A DNA stretch of 64,000 nucleotides from Euphorbia lathyris. Taxonomy: Eukaryota > Streptophyta > Magnoliopsida > Malpighiales > Euphorbiaceae. Shown one piece after another: positions 1-64,000 of the stretch. Each line of letters begins with the position of its first letter. Position 1 is the stretch's first letter. Where the stretch lies: the NCBI RefSeq assembly GCF_963576675.1, contig NC_088911.1, forward strand, positions 73,189,256 to 73,253,255, in the 5' to 3' direction. The translations under genes were made by a program, and so were the position numbers. The notes below the pieces were generated by a model. It did not search any database, was not told the DNA's origin, and was given only the letters and a program-made list of their open reading frames with translations.

Positions 1-1372
1 TAATTCTAAAGATAAAACGGAAATCTATAGTAGTTTTTCCTATTTTCTGAAAATCGTTTTAAAACCGTTTTAGAACTGATATATATATATTTAAAATCGT
101 TTTTATATTTAAATATATATGTTTCAGAAATTGATAGTTTTCTGTTTTGATTATCGAATGAAAATTTGTTTAAAAGTTTGTTTTACCAATTTGTAAATCA
201 AAATGTTAAATGAATTAAAATCAAAATAATTGGGACGTGCATAATTAAAGTTTTGTATAGTTATATTAATCTAAAAATTAATATAAAAGATACGAAACTA
301 TTAGAAGTAAAATTGGATGAAAGTTAATTTGATAAATTAATGTGATTAACATAAATATTACATAAGATAGTTATGTAATCAAGCAATTAAATTTATTTAA
401 TTGAGTCTATGCATGTTTGGAGTTATGGACATATTTGGACCATCTTTTAGTCTTTTGGTATTTTTTGAAATAGGACCTGCGAGTCCTGCCTTTCTACTAT
501 CCATTGTAATTTCTCCTCTCATCTAATTCCCTTCAATTCAATTGAAGTTTTCTTTAGTAGTATAGAAATTAATATGTAATTTCAAGGCGTCATGGAGAAG
601 ACGGAGGACCTAAAGAGAAATATGTAATAGTTAGTATTTCCTTAGGTTTTGCCCTTTTATTCCGTCTCTGGCTCGACGGAATAATTTAGATGATATGTCC
701 ATAACGCCAATGTCTGTGAATGTATGTGTCTGATGTATGCTAAAGCAAATCAAGACTAAGTTAGATTATGAGACCTAAAATAAAATCCCTCATTAAAAAG
801 TTAAGTAAATAAATAAGTTATTAAAATCGGTTGCCCCTCCCTAATATTATAATTCAGCCGACAGTGCTGAGGGCCTTTGGGTTGTTGAGTAAACTCAAGG
901 TCGGGGTCCTTTCGGTAACACCTGAATTATCGAAAATCATTTTTTCATGAATATGGGGTAATACTTAAATTAGATTATGATAATTGGATGAGTAAACTCA
1001 TGTTGTCATAAACTAATGGGCAAGACGGTTGGGATTAATATGAATAGCATATTAGTTACTAATGTGGTTAGTAACCCAATAACCTAGGAATCACATTAAA
1101 GATGTGATTGATTACATGAATCTACCTAATGAATGAGACTAGCTTGTTGAGTAAACTCAAGGCGAAATCTCAGGAGTTAGGATCCTAGCTCACTAAAGGA
1201 TTTGTGAAATTCTTCGAATTAATATGGAGGGCTATTAATTTGGCAAAATAGTGGGAGCAATCTAAAATAAACTAAAAGGCCTATAATTTTAGATTGATAT
1301 ACTTTAAGAAAATGAATGACATACGTTTACTCTTTCTCACTCTCAGGTTTAATTAAACCCACTCTTATAATC
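1..1372 (+). other. Copia-1 leader, non-coding
   Basis: This is AT-rich sequence before the gag ATG at 1373, with no convincing ORF. The near-palindrome TTGAGTAAACTCAA occurs near 874 and 1145, and a GAGTAAACTCA variant lies near 984. The leader is long for a copia element. Part of 1-600 could belong to another element, but no boundary is visible. Confidence 0.5.
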
Positions 1373-2161
1373 ATGACTAAAACCAATCTGCAAAACATTC
1401 TTACTGATAACAAATTGAATGGTTCAAACTTCACCGACTGGTTTCGTAACCTCAAAATTGTTTTGAAGTTCGATAAAATAGGGTATGTACTTGATACATT
1501 GATACCCCCTCTCCCTGCTGATGATGCTCCCATTGAGGAAATTGATGCTTACCAGAAGCATAAGGCTGATGATGATCATACCGGATGCATCATACTTGCA
1601 TCGATGACACCGGAATTACAAAGGCAACATGAGGAAATGGATGCCTATTCCATCATCATGCACCTAAAGGAATTGTTTGGGAAACAAACCAGGTGCGAAC
1701 GCTACCAGATATCCAAGTTGCTATATCGTAGTAGGATGCAAGAGGGCACATCTGTCATGACACATTGTGTCAAGATGATTGGCTACATTACCAAACTTTC
1801 TAGTATTGGATTTGTGATGGATAACGAATTAAGCGTAGACTTAATTCTTCAATCCCTCCCAGAGAGTTATTCACAGTTCATCATGAACTATCAGATGAAT
1901 GACTTGCAAACCTCTCTTGAAGAGCTTGCAAATATGCTCAAGTCAGTTGAGCACAATATGAAGAAAGACAAAGCCATACCGGCTCTTGTCATAGAGGGAT
2001 CAAAGAAGAGGAAAGGGAATTCTCCCAATCCTAAATATCCCAAGAAAGGTAAGAAAGCCGTGCCCGATAAAACTAAGGGAAAGGAAGTGATGAAGCCCAA
2101 AGGAGAGTGCCACTTCTGTGGTAAAGATGGGCATTGGAAAAGAAACTGTTGGTGTACCTAG
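1373..2161 (+). pseudogene. Copia-1 gag (capsid and zinc knuckle)
   Basis: About 262 codons from ATG 1373; an upstream start at 1316 is in frame, but 1373 begins the typical copia gag N-terminus (MTKTNLQNIL, then the W-F-R-N-L-K-I-V-L segment). The capsid-type helical region is followed by a Lys-rich linker and one CCHC knuckle, C-x2-C-x4-H-x4-C (CHFCGKDGHWKRNC, near residues 246-259). The frame then stops at 2159-2161, where Copia-2 continues uninterrupted into protease, so a frameshift has split gag from pol. The product would have packaged element RNA in cytoplasmic particles. Confidence 0.85.
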
Positions 2162-3773
2162 CCTTCCTCAAAAGGGGAAGAAGCTGGGACTTCAACATCT
2201 GGTATGTTTTATATTGAAATTTCACAGTCTGAATCTTTTGGTACTTGATACCGGATGTAGCCTGAGGATATTCCAGGAATATCTAGAAATATTATTTCTA
2301 TTAGCCGCCTTGTTGATGACGGTTTTTCATATTTCAATAAAAGACAAACGTTGCGATTTTTATAGAGATTCGATCTTCTATTTTTCAGGAATATCACAAA
2401 ATGGGATTTATGTGTTGGATGACAAAATTCCTATTTTTGCAATTGATACCAAAAGACATAAGCTAGATAATTCAACTTACTTGTGGCATTGTCGTTTAGG
2501 CCATATAAACAAGAGACGCATGCTAAAGCTACATTCAGATGGGCTTATAGATCCAATCGATCCTGAATCATTGGAAACATGCGAATCATGTTTAAAAGGT
2601 AAAATGACAAAGACACCCTTTAGCAATAAAGGTGAGAGTGTATCAGACACTCTAGGACTCATTCATTCAGATGTATGCGGTCCTATGTCAGCCCAAGCAA
2701 GAGGAGGATTCAGATTCTTCATAAGCTTCATAGATGACCATACCCGATATGGTTACATCTACTTGATGAAGCACAAATCAGAAGCTTTTGAGAAATTCAA
2801 ATGCTTCAAGAATGAACTAGAAAATCAATTAGGAAAGAAAATAAAGACGCTTCGATCTGATCGAGGTGGCGAATATCTTTCAGATGATTTTCTGAATTAT
2901 CTAACTGAATGTGGGATATGCTCACAATGGACACCTCCCTATACACCACAAGACAATGGTGTATCCGAGAGGAGAAACCGTACCCTACTAGATATGGTAC
3001 GATCCATGATGAGCATGGCCTTACTTCCAAAGACGTTCTGGGGCTATGCCTTAGAAACTGCCCTCTTCACCCTAAATCAAGTACCAACTAAATCCGCTAG
3101 TTACACACCATATGAATTGTTCGTTGGTAGGAAACCCGTGTTCTCATTCATGAGAGTATGGGGTTGTTCAGCATTTGTCAAGCGCATTGCGTCCGACAAA
3201 CTAGATTCGAAATCTGACAAATGTTTCTTCATTGGATACCCTAAGGAAACTGTGGGATATTACTTCTATCATCCAGATGATCAAAAAGTGATAGTATCCA
3301 AACATGCAACCTTCTTAGAGAAAGAGTTTCTCGAAGAAACACAAAAGGGAAGCATGATTGAACTTGACGAGGTTCAAGAAGAAGAAACACCGACTGAAAC
3401 AACAGAGGCGGTTGAGGTACCCGAAGGAGTCCCATTAGATGAGACTCCAGTGCCACCTATTCGTAGATCACAAAGAGTTCGTGAACTCCCAGTTAGATAT
3501 GGTTTTCTAGTGGGAGATGATAATGAGGTTCCCGTGTTAGACGACGAACCCGAAAACTACGAAGAGGCTCTTACTAGTCCAAATTCTAAAGCATGGCTTG
3601 AGGCCATGGATTCTGAAATGGATTCCATGTATACTAACCAAGTGTGGACTTTGGTTGATCCACCCGAAGGGATAATACCCATTGGGTGCAGGTGGATCTT
3701 CAAAAAGAAGACAGACATGGATGGAAATGTTAGCACCTACAAAGATAGGTTAGTAGCGAAAGGATATCGTTAG
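2118..3773 (+). pseudogene. Copia-1 pol part 1: protease remnant, integrase, start of RT
   Basis: The protease motif LDTGC is present, but against Copia-2 some 50 or more codons after it are missing and the following stretch is out of frame. Protease is therefore destroyed. Next come the pre-integrase zinc region (HCRLGH ... CESC) and an integrase core with the expected acidic residues (HSDVCGP, RSDRGGEY, and the E of ERRNRT). The copia-type RT N-terminus follows (CRWIFKKK). The frame ends at an in-frame TAG at 3771-3773, where Copia-2 has a glutamine codon. Integrase would insert the cDNA into the host chromosome, but this copy cannot make the polyprotein. Confidence 0.85.
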
Positions 3774-4355
3774 AAGCAAGGAATTGATTATGACGAAACT
3801 TTCTCTCCTGTGGCTATGTCCAAATCAATCAGAATCATGCTTGCAATTGCCGCTCACTACGATTATGAGATTTGGCAAATGGATGTGAAAACAGCTTTCC
3901 TAAACGGAAACCTGCTTGAGGATGTATATATGATGCAGCCTGAAGGTTTCATATCGAAGGATGCAAATAAAGTTTGCAAACTTCAGAGATCCATTTATGG
4001 ACTCAAGCAAGCATCTAGAAGCTGGAATAAGCGTTTTGACGAAACCATAAAACAATTTGGTTTTGAACAAAATTGCGAAGAAGCTTGCATTTATAAGAAA
4101 GCAAGTGGGAGCTCTATAGCATTTCTCATACTATATGTGGACGATATATTATTAATGGGAAATGACGTTGCTCTCTTACAGTCAGTGAAAGTATGGTTAT
4201 CTGGTAACTTCTCAATGAAAGACCTTGGTGAAGCAGCTTATATACTTGGTATAAAGATCTATAGAGATAGATCGAGAAGACTGCTTGGTCTTTCACAGGC
4301 TACATACATTGAAAAGGTGCTAAATCGGTTTAGCATGCTTGAATTGAAATGGTAA
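3774..4355 (+). pseudogene. Copia-1 pol part 2: reverse transcriptase core
   Basis: Same frame as the segment before the TAG at 3771-3773. It contains the copia RT signature: FSPVAMSKSIR, then QMDVKTAFLNG, GLKQASRSW, and the catalytic YVDD box (LYVDDILLMGND). A small indel near 4350 relative to Copia-2 shifts the frame and gives a stop at 4353-4355. This domain would copy element RNA into DNA inside the particle. It is non-functional here because of the flanking breaks. Confidence 0.85.
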
Positions 4356-5117
4356 CTTACCCATGTTACATGGAGTAAAGTTAAACAATCATCAATGTCC
4401 TAAAACCGATGATGATAAACGACGCATAGCTGTAGTCCCGTACGCCAGCGCAATCGGTTCGATTATGTATGTTATGCTATGCACTAGACCTGACGTAGCG
4501 TTCACGTTATCTGTAACGAGTCGTTACCAATGGAATTCGGAAGACGAGCATTGGATTGCCGTCAAGAACATTCATAAGTACTTGAGAAGAACTAAAGATA
4601 TGTTCCTAGTGTACGGAGAAGGTGATCTGAAAATAGAAGGATTTTTAGACGCAAGTCATCTCACAGATGAGAATGATTATAAATCCCAATCAGGATACCT
4701 GTTTATCTTGAATGGGGGCACGGTCAGTTGGAAGAGTTCCAAGCAGGGAAGCGTAGCTTTCTCTACGACCGAGTCAGAGTATATCGCAGCTGCGGAAGCA
4801 GCAAAGGAAGCGGTTTGGATTAGAAAGTTCATTACAGAACTAGGTGTGGTGCCTGACATTGTCAATCCCATTACACTGTACTGTGATAACAATGGAGCCA
4901 TTTCGCAAGCAAAGGAACCCGGTCTCATAATGCATCCAAGCATTACCTTAAGCGATACCACATCATTAGAGTGATTGTGGCTAGAGGAGATGTGAGAATA
5001 GAAAGAGTACCTACAGAGGACAACGTTGCAGATCCGTTAGCAAAGCCTTTAACCCAGAGAATACATGATCGTCATTTAACTTCTACTGGGATAAGTTTTA
5101 GAAACAATTGGCTTTAG
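4356..5117 (+). pseudogene. Copia-1 pol part 3: RT end and RNase H
   Basis: Reading resumes in another frame at 4363 (HGVKL...). It contains the copia RNase H markers: the YASAIGS and CTRPDVA segment, the SESEYIAAAEAAKEAVW-type helix (here TESEYIAAAE) and LYCDNNGAI. A second frameshift near 4920-4950 ends this frame at 4974. The natural C-terminus (ADPLAKPL ... RNNWL) is readable in the other frame to the stop at 5115-5117. RNase H would remove the RNA strand during reverse transcription. Confidence 0.82.
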
Positions 5118-5120
5118 TCC

Positions 5121-5131
5121 AAGTGGGAGTA
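5121..5131 (+). promoter_or_regulatory. Copia-1 polypurine tract
   Basis: AAGTGGGAGTA lies directly before the TG of the 3' LTR and just after the pol stop. This is the plus-strand primer position in copia elements. Copia-2 has the same tract on the minus strand at 51026-51036. Confidence 0.8.
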
Positions 5132-5234
5132 TGTTGGGGTTTAGTGTCCTATAGACAATTGTTCTAGGATACAAACTTAATGTAAATGAATTGTTCTTTA
5201 TATCATTTGTTTAATGAGATATATGTTTTATAAC

Positions 5235-5242
5235 TATATAAA
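5235..5242 (+). promoter_or_regulatory. TATA box of Copia-1 LTR
   Basis: TATATAAA, about 100 bp into the LTR; Copia-2 has the same box on the minus strand at 50915-50922. This is the expected place for the copia LTR promoter. No hairpin array is seen upstream of it. Confidence 0.6.
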
Positions 5243-5703
5243 GGCAATCCCTTTTAAGCACTAAATAAAGTCTAATAAAAGGAAATCCGTAAGTTTATTT
5301 AAAGTGATTATAAAGTGTTCATACAAGCATGAAGTGAGACAAAACTTTATAGTAAACTGATAAACTTAAAACCACCCCAAGTCAAGTGATATGTTTGGGA
5401 TTGACATATCACTGTTGAGACTTGTATGTAACAATGTCTTCTGTCCGACAGAAAGCTGATCTCACAAGCTTCATATATACAGATATCTGGACAGTTACAT
5501 AGATCCGATGAAACGTTGTTCATTAGAATTGGGGATCCGATTTGAGATAACAGGATGGGTAGATTCATCCTTGTCACCTGTTCATCTCATTGGTATTAAT
5601 AGGTATAACTAATCCTCAGACTCAAAGGAATATTAATTGGTATTCTGGATTACGGAATGTGATGCTTTGACTCTGGTGTAACACGATCCTTAACAGAGAT
5701 GAC

Positions 5704-7348
5704 TGATAGCTCCCATTTATATAGGGTTTTTAGGATTAATTTAGTTTGTTTTCCCTTTGTTTCTATTTAATTTCAGTATCGTTTTATTACTTTTTAGTTA
5801 AAATTAGTAATTTCCTTTATTTATAGTATTTTCGGTGTTTTCAGGGATTTTCAGGGACCTTTCGTGCATTTCCGAACCAGACCCAAGCCTATTGGAGCAT
5901 TTTCGGATTATTCAGGGACCGTCAGAGCACTTTTGGGATTCATCAGGGACCATTAGAGCACTTTTCGGAAGCCCAGGGACCTAAATAGATAAAAGCCGGA
6001 GCAAAATCGCCCCTTTTTGGACCTATCTCGGCGAGACAATACCTGTCTCGTCGAGACAGGCCCTCGTCTCGTCGAGACACTCCTTGTCTCGACGAGACGA
6101 GGTGGGGCAAGGCGCACCAGCGCCTTCCCCCTTGCTGGAATGCGCGGATTTGGGCCTAAAAGCCCATTTAAACACTTTGTAAATATCCCGTTTTACCCTT
6201 GAGGCATTAGGGTTTCCTCCCTAACTTTATAAATAGGGAGCTAAACCTAATCCTGGGGGGGGGGGGATTAGCCATTCAATAAATTGGAGAGCCGCTAGGG
6301 CTTTCTCTCCTCCACAATGTAGATTTAGCTTTTATTTCAGTTTTATTTTCATGTTTCTAGATTAGGTTTATTTCAGTTTTTATTTTCTTTTGTCAAGAAC
6401 GATTGATGGGAGAAGCTCCGCATCTTCTATTTTTATAATTGGAATCGGCAAAACTGGTTTTGGATTTCTATCTCTTTCCCTTTCATTTTTTGCGATTATA
6501 TTCAATTGAAGCTTTTTCCATTGTTCCTATTTTCCTATTGCTATGATTGGTTTGTCTATGAACTGATCTCCATCCAATTTGGGATGGGGATGAAATTGAT
6601 TGTATGAATATGTATGATTAGGGATCTAGGACCTTTGATTGATTAGTTTATGCATGCTTAATGCCTAGAAATTGTTAGGAACATGATTTATGCTAGAATG
6701 AACATTGATAATGATCAACTAGCCTGTTTATGTATATAATGTGCTTAATGCCTGTGACCCTGACATTAAATAGGATTATAGATAGATGAGAACCTGACCA
6801 TGGAATCGTCTATACCGAAATTGTGTAAATCTGACTTCGCTAGAGACCACTAGGAATGAGGCTTCGTTGTTGGGCTACGGCTTTAGCCTTAGTTGTCAAT
6901 AAACCTAATGCTTTGCATGACCTAGGGTATATGCCTAATCAAGCCGTCACCCGAATGCATGTGAATAGGTTAGACAAATCCCGTACAAATTTGTCTTTCA
7001 CTTAGGACAATTACCTTCAATCATTGGTAAAACATAAATCTGAACTCCCTAAACCCATACATAGGATTTAATCAAAGGATTCCTCAACCTATATTGTGCC
7101 ATCCGTCAATTCACCTTCTACCCTGTCAATTGTTCACTTTATTTTGTTATCTTTATTGCTTTCAATTAGTTAATTAGTTATCAAAAAACCCAACTTTTAT
7201 CCAACCCTCTAAACAATTAGATCATTCTAGGTAGATTTGCTAGTTATAACGAATAGTGTTTGTGGTTCGATCTCGTGCTTAGCACAATATTACTTGTTGC
7301 GATAGGATACACTTGTCCTATTAAATGCTATATACTTTACGAGCATCA
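5704..7348 (+). repeat. LARD 5' LTR
   Basis: Runs TGATAGCTCCC to CGAGCATCA. It contains four TCTCGNCGAGA palindromes, a TATA box and a G-run. A short arginine-rich ORF over the palindromes is only a reading of the repeats. Confidence 0.9.
6026..6266 (+). promoter_or_regulatory. LARD promoter: four palindromes, TATA, G12 run
   Basis: Palindromes lie at 6026-6036, 6042-6060 (CCTGTCTCG/CGAGACAGG arms around one base), 6066-6078 and 6086-6098. The TATA box TATAAATA is at 6228-6235, 129 bp after the last palindrome. A run of 12 G at 6255-6266 starts 27 nt after the start of TATA, where transcription would be expected to begin. Confidence 0.65.
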
Positions 7349-7600
7349 AGTTTTTGGCGCCGTTGCCGGGGACTATTTTGTTTATAATTAGATTAAATTT
7401 GCCTAGACCAATGTGTTTATAATTAGATTATATTTCAAAATACCCGACAACAACACCATCAAGTTTTTGGCGCCGTTGCCGGGGACTATTTTGATTATAA
7501 TTAGATTAAATTTGCTTGGAACTATTTTATTTATAATTAGATTATATTTCGAAATACCCGACAACAACACCATCAAGTGTTGCCGGGGACTATTTCATTT
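7349..7600 (+). repeat. LARD primer-binding site, tandemly repeated
   Basis: The first site (7355-7372, TGGCGCCGTTGCCGGGGA) matches the 3' end of plant tRNA-Asp. A unit of about 113 bp carrying it is repeated: a second full site at 7468-7485, then a third truncated copy from about 7574 that keeps only the GTTGCCGGGG part. Only the first lies next to the LTR end and should prime minus-strand synthesis. Confidence 0.8.
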
Positions 7601-9584
7601 ATAATCTGTGTAAATTGAATAGGTTGAAACAATTGTTTAGATTTGTATATAAAAAAATTTTTTTTTTTTGGGTTTTTCGTGTCGTCTCGTCGAGACACCT
7701 GGCTGTCTCGACGAGACACATAAAAAAAAAAAAATTCCGTGTCGTCTCGGCGAGACACTGTTCATCTCGCCGAGACGGACACGAAAAAAAAAATATTAAA
7801 AAAAAAATTTAAACGTTTTTTTTTTCTTTTCTGTTTCTTTCTCTATTCTTATGTTTGTTTTCTTTTTTTTTTCTATTGGCAGAACCGTCTAATCGGAATA
7901 CTCACCGACGCCGGATTGATTTTCAGGACTGCAGCTTGGAATTGAAAATGTAGCATCGGAAATTCGGGGTTGGATTGACAAGCCACCCCTGAGGGAGTTT
8001 TTCTATCCTATTTCTTTTCTGCACTTTATGTTTTACTTTTATGTAATGATGGAAGTAAATGCATGTTGTAAGTGTGGGGAGGAGATACTAGGATATGATG
8101 ATTTTTGATTCTGTCATTTGCATGTTTTTAATTTCTTTTTGTTTTTCTATATTAGGTTGCATGTTTTTGTTTTAATTTTAGGATTTCATGCTTTTTGTTT
8201 TTGTTTGCTTTTTAATTCTAGGAATAAAAAGAATCCCAAACAGTTGAATTTGATACATTTAGCTAACCCGACAATACAGTTGACAATGCGCTTAAAAATT
8301 TGCACATTCTAAATGAAATTTATGCATGCGAAAAATATTGAACAACGTTTGAGTCTCCAAAGAGTATTATTTGCCTAAAATTGACATGGAACGGAACGTT
8401 AGTTGAGGCTATGATTGATACAAATAACCCTTCAATTGTGAGTTAGAGCCATAAAGATCAATATTTTAGACTCATGATTAGGAACAATTGATCTCTTAGG
8501 TGTGGGATTACATTTATTGTCTTTGTGCTCATAGGAATTGCATCCAATACTGGTTGAATTTTGTGTTTTTATTAAACTTGAAATGATTAGGCAACCTAGG
8601 TGTAGCCCTTTGTGAAATTTAGCCTATTTCTTTGTTTAGCCAAAATCCCTTAACAATTCCCCTAGATAAGCCTCTTTGAGCCTTTTATCCCTTTCTTTGA
8701 TCAACCCTGTTACAAACCTTAGCCTTCTTAAATATCCTTTCTCACCCAAGTTAATTGACTCAATTTAGTTTTGATGAATCCTTAGACACACCTATCTTTC
8801 AATTTCCCGCTAGCAATCATTAAAAGGTTGTAATTTTAATAGAAGAAGCAACCTTTACCCAATTGAATTTCACTATTTTTCCCCTCTATTCAAAGAAAAA
8901 AATAAATGGTTAAAAACCAAATTAAAAAAAAAAGAAAAAAAAATAATAGAGGAAAGGATAAAAGAAGTGTTTATATTTTAGTTGCTTCCCGAATTCACAA
9001 ACACAACCTTGAGCTTAAACCTTCTTATAACGGATAACGTGTCCCTTTTGGATTCTGACTTGCTTGAGGACAAGCAAGATTTTAAGTGTGGGGAGGTGGT
9101 TTATAGCTCCCTAAATGCGAAAAATGTGTCCTTTTTGCAAAATTTTTAACTATTTGAGTCATTAACTTTTTGCCTATAAATTCTCTTTTTCCTACCCTAA
9201 ACCTTTAGCCAATGTTACAACCCTTTAAAGACCTATGATTTTGTTTAATTTTAATGCATTAATTTTGACCGGATGGATGATGCAATCCCAATGTGACCAC
9301 TTTGTGCAATTAAATGTAGAGCGTTTACAAAAAAAAAAAAATTTCACCCAAACACTTGAGCGTTAGAGTGACCACTTGTGAGCTATCAATTTTAGTCATT
9401 TTCTTTCGTTTTCATGAAGTGTTGATTGATAAAACCAATTAATCAGTTTTAGAGACTCGCCTGAGGTTCATTATATTTTTAATTGCAAAATGAGTAGTCT
9501 GAACTGTTGTGAATAATAAAGTGTAGTAGATTCTTGTTTTTGTAAGGGAGCTATTTGTTGATTTTTCTCTGTTTTGAATTCTGT
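7601..9584 (+). other. LARD internal region, non-coding
   Basis: There is no ORF resembling gag or pol. Four more TCTCGNCGAGA palindromes lie at 7685-7695, 7706-7716, 7745-7755 and 7764-7774. Polypurine-like AAGTGTGGGGA copies lie near 8077 and 9085. The latter follows a hairpin at 9059-9078 (CTTGCTT/AAGCAAG) and precedes TTATAGCTCCC, so it looks like a second, internal copy of the 3' end signal. The rest is AT-rich. Confidence 0.7.
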
Positions 9585-9622
9585 CTTGCTTGGGGACAAG
9601 CAAGATTCAAGTGTGGGGATGT
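9585..9622 (+). promoter_or_regulatory. LARD pre-PPT hairpin and polypurine tract
   Basis: The stem CTTGCTT/AAGCAAG with a 6-nt loop (9585-9604) is followed by AAGTGTGGGGATG just before the 3' LTR. The Athila elements have a shorter version of the same arrangement. Confidence 0.65.
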
Positions 9623-11273
9623 TGGTAGCTCCCATTTATATAGGGTTTTTAGGATTAATTTAGTTTGTTTTCCCTTTGTTTCTATTTAATTTCAGTATCG
9701 TTTTATTACTTTTTAGTTAAAATTAGTAATTTCCTTTATTTATGGTATTTTCGGTGTTTTCAGGGATTTTCAGGGACCTTTCGTGCATTTTTGAACCAGA
9801 CCCAAGCCTATTAGAGCATTTCCGGATTATTCAGGGACCGTCAGAGCACTTTTGGGATTCATCAGGGACCATTAGAGCACTTTTCGGAAGCCCATGGACC
9901 TAAACAGATAAAAGCCGAAGCAAAATCGCCCCTTTTTGGACCTATCTCGGCGAGACAATACCTGTCTCGTCGAGACAGGCCCTCGTCTCGTCGAGACACT
10001 CCTTGTGTCGACGAGAGGAGGCGGGGCAAGGCGCACCAACGCCTTCCCCCTTGCTGGAATGCGCGGATTTGGGCCTAAAAGCTCATTTAAACACTTTGTA
10101 AATGTCCCGTTTTACCCTTGAGGCATTAGGGTTTCCTCCCTAACTCTATAAATATGGAGCTAAACCTAATCCTTGGGGGGGGGGGGGGGGGATTAGCCAT
10201 TCAATAAATTGGAGAGCCGCTAGGGCTTTCTCTCCTCCACAATGTAGATTTAGCTTTTATTTCAGTTTTATTTTCATGTTTCTAGATTAGGTTTATTTCA
10301 GTTTTTATTTTCTTTTGTCAAGAACGATTGATGGGAGAAGCTCCGCATCTTCTATTTTTATAATTGGAATCGGCAAAACGGGTTTTGGATTTCTATCTCT
10401 TTCCCTTTCATCTTTTGCGATTATATTCAATTGAAGGTTTTTCCATTGTTCCTATTTTCCTATTGCTATGATTGGTTTGTCTATGAACTGATCTCCATCC
10501 AATTTGGGATGGGGATGAAATTGATTGTATGAATATGTATGATTAGGGATCTAGGACCTTTGATTGATTAGTTTATGCATGCTTAATGCCTAGAAATTGT
10601 TAGGAACAGGATTTATGCTAGAATGAACATTGATAATGATCAACTAGCCTGTTTATGTATATAATGTGCTTAATGCCTGTGACCCTGACATTAAATAGGA
10701 TTATAGATAGATGAGAACCTGACCATGGAATCGTCTATACCGAAATTGTGTAAATCTGACTTCGCTAGAGACCACTAGGAATGAGGCTTTGTGGCTGGGC
10801 TACGGCTTTAGCCTTAGTTGTCAATAAACCTAATGCTTTGCATGACCTAGGGTATATGCCTAATCAAGCCGTCACCCGAATGCATGTGAATAGGTTAGAC
10901 AAATCCCGTACAAATTTGTCTTTCACTTAGGACAATTACCTTCAATCATTGGTAAAACATAAATCTGAACTCCCTAAACCCATACATAGGATTTAATCAA
11001 AGGATTCCTCAACCTATATTGTGCCATCCGTCAATTCACCTTCTACCCTGTCAATTGTTTACTTTATTTTGTTATCTTTATTGCTTTCAATTAGTTAATT
11101 AGTTATCAAAAAACCCAACTTTTATCCAACCCTCTAAACAATTAGATCATTCTAGGTAGATTTGCTAGTTATAACGAATAGTCTTTGTGGTTCGATCTCG
11201 TGCTTAGCACAATATTACTTGTTGCGATAGGATACACTTGTCCTATTAAATGCTATATACTTTACGAGCATCA
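9623..11273 (+). repeat. LARD 3' LTR
   Basis: Begins TGGTAGCTCCC, with one change from the 5' LTR start, and ends CGAGCATCA. It is nearly identical to the 5' LTR. The clearest differences are the G-run length and a damaged fourth palindrome. Confidence 0.9.
9945..10191 (+). promoter_or_regulatory. LARD promoter copy in 3' LTR
   Basis: Palindromes start at 9945 and the fourth is mutated. TATAAATA lies at 10147-10154, and the G-run is 17 G long (10175-10191). Confidence 0.6.
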
Positions 11274-12775
11274 ATGACTCTGGGGTGTGAACAGTAGACG
11301 TTGGGTATCACAGGAAGTAATTGCGGAGTCGTTATATATTGGATTGAGCATTTATCACTCCCGATAAATGGGAGATACATCCATGGATCGCTTGTGGAAG
11401 ACTCGACTATAAATTATTGCAAGGTGATAACTTAAGAGTAAGAAATACATATTTCACTTAACCTATCTTTTTGAGTTGACTCAGCCTGTACAAGCAAAAT
11501 GAACGTCTCGCTATATGTGACTTGACATCACCCATAGTCATAAGATTCAGTTCAAGGATGTAGTTGATAAAGGATCGAATTATACTGTAACTAATACGGA
11601 AAGGTTAACGACAGAATCAACCTGTCTTCTTATAGCTTTGGGGGAATGATTACGGACTTGCTAATCACATACTCTGTACATCATTCCGTTATGCAAAGAT
11701 TAAATATAATTCTTTGAAAATTAATTTAATAACGTTGCATACGGCTAGAAGCAATAAGAACTTAATAGATCACACATAAGACTTGGAACCTAAAAGAGAG
11801 ATAGATGTTAATTAATTGATAGAGGCCCAATTGAGCCCAATAAGGGGGTCGAAATTCATGTAGTGATATACATGAATAATTAATTTGATTTTATTAATCC
11901 TAATTAGATTAGGAATATGAATTAAATTAATTAAGAGATAATTAAGTTAGGAGTTTTAATTAGATTAATATACTCCTATTATTATCCAATAAGGTTATTA
12001 TTATTATCCTTAATATATTAGATATATAGTGAGATAATAATTAGGAATTCTATTCCGAATGGAATTCCTATTCAGTAACCTAATTCTATCTAACTAGGGA
12101 TTAGATACAAGAGATTATAAATACCCCTTCCCTTAAGATTTTCGAAATCCAAGCAAGCCATACCCTACTTGTGATTTTCGAAATTCACCTAGTCCAAGAG
12201 AGAGAAAATTCGACACCCTTAGTTCGAGGACGAGATTTCTCTACGGCTTCGTTTGATCAATTGATTTTCATCTATTTCTTTTATCCTTGATCTTGTGTTG
12301 ATTAATTAGAGGCAGTCTACTTTGGTTGCTATTCAACGGTTGATTCTAAATTAATCTTCCCGTGTTTTATTTCGTGTTTGGGAACTCGAAGAAGAAAAAC
12401 AAACAAAAGGGAGAAATTCGTTTTACTACTCCTACATTAGGTCAGTTCACGATTTCGTGGATTCCCGGAGATCGAACCGTCGGATCGTCGCGATTTTTGG
12501 ACAGGAGGTTCTAGACATATTCTTCCACGTTTCTACCGAAGGGATTGGCGTTCGGAGGTCTGGAAGGTCTGTTTCGGATAGGGGCAGATTGGTAGACAGT
12601 TTCTATCTCTTTTGAAGTTGTGGGCACTTCGTTTGCAACGGTAGATAGAACTTCTAAAAGGTATTTCTTCTTATCCTTCTTTATATGAAATAACAGTTAA
12701 CTGATCTTGTGGTTAAATGGAAATAAGTTAAAATTTTTATATTTCCGCTGTTATACCTTAGCCTAATTTCCAACA

Positions 12776-13412
12776 GCTTGACACGACTGACGCTTGTGAG
12801 ATTGAGACGACCCTTATTGGTGTGTACAATTCACTAGGACGCTAGGTAAATGAGAGTGTATCCCGATGATATCCGTGACGTATAGATACATTGGAGGGGT
12901 AGCGACATGAGTGAGGGGAATGACTTATTTGGTACATCGGCACGACTCATGATCTAAAAAACAACATAAGCGACTATGCATGAGGTGTATGTGAGGGATT
13001 ATCATCATCGGTTGTAATGACGTACTTCGAAGATACGGGGGGTTACACGGGCTGATGTGACGCTCATGGTACGTCCGAGACTTAAACAGACCATGATGGA
13101 GACGTGCGGGGCATGTGTCCATAGTTTACTTGGTATCGATACTGATAGCAGGGAACCGCCTTTCTGGGAAACACAAGCTTCCTGAAACAGGCTGACATAG
13201 AGGGTGTGTCCTAAACTAGAAGCAAGTGGGACGTGACCACCACATAGGGGGCGTGGGTCAATAGTTAGTTTAAACCCGAGATACAAATACGTAGACGTAC
13301 CAACGGAACCTTGGCGTGCTATGCAGAAAGTGGTAACACACGGGGTGTGCCCTAAACAGGTTAAGCCACAAAGGAGACGCGAATGACATACGTGACGTGC
13401 GCCAATTGTCAG
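12776..13412. repeat. Degenerate tandem repeat, segment 1
   Basis: Diverged repeats built on phrases such as 'gacatacggggtatg' and 'gagacgcatgggata', directly after the Copia-1 LTR. The segment ends at GTCAG (13408-13412), the target duplication of Athila-A. It continues at 27323. Its ORFs are random. Confidence 0.65.
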
Positions 13413-14969
13413 TGTTAAGCCCAAAATATACCTAAAATATCATTAACATTTACATCATTTTTATTACAAATTCGTGTTATTTATATCTGTTTAGATTACT
13501 TTTACTCTCGAATATCTTTCTTTCTTGCAAGGTACCTAAATATTTGGTAAAATCCAAATAGGAACGAAAAAGGATCTAAAACAGAAGAAAAACCCTACAA
13601 AAGGAGTCAAAGACAACGTAAATCGAAAGCGCCAAGTCGAAGACACGAATGAAAGCTAAGAAGTGAGAAAAATCACCGGGCCGTGACAGTGGATCCTCAA
13701 CCCACGGCCGCGACACGCGTGGTATAGCTATTTCTCCCCTTCGTCCGTCGTTCAACTCAATGCTACGTCATTCACGGCCGCGGATTACCATCCTCGGTAA
13801 GTGCAGAAAATTTACAAAGAGCATTTAACACATGCTGAAAATCCAAGAAACGCGTTCGTTCAAGTGGATAAAGACGTCCTTTCACAACGGACACGACTCT
13901 TAACCAATGGATACATCACTTCAAACACAACCCTTCAACATCTATAAATAAAGAGTTGATGTTGAGAAAAAGTGCAGTGAAATGTTATAATATAGATATA
14001 GAATCAGAGCGTAGAACTTATGTCGAAGTTCTAAGTAAACACATTTCGAGAGTTAGAAATTGGATTCTGTACAAAACAAGATGAGGTACACATATTGTTT
14101 ATAGTTTAATTACAACTCAGTAGCGTTTAGACATTGTTCCAGTTTTAGTTTGCATCATGGTAGTGGCCGACCGAATCCCTATTACGAAGTTACAGCGAGA
14201 AGATTGAGTAGAGTGTTCGCCCCTGAGCCTGACAACCTCTTAGGAAACCCAAGGAAAGGAACCGATCAAGCCCTTCACTTGCACGCCCTCGAAGAACTCG
14301 ATGCTCCTTGTTCTCTGTAAACTTGTATCAATTTATATTTCATCTAATAAAGTCCGTTCTATTCGACAAATCGTTATGCAGCACTTATGGTAACCAATCC
14401 AATATAAGTGAGGCTGGTGTTTTCATTAATATGCACTTGAATTCAAAATCATTACAAGGAAACTTTGTTGAACACTTAGGCAAATTATCATCTCGAAAGA
14501 GTTTTAATTTGAGTAAGGGCAACTATCCCGAAAGGGTTTTGTCGCGTTCAAAGCCAATTAATTAGAGGTTCCGTCATTTATTTCATCATCATAATTGATA
14601 CAAAGTTTAAGTTGTTTTCTTTGCTTAATGCAAATGAATAAATTCATTCGTTTTTCTAAAAAGTTCTAAATGTTCATGTTTTGTAAAATTCATCCTTAAA
14701 ATCAGAAGACCTTTCTAACAATCGATTTATTCTAAATATAAAATCTTATTCCAGCATTTTCAAATACTCAAAGTTCACAAATTCAATTAAACAATTTCCT
14801 AAATTCAATTAGACAAATTTCACTTTTCATTTACATTCAATAGTAAATCTAACAAGTTCGAAATTAACAGATTCAAAAAAATAAGTTTTTCGTTAAAAAA
14901 CGTATTCCTGTGGGATCGATATTTTTATTACTACAAGCGAAACCGTGCACTTGCGGAAATCGCTCAACA
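13413..14969 (+). repeat. Athila-A 5' LTR
   Basis: Runs TGTTAAGCCC to CGCTCAACA, 1557 bp. It carries GC-rich hairpins upstream of a TATA box. Confidence 0.93.
13675..13950 (+). promoter_or_regulatory. Athila-A 5' LTR promoter: hairpins plus TATA
   Basis: The first inverted repeat is GGCCGTG ... CACGGCC (about 13679-13709). The second is CCGCGGAT/ATCCTCGG with a 4-nt loop (13778-13797). TATAAATA lies at 13943-13950, 145 bp after the second hairpin. Confidence 0.65.
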
Positions 14970-14975
14970 AGTTTC

Positions 14976-14993
14976 TGGCGCCTTTGTGGGGGA
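14976..14993 (+). promoter_or_regulatory. Athila-A primer-binding site (tRNA-Asp like)
   Basis: TGGCGCCTTTGTGGGGGA, 6 nt after the LTR. It differs at three positions from the tRNA-Asp complement used by the LARD, so priming by tRNA-Asp is likely but not certain. Confidence 0.65.
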
Positions 14994-15162
14994 TATGCCA
15001 AAATTTTTGACAAAATTTTTATTTTTCGTATTTTATTTTCGAATCTAGGTTTATACATTATTTTTATACAATTTTTATATTTTATTTATTTTCAGTTATA
15101 TAACATACTTGTTTTCAATTTTGTTTTGAAGGTAGTTTGGCTCGTGTAACAATTTCAAGTTC

Positions 15163-17678
15163 ATGCGCAGTTTGCGAAATTCGGGCACGCCACCAGATCC
15201 TTTAGATCTAGAAATTGAAAGAACGCTTAAGAAAAATAAGAAAAACAACAAAAACAAAGACAAAACACCCTTAAAAACCAAAGTAGACCAGCCAGAGATT
15301 ATGGCCGATCCACCGACACTTATGGATTATGCTAGGCCAGGAATGGCCGGTGTAACTAATAGTGTAGTTAGACCCCGTATAAACGCAAATCAATTTGAAA
15401 TTAAGCCTGCTTTGCTTAATATGTTGCAAAACAACGTAACGTTTTATGGACTACCTAACGAAAACCCTAATGCACATTTGACAAATTTCTTAGAAATTTG
15501 TGACACTTTTAAAATTACTGATGTAACAGCCGAAGCAATCAAACTTCGCCTCTTTCCTTTCACTTTGAAGGATAAGGCAAAAATTTGGTTAACTTCTATG
15601 CCTGCTGCAACATTTGAAACTTGGGACCAATTAGCCCAAGTATTTTTACAAAAATATTTTCCCTTAGCAAAAACCGCAAGAGTCATCAAAGAGTTGACAT
15701 CTTTTACACAAAATGATAATGAAACTCTTTATGAAGCTTGGGAACGTTTTAAAGAACTTCAACGTTTATGCCCCACCACCAATTGCCAGATGCACTTTTA
15801 ATGCAGACATTCTATAATGGATTAAATCCTACAACTAGAGGTTCATTAGATGCTATGTCTGGAGGGTTATTTATGAAGAAGACGTCCGCCCAAGCAAGAG
15901 AACTTTTGGAAGAAATGGCAATCAACAGCAGTATGTGGCCCGCCGAGCGTGGCCATATACCGACGGCGAAACCATCATCCTCAGGTACATCATCAGTTAA
16001 AGGTATAATGAATCTTGATCCAGTAGCAATGTTACAAGCCCAATTTTCTGCCTTATCGCACAAAATTGATAAATTTATGGCATCATGCGATCCTAATGAT
16101 CCAATCCAGAGAGACATTGATTACGAAGGTATGAATGAGATAGAACAGGTAAATTTTGTCCAAGGACAAAACCAAACTACTAATCCTTATTCTAATACTT
16201 ATAATCCTGGATGGAGAAATCATCCTAACTTTAACTGGAAAGATGGTAATAATAATAATAATGCAAATGCTAATCAATATCGGATAAATAATTATCAAAA
16301 TCAAACAAGAGATACGATTAGCACTTTATCTTCAAAAATCGACAAATTTATTGATGCTATGAATGGAAAGGTAAGTAATCAAGACGATGGTTTTAAACGG
16401 ATCGAAAATAAATTCGATCAGCTTATCAAAAACCAATCATCTAGCATCCATAATTTGGAGGTTCAAATTGGACAACTTGCTAAATCAATTCCATCCCGCA
16501 AAGAGGGAAGTCTTCCCAGCCAAACGGAAGAAAATCCGAAAGAGCATGTTAAGGCTATCACTCTTCGCTCAGGAAAAAACTACTTAGGTCCGGAAATGCC
16601 CGGAAATTCAACTTTACCTGGAAATGATTTACCAAAATCCAAAGAAGATACATTAAAACAAAAAGATACGCCAATTGACTCTAATCCAAAACCTTTTGTA
16701 CCAAAACCACCTTTTCCACACAGGGTCCGAAATAAGGACCATGATAAACAACTTTTATCATTTTTAGATAAACTTAAAAATTTGCATATAAATTTAACAT
16801 TCATGGATGCAATTACGCAAATTCCTAACTATGGAAAATTCTTGAAAGATTTAATTTCAAAAAAGATTAGTTGGGAAGGAATTTCATCCATTTCACTTTC
16901 TGAAGAATGTAGTTCGATAGTATCAAGAAAATTACCTACTAAACTCAAAGATCCCGGATGCTTTACCATTCCGTGTACTTTGGGAAATATGGAATTCCCA
17001 AGTTGTCTTTGTGATTTAGGAGCTAGTATAAACTTGATGCCATTGTCTATTTTTGAGAAATTAGGTTTAGAAGAAGACATCAATCGTACCAATATGGTTT
17101 TGCAATTAGCGGATCAATCCACTAAAAGACCATATGGTATAATTGAAGACGTTTTGGTGAAAGTTGACAAATTTATTTTTCCTACTGACTTTGTTATCTT
17201 AGATTTTGCTTATGATGCTAATTGTCCGCTAATCTTTGGTAGACCATTCATGAACATGGGACGTGCTCTAGTTGATGTGTCGGAAGGAAAAGTAGTTTTA
17301 AGAATAGGTGACGATAAGATCGAGTTCGATATGAATCAAGCAATGAAATATCCTATGGAGGATTTCGCTTGTATGAAGCTTGATTTAGTTGAAGAATGTG
17401 TTAATGAAATTGTTCAAAGAGAAGAAATAATGGAACCTATAATGGGTGAAGAATTAGAAGATAAGGACCCAGAGCCTTTGATTCGAGAAGATGGACCAGT
17501 TCCGCCTTCAGTAATAGTTCCACCTAAATTAGAACTTAAAGAATTACCAAACCATCTGAGATACACTTTCCTAGGCGGAAGTGATACTCTACCTATAATC
17601 ATCTCTAACAAATTAACAGAAAATCAAGAAGAAAAATTGAAAGAAGTTGTTAGAAATAGAATAGGAAGTATGGGATGA
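15163..17678 (+). pseudogene. Athila-A gag and protease
   Basis: Begins at ATG 15163 with a basic N-terminus, then a capsid-type domain (FYGLPNENPNAHL ... WLTSMPAATF ... FLQKYFP). One base is missing in the C-run near 15771-15774. The first frame stops at 15801 and the protein continues in the frame that runs to 17678 (LMQTFYNGL ...). An Asn-rich middle and a conserved segment (HVKAITLRSGK) follow. The aspartic protease has the D-x-G site in CDLGASINLMP. No CCHC zinc knuckle was seen. The frame ends at a TGA (17676-17678) where the family has tryptophan. Gag would build the particle and protease would cut the polyprotein. Confidence 0.88.
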
Positions 17679-20429
17679 CAGATTTCAGATTTAAAAGGAA
17701 TTAATCCTAGTATTGTAATGCATAGGATTCACTTAGAAGAAGATAAGCCACCTAAAGCGGATAGACAAAGACGTTTAAATCCGAACATGAAAGAAGTAGT
17801 AAAAAATGAGATTACTAAACTTTTAGACAATGGAATCATTTATCCTATTTCGGATAGTGAATGGGTTAGTCCAATCCATTGTGTACCCAAAAAGGGAGGT
17901 ATAACTGTAGTAAGGAATGATGAAGGTGAATTAATACCTACGCGAACCACCACCGGTTGGAGGGTTTGTATAGATTATAGGAACCTAAATAAGGCAACTA
18001 GGAAATATCATTTTCCTTTACCTTTCATCGATCAAATGATCGAAAGGATAGCCGGTCATGCATTTTATTGTTTTCTTGATAGTTATTCCGGATTCTTTCA
18101 AATATATATTTACCCGGATGACCAAGATAAAACAACCTTCACATGTCCTTATGGAACATTTGCATATAGAAGAATGCCTTTTGGTCTATGTAATGCACCA
18201 GCAACTTTTCAACGTTGTATGACTGCAATTTTTAATGATTTCATCGAAGATATCATGGAAGTATTTATGGATGATTTTTCAGTTTATGGAGATTCTTTTG
18301 ATGCATGTTTAAAAAACTTAGATAAAGTTCTTTCTAGATGCGAAGAAACGAATTTAGTATTAAATTGGGAAAAATGTCATTTCATGGTTGACGAAGGAAT
18401 TGTTTTAGGTCATAAAATATCCGAAAAAGGATTAGAAGTGGATAGAGCAAAAACTTCAGTAATAGAAAAATTACCCCCACCAACAACTGTCAAGGGAGTA
18501 AGATCTTTTCTAGGACATGCAGGTTTTTACAGAAGATTTATAAAAAACTTTTCTGTAATTTCCAAACCACTTACTAATTTACTTATGAAGGATTCAACCT
18601 TCGACTTTAATGAAGATTGCATTAAAGCTTTCGAAACATTGAAAACAGCCTTAGTCAGTGCACCCATAATTGCTAAGCCCGATTGGGATTTACCTTTTGA
18701 AATCATGTGTGATGCAAGTGACCTAGCAGTGGGATGTGTTTTAGGTCAAAGAAAGGATAAAAGATTACATGTTATTTATTATGCAAGTCACACATTGTCC
18801 GGTGCACAATTAAATTACACAACAACAGAAAAAGAGATGTTAGCCGTAGTATTTGCATGTGATAAGTTTAGGTCATACTTGTTAGGATCTAAAGTTATTA
18901 TTTATACAGATCACGCAGCTTTACGTTATCTGTTTGCTAAGAAAGATGCAAACCCGCGTCTGATTAGATGGGTTTTGTTGTTACAAGAATTTGATATAGA
19001 AATTAAAGACAAAAAGGGAGTAGAAAACCTTGTCGCCGATCATCTATCGAGACTAGAAGATGAAAACGGTCCTATAGGTGAAACTGTCGGTATACGAGCT
19101 GATTTCCCCGATGAACATCTCTATCAAGTAGAAAGTATCATGTCACCATGGTATGCAGATTTTGCTAATTATCTTGCAACCGATATTGTTCCGGAAGGAT
19201 TATCTTCCCAACAAATGAAGAAATTTTTCTTCGATATTAAACAATATTTTTGGGAAGATCCCTTTCTATTCAAATCATGTGGTGACGGGATAATTAGGAG
19301 ATGTGTTGGAGAAAATGAATATGAATCTATAATAACAGAATGTCATTCCAGCTCATATGGAGGACATAATGGAGTTAATAAAACGGTAGCTAAAATATTA
19401 GAATGTGGTTTCTTTTGGCCTACAATGTTTAAGGACGTTGGTTCATTTATTACTCGTTGTGATAAATGCCAAAGAACGGGAAATTTAGGAAGGAAAGATG
19501 AGATGCCCCTCAAAAACGTGTTGGAAGTTGAAATCTTCGACATGTGGGGAATTGATTTCATGGGACCTTTTCCGCCTTCCAACGGTAAAACTTACATATT
19601 AGTAGCCGTTGATTATGTTTCGAAGTGGGTTGAAGCAATTGCAACCCCTACGAATGATTCTAAAGTAGTTATTAATTTTCTTGACGATATATTTTGTAGA
19701 TTCGGTTGTCCTAGATTCGTTGTTAGTGATGGCGGTACCCATTTCATAAATCGAAATTTTGATATGCTTATGAAAAAATATGGAGTACGCCACCGCGTGT
19801 CAACGCCATACCATCCTCAGTCGAATGGTCAGACGGAGATCTCAAATAGAGAACTTATATGGATTTTAGAGAAAATTGTTTCATCATCAAGAAAAGATTA
19901 GTCACAAAAACTCAATAATGCGCTATGGGCATACCGTACTGCATTTAAGTCACCAATAGAAATGACTCCATACCGTTTGGTGTATGGAAAAGCATGTCAT
20001 TTACCAGTTGAATTAGAACATAAAGCCTATTGGGCTATTAGAAAACTTAATTTTGATTTACAACAAGCAGGAAAGAAACGTTTGCTTAATTTAAATGAGT
20101 TAGATGAGTTACGACATCTATCGTATGAAAATGCGAGGATTTATAAAGAAAAAGTGAAAAAATGGCACGATGCCAAGATCAAAGTCAAACACTTTAATGT
20201 TGGAGATAAGGTGCTGTTATTTAATTCACGACTTCGTATATTTTCAGGAAAACTTAAGTCCAGATGGGCCGGACCGTATTTAGTCGTCAAAACATTCGAC
20301 TATGGTTCTTTAGAACTCGAGGAAACTAACGGTAATCGTTTTAAAGTTAACGGTAATCGATGTAAAATTTATTACGAAAATATTTCCGAAATAGGAACTA
20401 ATTTCGTAACAAGATTTCCTGACATATAA
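17679..20429 (+). pseudogene. Athila-A pol: RT, RNase H, integrase
   Basis: From the first Met at 17718, RT covers about residues 50-230, with the catalytic box F-M-D-D (183-186) in place of Y-V-D-D. RNase H follows ([22 protein letters not shown]), then integrase with an H-H-C-C finger (ending CDKCQ) and acidic residues in [17 protein letters not shown] and the E of [13 protein letters not shown] at 19899-19901 replaces a tryptophan codon present in Athila-B. The same frame then continues through the integrase C-terminus to TAA 20427-20429. 'LDSYSG' has Ser where Athila-B has Gly. These three changes are all G to A on the coding strand. Confidence 0.92.
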
Positions 20430-20749
20430 ATCATTTCATTTTTCTAATAGTTAGTTTTTATTATTTATTATTTTTATTTTTATTTTTTGTTTTGTTTAGA
20501 TTATATCATTTTATATTAGAATTTTAGATATAGAAAAATATATTCAAGTCATGATTTCAATTAATTTTTAGGATTTTAATGAGAATTAGAAGAAATTCAG
20601 TGATTCTCAGTTGAGAATTTGAAATTCTCAGTTGAGAATTCACATATATAGAATTCTTAAGGAGGTAAAAAATTTCTGAACTTGTAGAGGATTTCAGATT
20701 CTCAGTTGAGAATTCTGATTTCAAATTGAAAGGAAAATTTCTGAACTTA

Positions 20750-21007
20750 CCGAGGATGAGGATTCTCGGTAGAGGATCAGAAATTTGGAGTTTTGACAAC
20801 TGATTTCCGCAAGGAAATCAGCGTGTCGCGACCGCGGGTCAGCATCCTCGGTCGCGACACGGGGAAATTATGCAAAAATTGACCATTTTTCCAGCAGATG
20901 CAACTCTTCAGAAACGAAGCGTTAAGTTTCTTCATTTCTAAAAGGGTTGTTTCATGCATTTTCATTTCAAAAACAACACCTCTTTTCGTCTTAGGATCTT
21001 ATAAATA
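20750..21007 (+). promoter_or_regulatory. Internal promoter of Athila-A accessory ORF 1
   Basis: Hairpins: CCGAGGAT/ATTCTCGG (20750-20769) and a perfect 12-bp stem GTGTCGCGACCG/CGGTCGCGACAC with a 14-nt loop (20823-20860). TATAAATA follows at 21000-21007, 139 bp after the stem. The ATG is at 21135. Just upstream (about 20590-20720) are repeats of TTCTCAGTTGAGAA. Athila-B has the same layout. Confidence 0.65.
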
Positions 21008-21134
21008 GGTTCTAGATGTTCAGTTTTCTGTCACTTTCTTTTCATCTCTATCAGAACAATTCTCTGATTTTCTTACCATTCAACAACCCAGAAATTAAGT
21101 TCAAAACCTTTCTTCCTTACTCATTCCAAACACC

Positions 21135-22082
21135 ATGACTTCCTCAAACACTTCATCTAAGAAAGTTATTGCTTCACGCAATAAACGTGTTGATATATCA
21201 GAGCGTTTACGGATGTAACTTTCCCATCTTCAATCATGATGAGGGAAGGCGCTTTTTGAAGCTTCGATACATATTCTTTGTCGGAATGCTATACATGGAT
21301 GACTTTCTTAACGATCAGTTGGGAATTAAAGATGATATGAGTCGCTACATGAACGTTTAGGATGGACCAGATTTGTTGATATGAAGTTTCCTATAATTGG
21401 AGACTGGATATTAGAGTTCTTCTGTACGGTTCGCTTTGTTAACAAGCGTCGGGTGCGTCTTAGTTTTCGTCGGGATGGCAAAACTTTCACTTTTGGATAT
21501 CCAGAATTACATGCTTGGTTTGGTTTTCCCTTGAAGGATACTACCAAACGTCATCATGGAAGAGATATGACGTCTACTGATATTTGGCGAATGCTCACCG
21601 GCATCTGGCCTTTCAACCCTAAACTTGCCTATAATAAGTCTTTCTATTCCAACTCTATGCTATATTTGCATAAGTTTCTGAGTCACAGCCTGTTCGGTCG
21701 CACGTTCAGTAGTGTCGTCCAAGAATCTGATCTTTATGTCCTTGGCGATATATTTCAAGGCAACGTGGTTGATTCTTCAAAACTTCTGATGGAGGGTCTT
21801 GTTGCCGCATCTAGATCCAAGGCTAAGAAGGTTGGATTCGGGAATATTATATGTGGAATAATTCTAGGGACCAAGGGAAGTATTTCTGTTCCTTGGAGTG
21901 ATGCTGAATCTTTCCCAATGCTAGACTATGAGTTTTTAGAATATGAAGGTCTAGTGAAACGAGTATTTCGATCAGGACCAAATTTTCTTTCTGCACCAGA
22001 ACGTCAAGCCTTCGTGCAGTTGAAAATAGAACGCTATAGGGCTAAGAAAATCCCGATTGAAAGGGACGAATTTTTAGCATAG
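21135..22082 (+). pseudogene. Athila-A accessory ORF 1, broken
   Basis: The span of 948 nt (316 codons) equals that of Athila-B. Relative to B there is one extra base near 21207 and one missing base near 21350, so about 140 nt are out of frame but the rest is open to 22082. The protein has no evident signal peptide or membrane segment. It shares with accessory ORF 2 the block F-P-x-I ... V-N/N-K-R, a 'S(H/F)SLFGR' motif after H-K-(F/Y)-L-S, and a Gly-rich 'xxNxIxxIxLG' segment. It resembles my recollection of the Athila ORF-1 family, but its function is unknown. It probably had its own transcript, given the TATA box 135 bp before the ATG. Confidence 0.75.
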
Positions 22083-22559
22083 CTTTTGTTTCATTTGTTT
22101 GTAAATATGTTTCTATTCAATAAAAATCTTTCTCTTTTGCATTATTTCCTGTTTTTGATTATTTGGTTAAACTAACATTTAATTCCATAATTCTAAACTA
22201 ATGCACTTATTAAATGCAAACTTAATCCATTCATTACTAATTAAATGATTAATAACTAAGTTTCAATTCCTTAAATAAAGATTCATTTAACTTACATTAA
22301 TAAATGCACATAAATGCTTCAATTAATTTTAGTTCCAAACCTTTCCTATTCTTAATTTAACATCCATTAATTAAAGCATTTTTCATTTATTTTTCCATTA
22401 ATAAGGATAAACCTTTGGTTTTCCTTATCATTTAATGTTTTACATTTATGTTCTTAAGTACAGATTACATTGTCCAGGAGTACAGGATCAAATTTATCAA
22501 AGAAATTACACAAATAGGAGTTAATATGCAGATTTGGGTAGCCACGAGGTGATCCGCGT

Positions 22560-22904
22560 CCGAGAATTAATGGATTCTCGGTAACTTCAGCAAATTTACT
22601 CCAATTTCAGACAAAAAATTCGCTGCCAAACGCAATTCGTGGCCGCGAATGGTGTATTTCTCGGTAACTTCAGCAAATTCCCACAACAATTCAAAGAAAA
22701 AATTGGATGAAAAACGCGATCCGCGGCCGCGGATACACATCCACGACCGCGATAAAGGCAACTCCAAGTCCGGATTTTTGGCCTAATTTTCAACCTTTTT
22801 CCTATTCAACCTCTACTTACACCTCTTCCTATTCCAACTATACCAATTACTCTTCCTATTCCTACTCTACCTATTAATCTTCCTCTTCAAACCCTATATA
22901 TATA
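22560..22904 (+). promoter_or_regulatory. Internal promoter of Athila-A accessory ORF 2
   Basis: Hairpins: CCGAGAAT/ATTCTCGG (22560-22581), a weak one near 22635-22665, and CGCGGCCGCGGAT/ATCCACGACCGCG with a 4-nt loop and two G-T pairs (22722-22751). TATATATATA is at 22895-22904, 143 bp after the last stem; the ATG is at 23117. The rest of 22083-23116 is AT-rich spacer without a gene. Confidence 0.62.
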
Positions 22905-23116
22905 CCTATTCCTTACACAACCCTTACACCACCTCCAATTTTAACCAATTCCCTACTCTTACCTCTTCCCAATACTTCACTTTTACTCTTCCCAATTTCA
23001 TCATTACCCTTTTTAATCACTTACCCCTTTCAATTCAAGTCTCCATACAACACTTCTACTTCATCTTCAGCCTCAAGCTTTTCTCTCTTTTCATCTAAAC
23101 CCTAAACACCATAACC

Positions 23117-24322
23117 ATGCCTAGAGCAAAGCGTGTTGGACACAAGCCGACTGTCACTGAGGCTAATCGCCTAAGGATTAGTTGCGGGGCTTATTTCGAC
23201 ATTCATTCTGAAGAAGAAGTTGGACGTTTCAAGCACTTTTCAAACACCAATCGTAAGTTCGTGGATATGCAGTTTCTTGACTTTGATTCGGTAAGGAAGT
23301 TGAACTTCACTACACAAATTACTTCTTTTATTGAAACTTTGGGATCGGAAACTTTTGCTTCTATGCGTTTTCCACAAATTCAAGAATATGTGGTTGAATT
23401 TTTGGTTACTTTGACGATGAACAAAAAGAGGACTGAAATTTCTTTTCGGAATAATGGTGTCACCTATACCGTTGATTATGAGGCTATGGGTAACATGTTT
23501 GGTTTCCCTACTAGTGATTTTTATGATAAGCCTCGGGATTTTGACAATAACTCTTTTTGGCAAACTCTTTCCGACCAAACTTCTTTTGATTCTAAAAACA
23601 CTTCAAGCAAGTTGATTAAGGACAATTGTGTGTTCTTCTTTCACAAGTATTTGAGTTTTTCACTTTTTGGTCGTGTTGAGAGTTCGAAGATTCAAGTCCG
23701 GGATTTGTTTGTTTGGGATTGTTTGTTCAAGGGTTTACGGGTTGATAGCACTGGAATGATTTTTGACAATTTATATCGTGCTTCGAGGGCTCATACCACT
23801 CAAGTCCCTCTCGGTAATTTCATAACCGCTATTGTTTTGGGAGCACGGGATGAATTGGCTACTTTTGATATGTCCACCTACCATGGATATGTTCCGGTTT
23901 TGGACATTGCGGCTCTTGAGCGGGCTCATTTGTTGGTTTCTGCTGCTCCTCCGGTTTTTATTTCTTATGCTACCCGTATTGCTCATCTTCGTGGCACTAT
24001 GGGTGAAGGTGCTTCTAGTTCTCATAATGTAGGTACCGAGGGAGAAGGAGCGGAGGAAGGAGCGGAAGATGCCCCACAAGCCCAAGTAACACAAGATAAT
24101 GATCCGGTGGATTTAAGGAGAATTTTGAACCAAATCAATGCCAATAATCGACAAATGAATTTACGGATTGATGATTTGGTGGAGAACAACATGGTGATGA
24201 ATGACAACCTCAATACTTTGAGGCGTGCGCATAGATCGACTCGGCATCGGATGCTTTCGTTTTTCCGACGCCGAAATGTGGAAACTTCACCAACACCTCC
24301 GGATTCCCCGCCGCATGCTTAG
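23117..24322 (+). CDS. Athila-A accessory ORF 2, intact
   Basis: An uninterrupted 401-residue ORF. The N-terminus is basic. Residues 85-245 align with accessory ORF 1: FPQIQEYVVEF, NKKRTEISFRNNG, FFHKYLSFSLFGR (174-186) and PLGNFITAIVLGA (231-243). Residues 297-325 are acidic and Gly/Ala-rich. Residues 334-370 look like a coiled coil (LNQINANNRQ ... NDNLNTLRR). The tail is Arg-rich (RSTRHRMLSFFRRR), then Pro-rich. No hydrophobic membrane segment is visible, which argues against an envelope role. Athila-B has the same 402-codon frame with one stop. The function is unknown. An RNA- or DNA-binding or particle-associated role is only a guess from the coiled coil and basic tail. Confidence 0.85.
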   Translation: MPRAKRVGHKPTVTEANRLRISCGAYFDIHSEEEVGRFKHFSNTNRKFVDMQFLDFDSVRKLNFTTQITSFIETLGSETFASMRFPQIQEYVVEFLVTLTMNKKRTEISFRNNGVTYTVDYEAMGNMFGFPTSDFYDKPRDFDNNSFWQTLSDQTSFDSKNTSSKLIKDNCVFFFHKYLSFSLFGRVESSKIQVRDLFVWDCLFKGLRVDSTGMIFDNLYRASRAHTTQVPLGNFITAIVLGARDELATFDMSTYHGYVPVLDIAALERAHLLVSAAPPVFISYATRIAHLRGTMGEGASSSHNVGTEGEGAEEGAEDAPQAQVTQDNDPVDLRRILNQINANNRQMNLRIDDLVENNMVMNDNLNTLRRAHRSTRHRMLSFFRRRNVETSPTPPDSPPHA

Positions 24323-25729
24323 GTTTTATCTTTTATTTTTTTTCTTATCTTGTTTTCATTTCAGTTTCGTACATTTTTATTTTCTTATGTTTCGTACAAT
24401 TTCAGTTTTAATTTAATTTTATGATGCATGTTTTCTTTGCTATATCTTTCATTTCTTTCCGTTTGTTTTATCTTTAACGTTTTATCTCCATTTTTGCACC
24501 AATGAGGACATGGTCCAATTTAAGTGTGGGAGGAGATATATACATATATCATTTTTATACAAACGAATGAATGAACGAATGTATGCAAATGAATGAACGA
24601 ATGTATGCAAATGAATGAATGAATGTATGCAACACTTGTTTGTTTTCAAAAATACAAAATGCAACGTATATTGCAAACGTATATTGCAACAAATGAAAAA
24701 AATTCACATTTTTTATGAAATATCATTTTTACATTTATAAATTAATCATAAGTTAAAATTTTTACGATTATTTTTAGGTTATCATTATCGATAGAAATAA
24801 ATATTTCTATACGGGTAATATTTTTCAAATTTTTCACAAATCTTCGACACGATTTTAAGTAAAAATTGTCTCGAGTAAATGTATTTAAGTAAAAATTCTT
24901 TATTTTCAATCTCTATTTCATATCATGAAATTCATGATATAATAAATCTTATTTTAAATTTTCAATTAGGTTTATAGGCATTAAATTAAACTAACAATTT
25001 TTAGCTCGGTTTTGATTTTGTCTTACATTAACACCAATTGAAGTTTTTAAGGAAACTTTAGTCATAATACATGTTGAATTTTAAGTCAATATAGGATGAA
25101 TGTGCTAATTTTCTTTTTCCCAAGTTATAATCAATAAATCGTATTCTTAACTTTTGACCACGATTGAGACCAACCTTATCACAATCGAGGTATGAAAGGG
25201 AAGAAATTAATAAATAAAGCGTACTTTTGGCCACGGTTGCGACCACCCTTATCACAATCGAGGTATGAAAGGAATGTTTAAATAAGAAAAATTAAGCGTG
25301 TTTAAAGTTTAAAGTAACGATTGCGTCCACCCATGGCATGGTCGGTACCTCTTAAGCGAACACAAATAAAATGCATATAAAGTTACGATCGAGACCACCC
25401 TTATCACGGGCGTAACTAAGCAAATAAATTAAACTTTATACTCATATATAATAATTCAAGTTTGGGAAAGGAAATTTGGTGCTTTGAAATGCCTTGAGAT
25501 GAAAGACTCAATAACATGCGTGCTTACATCGTCCCGAATACTTCAAATTTAAACATTGAAATACAAGACGAATGATATATCGTACTTATACTAAGTTAGT
25601 TTGATATTTTGCGTATAAATTTGCCATGCAAAGTTAGTCTTTTCGGCTTAACTAATTTAAAAGGTAAACACAAAGATATATGTTTTATTTTCATAAAGAG
25701 ATTAGTTAAGGAATAAATTCAGAGAAATC
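24323..25729 (+). other. Athila-A 3' non-coding region
   Basis: Contains a polypurine-like AAGTGTGGGAGGAG near 24521, a GAATGAATGAACGAATGTATGCAA microsatellite-like block (about 24565-24632), and dispersed repeats of 'gaccacccttatcacaatcgagg' type between about 25150 and 25420. Athila-B keeps all three (57180-57240 and 56385-56625). No gene is seen. Confidence 0.6.
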
Positions 25730-25765
25730 TTGCTCGGGACTAGCAAAAGATTAAATGTGGAGATT
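25730..25765 (+). promoter_or_regulatory. Athila-A pre-PPT hairpin and polypurine tract
   Basis: TTGCT/AGCAA stem around CGGGACT (25730-25746), then AAATGTGGAGATT up to the LTR. It aligns with the corresponding site in the LARD. Confidence 0.65.
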
Positions 25766-27322
25766 TGTTAAGCCCAAAATATACCTAAAATATCATTAAC
25801 ATTTACATCATTTTTATTACAAATTCGTGTTATTTATATCTGTTTAGATTACTTTTACTCTCGAATATCTTTCTTTCTTGCAAGGTACCTAAATATTTGG
25901 TAAAATCCAAATAGGAACGAAAAAGGATCTAAAACAGAAGAAAAACCCTACAAAAGGAGTCAAAGACGACGTAAATCGAAAGCGCCAAGTTGAAGACACG
26001 AATGAAAGCTAAGAAGTGAGAAAAATCACCGGGCCGCGACAGTGGATCCTCAACCCGCGGCCGCGACACGCGTGGTATAGCTATTTCTCCCCTTCGTCCG
26101 TCGTTCAACTCAATGCTACGTCATTCACGGCTGCGGATTACCATCCTCGGTAAGTGCAGAAAATTTACAAAGAGCATTTAACACATGCTGAAAATCCAAG
26201 AAACGCGTTCGTTCAAGTGGATAAAGACGTCCTTTCACAACGGACACGACTCTTAACCAATGGATACATCACTTCAAACACAACCCTTCAACATCTATAA
26301 ATAAAGAGTTGATGTTGAGAAAAAGTGCAGTGAAATGTTATAATATAGATATAGAATCAGAGCGTAGAACTTATGTCGAAGTTTTAAGTAAACACATTTC
26401 GAGAGTTAGAAATTAGATTCTGTACAAAACAAGATGAGGTACACATATTGTTTATAGTTTAATTACAACTCAGTAGCGTTTAGACATTGTTCCAGTTTTA
26501 GTTTGCATCATGGTAGTGGCCGACCGAATCCCTATTACGAAGTTACAGCGAGAAGATTGAGTAGAGTGTTCGCCCCTGAGCCTGACAACCTCTTAGGAAA
26601 CCCAAGGAAAGGAACCGATCAAGCCCTTCACTTGCACGCCCTCGAAGAACTCGATGCTCCTTGTTCTCTGTAAACTTGTATCAATTTATATTTCATCTAA
26701 TAAAGTCCGTTCTATTCGACAAATCGTTATGCAGCACTTATGGTAACCAATCCAATATAAGTGAGGTTGGTGTTTTCATTAATATGCACTTGAATTCAAA
26801 ATCATTACAAGGAAACTTTGTTGAACACTTAGGCAAATTATCATCTCGAAAGAGTTTTAATTTGAGTAAGGGCAACTATCCCGAAAGGGTTTTGTCGCGT
26901 TCAAAGCCAATTAATTAGAGGTTCCGTCATTTATTTCATCATCATAATTGATACAAAGTTTAAGTTGTTTTCTTTGCTTAATGCAAATGAATAAATTCAT
27001 TCGTTTTTCTAAAAAGTTCTAAATGTTCCTGTTTTGTAAAATTCATCCTTAAAATCAGAAGACCTTTCTAACAATCGATTTATTCTAAATATAAAATCTT
27101 ATTCCAGCATTTTCAAATACTCAAAGTTCACAAATTCAATTAAACAATTTCCTAAATTCAATTAGACAAATTTCACTTTTCATTTACATTCAATAGTAAA
27201 TCTAACAAGTTCGAAATTAACAGATTCAAAAAAATAAGTTTTTCGTTAAAAAACGTATCCCTGTGGGATCGATATTTTTATTACTACAAGCGAAACCGTG
27301 CACTTGCGGAAATCGCTCAACA
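25766..27322 (+). repeat. Athila-A 3' LTR
   Basis: 1557 bp, the same length as the 5' LTR. It differs at about ten bases by eye, including two paired positions of one hairpin stem. Confidence 0.93.
26028..26303 (+). promoter_or_regulatory. Athila-A 3' LTR promoter copy
   Basis: Same module as in the 5' LTR. Here the first stem reads GGCCGCG ... CGCGGCC. TATAAATA is at 26296-26303. Confidence 0.6.
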
Positions 27323-28588
27323 GTCAGCTTCTCTCCGAAAGCAACTATTACAATGATGGGCATTATGTGACAGGACAATGAACGCGGTATACCCGATACT
27401 CGAGGTCCGAATAGGATGCATATGTCAACACCTGAGGTATGTGCCAATTATTAACTCCTCGTTGGCTCACTAGTATCACGACAGAGTGGTTTGAAACACG
27501 GTGCATTTAGGAAATATGTTGACGTACATCATATGCCTTAGAGGTAGCTAAAAGGCATGATGAGAGTCACACTCGATGTGCCCCCATGGTTGACTTTTAC
27601 ACAACTTACGAACAATGCGATGGCTTGATTTTGGGATTTCAACCGTCGCGGGGGAAATCTAACATGTCGGGTATGTTTGACTGATTCGAGACACGAATAG
27701 GATACCCCTACGGCACACGTATTATCTGACCAACTTTGGACATAGATGAAGCACAGAGATGACTCAAGAGGTGCCTCCTAACCACATTGGAGGTGTCAGC
27801 TAGACACGATACCGACACGCAAGGTGCAGTTTAAGGATCAACTCAAGCTAGAGACACAAATACCTCGATGTATTTGCGGACATTGGTGCGTGTGGTAGAA
27901 TGAGAGGTGTCCCGATCCTATCGAGGTACCAATGAGATGCAAACGACGACTTACCTGGTATGTGTCAAAAGGTTAATTTGTTTCATAGCGCAAACCAAAC
28001 GACGATATGTTTTATGAGAATCCCTAAAGATCTTACGTGGATATTTATGATGTATTTGGTCCATCACCGATATTTGGGATACCAGCGATGACACACAAGG
28101 TAGACGTTCATAGTTCGACTGGAGCCTATCACTATGAACAAACTCAATGCTTGAGGAGCAACGAAGGTATAAACCAAGACCTTCGAGGTAAGTGCCAAAT
28201 GTTGAACTTAGACGTGGTACGAACATCTCGATACTACTGATACGAGCGAGACCCAAATAGCGACATATGGGGTATATGTCTCGGACTCATAAATAAGACA
28301 ATTCAAAGTTTGGGGCATTGGGACAATGGTAGCAAGGATATAGGGGGAGTGTGTCGAGGGTTTGACAACATAGACAAACCGCTGTTTGAGGCGCACTCAA
28401 GACATGAGTGATGACCTATGGGGCACACGTCAAAAGTTTGATAGGAGTTTCACGACATGAACAACTCAGTGAGTTAAGGTGTGAGTGGGTCACTCGAGAT
28501 GGCCTATAGGGTGGGTACGTGCCCAATGGTACGACTTGGGCTTGATGACATGAATCACTCGATATAAAAGGTACGTGCTAAAGGTCCG
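27323..28588. repeat. Degenerate tandem repeat, segment 2
   Basis: Continues segment 1 after the Athila-A target duplication. It ends with GTCCG (28584-28588), the target duplication of the solo LARD LTR. No gene is seen. Confidence 0.65.
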
Positions 28589-30235
28589 TGATGCTCGTAA
28601 CGTATATAGCATTTAATAGGACAAGTGTATCCTATCGCAACAAGTAATATTGTACTAAGCACGAGATCGAACCACAAAGACTATTCGTTATAACTAGCAA
28701 ATCTACCTAGAATGATCTAATTGTTTAGAGGGTTGGATAAAAGTTGGGTTTTTTGATAACTAATTAACTGATTGAAAGCAATAAAGATAACAAAATAAAG
28801 TGAACAATTGACAGGGTAGAAGGTGAATTGACGGATGGCACAATATAGGTTGAGGAATCCTTTGATTAAATCCTATGTATGGGTTTAGGGAGTTCAGATT
28901 TATGTTTTACCAATGATTGAAGGTAATTGTCCTAAGTGAAAGACAAATTTGTACGGGATTTGTCTAACCTATTCACATGCATTCGGGTGACTGCTTGATT
29001 AGGCATATACCCTAGGTCATGCAAAGCATTAGGTTTATTGACAACTAAGGCTAAAGCCGTAGCCCAGCCACAAAGCCTCATTCCTAGTGGTCTCTAGCGA
29101 AGTCAGATTTACACAATTTCGGTATAGACGATTCCATGGTCAGGTTCTCATCTATCTATAATCCTATTTAATGTCAGGGTCACAGGCATTAAGCACATTA
29201 TATACATAAACAGGCTAGTTGATCATTATCAATGTTCATTCTAGCATAAATCCTGTTCCTAACAATTTCTAGGCATTAAGCATGCATAAACTAATCAATC
29301 AAAGGTCCTAGATCCCTAATCATACATATTCATACAATCAATTTCATCCCCATCCCAAATTGGATGGAGATCAGTTCATAGACAAACCAATCATAGCAAT
29401 AGGAAAATAGGAACAATGGAAAAAGCTTCAATTGAATATAATCGCAAAAGATGAAAGGGAAAGAGATAGAAATCCAAAACCCGTTTTGCCGATTCCAATT
29501 ATAAAAATAGAAGATGCGGAGCTTCTCCCATCAATCGTTCTTGACAAAAGAAAATAAAAACTGAAATAAACCTAATCTAGAAACATGAAAATAAAACTGA
29601 AATAAAAGCTAAATCTACATTGTGGAGGAGAGAAAGCCCTAGCGGCTCTCCAATTTATTGAATGGCTAATCCCCCCCCCCCCCAAGGATTAGGTTTAGCT
29701 CCCTATTTATAGAGTTAGGGAGGAAACCCTAATGCCTCAAGGGTAAAACGGGACATTTACAAAGTGTTTAAATGGGCTTTTAGGCCCAAATCCGCGCATT
29801 CCAGCAAGGGGGAAGGCGCTGGTGCGCCTTGCCCCGCCTCATCTCGTCGAGACAAGGAGTGTCTCGACGAGACGAGGGCCTGTCTCGACGAGACAGGTAT
29901 TGTCTCGCCGAGATAGGTCCAAAAAGGGGCGATTTTGCTCCGGCTTTTATCTGTTTAGGTCCTTGGGCTTCCGAAAAGTGCTCTAATGGTCCCTGATGAA
30001 TCCCAAAAGTGCTCTGACGGTCCCTGAATAATCCGAAAATGCTCCAATAGGCTTGGGTCTGGTTCGGAAATGCACGAAAGGTCCCTGAAAATCCATGAAA
30101 ACACCAAAAATACCATAAATAAAGGAAATTACTAATTTTAACTAAAAAGTAATAAAACGATACTGAAATTAAATAGAAACAAAGGGAAAACAAACTAAAT
30201 TAATCCTAAAAATCCTATATAAATGGGAGCTATCA
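28589..30235 (-). repeat. Solo LARD LTR
   Basis: A complete LTR of 1647 bp in reverse orientation, with GTCCG on both sides (28584-28588, 30236-30240) and no internal sequence. This is the mark of recombination between two LTRs of one insertion. Confidence 0.93.
29671..29913 (-). promoter_or_regulatory. Promoter module in solo LARD LTR
   Basis: On the minus strand: four TCTCGNCGAGA palindromes between 29842 and 29913, TATAAATA at 29704-29711 (130 bp from the nearest palindrome), and a run of 13 G (C on plus, 29671-29683). Confidence 0.6.
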
Positions 30236-33200
30236 GTCCGACTCGAACTTGGCGATACAAATGACTCAATATTGGAGATGTAAACGAGATGCACGCGATG
30301 ACCTATATGATACTTGCCCCAGGCTCGACTTGAACTCGACGACATAAATGACTCGACATTTGTCATGCGAATAGGACATACCCAATAGCGTGCGAGGTAT
30401 AGGCCAAAAGCTTATCCCTGACTGGACAGTATAAACGACTTGGCCTTTGATATATGAGCAAGGCGCGAGGGAGGACATACGGAATGCGCGTCAAAGGTTG
30501 GTCCGAAACTTGATAGCCTAATGACGTATTCGCGGACTACAAATATTGCCTACGAAAAGGTGACATGCGGGGCATGTTTTGATGAGGTTTAATGAATGAC
30601 TAAAGCACAAGTGGTGACATACGGGGTATGCAATGAAAGCTGATACGTGCTCGAAACACTAGTATCACCTGTTTGGAATACCAACATGTTACGATATACG
30701 GTGATATACCTGGTATGTCTCATATCGATTTGGCCGTTTTTGAAGATACGACGGGGTGTCTCCAGAAGGCCAAGGATGCATGGGTTACCTTAGTATAATG
30801 ACGTGTCGATATATAAGGTACGACCGAGGGTGGAAATGGGGTGTGACGATGACCTACTAGCTAAGAGGTTAGTATAATGACACATGGATTTATTAGATGT
30901 GATGAGGCGACATATAAGGCGCTAGTTAAAGTGCGGATATGACGCGATGACTTCGTATGGAACGTGCGTCAGAGGGTCAATGTGAACCTGGGGTCCGGAC
31001 AGTGGGACGGTGTAAATGCGAGGGGGCACCATGATGACCCACGTGGCACACCTAAAAGTACAAATGGGAGGTGTGGACAAGACACGAGTTAAGGGTTCGT
31101 TTCGGAGCTCAGGGTATTGCCCACAACTCTGAGATATGGAGGTGCTATGTATGGACTACATCCCCCCAGATGCGAATGACGACAGGTAAGCGAGATTCGT
31201 GTGAAATAGTTGACTCGACCCTAAGGTACCGAACATACAACAACGTAACTTTGGAGTATAGGTGCACGACGCGCCGACATACGTGGCATGTCTTAGCGTA
31301 CGAAGGTCATGATGACAACTTACGAGATGAGAGGCACAGATAATATAATGACGTAATTTGGAATCCATGGGCATTGTGTATAGCGTGGCGACATACGTGG
31401 GTATGTCTTGAGATACGAAAGGGAGGTGACGACGACCCATAAGATTATGGTTCTATTTGAGTTCAAGGTACCGGTCATAATCTTGAGATGCGTTGGCTAA
31501 GGCGTAGCGACATACATGGCATGTCTTGAGGCGTAAGTAGGACGTGTATGAGACATGTGACGAATGGTTAATTCGAGTCTCGAGGGAACCGATGCCCTAA
31601 CAATGTTTTTTTTTCTTTTTTTTTTGAACTACCGATATGTTGTCAGCGACGTGGCGACACACATAGTGTGTCTCGAGTCGACCATGCGGAAAGTGAATGG
31701 AATCTTCCCCACGATGCGAATGTTATGACAAACAAGGTATGACCACCAAGCAGTTTGGATCCGGCGAGGATGCATATCTAACGAACAGTATTCCTAACCA
31801 TGATAGAGGGAGGCGGAGTACGTCTTGACACATGGGACATGTCTCCTGATGACTTAAACACAGTGGCAAAGACGTATGTGATATGTAACGATGCACAGGG
31901 TATACCCCCTAATGGTATAAACAGGACGATAAAGATGTGTGCGGCGTATCCCACACAAAGTATAACACGACGAAGACATAGGGAATACCTCAGGGTCTAA
32001 AGGTGCTCCTCCGGACTAATATATGAGACACATCATAACATGTGGGGTAGACCTATTGACGGGAATGCAAGACATGGTAAAGACACGCGAGACACATTGA
32101 GATATACAGGGTATGTCTTCTGATAGGCACCTAGCAAGGCGAGAACTCCAGTCATGATATACGGGGTATGGCTCTAGACTAGTGTATCCGATATGGAAGA
32201 CGCATCTGCGACCTATCGCGATGTACGACCTTGACAATACCCGGATGTACGTGATGCATGGCGGCGCATCGAGTACACATCCTGACTAGTGTATAGATGA
32301 TATGATGGAGACGCACGGGACACTTCACGATATGGAAGGTGGGACGAGGCAAGGACGTATAGGATACATCACGGCCCAAATGGTATGCCTCTCGTCTAAC
32401 GTATATAACATGGTGAAAAAGCACATGATACGCCATGACATACGGGGCGTGAAGCTCATGCCCCTCGCTTGGCGTAAGGGATGAGGCGAAGATGTACATG
32501 ATGCGTTATGACATACATAGTACACCTTCTGACCGGTGTGTAATGACATGGTAGAGACGCAAGGAATGGGTCACAATATACGAGGCACAACAGGGAAAAG
32601 ACATATAGGATACGTCATGATATAACAGGTACGCCTCTTGATCGGTGTCTGAATGATTAATGGAAGATGCATGGGGTATGTTACATCCTACGGGGTACGA
32701 CAAAGTAAAGATGCAAGGAATACGTCACCACATGACAGGTGGGACTCCTGATGGGTGGACGTGTGATGACACGACGCAGTAAGGACATAGGGGATATGTC
32801 ACGAGAGAACAGTATGCCTCTTGACAGGGTAAGGGGTTATTGGAGGTGCCGCGACATACAGGGTATGCCAAAACAAAGGCGTAGGGGATACACCATGACA
32901 TAAGGGTTGTACCTTCTGACTAGTGCCTACGATACTGGAGAAACATACGAGGTACACTACCATATGTACAGTATGCTAAGGCGAAGATGCATAGGATACG
33001 TCACGACATAATGGACATGCCTCCTAGCTAGCATACAAACGACATTGTAAAGGCGCATGAGCCATGCCAGGGACACATAGGATACATCCCAAAACACAGG
33101 TACGGCAAGGCAAAGATGTATGGGATATGCCACGACATAACTGGTATGCCTCCTGATGAGCACACGTCCTAAGTCTACGAAACCTAGAATGGTTGCACGC

Positions 33201-33260
33201 AATTCGGATAGCATGCGACACTCTATATGGTATGACTGCAATGATTCGTTAAGAATAGGA
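30236..33260. repeat. Degenerate tandem repeat, segment 3
   Basis: The longest segment. Repeats of very uneven length (about 85-125 bp) share phrases such as 'gggatacgtcacgacata' and 'ggtatgcctcctgac'. Many short ORFs on both strands are by-products. It borders Tat-like leader sequence and could be an internal tandem array of such an element or an independent satellite. The right edge is approximate. Confidence 0.6.
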
Positions 33261-35205
33261 TGCATTATGACTTAAATCTGACTTGAGTGATGTATAACCA
33301 GATATAAATCCATACGAACAAACTAGTTAGCGAAAATCGTACATAACGCGTAATTAGATCGCAATAAGAGAAAGAAAACGTTAGATAACAATCACAATTA
33401 TCGCATCATCTCTCTTCCATCCTTATTCCTCCACACACTCGTTGGTCCAAGTCTCTTTCCTAGGATTTTGGTATGGGCTTACATTGCGGTCCAGAGGACG
33501 TGTGATGCCATCGATTATTGCGGAAAAATAAATCATTCATCAAACAATATAATTCGTTCTGACGTATCGACGTTTAGTGACTAAGATATCGACCAAATTG
33601 GATTGTCTTTTCGAATATCTCGTCTTTTGTTATTTCGTGAGACGCATTAGTTCGGGTTTTGACTCCCTTCGAGCGTATCTCGGATTTAGACGTGATACAA
33701 GTTATTCTTTTGGTTCAATCGTTCGTTATTGACAATGATTCGTTCCCTTTTATTCACGTGGGTTCGTGTCTCGATTTTTGGATTACGATGGGATCTTTTG
33801 GATCTGTCGAGAGACGTAACCACGTGTTTGTTTAGTGATGATATCACTTTTGGATTTTATTTTAGGGAATGGACTCATCGCGTAACGGGTTTGTTCTAGC
33901 GTCAAAATCCGCTTGCTCGATTTGGCTTTGTGAAAAGACGGTGAGTCTTATTCGAGCGTGAGAAGATCTCTAGCTAGTAACAACTCTTTATTTCTTCTAA
34001 TTTATGGGATATATCATCTCAGTGTGGTTATAGAAAATCAACGTTTCGTTTAATCGCATGTTTATTCGAAGCAGGGATATTACCGTTGTTTTCACTTAGG
34101 CACGAACTAAGCAAACACACAGATCGGGCCATATTTCTTGTAGTTTCGGTAACAGTCGAAATGATCGAGCCATTAGTCAAATCCACAGTCTCGTCCATAT
34201 GGTGCGATTATGCGATTTTTTAGCTTAATTCGGCTTTGTGATTTTTAAACGGCGTATATACCAGTTCGAGGCACGTATTTAACGATATTGGTTCATTTTC
34301 TTTAACTACTCTCGAGATTGACATATATCGTAGATGCGGAATAATTTTGGTCATTTTTATTTTCTTTTTATTTTCTTAGTCACTTTTGTAGATACATCCA
34401 TTTCTCCTTAGAACCACGCAAGGCGTAACGTAAGAGCTCGTTTTTAATTCGAAAGGGATGGGCCACGTTTACGAAACTCTTTACGTTACAATGGGGTCGT
34501 TCAAAACAGAAATGTTCTTCGTTTTCATTTTGTCATAATCTCGTTTTATCCCAACGTATTTAAAGAATGTGAATAACGGCTACCGTTAATATAGTCTTTT
34601 GAATCGAGATATAATTATCCTTAATACCAAACCGACTTGTACTAATACGTGCTTACGTCACAACGTATTTCCTGAACATGTGCCATCTTCGGGACACGGA
34701 AAGGGACTAGGCGGGTCGCACAAGTTCATTCATACGAGATGACTAAGTCGTCTTTAGTTCAAATCATTTCGGTGTTTTGGGGTAGTTTATATATCGGTTT
34801 AAGAGTATATATTAACGTATCGTTTCATTTTCTTTACATATTTCAGGATTAGACCCGTATCATGGCCATTTGAAAACACGAATTGATTCATTCATCACAT
34901 CAAAAATAGTAACGGGTAATCCTATGGCAACTTCTAAGGCTACTATATGCTGACACGGCTGATTGCGGGACCTCACAGGACCGCACAAATTCGCCCCTAA
35001 CGAATGGATGGGGACCCTTTGGCGCCTTACTGCAAGGGGGAACTTACACTCGCCTCTTTCGAGCGATGAATGGACTCCCAATAGAGGTTTCGTGGAAATT
35101 ACCCAAAAGGTTTCCAATAATGCTTATGAATGCATACGAAAAGAAATAATACGATCCATCCCCGTTATGGACTTAATACACGCCTTCCGGAATCAAATGT
35201 CTCGC
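33261..35205 (-). other. Tat-like leader, non-coding
   Basis: Sequence downstream of the primer site in the element's orientation. No ORF with recognisable domains. Some short phrases recur, for example 'cattttctttac' segments near 34290 and 34825. Confidence 0.45.
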
Positions 35206-35224
35206 GTCCCTAGCAGAGTCGCCA
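35206..35224 (-). promoter_or_regulatory. tRNA-Arg type primer-binding site
   Basis: On the minus strand TGGCGACTCTGCTAGGGAC, 2 nt from the LTR end. Tat/Ogre elements are known for priming with tRNA-Arg. Confidence 0.6.
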
Positions 35225-35474
35225 CTTGTAGGTGCCGCGGCCTCGCCCGGAAGACCCGGGGGGTGGACACCGTTGACGACAGATGTTGTGATTGGCGCCG
35301 AAAGCAACCAATCGTGGAATCAAGCTGCTCGGCAGGGCCGGAGCTTGGAGTATGGAAGAGTCTCCACCCACGAATGGGAAATGAACACCGATCCCTTGCG
35401 GGAGACCGGTGAGGGTTCGGGAAATTTGGGTACGAGCCGAGAAGGCTAGCTCCTTTCCGAAGAAAGGCTACTAG

Positions 35475-37145
35475 TGTTGGTGTGCCCTAGTTCATAGGCA
35501 TTGGTTCGTATATAATGTATTTGTGTCACATTAATAAAGGCATTAATCTAGTTCATTTATATCTTGTGCTATAATATGAATAGAGAATCCATTGATTGAT
35601 AATCGTAAAACCATATCCCAAGTCTATTCTATCATGGGAATGATTAGGACCACAGACTTGTATATTCGACGACTATATGGTAGTAATTGATACTAGCCAT
35701 AGCACTTGATAAGTCAGTTGTGAGTATGGGTACATGTTGTATACATGTGACTGGATCGATCCGCCCAAGAAAACTACATGGTGGTTGTGTCATTAGTTTT
35801 TCTTAAGTAGGTCTCTAACTGTCTTCAGACCAGATTTCATTATAATATCAATGTGGGATCCGGTTCACTTTGACATACGCCTAACAGGTCTGTAACAGGA
35901 TGCCAAATACGGGTATGATTGGGTGAACAGGTGAACACATTAGTATTGATAGTGAAGTGATGGAATTACCACTCACATAACAGTGAGATGATATCACAGG
36001 CCACTTGATAAGTGAGATTGATAAGTGTGTGGCCACACCCTGATAAGTAGTTTACTTATCTGATTCATTAATCTACTTAAGATCAAGAAATATCATAAAC
36101 ATCAGAGAGGATGACAGCCGCCATGCCTCTAGTTTATAATATCGATATCAAATGGTAAAAGAAGTTAAGAGATAACTACAGGGTCTCTGCATCTTTAGAC
36201 TGCTGAAACTCTGTCTTAGTTAGGGGCAGTAATGGTTTGCTAGAACCCACTTACTGTCTGTGAGCCATAAGCCCACTGCTAGCTAAGGACATTCCCATAG
36301 GATCGTGCACATCGAACATCTGAGTTAGAACTTATAGAACGGTACATTGGAGAGATAGAATTAATTAATTGATTGACAGTAAAATGTCAAGGTAATTAAT
36401 TAGTGGTTAATTAATTGATTAATTGATATTTTGTATCAAGGTAATTAATTAATGGTCTTAAGTGTTGAGTATTTAATTGATTAATTAGTTTGGACGATGT
36501 AATTAGTTAATTTGTAAATTGATGAAATTGCATTCGGTGAATAATTAATTAGATCAATACGTTAATTTATTAATTAGTGTTATTCATTTAATTGGGGTAA
36601 TTAAATTTAATCTAATCATAATTAATTGCATAGAATAAATATTATTGGTATTTATTTATGTAATTAGATTAGGATTGGATTAGTTTTGTAATTAACCAAT
36701 TAACCCTAAACCAATTAGGTTTAGGAATACACTACATATATAAATTAAAACACTCTAAACCTAATTAACCCAACACACTTATTCGGCCACCAAAACCATT
36801 GAGGAAAAAAATCAATTGATTTTCGGCAGCCACTATTCCACTTGAAAGTGGGATTTTGTTTTGGCAAATAACAAAATCTCTCCAGTTCTTCTTCGTTCTT
36901 CGGCTAGCACCGGTTCTGGCTCAATAGCTGTTCGTGCACCTGACTATCGAGATCTTACTACCTTGTGGATTCTTCAGCCGTCTCTAGAAGAGACAATCCG
37001 GGTATGTTTATATCCTTAAACGGATCAAAAGGTTTTATTCAATCAATGGTTAACGGACAAAGATCAAGCTATAAGGGATTAAAAATAAATTTTAAACCGC
37101 AATTCCGCTGCGCTACAGTTGATTAACTGGCTTTAATCCCTAACA
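35475..37145 (+). repeat. Copia-3 solo LTR
   Basis: 1671 bp, beginning TGTTGGTGTG and ending CCCTAACA, with target duplication ACTAG at 35470-35474 and 37146-37150. It is a different family from Copia-1 and Copia-2. A likely TATA box TATATAAA lies at 36737-36744. No internal sequence is left. Confidence 0.88.
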
Positions 37146-38521
37146 ACTAGGCACCCCGATATCGCCCGGTTCTGAACCACCGGCCTCCTACTTAGCATGT
37201 TAGGCGCTAACGGACTAATCGCATATTTCTTTAAGTTTAAAATTCATTTGAAACCTTTTCTTTCTCGTTTTGAAAACCGTTTTGAGCATATTATTGAAAG
37301 CCATATTAGTAAAGAATCACCCATTTACATGAATTAGGATATATAGAAGAAAGAGGGAGATAGAAGGAAGAATTGGTTTATTTACAACGTGAATTGTGTC
37401 TTAAGCCATACATTCAATCTAAACTAATCTCACTCCCCGAAAAGAAAGTTTATTTACATGGTTCGTACCTTAATCGCCGTTGGAACGATTTAGATACGTT
37501 TCAAAGCCCCGTTAATTTACATGCTTTTCACTCGAATCGCCGTTGGAACGACTCGAGCGTTTGAAAACATTGAACAAGAAGTTTTAACCAAAAACGTGAT
37601 TAAGCATACAAGTCCAGTTATTTTTGGTACAAAATGGTTTAGTTAGGAAAACGATTCAAAACTATATTATTTACAAGGAAAAATGATTTTAATTACAAGG
37701 TTCGCTTAATCCGTCGTTGGAACAGATTAAGGTTTCAAAACGTGATATTTTGGAAGTCGTTTGAAAATGATAAAGAACCAAAAAACCTTTTATTTACATT
37801 TGGAATCTCTAAAAACCTTTAGTTTAAATAATCAAGTTGAAATCTCTTTTTGTGGTTTATTTTCTCCATTTTCACTCAATTAATCCACACTTGAGCACAA
37901 TCACAATAATGATCAATTTAAATCTTCAAAACTCACCCAATAGGACCCAATTGAAATATATACATATAGACGTCAAAAGAAAGGTAAATTTACGTACTTA
38001 TATATATGTACATTGTAGTAAAAAATGGTAAAAATATATATGGATTAAAAATAAGATGAGAAAAATAATAATAATATATATACTATAGTTATTAATAAAT
38101 AAAAATGGTAATCTTACAAAAAAAAAAAAATAAGTAAAAATGGTAATAAATATAATACTAGATATGATACACTTTTATTCCAATTTAAAAATATGTAAAA
38201 AGTAATGGATAAAGTTCATAAATAAGAAAACTACATTTAAACCAAAATAGTTTTTATACATAATAAATATATGGAGAGTAACCCACCCAAAACAATAAAA
38301 GGAAAACATATATATATACATATAGCCTTTACAAAACGAAATTAATAAAAATCATACCCAAATATACAAAATAGGTATTTAACAGTAAGTTATTACTAGT
38401 TATATACTTTGAAAATAATTTTAATAAACATATTACATATTTATACATATACCTATACAAGAATAAATGTAAAAAAGATGAGAAAAAGGTTGGAAAAAAG
38501 GATTTTTTAAGTTCCAGCAGC

Positions 38522-38548
38522 TTTACCGACGGAAAATCCGTCGGTAAA
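38522..38548. other. Perfect 12-bp hairpin, CACTA-like
   Basis: TTTACCGACGGA and TCCGTCGGTAAA around a 3-base loop. This ACCGACGGA...TCCGTCGGT motif is typical of the ends of plant CACTA transposons. No CACTA terminus or TIR pair was found, so it is at most a fragment. Confidence 0.4.
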
Positions 38549-39203
38549 CCGCTTTTAGTGACAGAAAACGGTAAATTATAGAAATATTCCAACAGTTTTC
38601 AGATTTATTAAAAAGCTTTAGATCTACTCTATTCTATCATTTTGGTCCCCGGACTACCCAAATCGGGTCATAGTCTATAGCGGAGCCTCCCAAAACGATG
38701 TTTTATTTTAAAACGTTAATTTAAAAAAAAAAACTTTTTAAACTCTATATTTACAACGTTTTAATCCCGAACTACCCTCAAATCGGGTCACGGTTCGTGT
38801 TGGGACGTTAAAACGAGATTTATTTTTATTTAAAACAAAAACGTTTATTTAATACGAGACGGAAATTAAATAAATGCGGGAAAATAAATAAATGTAATAA
38901 ATAAATAACTAACTAAATAAATAAATAAAGGAAAAACTATAAATAAAATAAATAAACGAAATAAATAAATTAAACGAGTCTAGTCCTCGGATAATACCTC
39001 AAGATCGGTATTGACAGCTGAAGTCGGTTGATTCAACGAATTATGGTTTCTCGATATTTTTGTGTTTTTGTAAAATATTTAACTTTTTGGAGATTTTTCA
39101 ATTTTTAGGGAAAAAAATGTTTTCTCCCAAAAATTTACTTTCTCTCTCTAAAAAATGTTCTAGAGTGAGAAGCTCTCCCCCTAAAATCCGCTCTAAATGC
39201 ATG

Positions 39204-39234
39204 GGGATCCGTGCCTTTTATAGGCACGGATCCC
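39204..39234 (-). promoter_or_regulatory. Tat-like LTR TATA box in a hairpin loop
   Basis: GGGATCCGTGCC (39204-39215) and GGCACGGATCCC (39223-39234) form a perfect 12-bp stem. The 7-nt loop holds most of TATAAAAGG, read on the minus strand (39214-39222). Confidence 0.6.
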
Positions 39235-39237
39235 AAA

Positions 39238-39566
39238 GTTGGGTGTGCACCCAACGGGTGTTGGGCGGACGCCCAACACTAAGTTGGGCGACGCCCAACA
39301 GGTGTTGGGCGGATGCCCAACGCCGAGTTGGGCGACGCCCAACTTTTGGTTGGGCGCACGCCCAACAGACGTTGGGCGCACGCCCAACCTCAGTTGGGCG
39401 CGCGCCCAACAGGCGCTGGGCGGACGCCCAGCGCAGGTTGGGCGCGCGCCCAACCGCCGTTGGGCGTGCGCCCAGGGCTGTTGGGCGTGCGCCCAATTAC
39501 CGTCGGGCCTGCGCCCGACGCTGCCGTTGAGCGCTCGCCCACTGATCCTTAGGCGTGCGTCCAATG
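39238..39566. repeat. Array of about 15 palindromes
   Basis: Units of GTTGGGCGNNCGCCCAAC (17-18 bp) separated by 4-6 bp, giving a period of about 22-24 bp. Units 1-13 are good palindromes, and the last two are decayed. Units 1, 9 and 13 have matching changes in both arms. The array lies upstream of the minus-strand TATA box. Long ORFs across it in several frames are repeat artefacts. Confidence 0.9.
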
Positions 39567-39742
39567 CCTTCGGCATGCGTTGGACGATGCCCCATGTTCG
39601 TTGGGCGCCCGCGAGCCGCCTATTTGTCGACACGCAATCCCTTAGGATTCTTTCGTGGTTTTTTTATTTTTTATTTTTTATTATTAGAATCAACCGCTTT
39701 AACCGTCTGTTATGGGTTTTCGTCACAGGTCCTCCGACTCGG

Positions 39743-41161
39743 TGTCTACAATATCGAACCCACAGGGAACGCTTTTTAACGAAAAGTTATTTTAAATCGG
39801 TTTGATTTATTTTCAAGGTTTATAATATGTAAATCATTTAATTAGATTTGGTTTTGAAATTGATAGAATAAGAATTAGATTAGAGTATGAAGAATGTTAG
39901 AAATCACTTCTGACTTAAGGATGAATTTACAAGACAGAAACATTTAGTGCTTTAGAAAAGTGAATAAATGTATTCGTTTGCATTAAGCAAAGAAAACAAC
40001 TTTAAACTTTGTATAAATTATAAAAATGTAATAACGTGAATTCTTTCAATTAAAAGGCTTTGAACCGCAGATAATCCTCCTACGGTCGGGTTAGATTGCT
40101 ACCTTAACCAAATTAATACTTTCTCAAGATATTAATTTGTCGAAGTGTTCAACAAAGTTTCCTTGTAATGATTTTGAATTCAACTACGTTTTAATGAAAA
40201 CACCAGAACTCACTTCGAATCATTTACCATAAGTGCTACATAAAAATCTATCGAATAGAATAAACTTTATTAGATGAAGTATGAATTTGATACAAGTTTA
40301 CAGAGAACAAGAAGCATGGAAGCTTTCGACGACTTTCAAGCGAACGGGTTGTCAATCCTTTCCTTGAACCTCGTTAGAGTTTGTCAGGCTCCGGGACGAA
40401 TCCTCTACTAAATCTTCTCGCTGAATCTTCGGAATAGAGACTGGTCTATCTACTACCAAAATGTAAACTAATATGAACAAATCTACACGCTACTGTGTTC
40501 GTAATTATTTGATAAAAAATGTGTGTACATCATATTGCTTTTTACAAAATCGAAATCTAATCTCTGAATCGCTTGACTCAGAATTTCTGCATTAATTCTA
40601 TACTAATCTTCTCTTTAATATATCTTCAACTCTGAAATCAACTCTTTATTTATAGGTGTTGAAGAGTCGGGTTTAAAGAACGTGTCTGCTGCGAAGAGGC
40701 GTTCTTATCCAATCGAACGGACGTGTTTCTTTGAAAACGAATGTGTACGAATAGTCCTTCTGAAATTCTGATCTTACCGAGAATATTTAATTCTCGGCCG
40801 AGAATGGGGGAGAAGGTTTTGGCCTTTGAAAAGAAGGGAGAAATCGTTGATCGACGCATGTCGCGGCCGAGAATGGAGGATTCTCGGTCGCGACACGGGG
40901 GTTTTTACTCCGTCTCTGACTTCGTCATCGTCCTCATTTTGGCGCATTTGATTTTCGTCGTCTTTGACTCCTTTTGTAGGGTTTTTCTTCTGTTTTTATC
41001 CTCTTTTCGTTCCTATTTGGATTTTACCAAATATTCCAGTACCTTGCATGAAAGAAACATATTCGGAAGTAAAAGTACTCTAAATAGATATAAACAGTAC
41101 GATTTTATAGCAAAACTGATGTAAATATTAATGATATTTTAGGTATATTTTGGGCTTAACA
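39743..41161 (-). repeat. Old Athila-type LTR relic
   Basis: Diverged but colinear with the Athila-A and Athila-B LTRs in reverse, from the 'atatcga-cccacaggg' end to GGGCTTAACA. There is no internal sequence. No target duplication was found, so it is either an old solo LTR or truncated at the left end. Confidence 0.75.
40647..40894 (-). promoter_or_regulatory. Hairpin and TATA module in LTR relic
   Basis: TATAAATA (minus) at 40647-40654. Hairpins lie at 40777-40797 (CCGAGAAT/ATTCTCGG) and 40860-40894, a 15-bp stem GTCGCGGCCGAGAAT/ATTCTCGGTCGCGAC with one G-T pair. The gap to TATA is 122 bp. Confidence 0.6.
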
Positions 41162-41383
41162 ATATCGACATATATCGACCGAAGTTCTAAATAATCTATG
41201 TTGTGTTCTATTCTAAACCATAAGATTCAAACAAACAGAACAATATATTATAAAAAAAAGAGTACATAAAACATTAAAAACGAACAAAACACAAACAAAA
41301 AAACGATGCATAAACATTAAAAACACAAACACAAACAAACGAACAAAAGTAAATAAACATTAAAAACACACACAAAACACATA

Positions 41384-41689
41384 CTAAAAAATATATTCAG
41401 GACCCAAAAGGGCGTCAGCGAACTCCTTCCTGGACTTCTCCAACTGACGTTTGAGGTCCTTCACCTCCTTCTTCAGCATCTTGTTTTCATCCTCAACTGA
41501 CTCCAGATGGTCAGTCAAGGATTCTGCAACAAAAGACATGGTTTTCGCTATGCCTGTCATGAAGCGAATGATTTCGTCCATGTCCCCATCACGGAAGGAA
41601 TCACGAAATGAAGAAATGAGTGTTTCGAACTCAGGAAGAGGAGGTTGTGGAGGTGGCGCTTGAGTTCCATAAGATGATCCTCTCTCCAT
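41384..41689 (-). CDS. Small coiled-coil protein, unknown
   Basis: 101 residues from the ATG at 41689. A longer in-frame start at 41803 exists but lies upstream of the TATA box. Pro-rich N-terminus (residues 9-20), a helical middle (FRDSFRDGDMDEIIRFMTG), then a heptad-rich stretch from about residue 60 (ESVEDENKMLKKEVKDLKRQLEKSRKEF) that should form a coiled coil. I do not recognise the family. It could be a real small gene or a captured fragment. The surrounding DNA has no clear transposon ends. Confidence 0.5.
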   Translation of the reverse strand: MERGSSYGTQAPPPQPPLPEFETLISSFRDSFRDGDMDEIIRFMTGIAKTMSFVAESLTDHLESVEDENKMLKKEVKDLKRQLEKSRKEFADALLGPEYIF

Positions 41690-41752
41690 TTTTAGCTCCA
41701 GATGGTAAAATGAAAGTTTACTAGAATGAATAACTATGAATAGACAAATTGT

Positions 41753-41760
41753 ATATTTAT
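41753..41760 (-). promoter_or_regulatory. Possible TATA box of the small coiled-coil ORF
   Basis: TATAAATA on the minus strand, 63 bp before the ATG at 41689. This would place the transcript start about 30 bp before the ATG. Confidence 0.4.
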
Positions 41761-42524
41761 AGGAGAAAGCACCGAAATGTTCATGGGGAATCTCAACAGC
41801 CAAGATTCATCTTTAATGATAGAGTGATATTCGAAAAAGAGTGTCATTCAAAGTGATCATTAACTGCATTTAATGCTCATTAACTGATCATTCGAAAAAA
41901 ACGTCTTTTGATCTTCTGTCGATATCTGTCGATTTCTGATCAATATCGACAGATATCATGAGTGTGCATCGTGTTCTCGTCATGTCCACTCGAAGTTAGA
42001 GAGATTCGCCAGATGAAATATATAGATTCGTGCAATGAATCGCCGGTAAGTTAGAGAGAGAGATAGCGGGGTGTTAGGTTAGAGAGATGGAAAATCGAAG
42101 TGTTAGAGAGTGGAGTGTTAATGACGAGGGCAAACTTGGAATTTATTTGTTGAAATATGTTAGTTTTGGTTAGTTTTTTAAAAGGAGTTAGAAAAACACC
42201 TTAAAAGGTGCTAGTTTAGTAATTCTCCCTAAAAATATTCCATCCAAATCTAACTCTATATCTCAAATTCAGCCTTATATATAAATCTACTTAAAAAATA
42301 CATAATTTTTAATTATAAAAAATAAAATTTATACTTAAATATTTAATATATGTTCGCTAATTAATAGGAACTGTTCGTGCTATTTTTATCAATCCTAAGT
42401 CTGTTTAAAAAATAGATTGATTTTAGCAGACCTAAACTTAAGGTCAATTTTTATTATCCATGCCCGATCCAAGGACATGGGCCTGGACGAACATGACCGG
42501 TACCCGAGCCAATTGACAATTCTA
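41761..42524. other. AT-rich spacer
   Basis: No gene. A 'tatcgacagatatc'-like motif recurs around 41918-41960. The remainder is low-complexity AT-rich sequence. Confidence 0.4.
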
Positions 42525-42830
42525 CTTCTTGAAGATCCATCTGCACCCTATATGCTTTATTTCATCGGGTACCAAAGTCCATATTTGGTTTTGGTACATG
42601 AAATCCATTTCTGATTTCATGGTTTCAAGCAATTTGTTGAAATTAGGAGTAGGCTCAAATCCATATCTATTTGAGATCTTGACATATCCTTATTGACCTA
42701 CGCGGTGTAGTGTACTATGAATCTCAAATTGGACAACAGTCGTAATTCCTTTGTGTATTGCATTTTGTTCTTGAACTTCATTAAGTTCGACTATGCTTCT
42801 ATTGCCTTTTTCTTATAGAAACTCCTAACG
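42525..42830 (-). pseudogene. Degraded copia pol relic (RT N-terminus)
   Basis: The segment from 'gaagatccatctgcaccc' to 'catggtttcaagca' matches Copia-2 at about 52460-52570 in the same (minus) sense, with many changes. 'cttgaacttcattaagttcgactatgctt' (near 42772) matches 52783-52812. The intervening part is missing or unrecognisable. No frame is open. It is an old fragment of a related element. Confidence 0.65.
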
Positions 42831-42994
42831 ACATATCCAATTTATCAATGTATTATAACGTTATTTCATAATTATTGTAGCCTGAACTAAACAATAAATT
42901 TGTAGGATGGGAGATCAATCGTTGAACTTCTGAAGGAAGGCGGTCCTTCCAATTAGGATGATGTCAGTCGACATTCCTTGAGGATCGAACCTCC

Positions 42995-43090
42995 TGGATG
43001 AAGGTTGAACGTCCCCGGATGAAGGTTTAACGTCTCTGGATGAAGGTTGAACGTCTGGATGAAGGTGGAACGTCCCTGGATGAAGGTTGG
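42995..43090. repeat. Minisatellite, period about 21 bp
   Basis: Five copies of 'ggatgaaggttgaacgtc' with small length differences. Confidence 0.8.
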
Positions 43091-45576
43091 TCTCCTTTGA
43101 GGATTAAACCTGTTACAGTGTGGGAAGCGGTCTTCCCACAAACGCTCTGATGCTTAAGTCAGATACCGTAAAATCTAGTATTCTTTTCCCTCTCTAAAAG
43201 CCAACCCTTTCTCCTTCGAACTTAAACCTATTTATAGGAATAAAGGAGGAAGTTACTTATGAGCTATCGGTAAGATACCGTACTGAATGTGGGTATGGTT
43301 ATTTAGGTAGATAATGGGTTACGTGTGTTATGGTTATATCAATTGCTCCCCACTGTTATTTTTGGATTATTTTGAAAAATAAGAGTGAGAAAGAGATTTT
43401 CTTAACCACCTGAAAAATGATTAAAAAATGGTTGCATGAATTCTTTTGTCAGGATTATCAATTTCGCATGGGAAGTAAAATGGAATAAGTTTTTTAGAAC
43501 AATGAATGAAAAAAATCGAGTTCTTCCCGTTGAATTAAAAAAAATCGGGTTCCTCCCCGTTTTCGTATTTTCACAGGATAAAGCTTGGCCTGTTTATTCT
43601 GATAAGGATAATTTTTCTAATTTCTATTTCCACTAATTAAAATAATGATAGGTTCAGAACCCTATCCTATGAGATAAATTAGAATTATAACAAATATTAG
43701 AATCCTCTTCCATTTAGGATTTCATGGGATAATCTAGAATATTAGTAGGAATCGAAATCCTATTCTGTTTAGGATTTTATGAGATAAAATAGAATTATAA
43801 TAAATATTAGAATCTTATTTCGTTTAGGATTCCATGAGCCAACTCTGGTATTTAAGGATGTCGGTACAGGATTTATTTTTTACCTCCACGACACAGCTTT
43901 TTTACCTCAAGTGCATCGATTTTTACAAGCTTTTTCAAGCCTTCCGACCCCCGTCGGCCCTCTTCCTCACGTGCACCGATTTTTCCAAGCTTCTTCAAGC
44001 ATACCGATTTTCTCTCCTTTGTACCTAATCTTGGTGTATTTGTGGAATTTTTTCATCCTGCTCTTTCCTTTGATTTTTTGGCTCGGGAAAAGCTCCATTT
44101 TCAGGTTATCTTTACCCTTGATTCTGAAATTTTGTATTTGTAGGGTAGTTTATCTGCACACTATTTTATATTGGTTAGAAAATAGGAAAAAACGTTTAAT
44201 CAACATGTAACTTAGATAATTGGATGTGCGTCTTTTTCCTTTCATGGATTTCTTCTACGAAAAATTGACCTTCAACACTGTTTTTGCGTTTTTTCTTATG
44301 AGAAAAAATCGAACTCTAACATTTTTTGTGATTTTCATACTTCGAAATAATCGACCTCCAACGTTTTTTGCTATTTTTCTTATTTGGAAAAAATCGAACT
44401 CTAACGTATTTTGTGATTTTCATACTTCGAAATAATCGACCTCCAACGTTTTTTTGCGATTTTCACATCACACCCAAAAAAAAGTAACTACAGCCTTGAC
44501 AGATAGGAATTGGTGGAGAAATAAGGAACAACAATAGGAGCAGTTGATGATTTTGATTTTGGGTTTCTTTGGTTTGGTGTTTGAGTTAATTTGTGTACCA
44601 TCTGAAACCTTTGAAGAAGTCCAAGGACCAAAGAAACTTAATACAGCTGACAGAAATTGTACCATTTTTCTTTTCCTTTCTCACAGAAATATTGAAGCTT
44701 TTGATTTGATTGAGTTGAGAAATAGTAGGAGGACCAAATGGGATATTAAGATTTGACAACATTATCTAATAAAACAAACTTAGTCGAAAATTTATAGTTT
44801 AAATTTTACTCTATTTCATGCTGATTCATCTATTGTATGCATTTGAATTTTGTCTGTGTTCTTGACAAATCATTTACGTCAAGACTTCCAGACGTAGTCA
44901 AATGTCTGATAGTATTTCGACGGAATTTTAACACAACAGCTCTAGTTGTAAAGTTTTTTCTTCCTGATCAGTATACCATTGCAGAGTTTTTTTTGTCTTC
45001 ATGATTAGTTGTAAAAGTTTTATTTATTTTCATGTTCACAAATCTCTCTTAAAATGAAAATTCCAGATGAACACAGATGTTACATGCTCAACAAATGTAC
45101 ATAAATTTTCTAGTTCTGTTTGTAATAGTAAAAACCAAAAATCCTAGGAGTAGTTTTTCGGACTCCACTAATCTTTCAACAAAGGGAACTGGAGTATGAA
45201 TTAGCAACAAAAATTGTTGTTGAGGGAGTAGAATAAAATTGACGAACATGTACTAGGGGTAATTTTAACTACTTCCTAATATCAAATTTGACCATAAACA
45301 TGAAAATACGACCAGGACCATAAAACACGTTTTTATTTCTTCTTTAATTTGACTTTTATTCATATATTACTTAACCCAATTTCAGGATTATTTTTAATTA
45401 TTTCATTCTGTTTGATTAAATGTTGTACGGAGATGCAAATTTTTCAGCATTTTGGTTGTGTTATTGGTTCGATTTTGCCCTCGGAATGGCGAAAAAACCT
45501 GTTTGTCTGATGCTAATTGCCTTTGTTTTTAATCGTTTTTGAGCTTTTTCTTTCGCAGTTGGCTTGTTTCATTATC
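43091..45576. other. AT-rich spacer with short duplications
   Basis: No gene recognised. Repeats: 'taggattttatgagata' type copies at 43655-43830; a local duplication of 'gtgca-cgattttt-caagctt-ttcaagc' near 43911-44005; and an 85-bp tandem duplication ('aaaaaatcgaactctaac' at 44303 and 44388). A good 3' splice-site sequence (TTTCTTTCGCAG) ends near 45558, shortly before the ATG at 45577. Confidence 0.5.
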
Positions 45577-47944
45577 ATGGTTCGTACGAAGCAAACATCA
45601 AAACATATATCCGAAGCATTGGGCCCTCATTCCTTGGACGTTTTAGCTTTGTGTGTTCCTACTCGCCTATCAAAAGATGATGTTCATACTTTCAAGATAA
45701 AATTCTCGTTTCCGTCTGGTTGGGAGGGCCGCCTCCCTCCAGACCCGAAGACCTCCTTTGCCTTTGTTCCTTCAGAATCATTCGCCATACATGAGGCTCT
45801 ACTGGAGATGGGAGTTTGTTTTCCTTTACCTTCTTTTTTCATGGAGTTTTTGAAAAGCAACAAATTGTCTCCGTCTCAACTTCATCCTCAAGGATGGAAA
45901 TTGCTTGTAGCATTTTATGCTCTTTGTATTAAAAAAGGAGTAGTTCCAGCCGTCAACCTTTTTCATCTTTTTTACATTCTTAGACCTCTCAAAGACAAAT
46001 TCGGGCGATTTTCTCTTTAGAGGACTGATGTGTGCAATGATGGATTATTTATTGACGATCTTCCTCCTATCGAGCGATATGAAGATAGATGGATCCTCGT
46101 GTTTCCTCCTAAAATGGCATGGAATATTCCTCTTCCATGGAGTTGGTGTTGGATTAGGAGAGATGTCTCACGGCCATCGCATTCCAAGCTTTTAGAGAGA
46201 TATTCTTTCGAGATTCTTGTTCTTCAATGTGCGAAAAATCCTCCCAGCCACCCTGTAAATGCTTTCTGCCGTATCACGACTAGTTGGGGAATTATTCCAT
46301 CTTTGATACATGTGAAAAATGGCAAGTCTTTGAGTTTTAATTCTTCATCGGAAGAGACAAATATGGCTCTTGAATTTATAGACATGGCATCTGCATCCGA
46401 CTCCATAGATGATCCATCCTTGGTCGAGCAATTTAGCGTTTCTTCAATGTCTGAAATGTCGAAAATTTCTACACACACCATATCTGAGCTTGGTGAATGA
46501 CTTAAGTTGATATAGCAAATTATAAAAAATAAAGTAGCTTTGTTAACTTTAATGCTTCTCTTATTTTTTACACGTATGACTTCCACGCTTGGAAAATTTG
46601 CTCTCATCGCTTTGAAGACGGGCAACCAGAAACGTAGCAGAGAAAATGTTCATGATTCGGTAAATTCTAGAGATGATACCTTAACCTCTAAAAAGGTCAA
46701 ACCTATTGATGCATCTGCCGATACAGATCCTTGTAAGGAAGCTAAAGCCGACTCATCAAAGATGGGAGATCCCCAAGTTGCTTTTGAGAGTGGAGTTGAG
46801 AAAGATATTCCCAATTTACACGCAAACACCATCCATGCTGACAAGGGTGGCTCAGATTTTTCACACCCTAAAACCCCACGCATTTCAAGGAGGACACTTC
46901 AATCAGAGTCCTTAAATGATATTCGTCCATCTTTTCCCTTGTTAGATAGACCTAAATCATTTTGGAAGCTATACAGGGATGAACCTACCATGTCTCGTTC
47001 TTTAAACGACGATGATTTTAGAGTGTATCTTGGGTTGCTTGATACAGATTCTGTTTTTCTTCCTGGGGTAGCTTCAAGATTAATGTATTCTTCCATTCTT
47101 CCTCGAGACGAAGAAACATATTTTAAAGATATCCAACAAAACATGGATTTAACCGAGCGCCGGATCGTTGAGGTGATAGGCGTATATATATTGTTTTCTT
47201 TTATATATAATTGGGAATTAGAAGTAAAAAAACATGTCTCTTTACCTCTTCTTATTGTTACAGGGAGCTCAACGTGCTTCTCTTGCTTTTGGGTTCGCAA
47301 GATCATGGAAGAAAAAACTCGACGATTGTCTTGCTCGCAATGAGAAAATGGATCAGACTATCAAAGATCTTCAAGAGCGGAACCAAAAGCTAGAGAATTA
47401 TCATACACACCAAGAGAAAATGGAGCAAACCATTAGAGATCTTCGAGATTATAACAAAAAGCTGCAGTCTGAGTGTGACCATTTTAAAGAGGATGCTTCT
47501 AAATATTCAGCCATGGTTGATGATAATAAGAAGTTGGGAGAGAAGACTTGTAAGCTTCTTAACAATGTTACTTTACTCCAAAGCGAGTTAAACGTTGAGC
47601 GTGAGATGGTTCAAAAGCTGAAAGGAGAACTTAAATCGGTGCACACTACCAGCGTTCAATCATACAGAGAATCTTTTGATTGTTACCAAAGGAAATGTGA
47701 TGTAGGGGTCTCTTTTAGCAAGACAGGTTTCTATCTAGCTCTCCAAATTCTTGAGGAAGAACATGGTCGAGTGTATCCTGAGTTAGTGTTCTCAAAAAGT
47801 GTGTCAGTTTCTGACTCCCGTTCATGGCAAAGTTTCGACCCCGACGAAGAGGATGTCACCGCCTCTTTTAATAAAGGTCTTTATGATGATTTGGAGAATC
47901 TTAGCGGGCCTTGGACATTTCACGGGAAGAATGGGATTACATAA
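45577..47944 (+). pseudogene. Gypsy-type transposon-domain protein with coiled coil, disrupted
   Basis: From ATG 45577 (MVRTKQTSKH) the frame runs 147 codons to a TAG at 46018-46020 and continues in the same frame to 46500. The segment 'SPSQLHPQGWKLLVAFYALC ... FHLFYILRP' fits what I know of the plant 'putative gypsy type transposon' domain (Transposase_28). A later part (46540-47172) joins 47264-47944 through a clean 91-nt GT-AG intron that restores one frame. The C-terminal part has a long coiled coil (about 47330-47640). An acidic Asp-rich tail near 47980-48040 lies in another frame. The link between 46500 and about 46640 is unresolved. It may be a retrotransposon-derived gene decayed by a stop, or a gene with more introns than I can place. 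Confidence 0.55.
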
Positions 47945-48243
47945 GATGAAAAAATAGCTGTTTTACAAACTTGGATGAAGATCATGGAGTTGATGAGGAT
48001 CTTGATGATGATGATGATGCCTCTGCCACCCCTGCTTCTTAGAGATACATTTTCATTTTATTGGAAAACTTTATCATTTCCTTTTGTTTTGGAAACCTTT
48101 TTGAGTTATATTTATTTAATCTTTCCTGCTCCCCAATCACTTGAAATTCAATCCGAATTAAATGTGATTTTGATGAACTTATTGATACTGCTTGCATTAT
48201 GGCAAAAAACATGTCTTCCCCCATAGAAGTTGTATTTTGTCCA

Positions 48244-48500
48244 TGCCATATGTCTTAACAGTTTTAATGGAACACAACTACGTGCATCATGGTAAAAGCA
48301 TGAACTTTTCTATACCATGTGTCTTAACAGCTTTAATGGAACACAACTGCGTGAATCATGGTAAAGAGCCATCTATACCATGTGTCTTAACAGCTTTAAT
48401 GGAACACGACTACGTGCATCATGGTAAAGAGCCATCTATACCATGTGACTTAACAGCTTTAATGGAAGACAACTGCGTGCATCATGGTAAAGAGCCATGG
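48244..48500. repeat. Four tandem copies of a 63-bp repeat
   Basis: The unit 'ccatgtgtcttaacag' followed by 'ctttaatggaacac' and 'catcatggtaaagag' occurs four times; the spacing between the first two copies is slightly longer. Since 63 is a multiple of three, one frame stays open for 103 codons with a 21-residue repeat. Confidence 0.85.
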
Positions 48501-48715
48501 TAAAAAGCGTATCTTCCCTCGCAGAAGATGGGCTTTTATTTTACCAGCTTTTATTTTACCATTTTTCTTAACACATTTGGAAAATATGTTAAAGATTATT
48601 AGCATAGAATGATAATCTTTAAAGATTTATTAGCTTTTCTTTAGCGTTATATAATAAATTAAAAGCATGAATAAAATAAGCTGATAAACAAATGATAAAG
48701 ATAAACACACAATAT

Positions 48716-49197
48716 TTACGTGGAAACCCCAATGTGGGGAAAAACCACGGGACCGTAATTACGGCGTGGGTATCTTTGTTCATAATAAGTGTTAATACAA
48801 TTGCTCTGGAAATAGAGCTTCAAGTGATTTGCATTCCACGTCTTATGAATCTTTTTTCCTTCTATCGTTTCGAGTAAGCAAGTTCCAGGTCCAACTATCC
48901 TTCTTACCCGATACGGTCCTTCCCAATTTGGGCGAAGCTTCCCTTCTTCCAAATGTGCATTGGTTATGATTGTCTTTCTCAGAACAAGATCACCTTCTAC
49001 TAACACTCTTCCTTCACCCTTGAGTTGTAGTAATGAGAGACTCTTTGTTGGTATGCTGCTAACCGTATGCACGCTTGATCTCTATGCTCATCTAACAAAT
49101 CCAAGTTATCCTGTAGTGCATCAGAATTTGATTCCTCGTCAAAATCAACCATTCTTGGAGAAATTGCTCCAATCTCAACAGGGATAAAAGCTTCCAT
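48716..49197 (-). pseudogene. Ty3 integrase C-terminal fragment
   Basis: Reads from 49197 leftward: MEAFIPVEIG, DEESNSDALQ..., AAYQQRVSHYYNSRV, then after a one-base shift near 49020-49030, GDLVLRK, then LRPNWEGPYRV and the stop near 48716. These are typical of the integrase C-terminus of Tat-like plant Ty3 elements. The upstream part is cut off by Copia-2 exactly at 49198. Whether it belongs to the Tat-like element at 33-39 kb cannot be told. Confidence 0.8.
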
Positions 49198-51025
49198 TGA
49201 AGGAAAATAGGCAAACGTTTGGCAGCAGAAATATAAAAATTTTAACATATTTCCATTAACCCAAGATCCGTTAATCGTTATTTCATATAAAGAGGGATAG
49301 AAGGAAATACCTTTTGGAGTTCTATCTACCGTTGCAATCGTAGTGCCCACAACTCTTACTCCGAGTTCCCGAGCACAGAACAAAACACAATTCAAAATCA
49401 AGTTAGAACTCAACCGTATAAAACAACCAAAGTAGATTGTCTCTAATTAATCAACACAAGATCAAGGAAAAAGAGAAAAAGATGAAATCAATTGAATCGG
49501 GAGGAAGCGGTGGATAATCTCGTCCTCAACAAGGGGTGTCGAAATTCTCTCTCCCGGGATTGTCTGTGTTGGTCGAAATTTACCAATAGGGGGGTTATAA
49601 ATACTCTCTTGTATCTAAACCCTAGTTAGATAGAATTAGGTTACTGAATAAGAATTTAATTCGGAATATAATTCTTATTTATTATTTACAATTATATCCT
49701 AAATATAAAGATAATAATAATAACCTTATAGGATAATAATAGGAGCAATTTAATCTCATTAAACTTCCTAACTTATTTATCCTTTAATTAATTTAATTCA
49801 CAATTATAATCTAATTAGAATTGTTTAAAAATCAAATTAATTATTTATGTATTTTACTACATAAAAATCGCCCCCCCTCATTTACTGGGCCTTAGTGGAC
49901 TCAGTTGGGCTTCCATCAATTAATTAACATCTGTTTCTCTTTTGGGCTCCAAGTCTTATGTGTGACCCATTAGGTTCTTATTGCTTCTAGCTGTATGCAA
50001 CTATTAAATTAATTTTCTCAGAATTCTTTTTTAATCTTTGCACAACGGAATGAGTACGCGAAATGTGATTAGCAAATCTGAAACATTCCCCCAGAGCTAT
50101 AAGAAGACAGGTTGATTCTATCGTTGACCTTTCCGTATTAGTTACAGTATAATTCGATCCTTTATCAATTACATCCTTGAACTGAATCTTATGACTATGG
50201 ATAATGTCAAGTCACATATAGCGAGACGTTCGTTTTACTTGTACAGGCCGAGTCAACTCCAATTAGATAGGTTAAGTGAAATCTGTATTTCAAGTCTTAA
50301 GCTATCACCTTACAAGGATTTAGAGTCAAGTCTTCCACAAGCGATCCTTGGACATATCTCCCATTTATCGGGAGTGACAAATGCTCAATCCAATGTATAA
50401 CTATCCTACAATTACTTCCTGTGACACCCAACGTCTGCCGTTCACACCCCAGAGTCATCTCTGTTATAGATCGTGTTACAACAGGATCAAAGCATCACAT
50501 TCCGTAATCCAGAATCACTAATTAACATTCCTTTGAGTCTTAGGATTACTTATACCTATTAATACCAATGAGATGAACAGGTGACAAGGATGAATCTACC
50601 CATCCTTTTATCTCAAGTCGGGTCCCCAATCCTAATGAACTCCCTTTCATTGGATCCATACTGTCCAGATTATTTGTATATCTGAAGCTTGTGAGATCAG
50701 CTCTCTGTCTTGACAGAAGATATTGTTACATGCAAGTCTCAACAGTGATATGTCAATCCTAAACATATTACTTGACTTGGGGTGGTTTTAAGTTTATTAG
50801 TTTATTATAAAGTTTCATCTCACTTCATGCTTGTATGAACACTTTATAATCACTTTAAACAAACTTAGGGATTTCCTTTTATTAGACTTATTTAGTTCTT
50901 TAAAAGAGGTTGCCTTTATATAGTTATGAAAACATATCTTATTAAAACAAATGAGATAAAGAACACTTCATTTATATTTAGTTCATATCCTAGAACAATT
51001 GTCTATAGGACACTAAACCCCAACA
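49198..51025 (-). repeat. Copia-2 3' LTR
   Basis: 1828 bp. On the minus strand it starts TGTTGGGGTTTAG (at 51025) and ends near 49198 (CCTATTTTCCTTCA), where the end is diverged from Copia-1 (no perfect CA end match). It has the TATATAAA box at 50915-50922 and an uninterrupted LARD target site near 50450. Confidence 0.85.
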
Positions 51026-51036
51026 TACTCCCACTT
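51026..51036 (-). promoter_or_regulatory. Copia-2 polypurine tract
   Basis: AAGTGGGAGTA on the minus strand, directly before the LTR. Confidence 0.75.
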
Positions 51037-51039
51037 GGA

Positions 51040-54000
51040 CTAAAGCCAATTGTTTCTACAACTTATCCCAGTAGAAGTTAGATGACGATCATGTACTTTC
51101 TGGGCTAAGGGCTTTGTCAATGGATCTGCAACGTTCTCCTCAGTAGGTACTCTTTCTATTCTCACATCTCCTCTTGCCACAATCTCTCTTACAATGTGGT
51201 ATCGCTTTAGGTAATGCTTGGATGCATTATGAGGCAGTGGTTCCTCTGCTTGTGCAATGGCTCCATTGTTATCACAGTACAGTGTAATGGGATTTACAAT
51301 GTCAGGCACCACACCAAGTTCAGTAATGAACTTCTTAATCCAAACTGCTTCCTTTGCTACTTCCGCAGCAGCGATGTACTCTGACTCGGTCATAGAGAAA
51401 GCTACGCTTCCCTTTTTGGAACTCTTCCAACAGACCGCGCCCCCATTCAAGATAAACAGGTATCCTGATTGGGATCTAAAATCGTTCTCATCTGTGAGAT
51501 GACTGGCATCTAAAAATCCTTCTATTTTCAGATCCCCTTCTCTGTACACTAGGAACATGTCTTTAGTCCTTCTCAAGTACTTAAGAATGTTCTTGACGAC
51601 ATTCCAGTGCTCGTCTCCCGAATTACCTTGATAACGACTCGTTATACTTAACGCGAACGCTACGTCAGGTCTAGTGCAAAGCATAGCATACATAATCGAT
51701 CCGATTGCGCTGGCGTACGAGATTATAGCCATGCGTTTCTTATCATCTTATGTTTTAGAACATTGATGATTGCTTAACTTTACTCCATGTACCATGGGTA
51801 AGTTACCTCGTTTTGATTCAAGCATGATAAATCGCTTTAGCACGTTTTCAATGTATGTAGCCTGTGAAAGACCACGCAGTCTTCTTGATCTATCTCTGTA
51901 GATCTTTATACCAAGTATATAAGCTGCTTCACCAAGGTCTTTCATGGAGAAGTTACCTGATAACCATACTTTCACCGAATGTAGCAGAGCTGTATCATTT
52001 CCCATTAATAATATATCGTCAACATATAATATTAGAAATGCAACTGAGCTCCAACTTGCTTTCTTGTAAATGCAAACTTCTTCGCAATTTTGTTCGAAAC
52101 CAAATTGTTTTATGGTTTCGTCAAAACGCTTGTTCCAGCTTCTAGATGCTTGCTTGAGTCCATAAATGGATCTCTGTAGTTTGCAAACCTTGTTTGCATC
52201 CTTTGATATGAAACCTTCAGGCTGCATCATATATACATCCTCAAGTAGGTTTCCATTTAGGAAAGCTGTTTTCACATCCATTTGCCAAATCTCGTAATCG
52301 TAGTGAGCGGTAATAGCGAGCATTATTCTGATTGATTTGGACATAGCCACAGGAGAGAAAGTTTTGTCATAATCAATTCCTTGTTTCTGACGATATCCTT
52401 TCGCTACTAACCTAGCTTTGTAGGTGCTAACCTTTCCATCCATGTCATTCTTCTTTTTGAAGATCCACCTGCACCCAATGGGTTTTATCCCTTCGGGTGG
52501 ATCAACCAAAGTCCACACTTGGTTGGTGTACATGGAATCCATTTCAGAATCCATGGCCTCGAGCCATGCTTTAGAATCTGGACTGGTAAGAGCCTCTTCG
52601 TAGTTTTCAGGTTCGTCGTCTAACACGGGAACCTCATCATCATCTCCCACTAGAAAACCATATCTAATTGGGAGTTCACGAACTCTTTGTGATCTACGAA
52701 TGGGTGGCACTTGAGTCTCATCTAATGGGACTGCTTCGGGTTCCTCAACCGCCTCTATTGTTTCAGTCGGTGTTTCTTTTTCTTGAACTTCATCAAGTTC
52801 AATCATGCTTCCCTTTTCTGTTTCTTCGAGAAACTCTTTCTCCAAGAAGGTTGCGTGCTTGGATACTATTACTTTTTGATCATCTGGATGATAGAAGTAA
52901 TACCCCGCAGTTTCCTTAGGGTATCCAATGAAGAAACACTTATCAGATTTAGAATCTAGTTTGTCTGACGCTATGCGTTTGACAAATGCTGAACAACCCC
53001 ATACTCTCATGAATGAGAATGTGGGTTTCCTACCAACGAACAATTCATATGGTGTGGAACTAGCGGATTTAGTTGGTACTCGATTTAGGGTGAAGAGGGC
53101 AGTTTCTAAGGCATAGCCCCAGAATGTCTTTGGAAGTAATACTATGCTTATCATAGATCGTACCATATCTAGTAAGGTACGGTTCCTCCTTTCGGATACA
53201 CCATTGTGTTGTGGTGTATAGGGAGGTGTCCATTGTGAGCATATCCCACATTCAGTTAGATAATTCAGAAAATCATCTGAAAGATATTCGCCACCTCGAT
53301 CGGATCGAAGTATCTTTATTTTCTTTCCTAATTGATTTTCTACTTCATTCTTGAAGCATTTGAATTTCTCAAAAGCTTCGAACTTGTGCTTCATTAAGTA
53401 AACATAACCATATCTGGTATGGTCGTCTATGAAGCTTATGAAGTATCTGAATCCTCCTCTTGCTTGGACTGACATAGGACCGCATACATCTGAATGTATT
53501 AATCCTAGAGTGTCTGATACACGCCCACCTTTATTGCTAAAGGGTGTCTTTGTCATTTTACCTTTTAAACATGCTTCGCATGTCTCCAATGATTCAGGAT
53601 CAATTGAATCTATAAGCCCATCTTGATGTAGCTTAAGCATGCGTCTTTTGTTTATATGGCCTAAACGAAAATGCCACAAGTAAGTCGAATTATCTAGCTT
53701 ATGTCTTTTGGTATCAATTGCGAATACAGAAATTTTGTCATCTAGCACATAAATCCCATTTTGTGATATTCCTGAAAAATAGAAAATCCCATCACTATAA
53801 AACTCGCAACGTTTGTCTTTTATTGAAATATGAAAACCGTCGTCAACGAGACGGCTAATAGAAATAATGTTTCTGGACATTTCTGGAACATACAAACAGT
53901 TCCCTAATTCTATTACAAGCCCAGAGGGCAAACTTAAAGCATAATCTCCAACAGCGAGGGCGGCAACTCTTGCTCCATTTCCTACTCGCAAGTTTATGCT

Positions 54001-54474
54001 TCCTTTCTTCAATTCCTTAGTCCGATTTAGTTCCTGCATGTTTGTACAAATATGAGATCCGCATCCGGTATCAAGTACCCAAGATTCAGACTGTGAAACT
54101 GTATTTATTTCAATATAAAACATACCAGATGTTGAAGCACCGTCTTTTCCCTTCTTGAGGGAGGCTAGGTACTCATTGCAGTTCCTTCTCCAATGCCCAT
54201 CTTTACCACAGAAGTGGCATTCTCCTTTGGGCTTATTCACTTCCTTTCCCTTAGCTCTAGTGGGCATGGCCCTCTTGCCTTTCTTGGGATGTTTAGGATT
54301 GGGAAAATTCCCCTTCCTCTTCTTTGATCCCTCTATGACAAGAGCCGGTATTGCCTTGTCTTTCTTCATATTGGGCTCAACTGACTTGAGCATATTTGCA
54401 AGCTCTTCAAAAGAGGTTTGCAAGTCATTCATTTGGTAGTTCATGATGAACTGTGAATAACTCTCTGGGAGGGA
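51040..54474 (-). pseudogene. Copia-2 gag (partial)-pol polyprotein
   Basis: Enters inside gag (SLPESYSQF) after Athila-B. Zinc knuckle CHFCGKDGHWRRNC, aspartic protease site VLDTGCGSH, pre-integrase region (LWHFRLGH, with Phe where Copia-1 has Cys), and integrase acidic residues (HSDVCGP, RSDRGGEY, E of ERRNRT). RT follows with YVDD (LYVDDILLMGND), then RNase H (TESEYIAAAE, LYCDNNGAI) and the C-terminus RNNWL at 51040. The only break seen is a TAA at 51748-51750 between RT and RNase H; the frame is the same on both sides. Protease is complete here, unlike Copia-1. Confidence 0.9.
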
Positions 54475-56027
54475 TGTTGAGCGATTTCCGCAAGTGCACG
54501 GTTTCGCTTGTAGTAATAAAAATATCGATCCCACAGGGATACGTTTTTTAACGAAAAAACTTATTTTTGAATCTGTTAAATTCGAACTTGTTAGATTTAC
54601 TATTGAATGTAAATGAAAAGTGAAATTTGTCTAATTGAATTTAGGAAATTGTTTAATTGAGTTTGTGAACTTTGAATACTTGAAAATGCTGGAATAAGAT
54701 TTTATATTTAGAATATATCGATTGTTAGAAAGATCTTCTGATTTTAAGGGTGAATTTTACAAAACAGGAACATTTAGAACTTTTTAGAAAAACGAATGAA
54801 TTTATTCATTTGCATTAAGCAAAGAAAACAACTTAAACTTTGTATCAATTATGATGATGAAATAAATGACGGAACCTCTAATTAATTGGCTTTGAACGCG
54901 ACAAAACCCTTTCGGGATAGTTGCCCTTACTCAAATTAAAACTCTTTCGAGATGATAATTTGCCTAAGTGTTCAACAAAGTTTCCTTGTAATGATTTTGA
55001 GTTCAACTGCGTATTAATGAAAACACCAGCCTCACTTATATTGGATTGGTTACCATAAGTGCTGCATAACGATTTGTCGAATAGAACGGACTTTATTAGA
55101 TGAAATATAAATCGATACAAGTTTACAGAGAACAAGGAGCATCGAGTTCTTCGAGGGCATGCAAGTGAACGGCTTGATCGGTTCCTTTCCTTGGGTTTCC
55201 TAAGAGGTTGTCAGGCTCAGGGGCGAACACTCTACTCAATCTTCTCGTTGTAACTTCGTAATAGGGATTCGGTCGGCCACTACCATGATGCAAACTAAAA
55301 CTGGAACAATATCTAAACGCTACTGAGTTGTAATTAAACTATAAACAATATGTGTACCTCATCTTGTTTTGTACAGAATCTAATTTTTAACTCTCGAAAT
55401 GTTTTACTTAGAACTTAGACATAAGTTCTACGCTCTGATTCTATATCTATATTATAACATTTCATTGCATTTTTTCTCAACATCAACTCTTTATTTATAG
55501 ATGTTGAAGGGTTGTGTTTGAAGTGATGTATCCGTTGGTTAAGAGTCGTGTCCGTTGTGAAAGGACGTCTTTATCCACTTGAACGAACGTGTTTCTTGGA
55601 TTTCAGCATGTGTTAAATGCATTTGGTAAATTTTCTGCACTTACCGAGGATAGGAATCCTCGGCCGTGAATGACGTAGCATTAAGTTGAACGTTGGACGA
55701 AGGGGAGAAATGGCTAAACCACGCGTGTCGCGGTCGCGGGTGGTGGATTCGCGGTCGTGGCTTGGTGAGTTTTCCGTTTCTTTGCTTTCGTTCGTGTCCT
55801 CGACTTGGTGCTTTCGATTTACGTCGTCTTTGACTCCTTTTGTAGGGTTTTTCTTCTGTTTTAGATCCTTTTTCGTTCCTATTTGGATTTTACCAAATAT
55901 TTAGGTACCTTGCAAGAAAGAAAGATATTCGAGAGTAAAAGTAATCTAAACAGATATAAATAACACGAATTTGTAATAAAAATGATATAAATATTAATGA
56001 TATTTTAGGTATATTTTGGGCTTAACA
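54475..56027 (-). repeat. Athila-B 3' LTR
   Basis: 1553 bp, TG/CA bounded (TGTTGAGCG ... GGGCTTAACA as read on plus). It is colinear with the Athila-A LTRs. Confidence 0.93.
55492..55765 (-). promoter_or_regulatory. Athila-B LTR promoter: hairpins plus TATA
   Basis: TATAAATA (minus) at 55492-55499. A perfect 8-bp hairpin CCGAGGAT/ATCCTCGG with a 4-nt loop lies at 55644-55663 (gap 144 bp). A GC-rich inverted segment (GTGTCGCGGTCGCGG ... GCGGTCGTGG) lies near 55726-55762. Confidence 0.65.
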
Positions 56028-56063
56028 AATCTCCACACTTAATCTTTTGCTAGTCCCGAGCAA
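56028..56063 (-). promoter_or_regulatory. Athila-B polypurine tract and pre-PPT hairpin
   Basis: On the minus strand: TTGCT/AGCAA stem around CGGGACT, then AAGTGTGGAGATT next to the LTR. Confidence 0.65.
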
Positions 56064-57470
56064 AATTTCACTGATTTTATTCCTTAACTAATCTCTTTAT
56101 GAAAATAAAACATATATCTTTGTGTTTACCTTTTAAATTAGTTAAGCCGAAAAGACTAACTTCGCATGGCAAATTTATACGCAAAATATCAAACTAACTT
56201 AGTATAAATACGATATATCATTCGTCTTGTATTTCAATGTTTAAATTGAAGTATTCGGGACGATGTAAGCACGCATGTTATTGAGTCTTTCATCTCAAGG
56301 CATTTCAAAGCACCAAATTTCCTTTCCCAAACTTGAATTATTATATATGAGTATAAAGTTTAATTTATTTGCTTAGTTACGCCCGTGATAAGGGTGGTCT
56401 CGATCGTAACTTTATATGTATTTGATTTGTGTTCGCTTAAGAGGTACCGACCATGCCATGGGTGGACGCAATCGTTACTTTAAACTTTAAACATGCTTAA
56501 TTTTTTCTTATTTAAACGTTCCTTTCATACCTCGATTGTGATAAGGGTGGTCGCAACCGTGGCCAAAAGTACACTTTACTTATTAATTTCTTCCCTTTCA
56601 TACCTCGATTGTGATAAGGTTGGTCTCAATCGTGGTCAAAAGTTAAGAATACGATTTATTGATTATAAATTATAAATTGGGAAAAAGAAAATTAGCACAT
56701 TCATCCTATATTGACTTAAAATTCAACATGTATTATGGCTATAGTTTCCTTAAAAACTTCAATTGGTGTTAATGTAAGACAAAATAAAAAAACCGAGCTA
56801 AAAAATTGTTAGTTCAATTTAATGCCTATAAACCTAATTGAAAATTTAAAATAAGATTTATTGTATCATGATTTCATGATTATAAAATAGAGATTGAAAA
56901 TAAAGAATTTATTACTTAAATACATTCACTCGAGACAATTTTTTTACTTAAAATAGTGTCGAAGATTTGTGAAAAATATTTTGAAAAATATTACCCGTAT
57001 AGAAATATTTATTTCTATCGATAATGATAACCTAAAAATAATCATAAAAATTTTAACTTATGATTAATTTCTAAATGTAAAAATGATATTTCATAAAAAA
57101 TGTTAAGTTTTTTCATTTGTTGCAATATACTTAAAAGTGTTGCAATATACGTTGCATTTTGTATTTTTGAAAACAAACAAGTGTTGCATACATTCATTCA
57201 TTCATTTGCATACATTCGTTCATTCATTCGTTTGTATAAAAATGATATATGTATATATCTCCTCACACACTTAAATTGGACCATGTCCTCATTGGTGCAA
57301 AAATGGAGATAAAACATTGAAGAGAAAACAAACGGAAAGAAATGAAAGATATAGCAAAGAAAACATGCATCATAAAATTAAATTAAAATTGAAATTGTAC
57401 GAAACATAAGAAAATAAAAATGTACGAAACTGAAATTAAAACAAGATAAGATAAAAATAAAAGATAAAAC
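56064..57470 (-). other. Athila-B 3' non-coding region
   Basis: Matches Athila-A 24323-25729, including the 'cgattgtgataaggNtggtc' repeats (56385-56625) and the ATTCATTCATT block (57180-57240). No gene. Confidence 0.6.
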
Positions 57471-58676
57471 CTAAGCATGCGACGGGGAATCCGGAGGTGT
57501 TGGTGAAGTTTCCACATTTCGGCGGCGGAAAAACGAAAGCATCCGATGCCGAGTCGATCTTTGCGCACGCCTCAAAGTATTGAGGTTGTCATTCATCACC
57601 ATGTTGTTCTCCACCAAATCATCAATTCTCAAATTCATTTGTCGATTATTGGCATTGATTTGGTTCAAAATTCTCCTTAAATCCACCGGATCATTATCTT
57701 GTGTTGCTTGGGCTTGTGGTGCATCTTCAGCTCCTTCCTCCGCACCTCCTTCTTCGGTACCTACATTTTGGGAACTAGAAGCACCTCCACCCATAGTGCC
57801 ATGAAGATGTGCAATACGAGTAGCATAAGAAATAAAAACGGGAGGAGCCGCAGAAACCAATAAATGAGCCCGCTCAAGAGCCGCAATGTCCAAAACCGGA
57901 ACATATCCATGGTAGGTGGACATATCATAAGTTGCTAATTCATCCCGTGCTCCCAAAACAATAGCGGTGATTAAATTACCGAGAGGGACTTGAGTGGTGT
58001 GAGCCATCGAAGCACGATACAAATTGTCAAATAGCATTCCAATGCTATCAACCCTTAAACCCTTGAACAAACAATCCCAAACAAACAAATCCCGGACTTG
58101 AATTTTTGAACTCTCAACACGACCAAAAAGTGAAAAACTCAAATACTTGTGAAAGAAGAACACGCAATTGTCCTTAATCAACTTGCTCGAAGTGTTTTTA
58201 GAGTCAAAAGAAGTTTGGTCGGAAAGAGTTTGCCAAAAAGAGTTATTGTCAAAATCCCGAGGCTTATCATAAAAATCACTAGTAGGGAAACCAAACATAT
58301 TTCCCATAGCCTCATAATCTATGGTATAGGTAGTACCATTATTCCGAAAAGAAATTTATGTCCTCTTTTTGTTCATCTTTAAAGTAACCAAAAACTCAAC
58401 CACATACTCTTGAATTTGGGGAAAACGCATAGAAGCAAAAGTTTCCCATCCCAAAGTTTCAATAAAAGCAGTAATTTGTGTAGTGAAGTTCAAATTCCTT
58501 ACCGAATCAAAGTCAAGAAACTGCATGTCCACGAACTTACGATTAGCGTTTGAAAAGTGCTTGAAACGTCCAACTTCTTCCTCAGAATGAATGTCGAAAT
58601 AAGCCCCGCAACTAATCCTTAGGCGATTAGCCTCAGTGACAGCCAGTTTGTGTCCAACACGCTTTGCTCTAGGCAT
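57471..58676 (-). pseudogene. Athila-B accessory ORF 2, one stop
   Basis: Same 402-codon frame as in Athila-A from ATG 58676. A TAA at 58356-58358 (about codon 107) replaces a Glu codon of Athila-A, and the rest is open. HKYLSFSLFGR, the acidic Gly/Glu-rich stretch, the coiled coil and the Arg-rich tail are all kept. No membrane segment. Confidence 0.85.
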
Positions 58677-58897
58677 GGTTATGGTGTTTAGGGTTTAGAG
58701 AAAAAAATGAAAAGAGATAAAAGCTTGAGGTTGAAGAAGAAGTAGAAGTGTTGTATGGAGACTTGAAGTTGAAAGGGTTAGGTGATTGAAAAGGGTAATG
58801 ATGAAATTGGGAAGAGTAAAAGTAAGGTATTGGGAAGAGGTAAGAGTAGGGGATTGGTTAAAATTTGAGGTGATGTAAGGTTTGTGTAAGTAATAGG

Positions 58898-59218
58898 TAT
58901 ATATAGGGTTGAATAGGAAGATTAATAGGTAGAGTAGGAATAGGAAGAGGAATAGGTAGAGGTTGAATAGGAAAAGGTGGAAAAATAGGCCAAAAATCCG
59001 GACTAGGTGTTGCAGAATCACGCGTGTCGCGACCGAGGATGCGCATCCGCGGCCGCGAATCGCGTGTTTCAGCCAATTTTCCTTTGTATTTTGGAAGGAT
59101 TTTTGCTGAAGTTACCGAGGATCGCACCATTCTCGGCCGCGGATCACGTCTAGCAGCGAATTGTTCTCTGAATTTTGAAGGAAATTGCTGAAGTTACCGA
59201 GAATTCAATAATTCTCGG
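58898..59218 (-). promoter_or_regulatory. Internal promoter of Athila-B accessory ORF 2
   Basis: TATATATA at 58898-58905. Hairpins: CGCGACCGAGGAT/ATCCGCGGCCGCG with a 4-nt loop (59028-59057, gap 122 bp), a weaker one near 59115-59143, and CCGAGAAT/ATTCTCGG (59197-59218). Each of the last two follows 'ttgctgaagtta', so the hairpin unit is itself tandemly repeated. 59219-59702 is AT-rich spacer with no gene. Confidence 0.6.
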
Positions 59219-59702
59219 CCGCGGATCACCCTATGGTCACCCAAATTCTGCATAGTAACACCTATTTGTGTAATTTCTTGATAAATCCTATCCTGATCTC
59301 CTTGAAAATGTTATCTGTACTTAAAAACATAAATGTAAAACATTAAATGATAAGAAAAACCAAAGGTTTATCCTTATTAATGGGAAAAATAAATGAAAAT
59401 GCTTTAATTAACGAATGTTAAATTAATAATAGGAAAAGTTTGGAACTCAAATTAATTGAAGCATTTATGTTCATTTATTAATGTAAGTTAAATGAATCTT
59501 TATTTAAGGAATTGAAACTTAGTTATTAACATTTAATTAGTAATGAATGGATTAAGTTTACATTTAATAGATTCACAAGTGTAGAATACTGAGTTTTAAT
59601 GTTAGTGTAACCATATAATAAAAAACAAGATATAATGCAAAAGAGAAAGTTTTATTGAAATAGAAATATGTACAACATATTTACAAACAAAATAAACAAA
59701 AG

Positions 59703-60650
59703 CTATGCTAAAAATTCGTCCCTTTCAATCGGGATTTTCTTAGCCCTATAGCGGTCTATTTTCATCTGCACGAAGGCTTGACGTTCTGGTGCAGAAAGAA
59801 AATTTGGTCCCGATCGAAAAACTCGTTTCACTAGACCTTCGTATTCTAAAAATTCATAGTCTAGCATCGGGAAAGATTCAGCTTCACTCTAAGGAACAGA
59901 AATACTTCCCTTGGTCCCTAGTATTATTCCACATATAATATTCCTGAACCCAACCTTCTTAGCCTTGGATTTAGATGCGGCAACAAGACCCTCCATCAGA
60001 ATTTTTGAAGAATCAACCACGTTGCCTTGAAATATATCTCCAAGTACATAAAGATCAGATTCTTGGACGACACTACTGAACGTGCGACCGAACAGGCTGT
60101 GACTCAGAAACTTATGCAAATATAGCATAGAGTTGGAATAAAAAGACTTATTATAGGCAAGTTTAGGGTTGAAAGGCCAAATGCCGGTGAGCATTCGCCA
60201 AATATCAGTGGATGTCATATCTCTTCCATGATGACGTTTGGTAGTATCCTTCAAGGGAAAACCAAACCAAGCATGCAATTCAGGATATCCAAAAGTGAAA
60301 GTTTTGCCATCCCGACGGAAACTAAGACGCACCCGACGCTTGTTAACAAAACGAACCGTACAGAAGAACTCTAATATCCAGTCTCCAATTATAGGAAACT
60401 TCATATCAACAAATCTGGTCCATCCTAAGCGTTCCATGTAGCGACTCATATCATCTTTAATTCCCAACTGATCGTTAAGAAAGTCATCCATGTATAACAT
60501 TCCGACAAAGAATGTGTATCGAAGCCTCAAGAAGCGCCTTCCCTCATCATGATTGAAGATGGGAAAGTTACATCCATAACGCTCTGATATATCTGTATTT
60601 TTAGTGCGTGAAGCAACAACTTTCTTAGGATGAGTGTTTGTGGAAGTCAT
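59703..60650 (-). pseudogene. Athila-B accessory ORF 1, one stop
   Basis: 316 codons from ATG 60650, in one frame except for a TAG at 59889-59891 where Athila-A has tryptophan (a G-to-A change). Blocks: FPIFNHDEGRRFL near the start, KFPIIGDWILEFF, VNKRRVRLSFRRDG, HKFLSHSLFGR, and FRNIICGIILGTKG. No signal peptide or membrane segment. It is homologous to accessory ORF 2 over about 160 residues. Confidence 0.85.
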
Positions 60651-60779
60651 GATGTTTGGAATGAGTAAGGAAGAAAGGTTCTGAACTTAATTTCTGGGTA
60701 GAGGAAATTGGAAGAAAATCAGAGAATTGTTCTGACAGAGATGAAAAAGAAAGTGATAGAAAACTGAACCTCTAGAACC

Positions 60780-61048
60780 TATTTATAAAATCCTAGGATG
60801 AAAAGAGGTGTTATTTTGAGGTGAAAAGGCATAAAACATACCTTTTTAAAAATGAAGAAACGCAACTATTCGTTTCCGAAAAGTTGTGTCTGCTGAAAAG
60901 TTGAAGAACAAGGGTCAATTACTGCACAAATTCCCCTAGTCGTGACCGAGGATGCTGACCCGCGGTCGCGACACGTTGATTTCCTTGCGGAAATCAGTTG
61001 TCAAAAACCCCTAATTTCTGATCCTCTACCGAGAATCCTCATCCTCGG
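60780..61048 (-). promoter_or_regulatory. Internal promoter of Athila-B accessory ORF 1
   Basis: TATAAATA (minus) at 60780-60787, 130 bp before the ATG. A hairpin GTCGTGACCG/CGGTCGCGAC lies at 60939-60972 (gap 151 bp), and CCGAGAAT/ATCCTCGG at 61029-61048. Further right (61090-61275) are repeats of TTCTCAACTGAGAA. Confidence 0.63.
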
Positions 61049-61433
61049 TAAGTTCAGAAATTTTCCTGTCAATTTGAAACCTATTGAAGTCAGAATTCTT
61101 AACTGAGAATCCCAAATCCTCTATAAGTCTAGAAATTTTCCTAGCCACTAGTCATACCCCAAATCCTCAACTGAGAATTTTAAATTCTCTATAAGTCCAG
61201 AAATTTTCCTACCTTCTCAAGAATTCTATATATTTGAATTCTCAACTGAGAATTTCAAATTCTCAACTGAGAATCACTAAATTTCTTCTAATTCTCATTA
61301 AATTCCTAAAAATTAATTAAAATTATGACTTGAATATATTTTTATATATCTAAAATTCTAATATAAAATGATATAATTTAAAACAAAACAAAATAAAAAT
61401 AATAAAAACTAACTATTAGAAAAATGAAATGAT

Positions 61434-64000
61434 TTATATGTCAGGAAATCTTGTTACGAAATTAGTTCCTATTTCGGAAATATTTTCGTAATAAATTTTA
61501 CATCGATTACCGTTAACTTTAAAACGATTACCGTTGGTTTCCTCAAGTTCCAAAGAACCATAGTCGAATGTTTTGACGACTAAATACGGTCCGGTCCATC
61601 TGGACTTAAGTTTTCCTGGAAATATACGAAGCCGTGAATTAAATAACAGCACCTTATCTCCAACATTAAAGTGCTTGACTTTGATCTTGGCATCGTGCCA
61701 TTTTTTCACTCTTTCTTTATAAATCCTCGCATTCTCATACGATAGATGTCGTAACTCATCTAACTCATTTAAATTGAGCAAACGTTTCTTTCCTGCTTGT
61801 TGTAAATCAAAATTAAGTTTTCTAATAGCCCAATAGGCTTTATGTTCTAATTCTACTGGTAAATGACATGTTTTTCCATACACTAAACGATATGGAGTCA
61901 TTCCTATTGGTGATTTAAATGCAGTACGGTATGCCCATAGCGAATTATTGAGTTTTTGTGACCAATCTTTTCTTGATGACGAAACAGTTTTCTCTAGAAT
62001 CCATTTGAGTTCTCTATTTGAGATCTCCGCCTGACCATTCGACTGAGGATAGTATGGCGTCGACACGCGGTGGCGTACTCCATATTTTTTCATAAGCATA
62101 TCAAAATTCCGATTTATGAAATGGGTACCGCCATCACTGACAACGAATCTAGGACAACCAAATCTACAAAATATATCGTCAAGAAAATTAACAACTACTT
62201 TAGAATCATTCGTAGGGGTTGCAATTGCTTCAACCCACTTCGAAACATAATCAACGGCTACTAATATGTAAGTTTTACCGTTGGAAGGCGGAAAAGGTCC
62301 CATGAAATCAATTCCCCACATGTCGAAGATTTCAACTTCCAACACGTTTTTGAGGGGCATCTCATCTTTTCTTCCTAAATTTCCCGTTCTTTGGCATTTA
62401 TCACAACGAGTAATAAATGAACCAACGTCCTTAAACATCGTAGGCCAAAAGAAACCACATTCCAATATTTTAGCTACCGTTTTATTAACTCCATTATGTC
62501 CTCCATATGAGCTGGAATGACATTCCGTTATTATAGATTCATTTTCATTTTCTCCGACGCATCTCCTAATTATCCCGTCACCACATGATTTAAATAGAAA
62601 GGGATCTTCCCAAAAATATTGTTTAATATCGAAGAAAAATTTCTTCCTTTGTTGGGAAGATAATCCTTCCGGAACGATATCGGTTGCAAGATAATTAGCA
62701 AAATCTGCGTACCATGGTGACATGATACTTTCTACCTGATAGAGATGTTCATCGGGGAAATCATCTCGTATACCGACAGTTTCACCTATAGGACCGTTTT
62801 CATCTTCTAGTCTTGATAGATGATCGGCAACAAGGTTTTCTACTCCCTTTTTGTCTTTAATTTCTATATCAAATTCTTGTAACAACAAAACCCATCTAAT
62901 CAGACGCGGTTTTGCATCTTTCTTAGCAAACAAATAACGTAAAGCTGTGTGATCTGTATAGATAATAACTTTAGATCCTAACAAGTATGACTTAAACTTA
63001 TCACATGCAAATACTACGGCTAACATCTCTTTTTCTATTGTTGTGTAATTTAACTGTGCACCTGACAATGTGTGACTTGCGTAATAAATAACATGTAATC
63101 TTTTATCCTTTCTTTGATCTAAAACACATCCTACAGCTAGGTCACTTGCATCACACATGATTTCAAAAGGCAAATCCCAATCGGGTTTAGCAATTATGGG
63201 TGCACTGACTAAAGCTGTTTTCAATGTTTCGAAAGCTTTAATACAATCTTCATTAAAATCGAAGGTTGAATCCTTCATAAGCAAATTAGTAAGTGGTTTG
63301 GAAATCACAGAAAAGTTTTTTATAAATCGTCTGTAAAAACCTGCATGTCCTAGAAATGATCTTACTCCCTTGACAGTTGTTGGTGGGGGTAATTTTTCTA
63401 TTACTGAAGTTTTTGCTCTATCCACTTCTAATCCTTTTTCAGATATTTTATGACCTAAAACAATTCCTTCGTCAACCATGAAATGACATTTTTTCCAATT
63501 TAATACTAAATTCGTTTCTTCGCATCTAGAAAGAACTTTATCTAAGTTTTTTAAACATGCATCAAAAGAATCTCCATTAACTGAAAAATCATCCATAAAT
63601 ACTTCCATGATATCTTCGATGAAATCATTAAAAATTGCAGTCATACAACGTTGAAAAGTTGCTGGTGCATTACATAGACCAAAAGGCATTCTTCTATATG
63701 CAAATGTTCCATAAGGACATGTGAAGGTTGTTTTATCTTGGTCATCCGGGTAAATATATATTTGAAAGAATCCGGAATAGCCATCAAGAAAACAATAAAA
63801 TGCATGACCGGCTATCCTTTCGATCATTTGATCGATGAAAGGTAAAAGAAAATGATCTTTCCTAGTTGCCTTATTTAGGTTCCTATAATCTATACAAACC
63901 CTCCAACCGGTGGTGGTTCGCGTAGGTATTAATTCACCTTCATCATTCCTTACTACAGTTATGCCTCCCTTTTTGGGTACACAATGGATTGGACTAACCC
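61434..64000 (-). CDS. Athila-B pol: RT, RNase H, integrase (partial, open)
   Basis: Open from the right edge to TAA 61434-61436 with no stop. RT is seen from the VPKKGG segment, with LDGYSG and the FMDD box ([10 protein letters not shown]). RNase H ([22 protein letters not shown]) and integrase follow (H-H-C-C finger ending [23 protein letters not shown] of GQAEISNRE). The C-terminus has [12 protein letters not shown] and [11 protein letters not shown]. Both tryptophans turned to stops in Athila-A fall in or near this region; the integrase one is intact here, and the other lies beyond the edge. This is the only apparently functional pol domain set in the window. Confidence 0.9.

Follow-up and report, generated by a model that had tools for sequence, protein, structure and literature searches.

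How the genes downstream of pol are expressed in plant elements of Athila's group is unsettled between splicing, a promoter of their own and read-through. The question is raised here by two copies of such an element in a 64,000-nt window of the Euphorbia lathyris genome (GCF_963576675.1, NC_088911.1, 73,189,256-73,253,255, forward strand), for which the sequence-only reading had proposed that each of two accessory ORFs has its own LTR-like promoter, conserved in both copies. Athila-A (13413-27322, plus strand) has both LTRs, and Athila-B is covered by the window in the portion 64000-54475 (minus strand). Athila-A is flanked by the target-site duplication GTCAG (13408..13412; partner 27323-27327), and its 5' LTR (13413..14969, +; TGTT...AACA) and 3' LTR (25766..27322, +) show 10 differences in 1557 bases; the element is a recent insertion. 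The domain profile search found RVT_1, RT_RNaseH, Integrase_H2C2 and rve, in this Ty3/gypsy-type order, within 17679-19901 of Athila-A. The primer-binding site TGGCGCC directly 3' of its 5' LTR fits the Athila lineage; it is not Athila-specific, since another LTR family at 5704-7349 also precedes TGGCGCC.

The two accessory genes, ORF1 (21135..22082, +) and ORF2 (23117..24322, +; 401 aa), belong to the ATHILA ORF-1 family, with PF03078 scores of 42 bits for ORF2 and 30.1 and 36.7 bits for pieces of ORF1 (cut-off 20.2 bits); Transposase_32 stayed under its own cut-off in the profile search. The Athila-A copy of ORF1 is broken by frame changes in its 5' third, and in Athila-B both ORF1 (59703..60650, -) and ORF2 (57471..58676, -) have an in-frame stop, at codons 254 and 107, respectively. 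An AATAAA at 22119..22124 (+), 3' of ORF1, is a possible poly(A) signal, which in AT-rich DNA is weak evidence. Aligned with each other (33% over 229 aa, E 2e-37), ORF1 and ORF2 are by sequence comparison diverged paralogues, old duplicates of one gene, a relationship that the sequence-only reading overlooked. Judged by dN/dS between the two copies, both are under purifying selection, with ratios of 0.21 for ORF1, 0.15 for ORF2 and 0.12 for pol (p of 1.5e-6, 4.7e-12 and 2e-17 in a simple binomial test with transitions uncorrected). The possibility that they are env-like was rejected, as no transmembrane stretch was found in the parts tested: no 19-residue window reached a mean hydropathy of 1.6 in ORF2, in residues 1-253 of the Athila-B ORF1, or in two Euphorbia relatives of ORF1. 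Protein searches returned three Euphorbia proteins as relatives of ORF1 and no relative of ORF2; the viral contigs searched held no relative, solved structures and NCBIfam gave 0 matches each, and the AlphaFold2 models were of low confidence, at a mean pLDDT of 40.8 (ORF1) and 37.7 (ORF2).

In both Athila-A and Athila-B, CpG-rich arrays lie 115-151 bp 5' of a TATA octamer at three sites: in the LTR, before ORF1 (P1) and before ORF2 (P2). The array of the Athila-A 5' LTR comprises module beta (13670..13725, +), which has a CG-rich core with a CGCGACACGCG flank, and module alpha (13765..13817, +), whose core is followed by ATCCTCGGTAAGTGCAGAAAATTT; the TATA box TATAAATA (13943..13950, +) is situated 145 bp past the array. 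The corresponding positions are beta 26023-26078, alpha 26118-26170 and TATAAATA at 26296 in the Athila-A 3' LTR; beta 55771-55716, alpha 55676-55624 and TATAAATA at 55499 in the Athila-B 3' LTR (54475..56027, -); and beta 40904-40850, alpha 40806-40766 and TATAAATA at 40654 in a relic, a related old LTR of about 75% identity (39853..41174, -). In Athila-A, P1 contains an inverted module alpha (20729..20783, -), a 9-bp stem with a GCAA loop (20800..20821, +), a module beta (20813..20869, +) with a 13-bp perfect stem (20822-20861), and the TATA box TATAAATA (21000..21007, +) 138 bp past the array; a weak, CpG-poor alpha-like unit (20663..20715, -; profile E 0.0038) lies 5' of it. The Athila-B P1 has module alpha at 61018..61066 (+, inverted relative to the element), module beta at 60928..60984 (-) and TATAAATA at 60780..60787 (-). 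P2 of Athila-A carries two copies of module alpha (22547..22602 and 22631..22685, both +), the weakest of the beta copies (22708..22763, +) and, 140 bp past the array, the TATA box TATATATATA (22895..22904, +), within a G-depleted tract (22770..23116, +; 7 G in 347 bases) that spans the P2 core and leader. The P2 array of Athila-B (59015..59230, -; alpha 59230-59177, alpha 59149-59095, beta 59071-59015) contains tandem 82-bp units, and its TATA box is TATATATA (58898..58905, -). These alpha coordinates come from the first alpha profile, in which one of the eight units (B_P1r) was misoriented.

The spacings claimed by the sequence-only reading (145, 139 and 143 bp in Athila-A, 144, 151 and 122 bp in Athila-B, and 122 bp in the relic) agree with those measured from the last stem to the TATA box in the LTR, P1 and P2: 145, 138 and 140 bp in Athila-A, 144, 151 and 115-117 bp in Athila-B, and 122 bp in the relic LTR, the different value for the Athila-B P2 arising because the stem end was chosen differently. 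A TATA octamer stands at 115-151 bp past the array in 8/8 arrays (both LTRs, P1 and P2 of Athila-A; the LTR, P1 and P2 of Athila-B; the relic). On the sense strand TATAAATA/TATATATA are confined to the LTR, P1 and P2 sites in both copies, namely 13943, 21000 and 22895/22897 in the 5' LTR and internal part of Athila-A, and 60787, 58905 and 55499 in Athila-B; the antisense strand of Athila-A has four such octamers. Octamers in all three windows of 100-160 bp, which were picked post hoc, occurred in 0/2000 shuffles of the Athila-A 5' LTR and internal part. A strict palindrome scan (perfect stems, loop of at most 8) found no CG palindrome 60-220 bp upstream of 33 of the 47 TATA octamers on both strands of the window; there was none for the boxes at 13943, 21000 and 26296, and the single one for 60787 lies outside the array.

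The modules themselves are common to the three sites. The words CCGAGRAT, ATYCTCGG, YCGCGRCCG and CGGYCGCGR occur within the 64 kb exclusively in the LTR, P1 and P2 arrays and the relic LTR, which confirms the sharing claimed by the sequence-only reading. Nine of 12 local alignments among the LTR, P1 and P2 scored 16-22, which none of 200 shuffles equalled (maxima 12-14.5); the weaker ones were A_LTR3/A_P2 minus (4/200 shuffles), A_P1/A_P2 plus (7/200) and B_LTR3/B_P1 plus (62/200). Module copies were initially chosen by likeness and several are near-duplicates; hold-out profiles were built on the corrected alignment. An alpha profile made from the four LTR copies recovered both internal sites of Athila-A and of Athila-B (E 6e-8 to 3e-6), with no further match at E<=1 in 64 kb; that from P2 matched P1, the LTRs and the relic and nothing else, and that from P1 matched P2, the LTRs and the relic, with one further match at E 0.3. 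The LTR-only beta profile recovered P1 (about 1e-7) and the Athila-B P2 (2e-6) and failed to recover beta at the Athila-A P2, where its best match (E 0.034) fell on an alpha unit. The P1-only beta profile reached only E 0.13 at the Athila-A P2 beta and 0.078 at the Athila-B LTR, and the P2-only beta profile matched the LTRs at alpha units, not beta units. A repeat scattered outside Athila was rejected within the 64 kb, where the six profiles gave two matches elsewhere (E 0.3 and 0.7).

A different account of the same arrays is that they are a fast-changing repeat, accumulated by slippage or template switching in non-coding parts of the element, that does not act as a promoter, the TATA boxes being incidental. 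It would be in agreement with the tandem units of the Athila-B P2, the inverted alpha of P1 and the divergence between the two internal copies compared: the array positions are kept, but the array sequence has no special conservation, with identity of 85.9% in the LTR array versus 96-98% for the remaining LTR, and 76.3% in the P2 array versus 90-95% in its surroundings, and of 16 tracts compared the P2 array is the most divergent and the LTR array the third most. CpG decay alone was rejected as an explanation of this divergence, CpG-type changes making up 7/53 in P2, 6/21 in the LTR array and 1/9 in P1. The repeat explanation is nevertheless very improbable in our estimation, given the constant placement of the TATA octamer, the absence of any module-profile match from the 1.4 kb of non-coding DNA that separates ORF2 from the 3' LTR, and the invariance of CTCGGTAA and of CAG beyond the stem in ten alpha copies, including the relic. 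Such invariance is expected for a binding site and was counted towards a protein-binding role. The alpha cores have the form CCGAG..CTCGG; beta contains the CGGYCGCGR and YCGCGRCCG words, with no single clean CGG-CCG box.

The hairpins might instead work as folded structures, either as cruciform DNA or as RNA stems in packaging, export, termination or silencing. Predicted DNA folding is indeed very strong relative to shuffles in P1 (z -10.2 in Athila-A, -5.6 in Athila-B) and the relic LTR (-5.2), with a weaker excess for the Athila-B LTR (-2.4) and P2 (-2.0 and -0.4 in Athila-A; -1.9 and -3.9 in Athila-B), and 91% of cells in the alpha stem are paired, versus 29-56% after sliding by 1-3 columns. 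However, neither LTR of Athila-A, a recent insertion, folds beyond chance (z -0.96 and +0.13), the palindromy being degraded there; covariation in the alpha stem, a check proposed along with the original claim, was matched by 94/500 shuffles, with unpaired cells in 3/8 stem pairs, and invariant letters occur outside the stem too. We thus rejected hairpins as a conserved feature common to the sites, as they had been initially described, and regard a role of the fold as highly improbable. Paired half-sites probably give rise to the fold as a side effect, an aspect overlooked in the sequence-only reading.

Another possibility is that transcription begins in the LTR and splicing then yields the RNAs for ORF1 and ORF2, as has been reported for barley Bagy2, with the internal arrays serving another role. 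The ORF1 leader has two candidate splice acceptors with pyrimidine-rich tracts, conserved between the two copies, and the literature reports splicing of Bagy2 (PMC7264820), refers to predicted acceptors for Athila (PMC2829016) and mentions an intron for Athila6A (PMC4977677); the first of these sources, a review, places transcription of env-like genes under the 5' LTR promoter, which counts against internal promoters. In contrast, the ORF2 leader has no conserved candidate acceptor (one in Athila-A, none in Athila-B), and a crude scan found no GTRWG/GTANG donor in 14930-15330 of Athila-A, GTAGT being visible by eye near 15132. Splicing also leaves unexplained why each copy has a TATA octamer and LTR modules at both P1 and P2, and we consider it unlikely.

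It is fairly probable, as far as the sequences indicate, that P1 and P2 are internal Pol II promoters made of U3-type motif arrays with modules common to the LTR, P1 and P2. This reading is best supported because of the shared modules, the restriction of sense TATA octamers to three sites and the purifying selection on the ORFs, and also because the core and leader of P1 exceed the spacer in conservation, though those of P2 do not: identity in P1 is 55-65% just 3' of the array, 78-85% in the remaining spacer and 90-93% from the TATA box to about +75, whereas the TATA region of P2 (85-90%) is not above the spacer just upstream (82-95%). The proposal of an own promoter for each accessory ORF therefore stands as to shared modules, TATA placement and kept positions; the conserved candidate acceptors of the ORF1 leader speak against it, and P1 and P2 are candidate promoters by sequence. 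Each of the three promoters would consist of a module array, a spacer of about 115-150 bp, a TATA box and then the transcript start and leader. The LTR promoter would yield the genomic and gag-pol RNA, and P1 and P2 would give rise to separate shorter mRNAs for ORF1 and ORF2 from predicted starts. The modules, CpG-rich and imperfectly palindromic, of two types with related cores, would be bound by protein, and a single putative DNA-binding factor may read them and activate all three promoters together. The palindromes would produce the hairpin look, the bound sequence being what matters and the folded hairpin not.

A very unlikely extension is that the ORF1 and ORF2 proteins are themselves the regulators, that is, element-encoded DNA-binding or anti-silencing factors that have basic stretches and lack a membrane segment, reading alpha and beta at the LTR, P1 and P2. 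The arrays and the paralogous factors would then evolve together as a circuit that regulates itself. Element-encoded regulators that offer a comparison are the VANDAL VANC proteins and Tas of foamy virus, and the foamy virus transactivator acts on both the LTR and the internal promoter.

The sequence-only reading knew of no such description, which does not hold in kind, since related elements already show hints of the arrangement. Bousios et al. 2010 (PMC2829016) describe palindromic CpG boxes clustered 5' of the Sirevirus LTR TATA and again immediately 5' of the post-pol gene ENV, which they take to support an internal ENV promoter that was not conclusively identified. The boxes there are about 10-20 bp long with a CGG-CCG core and number at least eight, more than the module copies of Athila-A (two in the 3' LTR, two in P1 and three in P2, weaker alpha-like units uncounted). 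Sireviruses are Ty1/copia elements, unlike Athila-A with its reverse transcriptase before the integrase, and have one post-pol gene, in contrast to the two paralogues here, each of which has an array and a TATA box to itself. For Athila6A, also an Athila element, Panda et al. 2016 (PMC4977677) label an "ENV ORF promoter" and an "internal promoter region" before the post-pol gene; the passages seen give one internal promoter and an annotated intron and name neither palindromic arrays nor sharing with the LTR. The accessory gene gene23 of maize Grande, between pol and the 3' LTR, likewise has a promoter just upstream (Gomez-Orte et al. 2013, cited in PMC7264820), but it is antisense, and LTR-shared modules are not mentioned in the part of the review at hand. 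Foamy virus, an animal retrovirus, has an internal start site in addition to that of the LTR (PMC7828637).

An Athila element can thus carry two ORF-1 family genes that arose by duplication, each preceded by a similar region. If the internal-promoter reading is true, one module family would provide a signature by which internal promoters could be recognised in silent elements, and the modules would offer a route to the factor that activates the Athila family.

The window consists of plant DNA. Athila-A occupies positions 13413-27322, and its insertion appears to have been recent, since its 1557-bp LTRs are separated by 10 differences, and the element is flanked by a 5-bp target duplication (GTCAG). 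The related copy Athila-B runs on the opposite strand to Athila-A from 64000 to 54475, its 5' part lying beyond the window, and an old LTR relic (~75% identical) lies at 41174-39853. Reverse transcriptase, RNase H and integrase follow one another in gypsy order, and both accessory ORFs downstream of pol, ORF1 and ORF2, match the ATHILA ORF-1 family (Pfam). An Rfam snoR71 match (15679-15784, minus strand; 48 bits versus a cut-off of 40) is antisense in the gag region of Athila-A.

GC and CpG content peak in the LTR U3 and upstream of ORF1 and ORF2 (the candidate promoter regions P1 and P2), with more peaks elsewhere in the element. On the sequence evidence, the likeness among the arrays at these sites is accounted for by two modules: alpha, with the core CCGAGRAT..ATYCTCGG and the flank GTAASTKCAGMAA, and beta, with a related core and flanks of the CGCGAC type on both sides. 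Their order is beta-alpha in the LTR and the relic, inverted alpha followed by beta in P1, and alpha-alpha-beta in P2. Profiles were built from one class of sites and tested on the remaining ones, the copies having been initially picked by likeness and several being near-duplicates. The alpha profile from LTRs only (four copies) recovered P1 and P2 of both elements (E 6e-8 to 3e-6) with no further match in the 64 kb, and profiles from P1 alone or P2 alone recovered the LTRs and the relic (E 1e-6 to 9e-4). The beta hold-out was less clean. The LTR-only profile found P1 at about 1e-7 and P2 of Athila-B at 2e-6, and its best match at P2 of Athila-A (E 0.034) sits on an alpha unit; the P1-only profile found P2 of Athila-B (9e-7), two Athila-A LTRs and the relic (6e-5 to 2e-4) and, weakly, the Athila-B LTR (0.078) and P2 of Athila-A (0.13); the P2-only profile found P1 (6e-7 and 4e-5) and matched the LTRs solely at alpha units (6e-4 to 3e-3). 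Upstream of P1 (20590-20720 and 61290-61100), palindromes poor in CpG, for example ATTCTCAGTTGAGAAT, are possibly decayed alpha units (best E 1.3e-4 in Athila-B, 0.0038 in Athila-A).

On the sense strand, the TATA octamers TATAAATA or TATATATA are confined to 13943, 21000 and 22895/22897 in Athila-A (5' LTR and internal part) and to 60787, 58905 and 55499 in the part of Athila-B inside the window; four octamers lie antisense in Athila-A. None of 2000 shuffled Athila-A sequences, averaging 1.1 octamers, filled all three TATA windows, which were defined post hoc on data already seen. The hairpin-to-TATA gaps of the sequence-only reading were reproduced to about three bases, except at P2 of Athila-B (115-117 rather than 122). 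A more stringent scan, limited to perfect CG palindromes with a loop of at most 8, left 33 of the 47 octamers in the window without an upstream palindrome, the Athila sites 13943, 21000 and 26296 among them. Around the P2 core and leader, G is extremely scarce on the sense strand (7 G in 347 bases at 22770-23116; 6 in 322 at 59000-58679 in Athila-B).

The LTR half of this design is not peculiar to Athila, because in a second LTR family three copies (5704-7349 and 9623-11274, plus strand; 30238-28589, minus strand) carry CG palindromes that precede TATAAATA by 101-177 bp. These comprise two or three GTCTCG-n-CGAGAC units and other CG palindromes; the layout equals that of the Athila LTR, whereas the motif differs, and these LTRs show no similarity to the Athila LTR by blastn. 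Another cluster of these palindromes lies between two of these LTRs (7684-7777), within a plus-strand stretch (6228 to 10147) that contains no TATA octamer. Elsewhere, 39193-39805 holds dense short inverted repeats (GTTGGGC/CGCCCAAC) and long open frames on both strands.

Hairpins had been proposed as the common feature; strong folding is predicted at P1, but the two Athila-A LTRs fold no better than shuffles. Along the element, predicted folding is strongest at P1 in Athila-A and at P2 and P1 in Athila-B; P2 of Athila-A merely equals a gag stretch. In ten copies of the alpha stem 91% of cells are paired, against 29-56% when the stem is slid, and three of the eight pairs include unpaired cells. 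Covariation, which the same reading had suggested looking for, did not stand out from shuffles, 94 of 500 of which reached the score of these copies. Invariant letters extend beyond the stem, mainly on the 3' side (CTCGGTAA, CAG), with few on the 5' side. The folding is best explained as a side effect of putative paired binding half-sites with rapid turnover.

Between Athila-A and Athila-B, the P2 array (76.3% identity) is the most diverged of 16 tracts and the LTR array (85.9%) the third most diverged, while the P1 array (94.0%) exceeds its spacer (85.4%). CpG decay accounts for a minority of the array changes. Three of the 10 differences between the Athila-A LTRs (13684, 13704, 13779) fall at array CpG sites and resemble C-to-T decay, the pattern that methylation of the array would produce. 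At P1, identity is 55-65% just below the array, then 78-85%, and 90-93% from the TATA box to about +75. P2 is without such a peak (82-95% above the TATA box, 85-90% at it, 90-97% across most of the leader) and has one length change below the array.

The likeliest account, which we regard as probable, is that the three sites are promoters of one make, with P1 and P2 acting as internal promoters that would each produce a separate mRNA. Expression of ORF1 by splicing from the LTR is possible, as a crude scan found two candidate acceptors conserved between the copies; for ORF2 the same scan found no conserved one. Between Athila-A and Athila-B, dN/dS is 0.21 for ORF1, 0.15 for ORF2 and 0.12 for pol. 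Neither copy is intact: the 5' third of Athila-A ORF1 is out of frame, and ORF1 and ORF2 of Athila-B have one early in-frame stop apiece. ORF2 ends in a basic segment. An Athila with a transmembrane ORF is reported in work on sunflower (PMC11728184), whereas here neither ORF2 nor the first 253 residues of Athila-B ORF1 showed a transmembrane stretch.

The sequence-only reading knew of no comparable design; two papers describe or mention related ones. In Sireviruses, CpG islands formed by palindromic boxes precede both the LTR TATA box and ENV, and this arrangement is presented as supporting an internal ENV promoter (Bousios et al. 2010, PMC2829016); for Athila6A, an ENV ORF promoter and an internal promoter region are mentioned (Panda et al. 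2016, PMC4977677). A passage of Vicient and Casacuberta (2020, PMC7264820) cites Grande gene23 as having its own promoter and places the transcription start of env-like genes in the 5' LTR. Two internal promoters sharing Athila LTR modules are not described in the titles and abstract openings among the matches listed, mostly open-access literature, nor is such a design named in the passages seen of PMC6696364, PMC1142308, PMC11963269, PMC3276544, PMC11728184 and PMC7385966.

ORF1 and ORF2 share 33% identity across 229 residues. Three protein relatives of ORF1 were found, all from Euphorbia (E. lathyris, 78%; E. peplus, 53 and 55%). The five ORF1-type sequences compared match ORF2 at 29-34% identity; among them, those of this plant and those of the Euphorbia records are 53-78% identical, so the duplication that gave rise to the two genes probably predates the split of the ORF1 types. 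What is new here is that modules common to the LTR recur at two internal sites, one before each of these paralogous ORF-1 family genes.
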